From assembly GCA_031181105.1 (NCBI GenBank), contig JAPSLD010000007.1, positions 1 to 33,798 on the forward strand: DNA of 33,798 bases, read 5' to 3'. Within the stretch, counting starts at the first letter, position 1. Every line of letters starts with the position of its first letter. The notes beneath the pieces were generated by a model. The model was not told the DNA's origin and did no database searches. It worked only from the letters and a program-made list of their open reading frames with translations. The stretch comes from Isoptericola sp. GTDB taxonomy: Bacteria > Actinomycetota > Actinomycetes > Actinomycetales > Cellulomonadaceae. This document shows positions 1-33,798 of the stretch, piece after piece. The position numbers were made by a program, and so were the translations under genes.

Positions 1-612
1 GGAGTCCGCACGGATGGGCGCGGTGTTGTCCGTGGCCATGTAGCCCGGCGCGACCGCGTTGACGTTGACTCCCCGGCCGGCCCACTCGTTGGCGAGCGCC
101 TTGGTCAGGCCGACGACGGCGTGCTTGGACGCCGCGTAGCCGGGCACGAGGATGCCGCCCTGGAACGAGAGCATCGACGCGACGTTGACGATCCGGCCCG
201 AGCCGCGCTCGAGCATGCGACGGCCCGCGGCCTGGGAGAGGTGGAACACCGCGTCGAGGTTCACCGCCAGGACGTCGTCCCAGTCGGACCCGGGATGCTC
301 GGCGGCGGGCGCGCGCCGGATCGTGCCGGCGTTGTTGACCAGGACGTCGACCGCGCCGAGCGCGTCCGTGACCTCCTGCACCGCCGACTCGAGCTCGGCG
401 GCGGTGGCGGTGGTGAGGTCGCGCCGGACCACGTGCACGCGCCGCCCGAGCGCGGCCACCCGCTCCGCGGTCTCCTCCGGGGCGCTGCGGTCGAGCAGCG
501 CGACGTCGGCGCCCGCCTCGGCGAGCGCGAGCGCGGCACCCTGCCCGAGGCCGCGGCTGGTGCCCGTCACGAGCGCGACCTTCCCCTCGAGCCCGAACCG
601 GTCCAGGATCAT
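1..612 (-). CDS. kduD: KduD-type SDR dehydrogenase, 2-deoxy-D-gluconate 3-dehydrogenase (3' end outside window)
   Basis: This short-chain dehydrogenase probably interconverts 3-deoxy-hexulosonates with NAD(H), the step after 4-deoxy-5-keto uronic acid isomerisation in unsaturated-uronate catabolism. Visible are the cofactor loop TGTSRGLGQG (residues 17-26), NNAG at 93-96, and the Ser146-Tyr159-Lys163 catalytic set (VASMLS ... GYAASK). The segments NNAGTIRR, MLSFQGGI and GYMATDNT are those I associate with KduD rather than with a generic SDR. About 204 of roughly 250 residues are inside the window; the C-terminus lies beyond position 1. The ATG (612-610) overlaps the TGA of the GH88 gene as ATGA, so the two are translationally coupled at the end of the sugar operon. 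The partner isomerase KduI is not in view. The family assignment is firm; the exact substrate is inferred from context. Confidence 0.88.
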   Translation of the reverse strand, partial: MILDRFGLEGKVALVTGTSRGLGQGAALALAEAGADVALLDRSAPEETAERVAALGRRVHVVRRDLTTATAAELESAVQEVTDALGAVDVLVNNAGTIRRAPAAEHPGSDWDDVLAVNLDAVFHLSQAAGRRMLERGSGRIVNVASMLSFQGGILVPGYAASKHAVVGLTKALANEWAGRGVNVNAVAPGYMATDNTAPIRADS

Positions 613-1865
613 CGGTCGCCCCCCTCGGCGTCGGACGGCCACCACGGCGAGCGCCAGCCCGGCAGCGTCGCGCGGGTCAGGGCCTCGAGGTAGAAGTAGT
701 CGCCCCACAGGCAGCCCTCGTCCACGCCCTTGTTCTTGGGCGCGTCGTAGACGGCGTGGAGCAGCAGCGCGTCGGACGGCTCGTCGACCGTGGGCGTGTA
801 GCCGGCCACGAGGGCGCGCAGCATGCGGTCCGCCGCCCCCGCGTACGTCTCGCGCCGCTGCGGGTCGCTCTCGACCGACGCGAGCTCGGCGAGCCCGCAC
901 GCGGCAATCGCGGCGGCCGAGCTGTCGCGCGGGGCGTCGCTGCCGTCGCCGTAGACGAGGTCCCAGAACACCACGCCGTCGGCCGGCAGGTGCGCGAGGA
1001 AGTAGTCGGCGCACCGGCGGGAGGCCACGAGCGCCTCCGGGTCGCCGGTCGTGCGGTGGTGCAGCGCGAAGCCGTAGATGCCCCACGCCTGGCCGCGCGC
1101 CCAGCAGGAGTCGTCGCCGGCGCCCTGCTCGGTCGCGCCGCGCAGGGGCTCGCCCGTCTCGGCGTCCCAGTAGAACGTGTGGAAGGTCGAGTCGTCCGGC
1201 CGCAGAAGGTGGGTGCGCACCTGCTCGACGTGGCGCCGCACGGCCTCGGCGAACCGCGGCTCGCCGGTGACCTCGCCGGCCCAGGTGAGCAGCGGCATGT
1301 TCATGAGGCTGTCGACGATCGTGCGGCCGCGCTGGGCGGGGTCGCTGAGGTCGCCCCACGCCTGGACGATGCCGGCCGGCTCGAGGAAGCGGGTCATGAG
1401 GTGGTCGGCGGCGGCGAGCGCCGCGTCGCGCGCCTCCTCGTCGCCGGCCAGCCGCCACGCGGTCACGCACGTGAGCGTGTACAGGAAGCCGAGGTCGTGC
1501 GTGTCGAGGTCCTCGCCCGCGTGGACGCGCCGCGCGAAGTCCGCGGTCTGGCGCAGGGCGACCTCGCGGTCCGTCGCGTCGCCGGTGTGCTCGTGGGCCA
1601 GCCACTGCAGGCCGGTCCAGAAGCAGGTGGTCCAGCCGCGGTTCGCGCCCTCGGCGAAGCCCTCGGCGGCGGGGCGCAGCGGGTAGTCGCCGTCGCGCGT
1701 CGTGTCGTCGGGGAACAGGTCGCCGAACGCGACCGCGTTGCGGCGCACGGTCGTCAGGGCCGCCGCGACGGCCGTCGCGAGGTCCCCGGCGGGGTCTGCG
1801 GCCGGGTTCACGGGCAGGTTCGCGACGTCGGGCACCGTCTCGGTGCGCGCCTCGATGGATGTCAT
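609..1865 (-). CDS. ugl: GH88 unsaturated glucuronyl hydrolase
   Basis: A 418-residue cytoplasmic alpha/alpha-barrel glycosidase. GH88 enzymes release 4,5-unsaturated uronic acid from the non-reducing end of lyase-made oligosaccharides by hydrating the enol ether. The expected catalytic aspartates are visible: Asp124 in DTHDLGFLY and Asp185 in TIVDSLMNMP. Other family blocks are FWTGLQWLAHE, CWARGQAWGIYGFAL, DSSAAAIAACGL and a C-terminal CLWGDYFYLEAL. The sequence resembles the glycosaminoglycan-type UGL branch more than the GH105 (YteR) rhamnogalacturonan branch, but I cannot prove the substrate. There is no signal peptide, so it acts on imported sugars. It lies 62 nt after the DUF624 gene and overlaps kduD by 4 nt. 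The Shine-Dalgarno before this ATG is weak. Confidence 0.9.
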   Translation of the reverse strand: MTSIEARTETVPDVANLPVNPAADPAGDLATAVAAALTTVRRNAVAFGDLFPDDTTRDGDYPLRPAAEGFAEGANRGWTTCFWTGLQWLAHEHTGDATDREVALRQTADFARRVHAGEDLDTHDLGFLYTLTCVTAWRLAGDEEARDAALAAADHLMTRFLEPAGIVQAWGDLSDPAQRGRTIVDSLMNMPLLTWAGEVTGEPRFAEAVRRHVEQVRTHLLRPDDSTFHTFYWDAETGEPLRGATEQGAGDDSCWARGQAWGIYGFALHHRTTGDPEALVASRRCADYFLAHLPADGVVFWDLVYGDGSDAPRDSSAAAIAACGLAELASVESDPQRRETYAGAADRMLRALVAGYTPTVDEPSDALLLHAVYDAPKNKGVDEGCLWGDYFYLEALTRATLPGWRSPWWPSDAEGGDR

Positions 1866-1927
1866 GGGTCACGTCTCGTTTCTCGGCGCGCGGGCGCGCG
1901 CCGTCGCAGGTCTGATCTGGTCGGCGG

Positions 1928-2650
1928 CTAGGCGCGGGCGGCGGCCTTGCCGGGCGTGCCGTCCGGCACCACGGCGCGCAGCGCGTACCGGCTGCCGCCC
2001 CACACCACGTAGAGCAGCGGGGCTGCGGCGAGCCCGAGGCCCACGGCGGGCCGTGCGACGACGACCGACGCCAGCAGCCCGAGCACCAGCAGCGACGCCG
2101 CGCTGGCGTACCAGCGCCGCACGGCCAGGTAGAGGGATGCGCGCAGCAGGTCGCGCAGCCGCGTGGTGCGGAGCTCGGGCACGGCCGCGAGCGCCTGGAC
2201 CGTGGTGGCCACGACCAGCACGATCAGGGTCACGAACACCGGGATGGCCACCGCGCCGGCCCGCGCGCCCCAGACGGCCGCCACGTCGACCGCCAGCACG
2301 ACGACGAGCGCCGTGGCGAGGGCGCCGATCGCGACCGCCCGCCGGAAGTGCGTCCGGTAGGCGCGCCAGTAGGTGCGCGCCGGCGTCGCCGGGCCGGCGG
2401 CCGAGAGCTCGGAGAACACCGCGAACGCGGCGACGAGCGCCGGCGCGACCAGCGGGGCGACGACCGCGTACGCGGGCCAGGAGACGACCGGGTCGGTCGT
2501 CATGAGGAGCACCACGGCGGGCAGGCACGCCACGACCAGCAGCAGGTTCGTCACCAGGCCGGTGTAGACGGTGCCGAACACCATCTCGTACATCTCCTGC
2601 GAGACCAGGCGGCGCCGGCCGCCGGGGTGTCGCGCGGACGCGGCGCTCAT
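1928..2650 (-). CDS. DUF624 (YesL-like) membrane protein
   Basis: A 240-residue integral membrane protein of the DUF624/YesL family, whose members recur in sugar ABC transporter operons without an assigned role. The N-terminal half carries the YEMVFGTVYTGLVTNLLLVV segment typical of the family. About five to six hydrophobic helices follow, with the family-like block ARTYWRAYRTHFRRA between them. The ATG (2650-2648) overlaps the stop of the second permease as ATGA, which fixes the start; upstream in-frame sequence is a shadow of the permease gene. It may assist assembly or regulation of the transporter, but this is only association. A long Ala/Val-rich composition makes topology uncertain. Confidence 0.8.
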   Translation of the reverse strand: MSAASARHPGGRRRLVSQEMYEMVFGTVYTGLVTNLLLVVACLPAVVLLMTTDPVVSWPAYAVVAPLVAPALVAAFAVFSELSAAGPATPARTYWRAYRTHFRRAVAIGALATALVVVLAVDVAAVWGARAGAVAIPVFVTLIVLVVATTVQALAAVPELRTTRLRDLLRASLYLAVRRWYASAASLLVLGLLASVVVARPAVGLGLAAAPLLYVVWGGSRYALRAVVPDGTPGKAAARA

Positions 2651-3585
2651 CCCTTGACCCCCGTCGTCGCGATGCCCTCGACGAAGTAGCGCTGGCCGAG
2701 CATGAAGATCAGCGCGATCGGCAGCACCGACAGGACCGACCCGGTCATGATGAGCGCGTGCTCGGCGTTGTACTGGCCGATGAAGGTCTTGAGGCCGAGC
2801 TGCACGGTCCACAGCTCGGGGCTGCGCAGGTAGATGAGGGGGCCGAGGTAGTCGTTCCACGTGTTGACGAAGGTCAGCAGCGTGAGGCTCGCGATCGCGG
2901 GCACCGACAGGGGCAGCATGATGCGCCGCCAGATGCCGTACTCGCTCATGCCGTCGATCCGCGCCGCCTCGCAGAGCGAGTCGGGGATCGTCTCGAAGTA
3001 CTGCCGCATGAGGAACACGCCGAACGCGCTGAACGCCTGCAGGGCCATGATCGACCAGAGCGTGTTCGACAGCCCGGCGTTCGACAGCATGATGAACTGC
3101 GGGATCATGTACGACTGCCACGGGACGGCGATCGTGCCGACGTACGCGAGGAACAGCACGTCGCGCCCGGGGAAGTGCATCTTCGAGAAGCCGTAGGCGG
3201 CGAAGCTGCCGGTCACGACCTGCAGGAACGTCACGGCGACGGACAGCACCAAGGTGTTCTTGAGCCACGTCGTCATGTCCGACCGGGACCAGATGTCGAC
3301 GTAGTTCTGCCAGACGACCGGGTCCGGCACCCACTGCACGGGCACCGTGAACACCTGGTTGTTGTTCTTCAGGGACGAGATGACCATCCACGCGAAGGGC
3401 AGCAGGATCACCGCCGCCGCGAGGACCATGGCGGCGTAGCCGAGCCCGCGGCCGAGCAGCCGGGCGGGACCGGCGTCCGGACGGGACGGGCGGAGGGGCC
3501 GGCCGCCGGCGGCGGTGGACGACGGCGTCGACGGCGGCGCGGCCGGCGCGCCGGGCGTCGCGGGGACAGCGGGGACCGTGGTCAT
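2647..3585 (-). CDS. Carbohydrate ABC transporter permease (MalG-like, CUT1)
   Basis: A 312-residue inner-membrane permease of the CUT1 sugar ABC family, the MalG-type subunit. After a Pro/Ala-rich cytoplasmic N-terminus (about residues 1-45) there are six hydrophobic helices. The cytoplasmic EAA loop that docks the ATPase reads EAARIDGMSEYGIWRRIMLP, close to the consensus EAAxxDGA...I.LP. Typical family segments are WLKNTLVLS, FLMRQYFETIPDSL and FVNTWNDYLGPL. The ATG at 3585 overlaps the preceding permease TGA (ATGA) and its own TGA overlaps the DUF624 start, so the three are a coupled block. It would pair with the MalF-like subunit and the solute-binding protein just upstream. No cognate ATPase gene is in the window. 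Confidence 0.93.
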   Translation of the reverse strand: MTTVPAVPATPGAPAAPPSTPSSTAAGGRPLRPSRPDAGPARLLGRGLGYAAMVLAAAVILLPFAWMVISSLKNNNQVFTVPVQWVPDPVVWQNYVDIWSRSDMTTWLKNTLVLSVAVTFLQVVTGSFAAYGFSKMHFPGRDVLFLAYVGTIAVPWQSYMIPQFIMLSNAGLSNTLWSIMALQAFSAFGVFLMRQYFETIPDSLCEAARIDGMSEYGIWRRIMLPLSVPAIASLTLLTFVNTWNDYLGPLIYLRSPELWTVQLGLKTFIGQYNAEHALIMTGSVLSVLPIALIFMLGQRYFVEGIATTGVKG

Positions 3586-4547
3586 CAGGCGTCCCTCCTC
3601 TTGTTCCACAGGAACTGGAAGATGGTGATGAGGATGCAGATCAGGAACAGCGAGACGGCCACCGCCGAGGCGTAGCCGAACTGGTTCTCGACGAAGCCCT
3701 TGGCGTAGATGTACTGGCTGAGCACGAGGGTCGACTGGCCCGGTCCGCCGTTGGTCATGACGAGGATCAGGTCGAACACCTTGAAGCTCTGGATGGTCAG
3801 CATCACGGTGATGAAGAACGTCGTGGGCCGCAGGCACGGGATGGTGACGTTCCAGAACCGCTGCCACCCGTTGGCGCCGTCCATGCGTGCCGCCTCGTAC
3901 AGCTCGGCGGGCACCGTCTGCAGGCCCGCCAGGAACAGGAGCATGTAGTAGCCCATGTCGCGCCAGATGCTCACGAGGATCACGGCGGGCATCGACCAGT
4001 CGGCCGAGGTCGTCCACCCGGGCGGGTTCTCGACGCCGAGCGCGCCGAGGAACTGGTTGACCGGCCCGAACTCCGGGCTGAACAGCATGTTCCACACGAC
4101 GGCGATCGCGACGATCGACGTGATGTACGGGAAGAACGCGACCGTGCGGAAGAACGCGACGCCGCGCAGCTTGCGGTTGAGCAGCAGGGCCAGGCCGAGC
4201 GACGCCGCGAGCGTCAGGGGGATGTGGAACGCCGCGTAGTAGACGGTGTTCGTCAGGGCGGTGTGGTAGCTGCCGTCCCGCAGCAGGCGCGCGAAGTTGT
4301 CCAGGCCGACCCACTCCGCCGCCCCGAACACGTTCCAGCTCGTCAGCGACAGGTAGAACAGCGTGATGACCGGGACGAGCGTGAGCACCGCGAACCCGAC
4401 GAAGTTCGGCAGGATGAAGCTCCACCCGATGAGGGTGTTGCGCCGCTTCAGCCGGCTTCCCGGACGACGGCGGCTGCTGCGGCCCGGCGGGCCGCCGGGC
4501 CCGCGGGCGCCGGCCGGTGGCCGCTCGTCGACGGCGATGGTCGCCAT
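3585..4547 (-). CDS. Carbohydrate ABC transporter permease (MalF-like, CUT1)
   Basis: A 320-residue CUT1 permease subunit of the MalF/UgpA type. It has a basic, Gly/Pro-rich cytoplasmic N-terminus to about residue 37, six hydrophobic helices beginning near GWSFILPNFVGF, and an EAA loop YEAARMDGANGWQRFWNVTIP. The C-terminal block TNGGPGQSTLVLSQYIY is characteristic of this subunit. The start was placed at the ATG at 4547 because AAGGAG lies 7 nt upstream. The region between it and the solute-binding protein stop holds a strong hairpin and a phased repeat. Together with the MalG-like subunit it would form the channel for the imported oligosaccharide. Confidence 0.93.
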   Translation of the reverse strand: MATIAVDERPPAGARGPGGPPGRSSRRRPGSRLKRRNTLIGWSFILPNFVGFAVLTLVPVITLFYLSLTSWNVFGAAEWVGLDNFARLLRDGSYHTALTNTVYYAAFHIPLTLAASLGLALLLNRKLRGVAFFRTVAFFPYITSIVAIAVVWNMLFSPEFGPVNQFLGALGVENPPGWTTSADWSMPAVILVSIWRDMGYYMLLFLAGLQTVPAELYEAARMDGANGWQRFWNVTIPCLRPTTFFITVMLTIQSFKVFDLILVMTNGGPGQSTLVLSQYIYAKGFVENQFGYASAVAVSLFLICILITIFQFLWNKRRDA

Positions 4548-4575
4548 GGTCTCGCTCCTTCGGTTCGAGGAAGGG

Positions 4576-4620
4576 TGGTGCCGGGTGGTGCTGGTGGTGC
4601 CCTGTGGTGCCGGGTGGTGC
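4576..4620. repeat. Five phased TGGTGC repeats
   Basis: The hexamer TGGTGC begins at 4576, 4586, 4595, 4605 and 4615, so five copies recur with about a 10-base period in the gap between the solute-binding protein gene and the first permease gene. One helical turn per copy is what a protein-binding array would show, but simple slippage of a GC-rich repeat is an equally good explanation. Confidence 0.55.
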
Positions 4621-4638
4621 CCTGGTCGGGACGTCCCG

Positions 4639-4682
4639 GGTGCTCCGCGGGTGCCGCTCGGCGGCGGCACCCGCGGAGCACC
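4639..4682 (-). terminator. 18-bp perfect hairpin after the solute-binding protein gene
   Basis: A perfect inverted repeat with arms 4639-4656 and 4665-4682 (GGTGCTCCGCGGGTGCCG and its complement) and an 8-nt loop, 11 nt past the lipoprotein stop. There is no U-run. In an operon of this type such a stem usually blocks 3' decay or partly terminates, giving more binding protein than permease. That role is inferred. Confidence 0.75.
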
Positions 4683-4693
4683 GGTACGCACGG

Positions 4694-6016
4694 TCAGCCG
4701 ATGCCGACCTCGGACGCGACGCGGTTCTCGGCCTCGGCGAGGCCGTCCTCGACCGAGACCGAGCCGGACATGATCGCGGAGTGCGCGTCGTTCAGGATGT
4801 TCTGCACCGCGGCCGTCTCGGGTGCGACGGGGTTCTCGGGCTTGGTGTCGTGCTCCTGGAACGCGAAGCGCGACAGCTCGTCGGTCGGCATCCCCTCGAG
4901 GCCGAGGTAGGCGTCCAGCACCGCGTCGTTGAGCAGCGCCGGGGTGATGCCGATCTCGGCGAGGGCCTGCGCACCGCCCTCGCCCACCGCGAAGCGCACG
5001 AAGTCCTTCGCGGCCTCGACCTTCGCGTCGTCGATCGCCGGGTTGATCCCCATGCCGGTCGGGTCGCCGAACGTCACGGGCGTGGCGTCGGTACCCGTGG
5101 TCGAGGAGTCGTGCTGCGGGATGGGCGCGACGCCCCAGGCGAAGTCGTCCGCCTCGCCGGACTCCTGCTGGGTGATGAGCGTGGCGGCGTACCAGGTGCC
5201 CATCGGCAGCATCGCGGCCTGCTGGGTGCCGAACTGCGCCTGGTAGGTGAGCGAGTTCGTCGTGATCGTGCCGTAGTCCGTCTGCGCGCCCTCCTCCTGC
5301 AGCGCCAGGGAGCGCTCGTAGTACGGCGCGAGCCAGGAGTAGTCGCCGCCGAAGAGGTCGGCGCCGGGGGCCTGCGCGAGCGCGAAGCCCTGCAGGGTCG
5401 ACTGCCAGTTGTGCTGGTAGGTGCCGACGGCGGAGCTGCCCTCCGCCGTGAACGCCGCGGTGAGGTCGCGCGCGGCCTGGGCGTAGTCGTCCCACGTCCA
5501 GGAGCCGTCCGGCACGGCGACGCCGGCCTGCTCGAACAGGTCCTGGTTGTAGAACAGGACCCACGAGTCCTGGCGGTACGGGACCGCGTAGGTGCCGCCG
5601 TCCTCGACCTCGTAGTGCTCGAGACCCCCGGTGGCGGGGTCGAGGTCGGCCGCGACGTCCGAGATGTCGAGCAGCTGGTTGCCGGTCTGGAACGTCAGGT
5701 AGTTCTTGAGGTTCTTGATGATGTAGACGTCGGGGGCGGTCCCGGCGGCGAGGTCGGCCACGAGCGCGGTGTCGTAGTCGTTGCCGGCCGGGTACTCGAC
5801 GACCTCGACCGTCACGTCGGGGTTCTCGGCGCTGTACGCGTCGGCGATGGTCTGGAACTCCGGCGTGCTCGCCAGGCTCCAGCCCGCCAGCGTGAGGGTG
5901 ACGGGACCGTCGGCGGGCTCGCCGCCGCCGGCGGCGTCGCCGCCGCCGCTGCACGCGGTGAGGGCCAGTGCGACCGCGGCGGACGCGCCGAGCGCGGTCG
6001 GGATCGTGCGCTTCAT
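4694..6016 (-). CDS. Sugar ABC transporter solute-binding lipoprotein
   Basis: A 440-residue extracellular binding protein of the family 1 sugar-binding group. The N-terminus MKRTIPTALG leads into a hydrophobic stretch and a lipobox LTAC with Cys22 as the lipidation site, followed by a Gly/Ser/Asp linker. The mature fold begins VTLTLAGWSLASTPEF. Family segments include APDVYIIKNLKNYLTFQTG, SWVLFYNQDLFEQAGV and GSWTWDDYAQAARDLT. AAGGAG lies close upstream of the ATG at 6016. It is the second gene of the putative catabolic operon, between the DUF2264 gene and the two permeases, and should set the specificity of import. The ligand cannot be read from the sequence; acidic or unsaturated uronate oligosaccharides are inferred from the GH88, lyase and KduD neighbours. 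Confidence 0.92.
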   Translation of the reverse strand: MKRTIPTALGASAAVALALTACSGGGDAAGGGEPADGPVTLTLAGWSLASTPEFQTIADAYSAENPDVTVEVVEYPAGNDYDTALVADLAAGTAPDVYIIKNLKNYLTFQTGNQLLDISDVAADLDPATGGLEHYEVEDGGTYAVPYRQDSWVLFYNQDLFEQAGVAVPDGSWTWDDYAQAARDLTAAFTAEGSSAVGTYQHNWQSTLQGFALAQAPGADLFGGDYSWLAPYYERSLALQEEGAQTDYGTITTNSLTYQAQFGTQQAAMLPMGTWYAATLITQQESGEADDFAWGVAPIPQHDSSTTGTDATPVTFGDPTGMGINPAIDDAKVEAAKDFVRFAVGEGGAQALAEIGITPALLNDAVLDAYLGLEGMPTDELSRFAFQEHDTKPENPVAPETAAVQNILNDAHSAIMSGSVSVEDGLAEAENRVASEVGIG

Positions 6017-6040
6017 ACCTTGCTCTCCTTCGAGTTCGGC

Positions 6041-6086
6041 GGCCCGCGTGCGGGCCTGGACCGAGGCCGGGACGGCGTCCCTGGCC
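6041..6086 (-). other. Two adjacent intercistronic hairpins
   Basis: Between the DUF2264 stop and the solute-binding protein start are two stems: GGCCCGC (6041-6047) with GCGGGCC (6050-6056), and GGCC-GGGAC (6065-6073) with GTCCC-T-GGCC (6077-6086). They could be processing or 5'-stabilising structures for the binding-protein message, or partial terminators of the first gene. I see no promoter that would settle this. Confidence 0.5.
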
Positions 6087-6123
6087 GGACGGGGGGGTGG
6101 GTCGTGCGGTGGGTCGTGCAGGA

Positions 6124-8049
6124 TCAGGGGAGCGAGGACGTGGTCCTCGCCCCGTCGGGCCAGTCGACGACGACGGTCGGCGCGGTCGCGCCCGGGTCGT
6201 CGAGGTGCGCGGCGGGTGGCCGCACGTCGGGGTCGTGCCCGGAGCGCCGCAGGGAGACGAGGGCGGCGACCCAGGTGCCGGGCCGGGCGGGAGCCTCGGC
6301 CCACGGGACGCGCGCGAGCGGGCCGAGGGGGCTCGCGTCGTCGCGCCGCGTCTCGCCCGTCGTGAGCGTCCCGACGAGCGGCACGACGGCGGACTCCAGC
6401 CCGTCGCCCTCGACGACGGGCCAGCCGCAGATCCGCAGGGCGGGGCCCGCGCCGTCGGCCGCCTCGGCGGCGAGCGCGTCGACGCGCACGCAGCGCACCT
6501 CCCAAGGCCCCCGCACGAGCGAGACGACGGTCAGCGTGCCGGCGTCCGTGGTCCGGCCGGAGTAGCCCGAGCCGTGGTGGTGCTGGTCGGCGTCGGGCGT
6601 CAGCCAGCGCACGTCGGCGCGCGATGCCGCGACCGCCACGCGCGCGCCGTCGTCGGGCACGCCGGGCCCGCCGGACGGCTCGAGCCGCAGCTCGAGCGTC
6701 GTCATGCCGGACCGGTGCGTGGCCCGGCCGGACGCGTCGACGAGGACGGCGGACTGCTCGGCGGGCGACGCCCAGCTCGCGTCGTCGAGCCACGGGCTCG
6801 TGGCGGTCGAGTACCCGAGCCGCGCGTACAGCGGCGAGTCACCCGTGCGCGCGCCGGGCAGCGCGTGGTCCGTGCCGTGGTTGACGACGCGCACGACGCC
6901 GTCGGACCGGGTGCCGCTGACGATCCAGCCGGGTGCGCGCACGGTGCGCAGGACGTCCCCGGTCTCGACGGGCAGCGGCTCCTCGGGGGCGGTCCAGGCG
7001 GGGTGGTCGGCGGGCAGCGCGAGCCCGAGGAGACCCTTGCTGGCCCAGTACGGCGAGCCGGGACCCGAGTAGGACTGGGCGATCCGCGGCCACGCGTGGT
7101 GCCAGCCGAGCGTGAGCAGACCGTCGTCGTCCGGGGCGCCGCGGTCGGCGAAGTGCCCGACGACGCCGGAGGCGGCGCGGCGCAGCAGCCCCGGCGAGAC
7201 GGACGGGACGTCCGCGATCGCGCCGACCCAGAACGGGGCGGCCGCGGCGAAGCGGTAGGCGAGCGAGCGCCCCTGCACCAGCGGCGACCCGTCCGCGCCG
7301 ACGAGCGCGACCGCGTCGAGGAGGAACCGGTCGAGGAGCGCGCGGTCGCGCTCGCGGCGGGGCGCGGCGAGGTCGCCGGCGCCGGCCATGCGGGCCCACA
7401 GGGTGGGGTAGAGGTGCAGCGCCCAGCCCGCGTAGTGGTCGTAGGAGCGCTCGGCGCCGTCGGACATCCAGCCGTCCGCACGCTCGAACGTGTCGTGCGT
7501 CGCCAGGTCCTCCGCCATCTCGTCGAGCGAGTGCGGGCCGCCGACCGATCGCAGGAAGGTCTGCACGACGAGCCGGAACCACACCCAGTTGATGCGCGGG
7601 TACGTGTCGTCGCCCACGGCCTCGGCGAGGTAGTCGACGACCCGCTCCTGCACGCCGGCGTCGAGCCGGTCCCAGACCCACGGCCGCGTCATGTCGAGCA
7701 CGAGCGCGAGGGACGCGGCCTCCACCTTGGCCTGGGGGTGCTCCGACATCCGCACCCAGCGGTCGGGCGCGTGCGGGTCGGTGCCCGCGGCGAGGCCGGC
7801 GGCGTAGCGCTCGGCGTACCCGTGCGGGTCGGCGCCGCGCTCCCCCGCGAGGCGGAAGCCGGCGAGCAGGAACGTGCGCGCGAAGCCCTCGAGCCCGTCC
7901 ACGGCGCGCCCGTACCCGCCCTCGGGCCCGGGCAGCGTGACGAGCGCGCCGCCGGGTGAGGCGTACGGCCGCACGGCGGCGAGCATGCGGTCCGCGAGGT
8001 CGGCCCAGCGTTGCCGGTCCCACCCCGTGAACGTCGCGTGCGGTGTCAT
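6124..8049 (-). CDS. DUF2264 domain protein, probable carbohydrate-active enzyme
   Basis: A 641-residue protein with the DUF2264 fold, expected to be an alpha/alpha toroid followed by a beta-rich C-terminal part. Recognisable segments include GFARTFLLAGFRLAGE, NWVWFRLVVQTFLRS, ERSYDHYAGWALHLYPTLWA, HHAWPRIAQSYSGPGSPYWA and SKGLLGLALP. It has no signal peptide and is probably cytoplasmic. It is the first gene of the minus-strand operon and shares a divergent promoter region with the heparinase-like gene. Members of this family often sit in glycan-use loci, and I believe some are assigned to a glucuronidase-type glycoside hydrolase family, but I am not certain of that link. ATG at 8049 was chosen over longer in-frame sequence because GAAGGA precedes it and family homology begins there. 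Confidence 0.82.
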   Translation of the reverse strand: MTPHATFTGWDRQRWADLADRMLAAVRPYASPGGALVTLPGPEGGYGRAVDGLEGFARTFLLAGFRLAGERGADPHGYAERYAAGLAAGTDPHAPDRWVRMSEHPQAKVEAASLALVLDMTRPWVWDRLDAGVQERVVDYLAEAVGDDTYPRINWVWFRLVVQTFLRSVGGPHSLDEMAEDLATHDTFERADGWMSDGAERSYDHYAGWALHLYPTLWARMAGAGDLAAPRRERDRALLDRFLLDAVALVGADGSPLVQGRSLAYRFAAAAPFWVGAIADVPSVSPGLLRRAASGVVGHFADRGAPDDDGLLTLGWHHAWPRIAQSYSGPGSPYWASKGLLGLALPADHPAWTAPEEPLPVETGDVLRTVRAPGWIVSGTRSDGVVRVVNHGTDHALPGARTGDSPLYARLGYSTATSPWLDDASWASPAEQSAVLVDASGRATHRSGMTTLELRLEPSGGPGVPDDGARVAVAASRADVRWLTPDADQHHHGSGYSGRTTDAGTLTVVSLVRGPWEVRCVRVDALAAEAADGAGPALRICGWPVVEGDGLESAVVPLVGTLTTGETRRDDASPLGPLARVPWAEAPARPGTWVAALVSLRRSGHDPDVRPPAAHLDDPGATAPTVVVDWPDGARTTSSLP

Positions 8050-8134
8050 CGCATCCTTCTTCGTCGAAGCTCTCGGTGCCGTCCCTGTCCGGGGCGGAAC
8101 CCCGGTCCGATCGACCACGATCGAACGAGACCGG

Positions 8135-8163
8135 AGTCAACCGTTCAGGCTTGTTCTTGTCAA
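8135..8163 (-). promoter_or_regulatory. Putative promoter of the DUF2264/ABC/GH88 operon
   Basis: On the minus strand TTGACA (8163-8158) is followed after 17 nt by TTGACT (8140-8135), a consensus -35 with a weak -10, about 85 nt before the DUF2264 ATG. A plus-strand TTGTTC (8151-8156) with TACTGT (8175-8180) at 18-nt spacing could serve the divergent gene. Both are pattern matches only. Confidence 0.4.
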
Positions 8164-8183
8164 GGCCGCTGCTGTACTGTCAT

Positions 8184-8198
8184 GATCGTTTGTGATCG
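8184..8198. promoter_or_regulatory. Putative operator GATCGTTTGTGATCG
   Basis: The 15-mer GATCGTTTGTGATCG contains two GATCG half-sites as a direct repeat around TTTGT. It matches 14 of 15 bases of the site at 15059-15073 upstream of the GH59-like gene, and its TTTGTGATCG core recurs inverted at 15160-15169. It falls near the predicted start of the plus-strand transcript. The likely ligand is the DeoR-LacI regulator encoded at 10219; this is inferred from co-occurrence. Confidence 0.65.
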
Positions 8199-8230
8199 GT
8201 CCCTGCATCGCCGCTGCTCGACGAGGAGAG

Positions 8231-10222
8231 ATGGCCACCGACGACCACCTGCGCCCACCGGACGAGGCGCTGCCCGTACCGCCCGCCGGCGACCGCGGAA
8301 CCTGGGACCTCGGGTCCGGGTCCGCCGACCGGCCCACCCGCGCGGCGCTGCTGGCCGGCGCCGAGCGCGACCTGGGCACCCCGTGGCCCACGCCGCTGGC
8401 GAGCACGGCCGCGCGCCTGCACCGCGACGGCGACCGCGACACGCACGAGCAGCTCGTGTTCGCCCGCCAGCGGCGCCTGACGCGCGCCGTCGTGGCGGCG
8501 GCCTCCACGCTCGAGGACCGCTGGGTCGACGAGGCGGCGGACGGCCTGTGGCTGCTCTGCGAGCAGAGCTCGTGGTGCTGGCCGGCGCACGACGACGCGT
8601 TCCCGGCCCACGGGTCCGTCCTGCCGGTCACGGCGCACCCGTACCTCGACCTCGGCGCGGGCGAGGTCGCCGGCCAGGTCGCCTGGGCCGACCACGTGCT
8701 CGGCGACGTCCTCGACGCGCGCTACCCCGGCCTGCGCGCCCGCCTGCGGCGGGAGGTCCGCGCGCGCGTGCTGGACCCGTTCGTCGGCCGCCGGGACTGG
8801 CACTGGCTCGGGCTCGACGGCGACGTGCACAACTGGAACCCCTGGATCCACGGCAACGTCCTGGTCGCCGCGCTGCGGCTGCTCGACGGCGCCGGTGACG
8901 GCGCGCTGCGGGCGCACGTCGTCGACCTCGTGGTCGAGGGGCTCGACCGGTACGTCGCGTCGCTTCCGGACGACGGCGCGATCGACGAGGGGTACGCGTA
9001 CTGGTGGAACGGGGCCTGCCGGGCGCTCGAGGCGTTCGACCTGCTGGCGCACGCCACCGGCGGGGCGCTCGACGCGCTCGCGCCCGAGGCCGCCACCGCG
9101 CCGGCGCTGCGCGCCACGGTCGCCTTCCCGCACCGGATGCACCTCGGCGACGGCTGGTACCTCAACCTCGCCGACGGCCAGGCGCGGCCGTCGGCCGAGC
9201 AGCCCTGGCACGCGCTGCACCGCGCGGCGCGGCGGGTCGACGACCCCGAGGCGGCGGCGCACGCGGCGGCGCACCGTCGCGCGGACGCACCCGTCGCGGT
9301 CGACGCCGACGGCCTCGGGCGCCTCCTGCGCGCGCTCACGGACGCCGAGTGGTGCCGCGCCGCACCGCCGGCCGCACCCCCGCACCCGGGCGAGGTCTGG
9401 CTGCCGTCGACCCAGGTGCTGCTCGCCCGGGAGCGGGCCGGGACCCGGGCCGGCCTGACCCTCGCGGTCAAGGGCGGGCACAACGGCGAGCACCACAACC
9501 ACAACGACGTCGGCGGGGTGGTCGTCGCGTCCGACGGCGTGCCCGTCGTCGTGGACGCGGGCCGCCCCACCTACACGGCGCAGACCTTCGGGCCCGACCG
9601 GTACGCGATCTGGACCATGCAGTCGTCGTGGCACTCGGTGCCGGAGGTCGCCGGCACGGCGCAGGGCGCCGGGCGCGAGTTCGCCGCGCGCGACGTGACG
9701 CCCTCGCTCGACGCCGGCCGGCCCGGCCTCTCGCTCGACGTCGCCGGCGCCTACCCGGTGACCGGCCTGCGCTCCTGGCTCCGTTCGGCGCACCTCGAGC
9801 GCCGCACGGCGCACGGCGCGGACCCGGCGGGCGCCCGCGTCGTCGTCGACGACGCGTGGGACCTGGAGCCGGACTCGAACCCGGAACCGGACCCGGACGA
9901 CGGAGCGCCCGGCGGCGCCCTCACGTCCGTGCGCTACCTGCTCGCGGGCGACGTCGACCTCGACCGTGGGACCGCCGTCGTGCGGCCGCTCGACGGCGCG
10001 ACGCCGGTGCGTCTCACGTGGCCGGCCGACGTGCCGGCCGCCCTGCACGAGCGTGCCCTCGACGACCCGATGCTCACCGACGTGTGGGGCGGCCGGCTGA
10101 CCCGGCTCGACCTCGACGTGACGGGACGCCGCGAGGTGCGGGTCGTCGTGGAGCAGCTGCACGAACCGCGCGCCGACGCGGGTTCGGGCACCATCGAGCC
10201 GACGACCAAGGAGGAGAAGTGA
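8231..10222 (+). CDS. Heparinase II/III-like enzyme, probable cytoplasmic polysaccharide lyase
   Basis: A 663-residue protein of the heparinase II/III type. An N-terminal alpha/alpha toroid (to about residue 380) carries DGDVHNWNPWIHGN (197-210) and IDEGYAYWWNG (251-261), which supply the Asn/His and Tyr expected at a lyase active site. The beta-sandwich part begins near 395 and contains the signature HHNHNDVGGVVV (421-432). Such enzymes cleave uronate-containing chains by beta-elimination, leaving an unsaturated uronate for GH88. It has no signal peptide, so it should act on imported oligosaccharides. The ATG at 8231 follows GAGGAG closely; an upstream GTG at 8192 falls inside the operator region and is less likely. 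Its stop overlaps the regulator start (GTGA). Substrate is not determinable here; heparin/heparan, hyaluronan-type or plant glucuronate glycans are all possible. Confidence 0.85.
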   Translation: MATDDHLRPPDEALPVPPAGDRGTWDLGSGSADRPTRAALLAGAERDLGTPWPTPLASTAARLHRDGDRDTHEQLVFARQRRLTRAVVAAASTLEDRWVDEAADGLWLLCEQSSWCWPAHDDAFPAHGSVLPVTAHPYLDLGAGEVAGQVAWADHVLGDVLDARYPGLRARLRREVRARVLDPFVGRRDWHWLGLDGDVHNWNPWIHGNVLVAALRLLDGAGDGALRAHVVDLVVEGLDRYVASLPDDGAIDEGYAYWWNGACRALEAFDLLAHATGGALDALAPEAATAPALRATVAFPHRMHLGDGWYLNLADGQARPSAEQPWHALHRAARRVDDPEAAAHAAAHRRADAPVAVDADGLGRLLRALTDAEWCRAAPPAAPPHPGEVWLPSTQVLLARERAGTRAGLTLAVKGGHNGEHHNHNDVGGVVVASDGVPVVVDAGRPTYTAQTFGPDRYAIWTMQSSWHSVPEVAGTAQGAGREFAARDVTPSLDAGRPGLSLDVAGAYPVTGLRSWLRSAHLERRTAHGADPAGARVVVDDAWDLEPDSNPEPDPDDGAPGGALTSVRYLLAGDVDLDRGTAVVRPLDGATPVRLTWPADVPAALHERALDDPMLTDVWGGRLTRLDLDVTGRREVRVVVEQLHEPRADAGSGTIEPTTKEEK

Positions 10223-11319
10223 CCATCGACCCCGGCCCCCGGGCGCCGTTGCCCGCCGAGCGCCGCGCACACCTGCTGGCGGCGCTCGACCGTGACGGCG
10301 TCGTGCGCGTCGCCGACCTCACCGAGGAGCTCGGCGTCACGGCGGTGACGGTGCGGCGCGACATCATGCAGCTCGAGCGCGAGGGGCTGCTGTCACGCGT
10401 GCACGGCGGTGCCGTCGCGGCCGGGAACGGCAGCTCGGGCCCGCACCGTTCCTCGACCGAGACGATCGGGGTGCTGGTCCCCTCGCTCGACTACTACTGG
10501 CCCGGCGTCGTGCGCGGCATGGAGGCCGAGGCCCGCCAGCACGGGATGCGCGTCGTGCTGCGGGGGTCGTCGTACGACGCGACCGACGAACGGCCCGTGC
10601 TGCGCCGGCTCGCCGAGACCGAGGGCGTCCGGGGCATCATCCTGGCGCCGCGCACCGACGGGCCCCACGCCCAGGACGTGGCCCAGTGGCTCGCGACCTC
10701 GGGCCTGCCGTCCGTGCTGGTCGAGCGGGAGGCGGCGCTCGCACCGCACCGCGAGGCGCTCGAGTCGGTCGTGTCCGACCACGCGCTCGGGGCGCTCATG
10801 GCCGTGCACCACCTGGCCGACCTGAGGCACCGCCGCGTGGGCCTCGTGCTCTCGCGCGAGTCGCCGACGTCGCGCAAGATCGCCGCGGGCTGGCGCGCGG
10901 CGTGCGCCGAGCTCGGGCTGTCCACCGACGAGCACTTCGAGCGGCTCGCGCCCGACCGCCGCACCCCGGAGTTCCCGGGCGTCGTCGAGGAGGTCGTCGA
11001 GACGGCCGTCCGCTCGGGCACGACCGCGCTGCTCGTGCACTCCGACCCCGAGGCGTCCGCCGTCGTGCAGGAGGCCATGGACCGGGGCCTGTCTGTGCCG
11101 GGCGACCTGTCCGTCGTCGCGTACGACGACGAGGTCGCGGGACTGTTCAGCCCCGCGATGACGGCCGTGCGGCCGCCGCGCGCCTCCGTGGGGCACGCCG
11201 CCGTCGACCTGCTGGTCAAGCGGCTCGCGGACCCCGAGCGGCCGGTGCACCGGATGGCGATCAGCCCGCGGCTCGTGGTCCGCGAGTCGACAGGGCCGGT
11301 CCGCGCGACGACGTCGTGA
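10219..11319 (+). CDS. DeoR-type HTH fused to LacI-type sensor domain, transcriptional regulator
   Basis: A 366-residue regulator of mixed architecture. Residues about 14-64 are a DeoR winged helix-turn-helix (VADLTEELGVTAVTVRRDIM, then LEREGLLSRVHGGAV). Residues about 82-355 are a LacI/GalR periplasmic-binding-like domain (TIGVLVPSLDYYWPGVVRGM ... HRRVGLVLSRES ... DLSVVAYDDEVAGLFSPAMT). The usual DeoR sugar-phosphate sensor domain is replaced, which suggests it senses a free sugar or oligosaccharide. It starts with GTG at 10219, preceded by AGGAGG and overlapping the lyase stop as GTGA. It is the obvious local regulator for the sugar operon, the lyase and the GH59 gene, which carry shared candidate operators. 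Repressor rather than activator is the likelier role. Confidence 0.88.
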   Translation: MTIDPGPRAPLPAERRAHLLAALDRDGVVRVADLTEELGVTAVTVRRDIMQLEREGLLSRVHGGAVAAGNGSSGPHRSSTETIGVLVPSLDYYWPGVVRGMEAEARQHGMRVVLRGSSYDATDERPVLRRLAETEGVRGIILAPRTDGPHAQDVAQWLATSGLPSVLVEREAALAPHREALESVVSDHALGALMAVHHLADLRHRRVGLVLSRESPTSRKIAAGWRAACAELGLSTDEHFERLAPDRRTPEFPGVVEEVVETAVRSGTTALLVHSDPEASAVVQEAMDRGLSVPGDLSVVAYDDEVAGLFSPAMTAVRPPRASVGHAAVDLLVKRLADPERPVHRMAISPRLVVRESTGPVRATTS

Positions 11320-11325
11320 TGGTCT

Positions 11326-11414
11326 GACGGCTACGGGTGAGGTGGCGCTCGCTCGGATGAGTCGGTCGCTGCGCTCCCTACGCTCTCGCGCGCACCACCT
11401 CACCCGTGGCCGTC
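11326..11414. terminator. Long bidirectional inverted repeat between convergent genes
   Basis: A 20-bp stem pairs 11326-11345 (GACGGCTACGGGTGAGGTGG) with 11395-11414, one mismatch that is a G-U wobble in one direction. A 49-nt GC-rich loop separates the arms. It sits exactly between the regulator stop (plus) and the GH59 stop (minus), so it would work for both. No U-run is present. Confidence 0.75.
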
Positions 11415-11423
11415 ATGTGTGGC

Positions 11424-14400
11424 TCAGCTCGCCGCGACGGCGAACCAGCTCAGCACCGGCGCCTCGGTGCCGCCGTCGGCGGCGACGCGGAACGTCACGA
11501 CCGTCTCCTCGTCGAGCGTGAAGCTCCCCGACAGCACCGCGCTGCGCCCGCTGCTGCCGTTGGGGAAGGCCACCGAGCCGAGGCGTTCCGTACGCGCCTG
11601 GCCGTCCGACGTCGTCCACGACACCGACGTGGCCATGTTCCGGGCCCGGCCGTTGCCGACGTTCCACCACTCGGTGTGGGCCGACGACAGCTCGTAGGTC
11701 CCGGCAGGCAGCGTGAGCCGGTACTCGAGGGGCTGCGACGTCCCGGCCGTGTAGTAGCCCGTCTCGCGGGTCTTGTCGTACGGGTTGGTCCCGAGCGGCC
11801 CCTTGGCCGAGTACGGCGCGACGCGGCCCCAGCCCGCGCCGGCCGACCACAGGGCGTCGGGAACGTCGTTGCGCAGCGTCCCGCCGTCGGCCTCGACCAG
11901 CGCCCGGACCGCGGGGTACGCGGCACCGCCGCCGACCGCGGGCGCGTTGGCGTCGACGAAGTACACGACGTCGTCCGGGACGACCTCGACGATCGTCGAG
12001 ACCCGCAGCGAGGGGTCGGCCCGGAACGTGCCGTCGACACGGACCATCGCGTACGGCTGGTCGAACGCGCCCTCGGGCACGAACCAGTCGACCGCGGCGT
12101 CGATCGTCGGGCCGGCCTCCGACGTCGCCGCGACCGTCTCCGGGAGGTCGGGCGCCTGGCCGACGACCGTCGCCACGCGGGCGACCTCGTCGACGACCGC
12201 GACGGGCCGGTCCTCCGGCGCGACCTTGCGCACCTTCGCCCCGCCCGAGAGCACGTCGACGCCGTCGAGCGTGAACGTGCCGGACACGACGCGCACCGTG
12301 ACGCTGTGGGCCTTCTGCTGCAGGCCGCGCAGCCAGTACGAGGTCTCCCGCGAGCCCGCCGAGCCGACCCGCTCCGTGCGCGGGGCACGGCCGTCGACCG
12401 AGACCTCGAGCGTCGCGGCACCCGTCGCGCCGAACAGGTTCAGGCCCGTCCCCGTGAAGTCGAGGCGGACGGACTGGCCCGTGGTGAGCACGTGCTGCGT
12501 GCGGTTGAAGTGGGCGAAGCCCGCCTGCACGAACCGCGCGCCGTCCGGGTACGTCACGCGGGCGTCGGAGTCGTCGATCTTCTCCGACTTCCACGCCTGG
12601 CCCTTGATCGGCGTGACGGCGAGGTCGTCGTACCAGGTGTTGTAGAACCCGCTCACCAGCGAGACGCGGCCGGTGAGCACCGGGTTGGCCGCGGGGTCCA
12701 CCCACTGGACCAGCCGCTCGTCGTCGAGCCGCGCGGTGATGACGTTCTCCCGCGCCTCGACCGACAGCGTGTGCCACGCGCCGGCGTCGAACCCGTCGAG
12801 CGTGCCCGACGCGACGACCGAGTCGAGCTTGCGCAGCTCCCACGTGCCGTCGTCGTGCACCCGCACGGCGTACGTGGCCTGGTCGCCGCCGCGCGCGACG
12901 ACCTGCCGCACGCCGAGGCCCGCGAAGTTGGGCAGGCTCTCGTCGCGCACCACCGTGTCGAGGCGGAAGTCGACGGTCGCGGTGTAGTCGGCCCACCGGT
13001 GGTCGCCGAGCACGGTCGAGGGCGCGGCGGTCTGCAGGACGTCCTGGCGCCCGTTGCCCCACACGTTCCACGTGAAGCCGCGGTTCTCGGCATGGATCTG
13101 CTGCTGGACCACGTTGCCGCGCGAGCGGTCGCCGCTCGCGACGACCTCGAACGCGCCGTCCTGGTCCGCGGTGTAGCGCGGCGCGCCGCCGCGGCGCTCG
13201 ACGTACGTCATCTCCTCGCCGCCGACCTCGACGGTCGGGTACTCGTCGTACTCGAAGTCGTCGCGGTAGGGCAGCTCGAGGATGCTGTCCTCAGCCTCGG
13301 GCGCGTAGTCGCCGGGCGTGTACTCCTGCGCGGTGCCGTGCACGCCGTGCGGCAGGGTCGACAGCGTGAGGATCGAGTACGGCTCGACCTTGACGCGGTA
13401 CACGTCGTGCTCGGTGCCGCCGATGGTCTCGGTGCGCACGGGCGCGTAGTAGCCGATGTTCTGGAAGTAGTCGGCGTCGTACGTCTCGCCCTTCTCGGGG
13501 CCCGTGGTCTCCCAGGCGTGCAGCGGGCGGCCGGACTCGCCGAGGTCGGCCACCTTGACCTCGAAGTACCGGGCCTTGCTCGTGTTGTTCGCGTGCACCT
13601 GCGTGAGCCCGGGCTCGCCGTCGGCGCCCGCGGGCGAGCGCAGGGTCATGACGGTGCGGGTCGAGGTGTCGACGTTGGTGCCGCCGTCGCCCTTGGTCCC
13701 GTCGCCGCCCGTGGCACCCTCGATGTACTCCCAGCCGTGCTCGGCGAACTGGTGGAAGTGGCGCACGGTGACGATCCCGACGTCGCCCTCCCAGTAGCCG
13801 GACCAGGGGTCGGACGCGCGCACGAGGTGCTTGGGCGAGTACTGCGCCCCCTCGTACATCGCGCTGACCGCGGGCTGGAAGAGGAAGGTCGTCATGTGCG
13901 CGGGGTGGTCGCCCGCACCGCTCCAGCGGTAGGCGTTGATGAAGCGGTCCGCGATGTCGACGGCGCCGACGGTGCCGCCGATGCCCCCGCGCTCGGGGTC
14001 CGCGGCGACGCGGTACTGCGGGTCGATCATCGGCGCGACGCCCTCGGAGTACAGGACCGGCATCCCGAACTCCTTGTTCAGCCGCGTGACGTTGGGTCCG
14101 CCCACGATGTCGTAGTGGAAGCCCAGCGCGTCCACCTGCTCGAGCGCCTCGGGGCTCGCCAGGATCCGGCCGGCGATGTTGTCGCCCTCGCGGTAGGAGT
14201 CGAGCGCGACGATCTTGATCTTCGAGTAGTCGTAGCGCGCGTCGTCGGCCGTGGCGTCGCGCTCGAGCCACTTCGCGGCCTGGACGGTCCAGCGCAGCTC
14301 GGCGTCCTGGTACGTGGAGCCGCGCACCTCGTTCTGCGACGGGCTCAGCCAGTCGAACTCGACGCCGTAGGTGTCGTACGCCGCGTCGATGGTCTCCTTG

Positions 14401-15014
14401 TACCACTGGTAGCGCTTGGTCCAGTCGTTGCCGGTCCAGGACGGCTCCGCCCAGCGCAGCGCCTCGACCTCGACGTCCGGGTTGATCGTCTGCGCGTCGG
14501 CGATGAAGTGGAAGCCGGCGCCGCGCAGCACGTTGGCGGGCTCGTCGGCGCTGCGCTTCGTGGCGGGCTCGGCGCCCGACGACGTGTTGCTGTCCGCTCC
14601 GAGCTCGACCTTGATGTGCGTGAGGCCCGCACCCTCGACCGGGTCGAACAGCATGCGCATGATCGCCCAGTAGGCGTCGGGGTTCTCCTCCTTGTAGTCG
14701 AGGAGGAGGTTGCCCGTGTTGTTGCACGACACCGAGCCGAAGCCGCCGAAGACGTTGTACGGCGTGCCGTCCGGGCGCCGCTCGACGTCGTCGCCGTCGA
14801 CGACGAGCTCGCGCCAGTCGATCGACGGGTCGTCGAGGCGCAGCTCGGGAAGCTCGTCCGCCGCCGGTGCGGCGACCGTCGTGCCCGGGCCGGCGGCTGC
14901 CGGTCCGGCGGCGAGCGCCGTCGTCGGGGCGACCACGCCTGCAGCGGCGAGCGACAGCGCGGCCGCAGCCGACGCCGTGAGCCGCACGCGCCGTGACGCA
15001 GGGAGAGTTCTCAT
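11424..15014 (-). CDS. Secreted GH59-like multidomain glycoside hydrolase
   Basis: A 1196-residue exported protein. The basic N-terminus MRTLPASRRVRLTAS and the hydrophobic stretch ending near TTALAAG form a signal peptide, cleaved near residue 36. The catalytic part (about 85-430) resembles bacterial GH59 galactocerebrosidase-like enzymes: GGFGSVSCNN, AGLTHIKVELGADSN and WAEPSWTGNDW. Glu229 in SPSQNEV and Glu324 in LYSEGVAP are the likely acid/base and nucleophile of this clan A barrel. A laminin-G/concanavalin-like domain follows (about 640-805), then a probable carbohydrate-binding beta domain (805-935), an Ig-like domain near 938-1000 and a C-terminal beta domain. There is no LPXTG or SLH anchor, so it is probably released. 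Galactose-type beta-linkages are the expected target. The ATG at 15014 has AGGA 6 nt upstream. Confidence 0.8.
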   Translation of the reverse strand: MRTLPASRRVRLTASAAAALSLAAAGVVAPTTALAAGPAAAGPGTTVAAPAADELPELRLDDPSIDWRELVVDGDDVERRPDGTPYNVFGGFGSVSCNNTGNLLLDYKEENPDAYWAIMRMLFDPVEGAGLTHIKVELGADSNTSSGAEPATKRSADEPANVLRGAGFHFIADAQTINPDVEVEALRWAEPSWTGNDWTKRYQWYKETIDAAYDTYGVEFDWLSPSQNEVRGSTYQDAELRWTVQAAKWLERDATADDARYDYSKIKIVALDSYREGDNIAGRILASPEALEQVDALGFHYDIVGGPNVTRLNKEFGMPVLYSEGVAPMIDPQYRVAADPERGGIGGTVGAVDIADRFINAYRWSGAGDHPAHMTTFLFQPAVSAMYEGAQYSPKHLVRASDPWSGYWEGDVGIVTVRHFHQFAEHGWEYIEGATGGDGTKGDGGTNVDTSTRTVMTLRSPAGADGEPGLTQVHANNTSKARYFEVKVADLGESGRPLHAWETTGPEKGETYDADYFQNIGYYAPVRTETIGGTEHDVYRVKVEPYSILTLSTLPHGVHGTAQEYTPGDYAPEAEDSILELPYRDDFEYDEYPTVEVGGEEMTYVERRGGAPRYTADQDGAFEVVASGDRSRGNVVQQQIHAENRGFTWNVWGNGRQDVLQTAAPSTVLGDHRWADYTATVDFRLDTVVRDESLPNFAGLGVRQVVARGGDQATYAVRVHDDGTWELRKLDSVVASGTLDGFDAGAWHTLSVEARENVITARLDDERLVQWVDPAANPVLTGRVSLVSGFYNTWYDDLAVTPIKGQAWKSEKIDDSDARVTYPDGARFVQAGFAHFNRTQHVLTTGQSVRLDFTGTGLNLFGATGAATLEVSVDGRAPRTERVGSAGSRETSYWLRGLQQKAHSVTVRVVSGTFTLDGVDVLSGGAKVRKVAPEDRPVAVVDEVARVATVVGQAPDLPETVAATSEAGPTIDAAVDWFVPEGAFDQPYAMVRVDGTFRADPSLRVSTIVEVVPDDVVYFVDANAPAVGGGAAYPAVRALVEADGGTLRNDVPDALWSAGAGWGRVAPYSAKGPLGTNPYDKTRETGYYTAGTSQPLEYRLTLPAGTYELSSAHTEWWNVGNGRARNMATSVSWTTSDGQARTERLGSVAFPNGSSGRSAVLSGSFTLDEETVVTFRVAADGGTEAPVLSWFAVAAS

Positions 15015-15058
15015 CGTTGATCCTGTCGTCGTTGACCATCAGGGACGCGGGGCGCCAT

Positions 15059-15079
15059 GATCGTCTGTGATCGTTTGTG
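15059..15079. promoter_or_regulatory. Putative DeoR-type operator upstream of the GH59-like gene
   Basis: GATCGTCTGTGATCG (15059-15073) is followed at once by TTTGTG, giving a direct-repeat array GATCG-TCTGT-GATCG-TTTGT. It lies 45 nt upstream of the GH59 start codon and differs by one base from the site at 8184-8198. A third related core, CGATCACAAA (TTTGTGATCG inverted), lies at 15160-15169. The spacing of about 90 bp between the two local sites would allow looping. Confidence 0.65.
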
Positions 15080-15109
15080 CTCCGTCGGTTACGACGATGT
15101 CGCCGCGCG

Positions 15110-15123
15110 CGTACGAACGTACG
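15110..15123. promoter_or_regulatory. Perfect 14-bp palindrome CGTACGAACGTACG (AA centre)
   Basis: CGTACG, AA and CGTACG form an inverted repeat between the two GATCG-type sites in the GH59 upstream region. It could be an operator for a second regulator. I recognise no family that owns this sequence. Confidence 0.35.
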
Positions 15124-15159
15124 GACCCGAGCGGTGCGGCGTCAACGGCGCGGTTGAAA

Positions 15160-15169
15160 CGATCACAAA
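15160..15169 (-). promoter_or_regulatory. Third copy of the TTTGTGATCG core
   Basis: Read on the minus strand this is TTTGTGATCG, identical over 10 bases to 8189-8198, and it continues GTTT. It stands upstream of the GH59 gene and just beyond the end of the tad operon. A single core like this occurs by chance less often than a random 10-mer would be noticed, but it is weaker evidence than the two longer sites. Confidence 0.45.
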
Positions 15170-15171
15170 GA

Positions 15172-15205
15172 CACAGCGCGCTGTGCTGTGCGGGGCCTCT
15201 CCCCG
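15172..15205 (-). terminator. Paired hairpins at the end of the tad operon
   Basis: Directly after the tadC stop, CGGGG (15191-15195) pairs with CCCCG (15201-15205) over a 5-nt loop. Next to it CACAGCGCGCTGTG (15172-15185) is a perfect 14-bp palindrome. Together they are the probable transcript end of the pilus operon. There is no clear U-run. Confidence 0.5.
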
Positions 15206-15206
15206 G

Positions 15207-16118
15207 TCAGGGCACGAGGCCACCTGAGAAGGCGCCGACGATGTCGATCACGACGGGCGTCATGAGGACGATGAACAGGACCGGCAGGATGCACAGCATG
15301 AGGGGCAGGAGGACCTTGACCGGCACCTTCTGCGCCTGCTCCTCGGCCCGCTGCCTCCGCTTGAGACGGACCTCTGCAGCCTGCGTGCGCAGCACGTCCC
15401 CGACGGAGATCCCGTGCGCGTCGGCCTGCAGGATGGCACGCACGAACCGCCGCAGGTCGGGGACGTAGGCGCGCTCCGCCAGGTCTTCGAGTGCCTGCCG
15501 ACGAGTGCGGCCCATCCGCATGTCCTGCAGGGTCCGCGTGAGCTCCTCGGCGAGGACGCCGTTGCCGTGGTCGGCGACGCGCGCCATCGCACCGTCGAAC
15601 CCCATGCCGGCCTCGACGGCGATGGTCATCTGGTCGAGCGTGTCGGCGAGCTCGAGCCGGATCCGCTGCTCGCGCGTCTGGCCGCGGCCGAGCAGCAACA
15701 GGTCGGGCACGAAGTACCCGCAGATCGCGACGACGACGAGCACGGCGGTCACGAACGGTGGCGCCTCTGCGGCTCCTGCCCACACGACCAGGAGGACGCC
15801 GACGGCGGCCAGGACGAGCTTCGTCGTCAGGAGCCCGTCGATCGTCCGGCCCGCCGGACGGCCTGCCCGGACGTGCTGACGCTCCAGCAAGGCCACGAGC
15901 GGCCGCGGGGTGAGCCGGCGTCCCACGGACGTGCCCGGACGTCGGACCGCGGCAGTCGGTGCCGTGGCCACCTGGACGTCGGCCGCGCTCGCGACCCCCC
16001 GTTGCAGGTTGGCGAGGCTGCGCCGCCGTTCGGGCGCGGCCGCGCTCGCCACGAGCCCGGTGAGGAGGGCCACCGCGGCAGCGACGGCGAAGGCGGCGAC
16101 GAGCACTGGCGTCGGCAT
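15207..16118 (-). CDS. tadC: TadC-like type II secretion F-domain protein
   Basis: A 303-residue inner-membrane platform protein of the Flp pilus machine. It has an N-terminal membrane segment, helices near residues 95-140, a T2SSF cytoplasmic domain (about 145-270, with LADTLDQMTIAVEAGMGFDGA and ILQADAHGISVGDVLRTQA) and a C-terminal hydrophobic helix (VLLPLMLCILPVLFIVLM). It starts one nucleotide after the tadB stop, so it is cotranscribed and probably coupled. TadB and TadC are expected to form the base that the TadA ATPase turns. It is the last gene of the operon. Confidence 0.92.
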   Translation of the reverse strand: MPTPVLVAAFAVAAAVALLTGLVASAAAPERRRSLANLQRGVASAADVQVATAPTAAVRRPGTSVGRRLTPRPLVALLERQHVRAGRPAGRTIDGLLTTKLVLAAVGVLLVVWAGAAEAPPFVTAVLVVVAICGYFVPDLLLLGRGQTREQRIRLELADTLDQMTIAVEAGMGFDGAMARVADHGNGVLAEELTRTLQDMRMGRTRRQALEDLAERAYVPDLRRFVRAILQADAHGISVGDVLRTQAAEVRLKRRQRAEEQAQKVPVKVLLPLMLCILPVLFIVLMTPVVIDIVGAFSGGLVP

Positions 16119-16119
16119 G

Positions 16120-17045
16120 TCAGAACTTGACCTTCACGACGGCGGCCATCCAGACGATGCCGATGACGAGCAGGATCAAGGCCACGACCAGCGCCACGAG
16201 GCCGACCAGGCTCTGGACGAACGGGGCGAGATAGGAGGGGTTGGCGAGCAGCAAGAACCCGGTCACGACGAACGGCAGGGCCACGAGGATGACGCCGGAC
16301 AGTCGCCCCTCGGCGCTCAGGGCGGCCACGTGGCGGCGGATCTCGTTGCGGTCGCGGATCGTCTTGCCGACACCGTCGAGCACGTCGGCGAGATTCCCGC
16401 CGATCTCCCGGTTGATCGCGATGGCCTGGGTCACCCAGTGGAAGTCCTCGTTGCGCATGCGCACCGCTGCCTCCTCGAGGGCGAAGGCCAGTGGCCGGCC
16501 GACCCTCGTCTCGTTGACGATCCGCCCCAGCTCCGACGCGGTCGGGTCCTCCGCCTCGCGCGCGACGCCGGCGAGCGCCTGCATGAGGCTGTGGCCCGCG
16601 CGCAGACCGCTCGCGAGGAGCTGCAGCGTGTCGTCGAGCTGGTCGGCGAACCTCTTCCGACGCCTGCTCGTGCGCGCGCGCAACCACAGCAGCGCGAGGA
16701 GCGGCCCCAGCAAGGCGAAGAGCACCAGGAGGACGGGTCCGCCGAGCAGCAGCCCGACCGCGGCGAGCACGACGGAGGCGACGATCGCGAGGAACACGAA
16801 CTCCTGGGGGCGCAGTCTCAGGCCGGCGAGGTCGAGCCTGACCGTGAGGCTCCCCTGGCGCCGCTGCATTGCCTTGCCGACGAGCATGGTCGCGGTCGCC
16901 GCCGCGTCGGCAAGCCTGCCCTCCTCCGGTCCCGCGACCGGGCGGCGCCGCGCCTTGGGGATCCGCGCGTGCCCCGGCGCGAGCACCAGCACCGCCGTCA
17001 GCGCGAGCCCCGCAGCCACGGCGATCGCTCCCCAGCCGGCCGGGT

Positions 17046-17049
<4 letters not shown>
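16120..17049 (-). CDS. tadB: TadB-like type II secretion F-domain protein
   Basis: A 309-residue inner-membrane platform protein, the partner of TadC. It has an N-terminal membrane helix, a central hydrophobic pair (about 86-125), a T2SSF domain (about 135-260, with FADQLDDTLQLLASGLRAGHS and NREIGGNLADVLDGVGKTIRD) and two C-terminal helices. The start is GTG at 17049-17047, which overlaps the tadA TGA as GTGA. No ATG is suitably placed, so the GTG is preferred. Confidence 0.92.
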
Positions 17050-18523
<1,474 letters not shown>

Positions 18524-18524
<1 letters not shown>

Positions 18525-19747
18525 CACGACACCTTCCGGCGGCCGGACGTGCGCGCGACGGGCGCGTCGTCCAGGTACGCCGCCTGCAGGGTGCGCAGCC
18601 GCTTCGACACCGGGTCCCGCGGCTGGTGGGTCACGAGCGGCACCCCCATGTTCATCGCCACGACGGCGGCCTTGCTGTGCGGCATCGAGGCGTCGACGCG
18701 CGTGCGGATGGTCGCCTGCACGTCGCTGAGGCTCAGGCCGGCTCGAGGGTCCGCGAAGTTGAGGACGATCCGGCGCGAGTCGGGCAGCATGCCGAGGTCG
18801 TGCAGGGCCTCGAGCTCCTTGCGCAGCCCGCGCACGCCCGGCACGTCCATGCTGGTGAGCAGCAGCGGGTCGGTCGTGTGGTCGAGCGCCGCGAGCGTGT
18901 GCGCACCGAGCCCGGCCGCGGTGTCGAGCACCACGTAGCGGAACTGCGACGCGAGCTGCACGAGGAGCGCTTCCACGTGCTCGGGCGTCACGGTTCCTCC
19001 CGCGGCCGGGTCCTCGGGCGCGCACACGACGAGCAGCCCGGAACCGTGCTGGGCGAGCTGCGTCTTGAGCGCGATCGGGTCCTCGTGGTTCCGGTGCCGG
19101 ACGATGTCGGCGAGGGTCGCCTCCGGCTCGAGACCGAGCGCGGTCGCGACGTCGCCGAACTGCAGGTCGAGGTCCACGAGCACCGTGGAGCCGGCCTGTG
19201 CCTGGGCTAGACCGACCGCGAGGTTCGTGGCGACCGTCGTCTTGCCCACGCCACCCTTCGGTGACAGCACCGAGACGACCCGGCCCGGGCGGGGCGCCGT
19301 CGGGGTGGGTGTCCAGGGGGGCTCGAGCCCGGTGTCCGGCACGGAGGCCGGTACGCCGACGGGAACGCGGCGCACCCGCGCCGCTTCACCGACTCGGGCC
19401 AGCACGTCGCGCAGGTGCTCGACGGAGACCTCGGCCGGCACGACGTCACGGACGCCGGCACGCAGCGCCGCGATCGCGAGCGCGTCGTCCGCCGTGCCGA
19501 CGAGAACGAGGCCCGTGCCGGGGAAGAGCCGGTCGAGACCTCCCGCGAGCTCGAGAGCCTCGCGCCGCGAGGTGGTGGTGTCGAGGACGACGATGTCAGG
19601 CAGCGGCGCGCCGCGGAGCTGGCCGAGGAACGCCGCCGGCTCCACCGAGAGTGGCGTCGCCGGGACGGTGATGCAGGCGCCGTCGGCGGCGGTGTGGACC
19701 CGCTCCTGGAGCGTGTGCGAGTCGGTGGCGAGCAGCACGTTGTTCAC
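18524..19747 (-). CDS. tadZ: TadZ/CpaE-like ParA-family localisation ATPase
   Basis: A 407-residue protein with an N-terminal receiver-like domain (about 1-125, without a clear phospho-acceptor context) and a C-terminal ParA/MinD-type ATPase. The deviant Walker A is SPKGGVGKTT (162-171), followed by VLVDLDLQFGDVATALGL and VVLDTAAGLG. TadZ/CpaE proteins place the pilus machine in the cell. The start is GTG at 19747, overlapping the CpaB-like stop as GTGA. The C-terminal tail ends in basic residues. CpaE is the alternative name. Confidence 0.9.
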
Positions 19748-20466
19748 TCGAAGATCACCTCCGGCGTCACGATCCGCGTGCCGTCCTCCGAGGCGTCCTC
19801 CGGCTCGATCGACAACCAGATCAGCTCGTACTCGGCGGCGTACACCACCTTCTCGGCGTCGGGAGCGGGGAGCGCCAGGGTGACCATGACGCTCTCGGCC
19901 GGAGGGCTCTCCGTCTCCTGGCCGTCCTCGCCCGTGACCTGGCGAGGGCCGCCCCGCACGTCGGTGACGAGCACCTTGTGCAGGGTGAGGTGCGTCGCCT
20001 GGGGAGGCTTCGCGTCGACGTCCAGCGAGACGAACACGCCGACCGTGTCGCCCGGCTCCAGCCCGCCGCCGACCACGCGGCGCGGCTCGAGCTCGATCGT
20101 CAGCTGGTGCAGGTCCGGCGGGACCTCGACCCTGGTCCGCCGGTCGTCCGGCGCCACGAATCGCGCCCCGACGAGCTGCTCGCCCGGCACCAGGTCGGCG
20201 GCCGCCACCCTTCCTTCGAGCGTGGCGAGGTCGGTGACGGCACCTGGGACGACCGTTCCGGCGGGAACCTCTCTGACCTCGACGAGCTCGCCGAGGGCCT
20301 CGGCCTCGGTACCCGCGGGGATCGGCTGCGCGACGACGAGCACGCTCGTCGGTTCCATCTCCGCCATCGCGCGGCGGTCCGCGCCGGCGGCGTACATGTA
20401 CGTAAGTGCTCCACCGGACACCGCCAGCACGGCGGCGACGACGATGGTGACGATGCGACGGGTCAC
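19744..20466 (-). CDS. cpaB: CpaB/RcpC-like SAF-domain pilus assembly protein
   Basis: A 240-residue protein with a single N-terminal membrane helix (VTIVVAAVLAVSGGALTYMY) and an extracytoplasmic SAF-type domain with VLVVAQPIPAGTEAEALGEL and GEQLVGARFVAPDD, followed by the RcpC/CpaB core VGVFVSLDVD. In Gram-negatives it works with the secretin; in an actinobacterium its role is unclear, perhaps at the peptidoglycan. The start is GTG at 20466, 7 nt after the TadG-like stop. Confidence 0.85.
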   Translation of the reverse strand: MTRRIVTIVVAAVLAVSGGALTYMYAAGADRRAMAEMEPTSVLVVAQPIPAGTEAEALGELVEVREVPAGTVVPGAVTDLATLEGRVAAADLVPGEQLVGARFVAPDDRRTRVEVPPDLHQLTIELEPRRVVGGGLEPGDTVGVFVSLDVDAKPPQATHLTLHKVLVTDVRGGPRQVTGEDGQETESPPAESVMVTLALPAPDAEKVVYAAEYELIWLSIEPEDASEDGTRIVTPEVIFE

Positions 20467-20473
20467 GATGTCC

Positions 20474-21517
20474 TCAGTTCTCTGTCAGCGTCAGCTCGAC
20501 GGCACCGACACCCAGCTGGGGCCCGTCCGGATCGAGCTCGTAGTCCCCGGAGGCGTCGACGAAGCGCTCGAAGGTCCCCTGGAGGCAACGTGCCTGGGGG
20601 TCGAGGCCGGCGTTCCGGCAGAGGTTCCGCCCGCCCGGGCTCACGTACTGGCCCGTGAACTCGTACTCGAGCAGCGTGAACGCCGCGAACCCGAGGATGC
20701 GGTACTCGCCGTTGGCGCCGCCCGCCTCGTTGGACACGTCGAAGACGGGGATCAGCACGGTCTCGCCGCGAAGCGCGTTGAAGTCCGACGGGCTGCAGCC
20801 GTTCGGCGGCGACTCGCCCGGCGCGGACGGCACCCAGCCGCCCGCCTCGACCGTCGGGCCGGTGCACCCGGCGCTCGCCGTGAGCCAGCCGAAGCCACCC
20901 GGCAGGACGTTGCCGGACGGTCCGGTGCAGCTCGAGTCGCTCGTCTTGGTGAACTCGAACGTCACGGCCTGCGGGTCCTCCGGGAACTCCACCCCGACCA
21001 GCACCCCGTCCTCGTACACAGGGCTGGCGCCCGCCTGCCAGATGAGCTCGCAGTAGGACAGCACGTACGGCAGCACCCCGGCACCACGCGCCGGGACGCC
21101 CCAGCGTGCGGTGGCGGCTGCCGCGAGATCGGCGGCGTCGTCGAAGCCCACGACCTGTGCGAAGAAGTGCTCCCGCGAGGAGTCGGTGCGCACGGTGACG
21201 ATCCCGGCGTCGGTGTCGAGCCGTGTGATCGTCGCCTCCGCAGGACCCCCGAACGGATCGTTGGCCGTCGCCAGGTCCGACGCCGTGGCAGCGCTGTCGC
21301 CACACTCACCGCGCGCGCAGTCCTGCGCGACGGCGAGCGCCGCGGCGTCCGCACCGGTCTGCAGCATCTGCCGGTCGGCGTGCATCGCCGCGATGTCGAC
21401 CGCGATGGCGGCGAAGCCCAGCAGCGGGACCAGGAGCAGGCCCACCAGGACCGCGGAGGCACCGCGGTCGCGGTCTGCGCCGAACCGGCGGCTGAGGCGG
21501 TCGGTCAGCCGTTGCAT
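20474..21517 (-). CDS. TadG-like Flp pilus assembly protein, cysteine-rich
   Basis: A 347-residue exported protein. The N-terminus DRGASAVLVGLLLVPLLG (about 17-34) matches the TadG-like leader and a single membrane helix, and the rest (about 40-347) is extracytoplasmic. It contains eight cysteines by my count in CARGEC, YCEL, SSCTG, GCTG, GCSP, LCRN and RCLQ contexts, enough for four disulfides. The ATG at 21517 overlaps the TadE-like gene end by 13 nt, and the CpaB-like gene follows 7 nt later. Its place is minor pilin or pilus-tip component, by analogy with TadE/TadG. The C-terminal two-thirds does not match anything I recognise. Confidence 0.82.
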   Translation of the reverse strand: MQRLTDRLSRRFGADRDRGASAVLVGLLLVPLLGFAAIAVDIAAMHADRQMLQTGADAAALAVAQDCARGECGDSAATASDLATANDPFGGPAEATITRLDTDAGIVTVRTDSSREHFFAQVVGFDDAADLAAAATARWGVPARGAGVLPYVLSYCELIWQAGASPVYEDGVLVGVEFPEDPQAVTFEFTKTSDSSCTGPSGNVLPGGFGWLTASAGCTGPTVEAGGWVPSAPGESPPNGCSPSDFNALRGETVLIPVFDVSNEAGGANGEYRILGFAAFTLLEYEFTGQYVSPGGRNLCRNAGLDPQARCLQGTFERFVDASGDYELDPDGPQLGVGAVELTLTEN

Positions 21518-21909
21518 CGCATGCTCCCTGTTCCGGTGAGGTCGAGCGTGAAGAAGCCGCCGAGCGGCGTGAAGTCCGAGAGCGTGATGGTCACGCGCGC
21601 CGTCGCCGGCGTCCCGCCGGCGCCCGGGTCGCAGTTCTCGGGCGTCACCGCGATCTGGTCGGCGGTCAGGGTCACGGAGGGCGACGCCGAGTCGATCGCC
21701 GCCGTGCGTGCCCGGTCGGCGGCGTCGGCCTCGCGGGACAGCGCCAGGACGCGGACGCCGTCACGGGCGGCGTTCCCCAGGACGGTCTGCACGTGGTAGG
21801 CGTGACCGAAGCCGATGATCCCGACGACCAGCAGCAGGAGCACCGGGAGCACGAGAGCAAGCTCGACCGCGGCGGCGCCGCGGTCGTGCTCGGTGCGCGT
21901 GCTGGTCAT
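21505..21909 (-). CDS. tadE: TadE-like minor pilin
   Basis: A 134-residue pseudopilin-like protein. The leader DRG-AAAVELALVLPVLLLLV resembles the prepilin peptidase site G|AAAVE, with Glu at +5, followed by a hydrophobic helix and a short beta-rich domain holding two cysteines (ENCDPG and MRCNG). The ATG at 21909 is preceded by a G-rich stretch; an in-frame ATG at 21924 (MSGGTM) is possible but has a poorer ribosome site. It should be processed by the A24 peptidase encoded at 23140 and insert with TadG-like protein into the pilus base. Confidence 0.85.
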   Translation of the reverse strand: MTSTRTEHDRGAAAVELALVLPVLLLLVVGIIGFGHAYHVQTVLGNAARDGVRVLALSREADAADRARTAAIDSASPSVTLTADQIAVTPENCDPGAGGTPATARVTITLSDFTPLGGFFTLDLTGTGSMRCNG

Positions 21910-21960
21910 GGTGCCCCCAGACATTCCGTGGTGGGAGAAGTGCGAGCTGCATTCGGGTTT

Positions 21961-22000
21961 GCGGCGTGGCGCCCGGATGTTTCGCGGGGCGCCACGCCGC
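21961..22000 (-). terminator. 14-bp perfect hairpin after the flp pilin gene
   Basis: Arms 21961-21974 (GCGGCGTGGCGCCC) and 21987-22000 are perfectly complementary with a 12-nt loop, 15 nt past the flp stop. It lies within the operon and should cause partial termination or protect the pilin message, so that major pilin exceeds the machine parts. Confidence 0.75.
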
Positions 22001-22015
22001 CTCCTCACGGCGTGG

Positions 22016-22219
22016 TCACGGCGTCGTGACGGTGCCGAGCCTGGTCGCGATGTAGTCGAAGAACCGGTCGAGGTGTCCGCCGACGAGGCCGACCGCGACG
22101 ATGATCGCGACCGCGATGAGGCCCACGATCAGGCCGTACTCGACAGCGGCGGCACCGCGGTCCTGGGTCCGGAACTTGGCGGTCTCGAACCGGGCGGCGA
22201 TGAGGTGGAGGAGGTGCAT
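22016..22219 (-). CDS. flp: Flp-family type IVb major pilin
   Basis: A 67-residue prepilin. The leader ends DRG (Gly22) and cleavage there gives AAAVEYGLIVGLIAVAIIV with Glu27 at +5, then the hydrophobic pilin helix. GGHLDRFFDYIATRLG closes the mature 45-residue subunit, the usual length for Flp pilins. AAGGGGA sits 7 nt upstream of the ATG. It is the first gene of the minus-strand operon. The matching peptidase is encoded divergently at 23140. Function in adhesion, colonisation or competence is inferred from the family. Confidence 0.95.
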   Translation of the reverse strand: MHLLHLIAARFETAKFRTQDRGAAAVEYGLIVGLIAVAIIVAVGLVGGHLDRFFDYIATRLGTVTTP

Positions 22220-22302
22220 GGGAGTTCCCCTTCTGGTGATGTCGTCGGACGGGTGTCCGACTCGCTTCTCGCCGAGCGTCTTCCCGTTGTTTCGAATTCA
22301 GC

Positions 22303-22455
22303 AAGGGTGAAGTCGGGGGACATTTACCTCATCTGCACTTGTGTCGATCGGAGAAAATTGCTTTCACCCGTCAATTGCGGGTGACGAATGGGTGAAGGCG
22401 ACGGACATTTGCCGCTCCCGCAGAAACTTGCGCGAGAGTGAAATTTGCCTTTCAC
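22303..22455. promoter_or_regulatory. Repeated GGGTGAA/TTTCACCC boxes between flp and tetR
   Basis: The 273-bp divergent region is clearly more AT-rich than its surroundings. It has two 26-bp direct repeats (22303-22328 and 22388-22413, 21 of 26 bases alike, both containing GGGTGAA and GGACATTT). TCACCCG (22364-22370) and CGGGTGA (22378-22384) form a palindrome. GTGAAA (22438-22443) and TTTCAC (22450-22455) form another. All are candidate operator half-sites for the divergent TetR protein or another regulator. Confidence 0.6.
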
Positions 22456-22492
22456 CCGAGGCCGATGACGAGGTACGGGGCATAGTTCTTGC

Positions 22493-23143
22493 ATGACCCG
22501 CCCCCGGCGCGTCGGCTCCCCCCAGGGCCTGCGCGAGCGCAAGAAGGCTGTGACGCGAACGGCGATCGCCGACGCGGCCTTCGAGCTCGTCCGCGACCGG
22601 GGCGTGGACGCGGTGACGATCGAGGAGATCGCCGACCGCGCCATGGTGTCGCCGCGGACGTTCTCGAACTACTTCGGCTCCAAGGAGGCCGCCGTCCTGC
22701 ACGCCGGACACGTCGAGCCCGAGGCGCTGCTCGCGGGCTTCGACGACCGGCCGACCGAGGAGCCGCCGCTGGTGGCGCTCGACGCGACCCTGCGGGTGAC
22801 GATCCGTGCGCTCACACCCGAGCAGACCGGTGCGATCCGCGCCACGGAGGAGCTCGTCGAGCGCGACCCGGCCCTGCTCCCGTTCCGGATGGCGCAGTTC
22901 GACAGGTTCGAGGCGGTCGTGCGGCGCGCCGTCGCGCGCCGCCTGGGCGTCGAGGACGCCGAGGCCGCGTACCCACGGCTCGTCGCGGGGGCTGCGGTGT
23001 CGGCGATCCGCACCGCGTTGCGTCAGTGGATGCTGGACGAGCACGGCGACGCGGCGTCGCTGGCCTCGCTGGTCGAGCAGTACCTCGTCGAGCTCTCTGC
23101 GGGGCTCCCACCGGAGGCGGCGTCCGCGGCGGGGCACGGGTGA
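22493..23143 (+). CDS. TetR-family regulator linked to the pilus locus
   Basis: A 216-residue TetR/AcrR-type regulator. The N-terminal HTH is at about 41-66 (VTIEEIADRAMVSPRTFSNY FGSKEA) after LRERKKAVTRTAIADAAFEL. The ligand domain (70-216) is not diagnostic. There is no clear Shine-Dalgarno; a -10-like CATAGT (22481-22486) would put transcription at the ATG, so a leaderless message is plausible. The TGA overlaps the prepilin peptidase GTG as GTGA, coupling regulator and peptidase. The repeat-rich region between it and flp suggests it controls the pilus operon and itself. Confidence 0.88.
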   Translation: MTRPRRVGSPQGLRERKKAVTRTAIADAAFELVRDRGVDAVTIEEIADRAMVSPRTFSNYFGSKEAAVLHAGHVEPEALLAGFDDRPTEEPPLVALDATLRVTIRALTPEQTGAIRATEELVERDPALLPFRMAQFDRFEAVVRRAVARRLGVEDAEAAYPRLVAGAAVSAIRTALRQWMLDEHGDAASLASLVEQYLVELSAGLPPEAASAAGHG

Positions 23144-23787
23144 CGGCCGCCGTGTCCCCCCTGGTCGTGGCCGGCGTGGCGCTCGTGTGCTCCACGGCGG
23201 CCGCGTCGGTCACGCCGTGGGCGCGCCGGCTCGTCCGGAGCGACTCGCGATGGCTCCGCGCCTGGGCGCCCGCCGTCCTGGCCGGCGTCGCCGGTGCCGG
23301 CGCCGCCGCGATTTCCGGGACCTGGGCGGAGATGCTCGCGTTCGCGACGCTCGCCGTCGCGTCGGGACTCCTCGTCCCGCTCGACCTCGCGACGTACCGG
23401 CTGCCCGACGCGATCGTCGGGCCGGCCTACCCCGTGCTCGTGGGCCTGCTGGCCGTGGCGGCCGCCGTCGAGGGCGACTGGGACCGACTCCTCCGCGCGC
23501 TGCTGGGCGGGCTCGCGGTACTGACCGGCTACTTCGTGCTCGCCCTGGTCTCACCCACGAGCCTGGGCCTCGGCGACGTGAAGCTCTCGGGTCTCCTCGG
23601 CGTGTTCCTGGGGTGGTTCGGCTGGCACACGGTGCTCCTCGGCACGCTCTCGGCGTTCGCGGCCTTCGCCGTCCTGGCGCTCGCCCTCCTGGCGGTCCGC
23701 CGGGTCTCCTTCCGCACCGACCTGCCGTTCGGCCCGGCGATGGTGCTCGGCGCCGCGGCGGGGGCCGCCTGGGCCACGGTTCTCTGA
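23140..23787 (+). CDS. A24 prepilin peptidase (TadV/CpaA-like)
   Basis: A 215-residue polytopic membrane aspartyl protease without the N-terminal methyltransferase domain of PilD. The catalytic pair is Asp82 in VPLDLATYRLPD and Asp146 in GLGDVKL, the A24 signature, flanked by about six hydrophobic helices. It should cut the Flp and TadE leaders at the Gly. GTG at 23140 overlaps the TetR stop (GTGA), and no better start is seen. The gene is split from the main tad operon and faces the other way. Confidence 0.92.
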   Translation: MTAAVSPLVVAGVALVCSTAAASVTPWARRLVRSDSRWLRAWAPAVLAGVAGAGAAAISGTWAEMLAFATLAVASGLLVPLDLATYRLPDAIVGPAYPVLVGLLAVAAAVEGDWDRLLRALLGGLAVLTGYFVLALVSPTSLGLGDVKLSGLLGVFLGWFGWHTVLLGTLSAFAAFAVLALALLAVRRVSFRTDLPFGPAMVLGAAAGAAWATVL

Positions 23788-23829
23788 CCGAGGCTTGCGG
23801 GGGCTGTCGGGCGGACCGACGATCGCACC

Positions 23830-24363
23830 ATGCGCATCCGGGCGGAGCAGGGTGACATCACGACCGCGCACGTCGACGCGATCGTCAACGCCGCCAACTC
23901 CTCGCTGCTCGGCGGTGGAGGTGTGGACGGCGCCATCCACGCCGCCGCTGGCCCGCGTCTGCTCGAGGCGTGCCGCGAGCTGCGCCGGACGGTGCTGCCC
24001 GCCGGCCTCGCCGTGGGCGACGCTGTCGCGACGCCGGGCTTCGACCTGCCCGCGCGCTGGGTCGTGCACACCGTCGGCCCGAACCGCCACGCGGGCGAGA
24101 CGGACCCGTCGCTGCTGACGTCGTGCTTCACGCGCTCGCTGGACGTCGCGGCCGAGGTCGGTGCGCGCACGGTCGCCGTCCCCGCGGTGAGCGCGGGCGT
24201 CTACGGCTGGTCGCCCGACGACGTGGCGGCGATCGCGGTGCGGGCCGTCGACGGGTGGGACGAGGCGCACCCCGGCCGCCTCGACGAGGTCCGCTTCGTG
24301 CTGTTCAGCACCCCGGTGCACGCCGCCTTCGAGGACGCACTCGCGACGGCCCGCCGGCACTAG
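23830..24363 (+). CDS. Macrodomain protein, O-acetyl-ADP-ribose deacetylase-like
   Basis: A 177-residue stand-alone macrodomain of the MacroD/YmdB group. Residues 8-42 hold the ADP-ribose binding signature: GDIT, VDAIVNAANSSLLGGGGVDG and AIHAAAGP, with Asn20 and Asp33 at the positions used by active hydrolases. The second phosphate loop is AVSAGVYGW near 120-128. Members remove ADP-ribose from acidic side chains or O-acetyl-ADP-ribose. The ATG at 23830 has no strong ribosome site. It begins 42 nt after the prepilin peptidase and may read through from it, or be independent. No partner such as sirtuin or DarT is nearby. Confidence 0.88.
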   Translation: MRIRAEQGDITTAHVDAIVNAANSSLLGGGGVDGAIHAAAGPRLLEACRELRRTVLPAGLAVGDAVATPGFDLPARWVVHTVGPNRHAGETDPSLLTSCFTRSLDVAAEVGARTVAVPAVSAGVYGWSPDDVAAIAVRAVDGWDEAHPGRLDEVRFVLFSTPVHAAFEDALATARRH

Positions 24364-24403
24364 CGTGCCGGCGGGCCCGTCACGAACCACGTGGACCGGG
24401 TTG

Positions 24404-24508
24404 CGCCAGATGGCCCCCTGCTTCACCTGGCGCAACCCGTCACGGGCTGTGCATGCCCGGCCACGCCAGATGGCCCCCGGTGCACCTGGCGCGACCCGTC
24501 ACGGGCTG
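24404..24508. repeat. Two 45/46-bp direct repeats, each with an inverted repeat
   Basis: Copy A (24404-24449) and copy B (24464-24508) share CGCCAGATGGCCCCC, then CACCTGGCGC, then ACCCGTCACGGGCTG, differing at only a few bases, with a 60-nt period. Each copy holds CGCCAG pairing with CTGGCG; copy A extends to GTTGCGCCAG/CTGGCGCAAC. ACCCGTCACGGG also has CCCGT-CACGGG symmetry. They follow the macrodomain stop by 41 nt, and could be its terminator or a REP-like family. Confidence 0.7.
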
Positions 24509-24516
24509 CACTCGTC

Positions 24517-24555
24517 CGGCTGAACCTGGTGTGCCCCCGCCACCAAGCTCAACCG
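24517..24555. repeat. Imperfect inverted repeat following the direct repeats
   Basis: CCGGCTGAACCTGGTG and CCACCAAGCTCAACCGG are nearly complementary (about 13 of 16 pairs, some G-U), giving a third stem beside the pair of repeats. The three stems lie between the macrodomain gene and the terminator of the small peptide gene. Confidence 0.5.
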
Positions 24556-24565
24556 GCCGATCGAC

Positions 24566-24606
24566 CTCCGGATCAAGGGCGAGGCTTTTGCCTCAGCCCT
24601 CCGGAG
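24566..24606 (-). terminator. Strong hairpin downstream of the small secreted-peptide gene
   Basis: CTCCGGA (24566-24572) pairs with TCCGGAG (24600-24606); inside it GGGC-GAGGC (24577-24585) pairs with GCCTC-a-GCCC (24590-24599) over a TTTT loop. It lies 40 nt beyond the small gene stop on the minus strand, where an intrinsic terminator would be. It also overlaps the ribosome-site-like GGAGG of the plus-strand reading frame at 24614, so a translational role in that direction cannot be excluded. Confidence 0.6.
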
Positions 24607-24645
24607 GAGCTGTATGCCGATCGCACGAACGTCGATCGATAGCTG

Positions 24646-24783
24646 CTACTTCGACGTGGGCCAGCACGTGACGCACATGGCGTGCGCCTGTGTCGATTGG
24701 CTCGCTGCTGCGGCACCGCCCGCGACGGGGACGGTGAGCACCAGCGCCACGGCGACTGTGGTGAGCATCCGCATCTTCTTCAT
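24646..24783 (-). CDS. Candidate 45-residue secreted signalling peptide precursor
   Basis: An unannotated-looking small gene. It encodes MKKMRMLTTVAVALVLTVPV, then AGGAAAASQSTQAHA, then MCVTCWPTSK. There is a basic start, a hydrophobic core, and an AHA|M signal-peptidase site at residue 35/36 that would free the decapeptide MCVTCWPTSK with two cysteines able to form a CVTC ring. Cleavage after AAAA|SQ, giving 18 residues, is the alternative. The gene has AGGAG 7 nt before the ATG and a strong hairpin 40 nt past its TAG. About 38 of 45 codons end in G or C. It is divergent from a TrmB-LuxR regulator 112 bp away. I recognise no homologue. An overlapping plus-strand frame at 24614 is also GC3-rich and cannot be ruled out from composition alone. 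Confidence 0.65.
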   Translation of the reverse strand: MKKMRMLTTVAVALVLTVPVAGGAAAASQSTQAHAMCVTCWPTSK

Positions 24784-24895
24784 GGGGCTTCTCCTCTTGG
24801 GGCTTGTCCTGCTCGCGCGCTGCGTGACACCAGTCTTGCGCGTCGATGGCGGTTTGAGCAGCCAGAATGCTGACCACAAGTAGACATGGGAACAT

Positions 24896-25987
24896 GTGGC
24901 CGTGATCGACGGATCGCGTCCCGACGGGTCGCTCGACATCGACGAGACGACCCTCGCCGTGTACGGCGCGCTCCTGCGCGCCCGGACGACCGATGCCGCA
25001 GGGCTGTCGCGGGACCTGGGGGTGGACGAGGCCACGGCCAAGGAGGCCCTCGGCCGCCTGGTGCGCGTGGGGCTCGCCCGCAGGGGGGTCGACGGCGCGC
25101 CGTCCTACCGGGCCCAGGTGCCCGACGCGCTCCTCGACGACCTCGTCGAGGAGCGCTTCGAGGCCCTGGAGGCGGCCGCGGCGTCCCTGCGGTCGGTGCG
25201 GGCGACCGCGGCCCGCGTGCGCTCGCTCTACCACGGAGTCAGCGACAGCCGGAACGCGCTGGAGTTCGAGCGTCTCGACGGAGCGGACGCGATCGCGACG
25301 CGGATCGCCGAGCTGAGCGCGCGCACGGGCACGACGCTCGAGAGCGTCATGACCGTGGTTCCGCCGACCGCGCTCATCAACGGGGCGCGCGACTCCGAGG
25401 ACCGCCTCACCCGCCGTGGGGTCCGGCTCAGGTCGCTGCACCGTGCGGCAGCCCGCCGGTCGCCGGCACTGGCCGGCTACGGCGTCTGGCTCGCCGAGCG
25501 GGGCGGCCAGATCCGCACCACGCCGTGGCCGCTGCCCACGCAGTACATGCTCTTCGACCGCCGAGCCGCCGTCGTCTCGTTCGAGGAACCCGACCTCGAC
25601 GGCCCCGCGGCGGTCGTGCTGACGACCCGTGAGGTCATCACGTGCCTGGGGACGTTGTTCGACCTGCTGTGGGAGTCGGCGCTCCCGCTGCCGGACACGG
25701 CCACCGACGCCCCCACGGCGCAGCCGTCCGCGGGCGAGCTCGAGATCCTGCGGCTGATGCACGCCGGGTTGAAGGACGAGGCGATCGCCCGCGAGCTCGG
25801 CGTCTCGACGAAGACGGTACGCCGGGCGCTGTCGTCCCTCGCGGAGCGCCTGGGCGTCAAGGACCGGTTCTCGCTCGGCGTCCTCGCCGGATCCCAGGGG
25901 TGGCTGCGCGACAACCACGCCGGCGAGCATGCCGACGAGCACCGCGGCGGACGGTCGCCGCGCCCGTCGGACGTCGAGCGCGTGTAG
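24896..25987 (+). CDS. TrmB-like/LuxR-type HTH hybrid transcriptional regulator
   Basis: A 363-residue regulator with a winged HTH at each end. Residues about 14-66 resemble TrmB (TTLAVYGALLRARTTDAAG, DLGVDEATAKEALGRLVRVG). The middle (about 115-258) is a probable TrmB-like phospholipase-D-fold sensor domain. Residues 280-336 are a LuxR/GerE helix-turn-helix (LEILRLMHAGLKDEAIAREL and LGVSTKTVRRALSSLAERLG). No receiver domain is present, so it is probably ligand- rather than phosphorylation-controlled. The start is GTG at 24896; GTG at 24902 is possible. Its stop lies 2 nt from the stop of the convergent permease. The divergent small secreted peptide is the likeliest partner, by position. Confidence 0.85.
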   Translation: MAVIDGSRPDGSLDIDETTLAVYGALLRARTTDAAGLSRDLGVDEATAKEALGRLVRVGLARRGVDGAPSYRAQVPDALLDDLVEERFEALEAAAASLRSVRATAARVRSLYHGVSDSRNALEFERLDGADAIATRIAELSARTGTTLESVMTVVPPTALINGARDSEDRLTRRGVRLRSLHRAAARRSPALAGYGVWLAERGGQIRTTPWPLPTQYMLFDRRAAVVSFEEPDLDGPAAVVLTTREVITCLGTLFDLLWESALPLPDTATDAPTAQPSAGELEILRLMHAGLKDEAIARELGVSTKTVRRALSSLAERLGVKDRFSLGVLAGSQGWLRDNHAGEHADEHRGGRSPRPSDVERV

Positions 25988-25989
25988 CG

Positions 25990-27474
25990 TCAGCGCCGCT
26001 TCGGGACCGGACCGTCGGGCCGGCGCCCGTCGAGGCCGGTGACGTCCTCGAACCCGGACTGCCCGCGCCCCGACGTCCGGTTGTACAGGTACGTGATGCC
26101 CCACAGCACGATGCCCACGAGGATCAGCGCGCCCGCGATGGCGTACTGGCCCTGCTGCGCGTCGCTCCGCGCCCACGGGCCCGCGAGGAACGCGCACGTC
26201 ACCGCGCCGAGCGCCGCGAGCGGCGCCCGGGTCCGGAAGTGCTCGTGGTCGACCGGCTGGCGCCGCAGGACGAGCAGGGCCACGTTGACCACGGCGAACA
26301 CGCACAGCAGGAGCAGCGACGTCGTGCCGCCGAGCAGCGCGACCGCGCTCGCACCGGCCTCCGACGCCTCCGCGCGCACGACGTAGGCGATGAGCCCGAA
26401 CGAGATCGCGGTGGTCACCAGGATCGAGACCCACGGCGTGCGCCGCGTGCGGTGCACCCGGCCGAAGGGGCGCGGGAGGACGCCCTGGTTGGCCATGCCG
26501 TACAGCAGGCGCGACGCCATCAGCATGTTGATCAGAGCGGAGTTGGCGACGGCGAACATCCCGATGAACGGGAAGAGCGTGTCGAACGGCACGTTCGGCG
26601 CGCCCGCCGCCACCACTTGGGTCAGGGCCGAGCCTCTCGACTCGTCCGTCAGGTTGCCGACGGGGACGAGCGCGACGGCGGTGGTGGCCACGAGCACGTA
26701 GATGAGCCCCGTGATCGACAGGCCCGCGAGCATCATCCGGGGGTAGTCCCGCACGGGGTGGTGGCACTCCTCCGCCATGTTGACCGAGTCCTCGAACCCG
26801 ACCATCGCGAAGAACGCGAGCGTGGTGGCCGCCGTCACCGCCAGGAACGCGCTCTTCTCGTCCGGGCTCTCGAAGATGACGACGCGGGAGAAGTCGGCGC
26901 GCCCCTGGGACATGCCCCAGATGCCCACGAAGATCACGAGCAGCAGGCCCGAGAGCTCCACGAGGGTCAGCACCACGTTGGCCTTGACGCTCTCCGACAC
27001 GCCGCGGAAGTTGACGAGCGCGACGAGCGCCATGAACCCGAGCGCGATCACGAGCCGGCCTCCGCTGCCCGCCTCCAGACCGAGGCCGAACCCGTCGCTG
27101 AGGAAGCCCGCGAACGCGTTCGACGCCGTCGACGCGGAGGTGATGCCGGAGCTCATCACCATGAACGCGATGATGAAGGTCACGAAGTGGATCCCGAAGG
27201 CCTTGTGCGTGTAGAGCGCGGCGCCGGCGGCCTGGGGGTACTTGGTCACGAGCTCCAGGTACGAGAACGCCGTGAGGGTCGCGACGGCGAACGCCACGAG
27301 GAACGGGGCCCACGCCGCTCCCCCGACCTCTCCGGCGACCTGGCCCGTGAGCGCGTACACGCCCGTGCCCAGGATGTCCCCCACGATGAACAGCAGCAGG
27401 AGCTTGGGACCCATGACGCGCCGCAGGCGCTGCTCGCCGGCCCGCGGGTCGTCGTTCACGACGTCCTGGCTCAT
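25990..27474 (-). CDS. APC-family amino-acid permease
   Basis: A 494-residue polytopic transporter of the amino acid-polyamine-organocation family with about twelve hydrophobic helices. The first-helix signature is LLFIVGDILGTGVYALTG, with the unwound GDxxGTG substrate-binding motif; helix 6 carries FAMVGFEDSVNMAEECHHP, and later there is MLMASRLLYGMANQGVLP, typical of the YfnA/cationic amino acid group. The basic C-terminus is cytoplasmic. GAGGAGG lies 6 nt upstream of the ATG at 27474. It is isolated, convergent with the LuxR gene and divergent from the ketoacyl synthase. Substrate cannot be read from sequence. Confidence 0.9.
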   Translation of the reverse strand: MSQDVVNDDPRAGEQRLRRVMGPKLLLLFIVGDILGTGVYALTGQVAGEVGGAAWAPFLVAFAVATLTAFSYLELVTKYPQAAGAALYTHKAFGIHFVTFIIAFMVMSSGITSASTASNAFAGFLSDGFGLGLEAGSGGRLVIALGFMALVALVNFRGVSESVKANVVLTLVELSGLLLVIFVGIWGMSQGRADFSRVVIFESPDEKSAFLAVTAATTLAFFAMVGFEDSVNMAEECHHPVRDYPRMMLAGLSITGLIYVLVATTAVALVPVGNLTDESRGSALTQVVAAGAPNVPFDTLFPFIGMFAVANSALINMLMASRLLYGMANQGVLPRPFGRVHRTRRTPWVSILVTTAISFGLIAYVVRAEASEAGASAVALLGGTTSLLLLCVFAVVNVALLVLRRQPVDHEHFRTRAPLAALGAVTCAFLAGPWARSDAQQGQYAIAGALILVGIVLWGITYLYNRTSGRGQSGFEDVTGLDGRRPDGPVPKRR

Positions 27475-27591
27475 CGGTGCCTCCTCGCCTCGAGCGCCCG
27501 GCCCCCCGCCGGTGCGCGCTGAGGTCCATGGAACCGCGTCCATGCCGACGTCGCCCGCTGTTCGGTCCCCGGACGTGCTGAGATACCTGTA

Positions 27592-27620
27592 CGCAACGTT
27601 GCGCGGGCATCGTTGCGCGG
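27592..27620. promoter_or_regulatory. Palindrome and direct repeat upstream of the ketoacyl synthase
   Basis: CGCAACGTTGCG (27592-27603) is a perfect 12-bp palindrome, and CGTTGCGCGG occurs at 27597-27606 and again at 27611-27620. They lie 45-73 nt before the GTG of the ketoacyl synthase and in the divergent region of the APC permease. The element resembles a repressor operator; no regulator is adjacent. Confidence 0.5.
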
Positions 27621-27664
27621 AAGGCCTCGCCTCGGTGGCGGGCCTCGACTGGAGGTGGGAGCAC

Positions 27665-28870
27665 GTGCGACGAGCGGTGGTCACCGGTGCGGGGGCGGTC
27701 ACGCCCGTGGGCCTCACGGCGGACGAGACGTGGGCGGCCCTGATGGCCGGTGTCGGGGCGGTGACGGCGATCGAGGACGAGTGGGCGCGCGACCTGCCGG
27801 TGCGCATCGCCGCACGCGTCGACGACGAGTTCGCCCGTTCCCTCGAGGTTCGCGAGCTGCGCCGGCTGGACCGGGCGGAGCAGCTGGCCGTCGTCGCGGG
27901 CCGCCAGGCGTGGTCGGCGGCCGGCGCGCCCGACGTCGACCCCACGCGCCTCGGCGTCGTGGTCGGGACGGCCAACGGCGGCATCGGCACCACGCTCGTC
28001 CAGCACGAGATCCTCGCGACCGAGGGTCACCGGCGCGTGAGCCCGCACGCCGTCACCATGGTCATGGCGAACGGCCCGGCCGCCTGGCTCTCGATCGACC
28101 TCGGGGCCAAGGCCGGCGCCCGGGCCCCGGTGAGCGCGTGCGCGGCCGGGGTCGAGGCGATCCTCACGGCCCGCGAGATGATCCGTTCGGGCCAGGCCGA
28201 CGTCGTCGTGTGCGGCGGGGTCGAGGCGAGCGTCGTCGACCTGTGCATCTCGGCCTTCGCCCGTGCGCGAGCGATGTCGACGCGCAACGAGCAGCCGGAG
28301 CGGGCGTCGAGACCGTTCGACGCCGAGCGCGACGGCTTCGTCATGGGCGAGGGCGGTGCGGTCCTCGTGCTCGAGGCCGAGGAGCACGCCTCCGCTCGCG
28401 GTGCCGCCGTGCTCGGCGCGGTCGACGGCGCGGCCCTGACCTCGGACGCCCACGACATCGTCGGCGGTGAGCCGCAGAACCAGGCCCGGACCATGGAGCT
28501 GGCGCTGCGCTCGGCCGGCCTGGCCGCGCACGACGTGGGCGTCGTGCACGCCCACGCCACCTCGACGCCCGTCGGCGACGTCAACGAGGCCGACGCGCTG
28601 CGCGCCGTCTTCGGCGACCCGCCGCCGGTCACGGCGACCAAGGCGTCGACGGGCCACCTGCTCGGCGCGTCGGGCGCGCTCGGCGCGCTCGTCGCCCTGC
28701 TCTCGCTGCGCCACGGCGTCGTCCCGCCGACGCTCAACCTCGACACGCCGGACCCGGCCGTCGACCTCGACGTCGTCACGAGCGCGCGCCCGACGACGGC
28801 CGGGCACGCGCTCGTGAACGCCTTCGGGTTCGGCGGGCACAGCGCCGCGCTCGTGCTGTCCCGCGACTGA
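27665..28870 (+). CDS. Orphan beta-ketoacyl-ACP synthase (KAS II-like)
   Basis: A 401-residue condensing enzyme of the thiolase fold, KAS II/FabF type. The Cys-His-His set is visible: Cys159 in SACAAGVEA, His297 in HAHATSTPVGD, and Lys326/His331 in TKASTGHLLGASGA. FDAERDGFVMGEGGAVLVLE is a conserved block, and NAFGFGGHSAALVL ends the domain. Start is GTG at 27665 with GGAGGTGGGAG just upstream; no ATG is as well placed. It is not with acpP, fabD or fabH, so it may be a paralogue for a special fatty acid or polyketide-type product. Active-site residues are complete, so it is likely functional rather than a chain-length factor. Confidence 0.88.
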   Translation: MRRAVVTGAGAVTPVGLTADETWAALMAGVGAVTAIEDEWARDLPVRIAARVDDEFARSLEVRELRRLDRAEQLAVVAGRQAWSAAGAPDVDPTRLGVVVGTANGGIGTTLVQHEILATEGHRRVSPHAVTMVMANGPAAWLSIDLGAKAGARAPVSACAAGVEAILTAREMIRSGQADVVVCGGVEASVVDLCISAFARARAMSTRNEQPERASRPFDAERDGFVMGEGGAVLVLEAEEHASARGAAVLGAVDGAALTSDAHDIVGGEPQNQARTMELALRSAGLAAHDVGVVHAHATSTPVGDVNEADALRAVFGDPPPVTATKASTGHLLGASGALGALVALLSLRHGVVPPTLNLDTPDPAVDLDVVTSARPTTAGHALVNAFGFGGHSAALVLSRD

Positions 28871-28885
28871 CTCGGCATCATGGGT

Positions 28886-28915
28886 CTCGCTCGGCACCTC
28901 GAGGTACCGAGCGAG
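28886..28915. terminator. Bidirectional inverted repeat, convergent ketoacyl synthase and ABC permease
   Basis: CTCGCTCGGCACCTC and GAGGTACCGAGCGAG are complementary apart from one mismatch, with no spacer base, so the tip must form the loop. A weaker GAGCTGCCGAGCGAGCTC repeat follows at 28920-28937. It is placed between a plus-strand and a minus-strand stop. Confidence 0.6.
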
Positions 28916-28937
28916 TCCGGAGCTGCCGAGCGAGCTC

Positions 28938-29714
28938 TCAGCGGCGCCGGGCGAACGCCCAGGTCGACGCGCCGGCGAACAGGACGGCGAGGGCCGCGCA
29001 CCACACGACCGCGAGCAGCGCGCCGTCGGCCAGGGCGTCCCCCTGCGGCGCGCCCGGCGTCCCGCCGACGAGCAGCCCCCGCACGGTCTCGATGACGGGC
29101 GTGACCGGCTGGTGCTCGGCGAAGCCGCGCAGCCACGTCGGCATGGTGTCCACGGGCACGAACGCGCTCGACACGTACGGCAGGAACATCACGAAGAAGG
29201 TGAAGCCGCTCGCCGCGTCGGGCGAGCGCACGAGCACCCCGACCAGCACCGCCGACCAGGTGATGGCGTGGACGAAGAGCAGCAGCACGCCCACGGCGCC
29301 GACCCACTCCAGCGGTCCGGCGGTGGGCCGGAACCCGATCGCCGCGGCGACGCCGAAGACGACCGCCGTGGTCAGGAGGTTCTTCACGAGGCTGGCGACG
29401 ACGTGCCCCACCAGGACCGTCCCCGCCGCGACCGGCATCGACCGGAGCCGGTCGATCATGCCGCCGGACATGTCCCGCTCCACCGCCATCGCGGTGGCTG
29501 CCGCCCCGAACCCCGCGGTGAGCAGGATGATGCCCGGGGTGGCGTAGGTGACGTAGGAGGTGCCGACCTCGAGCGCGCCGCCGAACACGTAGGTGAACAT
29601 CAGCAGGATCACGACGGGCAGCACGGCCGCGGTGATCATCGAGTCGACGTCGCGACGCACGAGCCGCAGCCCGCGGCCGGCGAGCGTCACGGCGTCGGTC
29701 GCGAGGGCGGTCAT
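28938..29714 (-). CDS. ABC-2 type exporter permease (DrrB-like)
   Basis: A 258-residue membrane protein of the ABC-2/DrrB type with six hydrophobic helices. Typical segments are SMITAAVLPVVILLMFTYVF near the N-terminus, VERDMSGGMIDRLRSMPV in the loop, SPDAASGFTFFVMFLPYVSS and EHQPVTPVIETVRGLLVGG. It forms the membrane half of a drug or lipid exporter with the adjacent ATPase. ATG at 29714 overlaps the ATPase stop (ATGA). Substrate unknown; DrrAB homologues expel anthracyclines and other hydrophobic drugs. Confidence 0.9.
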   Translation of the reverse strand: MTALATDAVTLAGRGLRLVRRDVDSMITAAVLPVVILLMFTYVFGGALEVGTSYVTYATPGIILLTAGFGAAATAMAVERDMSGGMIDRLRSMPVAAGTVLVGHVVASLVKNLLTTAVVFGVAAAIGFRPTAGPLEWVGAVGVLLLFVHAITWSAVLVGVLVRSPDAASGFTFFVMFLPYVSSAFVPVDTMPTWLRGFAEHQPVTPVIETVRGLLVGGTPGAPQGDALADGALLAVVWCAALAVLFAGASTWAFARRR

Positions 29715-30742
29715 GCCGCCACCTCCTCGGCGGGCCGGGTCTGCTCGCCGGTGGCGGTCCCGGCACGCGTCGTGGTGCGCGCGGCGTGGCCCGTCAGGGC
29801 GAGGAAGACGTCGTCGAGCGTCGGGGTGCGCAGGTCCCAGCGACGGGGTGCGACGCCGGTGCGCTCGACCCCGGCGAGCAGCTCGCGCACGCCGGCGAGG
29901 GTGCCGTCGGTCGCGACGCGCACGGTCCGCGCGTCGGCGCCCCCGGGCACCGGGACGCCGAGGGCGGCCGCGACCCGCCCGGCGTCGTCGGTCGTGGCCA
30001 GCTCGAGCTCGAGCCGCACCTGGCCGACCTGCCGCTTGAGCTCGGCCGGACCCCCCGCGGCGGCGACCCGTCCCCCGTCGATCAGGGCGACGCGGTCGGC
30101 GAGCTGGTCGGCCTCCTCGAGGTACTGGGTGGTCAGGAACAGGCTGGTGCCCTGCGCGACGACGTCGCGCACCACCTCCCACATCGCCTGCCGCGAGCGC
30201 GGGTCGAGGCCGGTGGTCGGCTCGTCGAGGAACATCACCTCGGGCCGCGTCACGAGGCCGGCGGCGAGGTCGAGCCGGCGGCGCATGCCGCCCGAGTAGG
30301 TGCCCACCTGCCGGCCCGCGGCCGCCGTGAGGCCGAACGCCTCGAGGAGCTCGTCCGCCCGGGTGCGGGCGGCCCGGCGCGGCAGGTGCGCGAGCCGGGC
30401 CATCATCCACAGGTTCTCGCGCCCCGTCTGCCGGAGGTCGATGGCGACCTGCTGCCCCGTGAGGCTGATCCGCTCCCGCACGCGGGCGGCGTCGCGCACC
30501 AGGTCGAAGCCGGCGACGGTCGCCCGGCCGGCGTCGGGCGCCACGAGGGTGCTGAGGATCCGGACGGTGGTGGTCTTGCCCGCGCCGTTGGGCCCGAGCA
30601 GAGCGAGGACCTCTCCGCGGCGCAGCGTGAGGTCGACGCCGTCGAGCACGGGCACGCGGTCGCGGCCGCGGCCGTAGGCCTTGCGCAGGCCCGTGGCGTG
30701 CACGACGACGTCCCTCCCGCCCTCGGGTGGGGTGCGGTCCAT
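29711..30742 (-). CDS. ABC exporter ATPase (DrrA-like)
   Basis: A 343-residue nucleotide-binding subunit. Walker A GPNGAGKT (50-57), signature YSGGMRRRLDLA (149-160) and Walker B VMFLDEPTTGLD (169-180) are intact, and LTTQYLEEADQLADRVALID is the D-loop/H-loop stretch of the DrrA class. A C-terminal extension of about 100 residues (from about 240) is typical of that class. GGAG is 7 nt upstream of the ATG at 30742. It leads the two-gene operon and faces a TetR gene. Confidence 0.93.
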   Translation of the reverse strand: MDRTPPEGGRDVVVHATGLRKAYGRGRDRVPVLDGVDLTLRRGEVLALLGPNGAGKTTTVRILSTLVAPDAGRATVAGFDLVRDAARVRERISLTGQQVAIDLRQTGRENLWMMARLAHLPRRAARTRADELLEAFGLTAAAGRQVGTYSGGMRRRLDLAAGLVTRPEVMFLDEPTTGLDPRSRQAMWEVVRDVVAQGTSLFLTTQYLEEADQLADRVALIDGGRVAAAGGPAELKRQVGQVRLELELATTDDAGRVAAALGVPVPGGADARTVRVATDGTLAGVRELLAGVERTGVAPRRWDLRTPTLDDVFLALTGHAARTTTRAGTATGEQTRPAEEVAA

Positions 30743-30767
30743 GGCGGTCTCCGTTCTGCGTTCTCTC

Positions 30768-30815
30768 GAAACTGTTTATGGGCAACGCGGTACAGTTACC
30801 GGTATACACAGTTTC
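30768..30815. promoter_or_regulatory. Inverted repeat GAAACTGT/ACAGTTTC in the exporter-TetR promoter region
   Basis: GAAACTGT (30768-30775) and ACAGTTTC (30808-30815) are perfect inverted repeats 32 nt apart. Within them GGTACAGTTACC (30789-30800) is a further symmetrical element, and TATACA (30803-30808) is a -10-like motif. The stretch is AT-rich against its surroundings. It is the likely operator of the divergent TetR protein, controlling both directions. Confidence 0.65.
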
Positions 30816-30858
30816 AGGAGCCGGCGTCAAGGGGTGGCGCACGGCACCATGGAGGACG

Positions 30859-31677
30859 ATGAGCACCGAGGAGCCGGTCCAGCCGGCGGAGAGCGCCCTG
30901 CAGCGCCTGTGGGGGCAGCAGCCACGGCGGCGCCGGGGCCCCAAGCCCGCGCTGAGCGTCGATCGCATCGTCGAGGCCGCGCTCGACCTCGCCGAGGCCG
31001 AGGGGATCGGCGCGGTGTCGATGGCGCGGGTCGCCGAGTCCCTCGGGTGCTCCCCCATGGCGCTGTACCGCCACGTCGCCAGCAAGGACGAGCTGCTCGT
31101 GCTGCTCACCGACCGAGGGGCCGACCTGCTCGGGGACCTGCCGCCCGGCCTGGGCTGGCGGGACGGGCTCGAGCTCTGGACCCGGCGGCAGATCGAGATG
31201 GCCCTGGCGCACCCGTGGTACCTGGACCTGCCGGTCGCGACCGTCCCGCCCGGACCGCGGCGGGTTCGCTGGATCGACCAGGCGCTCGGCGTCATGGCCG
31301 AGCTCGACCTGCCGTTCGACGAGAAGCTCGCGATCGTCGGACTCCTGGCCCAGCACGTCCTCGGGGAGGCCCGCGTGCAGATCGAGACGCGCCGCGCCGC
31401 CGTCGAGCAGGTGCGCAGGTCCGCCGACGTCGGGCCGGAGACGCCCGACGACGAGCTCGACCCGGGGGCACTCGCGCAGGCGAACCCGTTCCACGACTTC
31501 GAGGTCGTGCTCTCGCGGCTCGCGACGCCGGACCAGTTCCCCCACCTCTTCGCCGCGCTCGCGACGTGGGAGCCGCCCGGGGAGGACGGCACGCCCGCGG
31601 GGGACGAGCTCTCCTTCGGCCTCGGCATCGTGCTCGACGGGATCGAGGCGTACGTGCGCCGGCGCACGGGGAGCTGA
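30859..31677 (+). CDS. TetR-family regulator of the ABC exporter
   Basis: A 272-residue TetR-like repressor of the type with a C-terminal TetR_C-like effector domain. The HTH is at about 52-79 (AVSMARVAESLGCSPMALYR then HVASKDELL), and the longer C-terminal half resembles tetracycline repressor relatives (WTRRQIEMALAHPWYLDLPV). ATG at 30859 was chosen because GGAGG lies 3 nt before it and homology begins nearby; a longer in-frame extension upstream crosses the operator region. It probably represses the divergent drug exporter until a toxic ligand binds. Confidence 0.88.
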   Translation: MSTEEPVQPAESALQRLWGQQPRRRRGPKPALSVDRIVEAALDLAEAEGIGAVSMARVAESLGCSPMALYRHVASKDELLVLLTDRGADLLGDLPPGLGWRDGLELWTRRQIEMALAHPWYLDLPVATVPPGPRRVRWIDQALGVMAELDLPFDEKLAIVGLLAQHVLGEARVQIETRRAAVEQVRRSADVGPETPDDELDPGALAQANPFHDFEVVLSRLATPDQFPHLFAALATWEPPGEDGTPAGDELSFGLGIVLDGIEAYVRRRTGS

Positions 31678-31743
31678 GCCGGCGTCGCGGCACGCCGGGA
31701 CGGCGAGAACGACGACGAGAGCGACGGCGAGAGGGACGACGAA

Positions 31744-31785
31744 GCCCGGGCCGGCGACGAGCGTGCGCTCGCCGCCGGCCCGGGC
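31744..31785. terminator. Strong bidirectional terminator-like hairpin
   Basis: GCCCGGGCCGGCGACGAGCG (31744-31763) pairs with the complement at 31766-31785, with one mismatch. The tight centre probably opens to a larger loop. It separates the convergent TetR and CBM-protein stops. The preceding stretch (31690-31740) is a degenerate purine-rich GACGACGAGA-like repeat. Confidence 0.65.
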
Positions 31786-31804
31786 CGCCGTCAGGTGCTC
31801 CGGG

Positions 31805-33798
31805 TCAGCCGCAGTCGACCTCGCCGTAGGCGTGCTCGGTGCTCACGCCACCGGCCGTGACCGTGACCGTGCCGGCCCCGGCCGCCGCGGACCCCGCGGC
31901 GAAGGGCTGGCGCCACGACTTCCCCGGCTTGAGCGTGTCGCGCTCGCGCGACTCGCCGGCGGCCGTCACCGTGACGTCCGTCCGGTCGTCCGACGTGTTG
32001 GTCACCTCGACCACGACGAACGCCTGCTTGCCCCGGCACTCCGCCGTGGCCGTCACGGACACCGGGCTCGCCGGTGCCTGCTCGCGCACGGCGCTGAGCG
32101 GCGAGACCGTGATCCGGTCGACGATCGGCGCCTCGTCGGCACGCAGGTTGTAGTCCGCGGGCCACAGCTCGGAGGCGTACGTCTCGCCGTCCCAGTTGGT
32201 CGCCTCCTCGGAGCGCAGCGAGATCGTGTTCTCGCCCTCCGTGAGGTCGAGGACGATCGTCCGCTCCCAGAAGTTGTTCCGGTGGAACGTGGGGACGAAC
32301 ATCCACCGCTCGGGCTCGCCGCCGTTGACCGAGACGTCGGCGTGCCGGGCGACCGGGTTGGGGTTGTAGTGCGTGCCGTCGACCTGCTCCGGGTTGGAGA
32401 AGCGGACGACGACGGCGTGCGGCCCGGCCTGCTCGGCCGCGACCCGGAACGTCAGCGCGCTGTCGTTGCCGGGCTCGCCGCCCACGCCCGCGACGGCCTT
32501 GCCGCCCTCGGCGAGCGTCAGGTCGACGACGGCGGCCGAGCCCGCGAGCTCGGCATCCTCGGCCTGGTACTCGGTCGTGGCCAGCACGCCCTGGCCGGCC
32601 GCGACGGTGAGGCGGTCGAGCACGACGCCGCCCGCACCACCGGTGACGGTGACCTTGTTGACGCCGCCCTCGAGGTGCACGGCGACCTCGGACGCCGTCG
32701 CGAGGTCGAGCACGTCGCGGCCGTTGACCGCGAGCGTCCCGTCTCCCTCGCCGAGGAGGTCGACGCCGAGCGTCGCCTCGGCGTCGCGCGCGCCGTAGAC
32801 CCAGAACGTCGCCGACTCGCCCTCGGCGAGCTCGACCCCGCCGGAGCCGGAGACCTCGGCCGCGGGGACGCCGTCGGGCGCCGCGTAGACCGCGCGACCG
32901 CCGTCGAGCTGCGCGAGCTCGGCCTCGTACACCGACGTGGCGGCGTCGGGGTTCGCCAGGGAGAGCGTGATGCGGTCGATCAGCGCGTCACCCTTCGTCG
33001 CACCGGTCCCGTCGAGGCTGCGCGCCGCGAGCGAGATCGTGTGCGTGCCCGCGGTGAGCTCGACGGTGGTGTCGGCGTGGTCCCAGACCACCCACTTGTA
33101 GCCGAGCGGCAGGAAGATCTCCTGCTCGGCCTCGCCGTCGACGCGCACGAAGACGTTCGTCGGTCCCTGCTCGGCCACGAGGCCGTAGGTGTTCAGGCTG
33201 TTGGCGAAGACCGACAGGTCGTACGTGCCGTCCTGCGGCACGGTGACCTCGAAGTCCAGCACGCCGTCCGAACCCGTGCGCAGGCCGCCCACGTCGTACA
33301 TGCCCGAGGTGTAGAACTTGCCCACGTCCTGCGGCCGGCCCTCGGGGCCGTTCTTGCTGTAGCCGCCGCCGGTGTAGGTGGCGTCCTCGGCCTCGTAGCT
33401 GCCCTGCCAGAGCGTCGGCGTCGCCGTCGTGGACTGACCGGCCCCGGCCGGCGTCACGACGACCTCGTACGCCGAGGACTCCTGGAGCAGCGGCAGCGTC
33501 TCGCCGTCGAACTCGACCGCGACCGTCCCGTCCTTCACCGGCAGGGTCAGCTCCGCCAGGTGGCGCGGCTGGGCCGAGTCGCCGAGCTGGCCCGTCCACG
33601 GGATCTCCCGGACGAGCACGCGGACCTCGTCCCCGAACACGTCGGCGGGGACGTCGACGAGCTCGACCGGTGCGGCGCCGTCGGCCCCGCCCAGGATGGT
33701 GCGCGCGACGGCCCGGTCCTCGTCGAGCGTCGCGACGCCCTGGAGCGAGTAGTTCTGGCCCGGGAACGGCGGCGTGACCTCGACGGTGTGCCCCGTCA
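31805..33798 (-). CDS. C-terminal part of a large secreted CBM6/CBM35 carbohydrate-active protein (5' end outside window)
   Basis: The visible 663 codons are the C-terminal part of an exported enzyme; the reading frame is open to the right edge, so the N-terminal catalytic region is missing. In order, there is a beta-domain ending near SAYEVVVTPAG, as at the end of a glycoside hydrolase catalytic module, then a CBM6/CBM35-like domain (LWQGSYEAEDATYTGGGYSK ... LIDRITLSLANP), a middle domain, a second one (EYQAEDAELAGSAAVVDL ... IVDRITVSPL) and a terminal beta domain with two cysteines (TAECRG ... EVDCG). YEAED and YQAED are the calcium-site starts of such modules. CBM35 members often bind uronic acids, which would fit the sugar locus at the other end of the window, but this is suggestive only. 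No anchor motif is seen. TGA is at 31805. Confidence 0.75.
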   Translation of the reverse strand, partial: TGHTVEVTPPFPGQNYSLQGVATLDEDRAVARTILGGADGAAPVELVDVPADVFGDEVRVLVREIPWTGQLGDSAQPRHLAELTLPVKDGTVAVEFDGETLPLLQESSAYEVVVTPAGAGQSTTATPTLWQGSYEAEDATYTGGGYSKNGPEGRPQDVGKFYTSGMYDVGGLRTGSDGVLDFEVTVPQDGTYDLSVFANSLNTYGLVAEQGPTNVFVRVDGEAEQEIFLPLGYKWVVWDHADTTVELTAGTHTISLAARSLDGTGATKGDALIDRITLSLANPDAATSVYEAELAQLDGGRAVYAAPDGVPAAEVSGSGGVELAEGESATFWVYGARDAEATLGVDLLGEGDGTLAVNGRDVLDLATASEVAVHLEGGVNKVTVTGGAGGVVLDRLTVAAGQGVLATTEYQAEDAELAGSAAVVDLTLAEGGKAVAGVGGEPGNDSALTFRVAAEQAGPHAVVVRFSNPEQVDGTHYNPNPVARHADVSVNGGEPERWMFVPTFHRNNFWERTIVLDLTEGENTISLRSEEATNWDGETYASELWPADYNLRADEAPIVDRITVSPLSAVREQAPASPVSVTATAECRGKQAFVVVEVTNTSDDRTDVTVTAAGESRERDTLKPGKSWRQPFAAGSAAAGAGTVTVTAGGVSTEHAYGEVDCG

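Follow-up and report, generated by a model that had tools for sequence, protein, structure and literature searches.

The direct repeats found in the two control regions of this locus are most probably (we would put the probability at about 0.84) operators of an unusual hybrid regulator encoded in the locus itself, which would repress the joint promoter of a polysaccharide lyase and the regulator gene, and likewise that of a secreted GH59-family enzyme, until a sugar is bound. They lie within a stretch of 33,798 nucleotides, here called the window, from a draft genome assembly (2.75 Mb, 74% complete) of an Isoptericola-like soil bacterium.

The gene cluster is one of sugar-acid degradation, and its two control regions have one conserved DNA switch in common. 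Its genes are the following:

1 to 612, minus strand: KduD-type dehydrogenase, truncated where the contig ends (NCBIfam kduD, 5.6e-80)
609 to 1865, minus strand: GH88 unsaturated glucuronyl hydrolase (Pfam Glyco_hydro_88; PDB 1VD5, 3e-94)
1928 to 2650, minus strand: DUF624 membrane protein, transporter accessory (Pfam DUF624)
2647 to 3585, minus strand: sugar ABC importer permease 2 (Pfam BPD_transp_1)
3585 to 4547, minus strand: sugar ABC importer permease 1 (Pfam BPD_transp_1)
4694 to 6016, minus strand: sugar ABC importer solute-binding protein (Pfam SBP_bac_1)
6124 to 8049, minus strand: DUF2264 protein (Pfam, 6.9e-109; PDB 9O4U, 1.3e-21)
8231 to 10222, plus strand: heparinase II/III-like polysaccharide lyase, PL33-like (PDB 8R70-8R75, E 4e-74)
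10219 to 11319, plus strand: regulator with DeoR-type winged helix and LacI-type sugar sensor (Pfam and PDB matches)
11424 to 15014, minus strand: secreted GH59-family enzyme, 1196 aa (Pfam Glyco_hydro_59, 6.9e-67)

The DUF2264 protein is a relative of beta-glucuronic acid dehydratase, the former GH154 (PMC12269599), and the PL33-like assignment of the lyase draws on the PL33 paper (PMC11848413).

The operator unit in the window is TGATCGTTTG, with a period of 10 bp. A previous sequence-only reading of this DNA had pointed to three stretches, and all three were confirmed: GATCGTTTGTGATCG at 8184-8198, GATCGTCTGTGATCG at 15059-15073, and CGATCACAAA at 15160-15169, which reads TTTGTGATCG on the minus strand. 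It had noticed no other sites of this form; it missed a third unit at GH59 (15058-15083), and a weaker copy at 8108-8123 is present as well. Sites and predicted promoters are arranged as follows:

8108 to 8123, minus strand: CGATCGTGGTCGATCG, a weak candidate operator lying at the leftward promoter (DUF2264-ABC-GH88-KduD)
8135 to 8140, minus strand: predicted -35 box of the leftward promoter, TTGACT, proposed from AGTCAA kept in relatives
8157 to 8186, plus strand: predicted rightward promoter of the PL33-like lyase and the regulator, TTGTCA-N18-CATGAT, its -10 box of the extended TG kind
8183 to 8198, plus strand: main operator TGATCGTTTGTGATCG, its sequence and position kept in about 20 relatives, overlapping the lyase-regulator -10 box
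15058 to 15083, plus strand: GH59 operator O2, three 10-bp units TGATCGTCTG TGATCGTTTG TGCTCC, antisense to GH59, centre about +40
15116 to 15145, minus strand: predicted GH59 promoter TTGACG-N18-TACGTT, between O1 and O2, proposed from the layout in relatives
15160 to 15175, minus strand: GH59 operator O1 TGTGTCTTTGTGATCG, sense to GH59, centre about -58

The three strong sites, at 8183, 15058 and 15068, are beyond doubt real as sequence features; those at 15160 and 8108 are each weak alone, and their positions agree with sites in relatives. A genome-wide scan had been proposed as a check, with a random spread of the motif as the outcome that would speak against it, and the motif came through: perfect matches to TGATCGNNNNTGATCG, the TGATCG-N4-TGATCG motif, number two in the whole 2.75-Mb assembly, both within the window. 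The reversed pattern, used as a control, gave 0 matches in the assembly even with 1 mismatch. A scoring matrix trained on other genera only and then run over the whole window returned 29.1 bits at 8183, 23.7 at 15058 and 19.6 at 15068 (in 33.8 kb one expects 0.011 scores of at least 22 bits) and, on the minus strand, 12.5 bits at 15160, 11.3 at 8108 and 10.6 at 8112, which overlaps 8108; these top six matches all fall in the two intergenic regions, bearing out the earlier placement of the sites in the two promoter regions of the locus. Chance likeness of short GATC-rich words might appeal to a search of the window alone with 3 mismatches, in which 3 matches were found against 1.8 expected, no excess over shuffles. 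The case is carried by the exact form and by conservation, and with perfect matches that are unique in the genome, kept across genera and tied to promoters, such a coincidence is next to inconceivable. Elsewhere in the genome a near-match, CGATCGTATATGATCG at C158:10269, was judged unrelated: it is almost a perfect palindrome and has a GntR-type gene nearby.

As judged from its domain matches, the regulator is no standard DeoR protein but joins a DeoR winged helix to a sugar sensor of the LacI type: the N-terminal winged helix of the DeoR family occupies residues 15-67 (Pfam HTH_DeoR, PF08220, 5.2e-14) and the C-terminal sugar-binding domain of the LacI/GalR type residues 81-358 (Peripla_BP_3, PF13377, 2.2e-34), the PDB matches of the sensor being to LacI, CcpA and RbsR structures and also to 3TB6. 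No DeoR C-terminal sensor was found in the protein, whose C-terminal part matches LacI-type Peripla_BP domains only, nor was a LacI-type HTH, the HTH being of the DeoR type, or a palindromic operator in the LacI style, the sites being direct repeats. The earlier description of the sites as DeoR-type targets fits their 10-bp direct-repeat style and needs amending as regards the protein, which is a hybrid of DeoR HTH and LacI sensor. The DeoR-family RhaR regulators are described as having imperfect direct repeats with a periodicity of 10-11 bp (PMC3870299), and repeats of this kind are what we find, spaced by 10 bp in the window and its relatives and by 11 bp elsewhere. The present system resembles the RhaR groups in its winged helix, in its at least two direct repeats of 10-11 bp period and in the predicted local control of a sugar operon by an operator over the promoter; unlike them, it has a LacI-type effector domain (Peripla_BP_3) in place of the C-terminal sensor typical of DeoR, and the half-site TGATCGTTTG is peculiar to it.

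That the hybrid protein encoded in the locus reads the shared operator is likely, to judge from the company the two keep. The equivalent promoter position in about 20 relatives holds the same site, and a homologue of the regulator occurs in 14 of the 15 genomes with a perfect site, compared with 59 of all 198 genomes (Fisher p = 1.5e-7). The inverted-orientation control gave only 3 sites against 19. The 11-bp-spaced form of the motif is found in 9 genomes, 8 of which have the regulator, and in 3 of them, belonging to another family, it immediately precedes the regulator gene. Of 31 hybrid regulators, 10 have an exact 6-mer repeated at 10 bp in their upstream region, against 1.4 in shuffles. 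The alternative that the sites are read by a different, unlinked regulator, the hybrid protein controlling something else, can draw on one genome (G159) that has a perfect site without a close regulator homologue, on the second hybrid regulator of the present genome (C116), near which the whole-genome pattern search found no strong site, and on the fact that we infer binding of the hybrid protein from sequence; we hold it to be very improbable in view of the strong co-occurrence, of the site in the promoter of the regulator's own operon across genera, and of the duplicated regulator copies in L059 and L060, which have the motif at their own promoter and a GH59 gene adjoining. Among paralogues of the regulator, at about 40% identity, many show weak TGATCG sites or none, so that the exact sequence would be subgroup-specific. 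The recognition-helix sequence (VT[AP]VT as opposed to VSEVT) shows an enrichment with the motif, 33 of 37 against 14 of 29 (p = 4e-4); a strict link between helix and motif was set aside as proof, the enrichment not being clean.

The strong site at 8183 is part of the rightward lyase-regulator promoter. A promoter scan of 8000-8300 returned 8157-8186 as the sole promoter-like match (0 in shuffles), and relatives keep both the promoter, as TTGTCAA ... TATGATCG, and the footprint TTGTCAA...TATGATCGTTTCTGATCG, in which the operator overlaps the -10 box. The main operator starts at the third base of the predicted -10 box and is centred at about -2.5, an overlap with the core promoter such as a repressor of lyase and regulator should have, and repression is thereby implied. 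On the leftward side, the 8108-8123 site is identical in the closest relative (L051), and GATCG repeats stand at the equivalent place in L052 and L060; most other genera have a different palindrome (CGAACACGTTCG) at the leftward promoter instead of this repeat, so that control of the leftward operon may differ. The sequence-only reading had predicted one regulator for ABC import, lyase, GH88, KduD and the GH59 enzyme. There is strong support for such control at the lyase and regulator genes and at GH59; that the leftward operon (DUF2264, ABC importer, GH88 and KduD) is also controlled is plausible, and would depend on the weaker 8108-8123 site or on spill-over from the nearby strong operator.

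At the GH59 gene the sites are, on the layout seen in relatives, a promoter-flanking operator pair and not a single operator with a stray half-site. The O2 triple repeat has an inverted partner 92-102 bp away; the O2 array recurs in L051, L129 and L138, and a counterpart of O1 at equal distance in L051, L130, L131, L132, L139, L140, L054 and others. A generic promoter scan of the window did not find the GH59 promoter, whose -10 box is poor; relatives have an equal layout with better -10 boxes (TTGACG-N17-TACTTT). Flanking pairs also stand ahead of GH59, GH43-GH59 and GH5 genes in other genomes, with O1 at about -58 and O2 at about +18 to +40 of the predicted promoters, and the two operators thus flank a predicted promoter in the manner of gal. 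In Escherichia coli, the gal promoter has an external operator at about -60 and an internal one downstream of the start. With GalR at gal our system shares the LacI-type sugar sensor and the two promoter-flanking operators; unlike GalR, it has a DeoR winged helix for DNA binding and half-sites that are direct repeats and not palindromes, and its operators are spaced by about 78-99 bp versus about 114 in gal.

Among 13 promoters of secreted enzymes, 12 have the centre of O1 between -58.5 and -59.5, O2 drifting over the range given, and -60 is a classical upstream contact position, which lends something to the view that the same regulator activates from O1 through a class-I-like contact with RNA polymerase and represses from O2 alone, with no bridging. 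We regard this as unlikely, though to be taken seriously: the main operator at the lyase-regulator promoter is placed in a way compatible with repression only, and the O1-O2 spacings fall into classes about 10 bp apart (77-79, 88-89 and 97-99 bp), which is suggestive of phased bridging, even if the same pattern could arise simply from units repeated every 10 bp. The inverted pair might otherwise be an RNA structure, either a hairpin or the terminator of the upstream pilus operon, since its arms are able to pair in single strand and 15171-15191 could form a stem like that of a terminator; yet folding is no better than in shuffles (z -1.3), the predicted GH59 transcript start falls between the arms, pairs of this kind are also seen at unrelated genes that have no pilus operon upstream, and in L096 the two sites share one orientation, all of which makes this explanation very improbable.

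In the operator scheme that we favour, the winged helix would read half-sites of 10 bp (TGATCGTTTG) set in tandem, so that each turn of the DNA helix offers one. As long as no uronic-acid-containing oligosaccharide is present, the regulator would cover the lyase-regulator promoter at its -10 box and start and keep it shut, which would amount to autoregulation of its own gene as well, and at the GH59 promoter it would sit on two oppositely oriented sites (about -58 and +40) and repress, probably by forming a bridge between them. A breakdown product taken up by the ABC importer would bind the LacI-like sensor and cause release of the DNA, whereupon the secreted GH59, the lyase, the importer and the unsaturated-uronide pathway would be switched on together.

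In Bacillus AraR the HTH is of the GntR type. The present regulator resembles AraR in joining a foreign HTH to a LacI-type sensor (which matches PDB 3TB6) and differs from it, with its GntR HTH and palindromic operators, in combining a DeoR HTH with direct repeats. Searches of the open-access literature found neither a characterised binding site nor a described operator for this hybrid architecture, and the locus supplies both an operator and a regulon that can be tested. It is also a simple system for finding out which domain, the DNA-binding or the effector one, determines the symmetry of the operator. A wider proposal, which we put forward tentatively and with more doubt than conviction, is that widespread actinobacterial DeoR/LacI hybrids use one-turn direct repeats in phased promoter-flanking pairs to form a GalR-like loop; if true, the DNA-binding domain would bring operator symmetry with it, and the sensor the logic of the loop.

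One signal would further tie the secreted GH59 to the pathway for unsaturated uronides inside the cell, made up of PL33-like lyase, glucuronate dehydratase, GH88 and KduD, which is of aid to substrate prediction. The PL33-like lyase suggests a glucuronic-acid polymer as substrate, and GH59, GH5 and a GH43 related to exo-beta-1,3-galactanases together suggest type II arabinogalactan.

The prior view of this sugar locus, in which a single DeoR-style regulator acts through one direct-repeat operator present in both of its promoter regions, proves right in the main but needs three corrections: the regulator, for all its DeoR helix and direct-repeat style of operator, is a DeoR/LacI hybrid and not a plain DeoR protein; GH59 has a pair of sites, one on each side of its predicted promoter; and the least secure part is the control exerted on the leftward operon. 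The three sequences singled out by the sequence-only reading lie exactly where it had placed them, although the triple at one of them had been partly overlooked. The operator unit is TGATCGTTTG, with a period of 10 bp, and the window holds the following elements.

8183-8198 (+), main operator, pair of TGATCGTTTG units
10219-11319 (+), hybrid regulator gene
15058-15083, downstream GH59 site, triple of TGATCGTTTG units
15160-15175, upstream GH59 site, inverted unit pair with one unit alone well preserved

Allowing up to three mismatches, a scan of the window gives no enrichment (3 sites observed, 1.8 expected). The motif is nevertheless not strewn at random through the genome, since the only two perfect matches to TGATCGNNNNTGATCG in the 2.75-Mb assembly (74% complete) both fall inside the window and the reversed-pattern control has none in the whole assembly; one-mismatch variants are dispersed over it. 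With a weight matrix trained on other genera only, the top six window matches all lie within the two intergenic regions, with nothing similar outside. As a sequence feature, the shared repeat in both regions is confirmed and strong.

The regulator joins a DeoR-type winged helix to a LacI-type periplasmic-binding sensor, the latter also recognized by structure matches. A perfect TGATCGNTTNTGATCG site occurs in 15 of 198 related genomes, and a regulator homologue in 14 of these 15 versus 59 of the 198 overall (Fisher p = 1.5e-7, uncorrected for ancestry). The repeat is direct, because the inverted form TGATCGNTTNCGATCA has just 3 sites; the direct form with 11-bp spacing is found in nine genomes, eight of them with the regulator, and in three genomes from another family it stands immediately 5' of the gene for the regulator. 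In the regions 5' of 31 genes for hybrid regulators, direct repeats of exact 6-mers reach their maximum at 10 bp (10 regions versus 1.4 when shuffled). DeoR-type RhaR regulators are reported to have operators of the same style, imperfect direct repeats with a 10-11 bp period (PMC3870299).

The layout of the locus is kept in tens of genomes from its own family and order, among them named Isoptericola, Cellulosimicrobium, Oerskovia and Actinotalea, with DUF2264, ABC importer, DUF624 and GH88 leftward and the heparinase-like lyase and regulator rightward, and a TTGTCAA-N17-18-TATGATCGTTTCTGATCG block holds a constant position in their divergent promoter region. In the window, the sole promoter-like site of that region is TTGTCA-N18-CATGAT, and the main operator starts at the third base of its -10 box. 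Because of this overlap a bound regulator would obstruct RNA polymerase, and it most likely represses both the lyase and its own gene. In one clade (loci L065, L066, L069 and L070) the operator still covers the -10 box in flipped orientation (CGATCANNNNCGATCA). At the leftward promoter, some 75 bp distant, lies a weak copy (8108-8123, 11.3 bits), which is identical in the closest relative, while two others have repeats of its core at the equivalent place. At this promoter most other genera have, in place of the repeat, a CGAACACGTTCG palindrome, which is absent from the window; it sits between -35 and -10 of the DUF2264/ABC promoter in loci L053, L054, L055, L056, L059, L060 and L061 (other genera, some Isoptericola) and is possibly the operator of a second regulator. 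With so weak a copy, and a different element in most other genera, control of the ABC/GH88/KduD operon by the hybrid regulator remains a plausible prediction.

At GH59, two sites in opposite orientations lie on either side of a predicted promoter, TTGACG-N18-TACGTT, whose weak -10 box was inferred by comparison with relatives that have better ones. This flanking layout recurs at the GH43-GH59 operons of Cellulosimicrobium and Oerskovia and at a second GH59 gene type in Isoptericola; further examples are an unlinked GH59 gene in L096, from another genus, and GH5 genes for secreted enzymes (L100, L101). Among 13 cases, many orthologous and about five independent, 12 have the centre of the upstream site between -58.5 and -59.5, counted from the predicted start, and the remaining one has it at -49.5. 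Downstream sites fall within +18 to +40, and centre-to-centre distances form three groups (77-79, 88-89 and 97-99 bp). These helical-turn steps could be the outcome of gaining and losing 10-bp units; they also suggest bridging, whereby the regulator would join the paired sites, a proposal that likens them to the two sites bridged by GalR at gal. Direct-repeat operators read by DeoR helices, LacI-type sensors and two-operator promoters are each known separately; their combination is apparently undescribed in the literature searched. Immediately 5' of the GH59 promoter runs a set of Flp/tad-pilus-like genes (15207-22219, minus strand), judged by eye from translations.

As to function, the lyase is near PL33 structures 8R70-8R75 (PMC11848413), GH88 resembles unsaturated glucuronyl hydrolases closely, and DUF2264 is a relative of beta-glucuronic acid dehydratases, which ready saturated ends for GH88 (PMC12269599); KduD is the last part of this route. 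In other genomes the regulon includes GH5 and a GH43 related to exo-beta-1,3-galactanases, and for the substrate one may reasonably guess at a glucuronic-acid-bearing galactan, e.g. type II arabinogalactan. The window spans all of contig C269, and the KduD gene (1-612, minus strand) is interrupted by the contig end, beyond which more genes of the leftward operon may lie.

The same genome encodes a second DeoR/LacI hybrid (contig C116, L127:4615-7896), 35-36% identical and adjoining a second DUF2264-like gene, with no strong TGATCG repeat seen near it, and a near-palindrome, CGATCATATACGATCG (L128:4270-4285), which looks like the own operator of a nearby GntR-type regulator. Elsewhere, a duplicated regulator stands beside the second GH59 gene type (L059:10189-14312, L060:3437-8501, L136:15500-21098), and in all three the intervening region has an operator of the common type.
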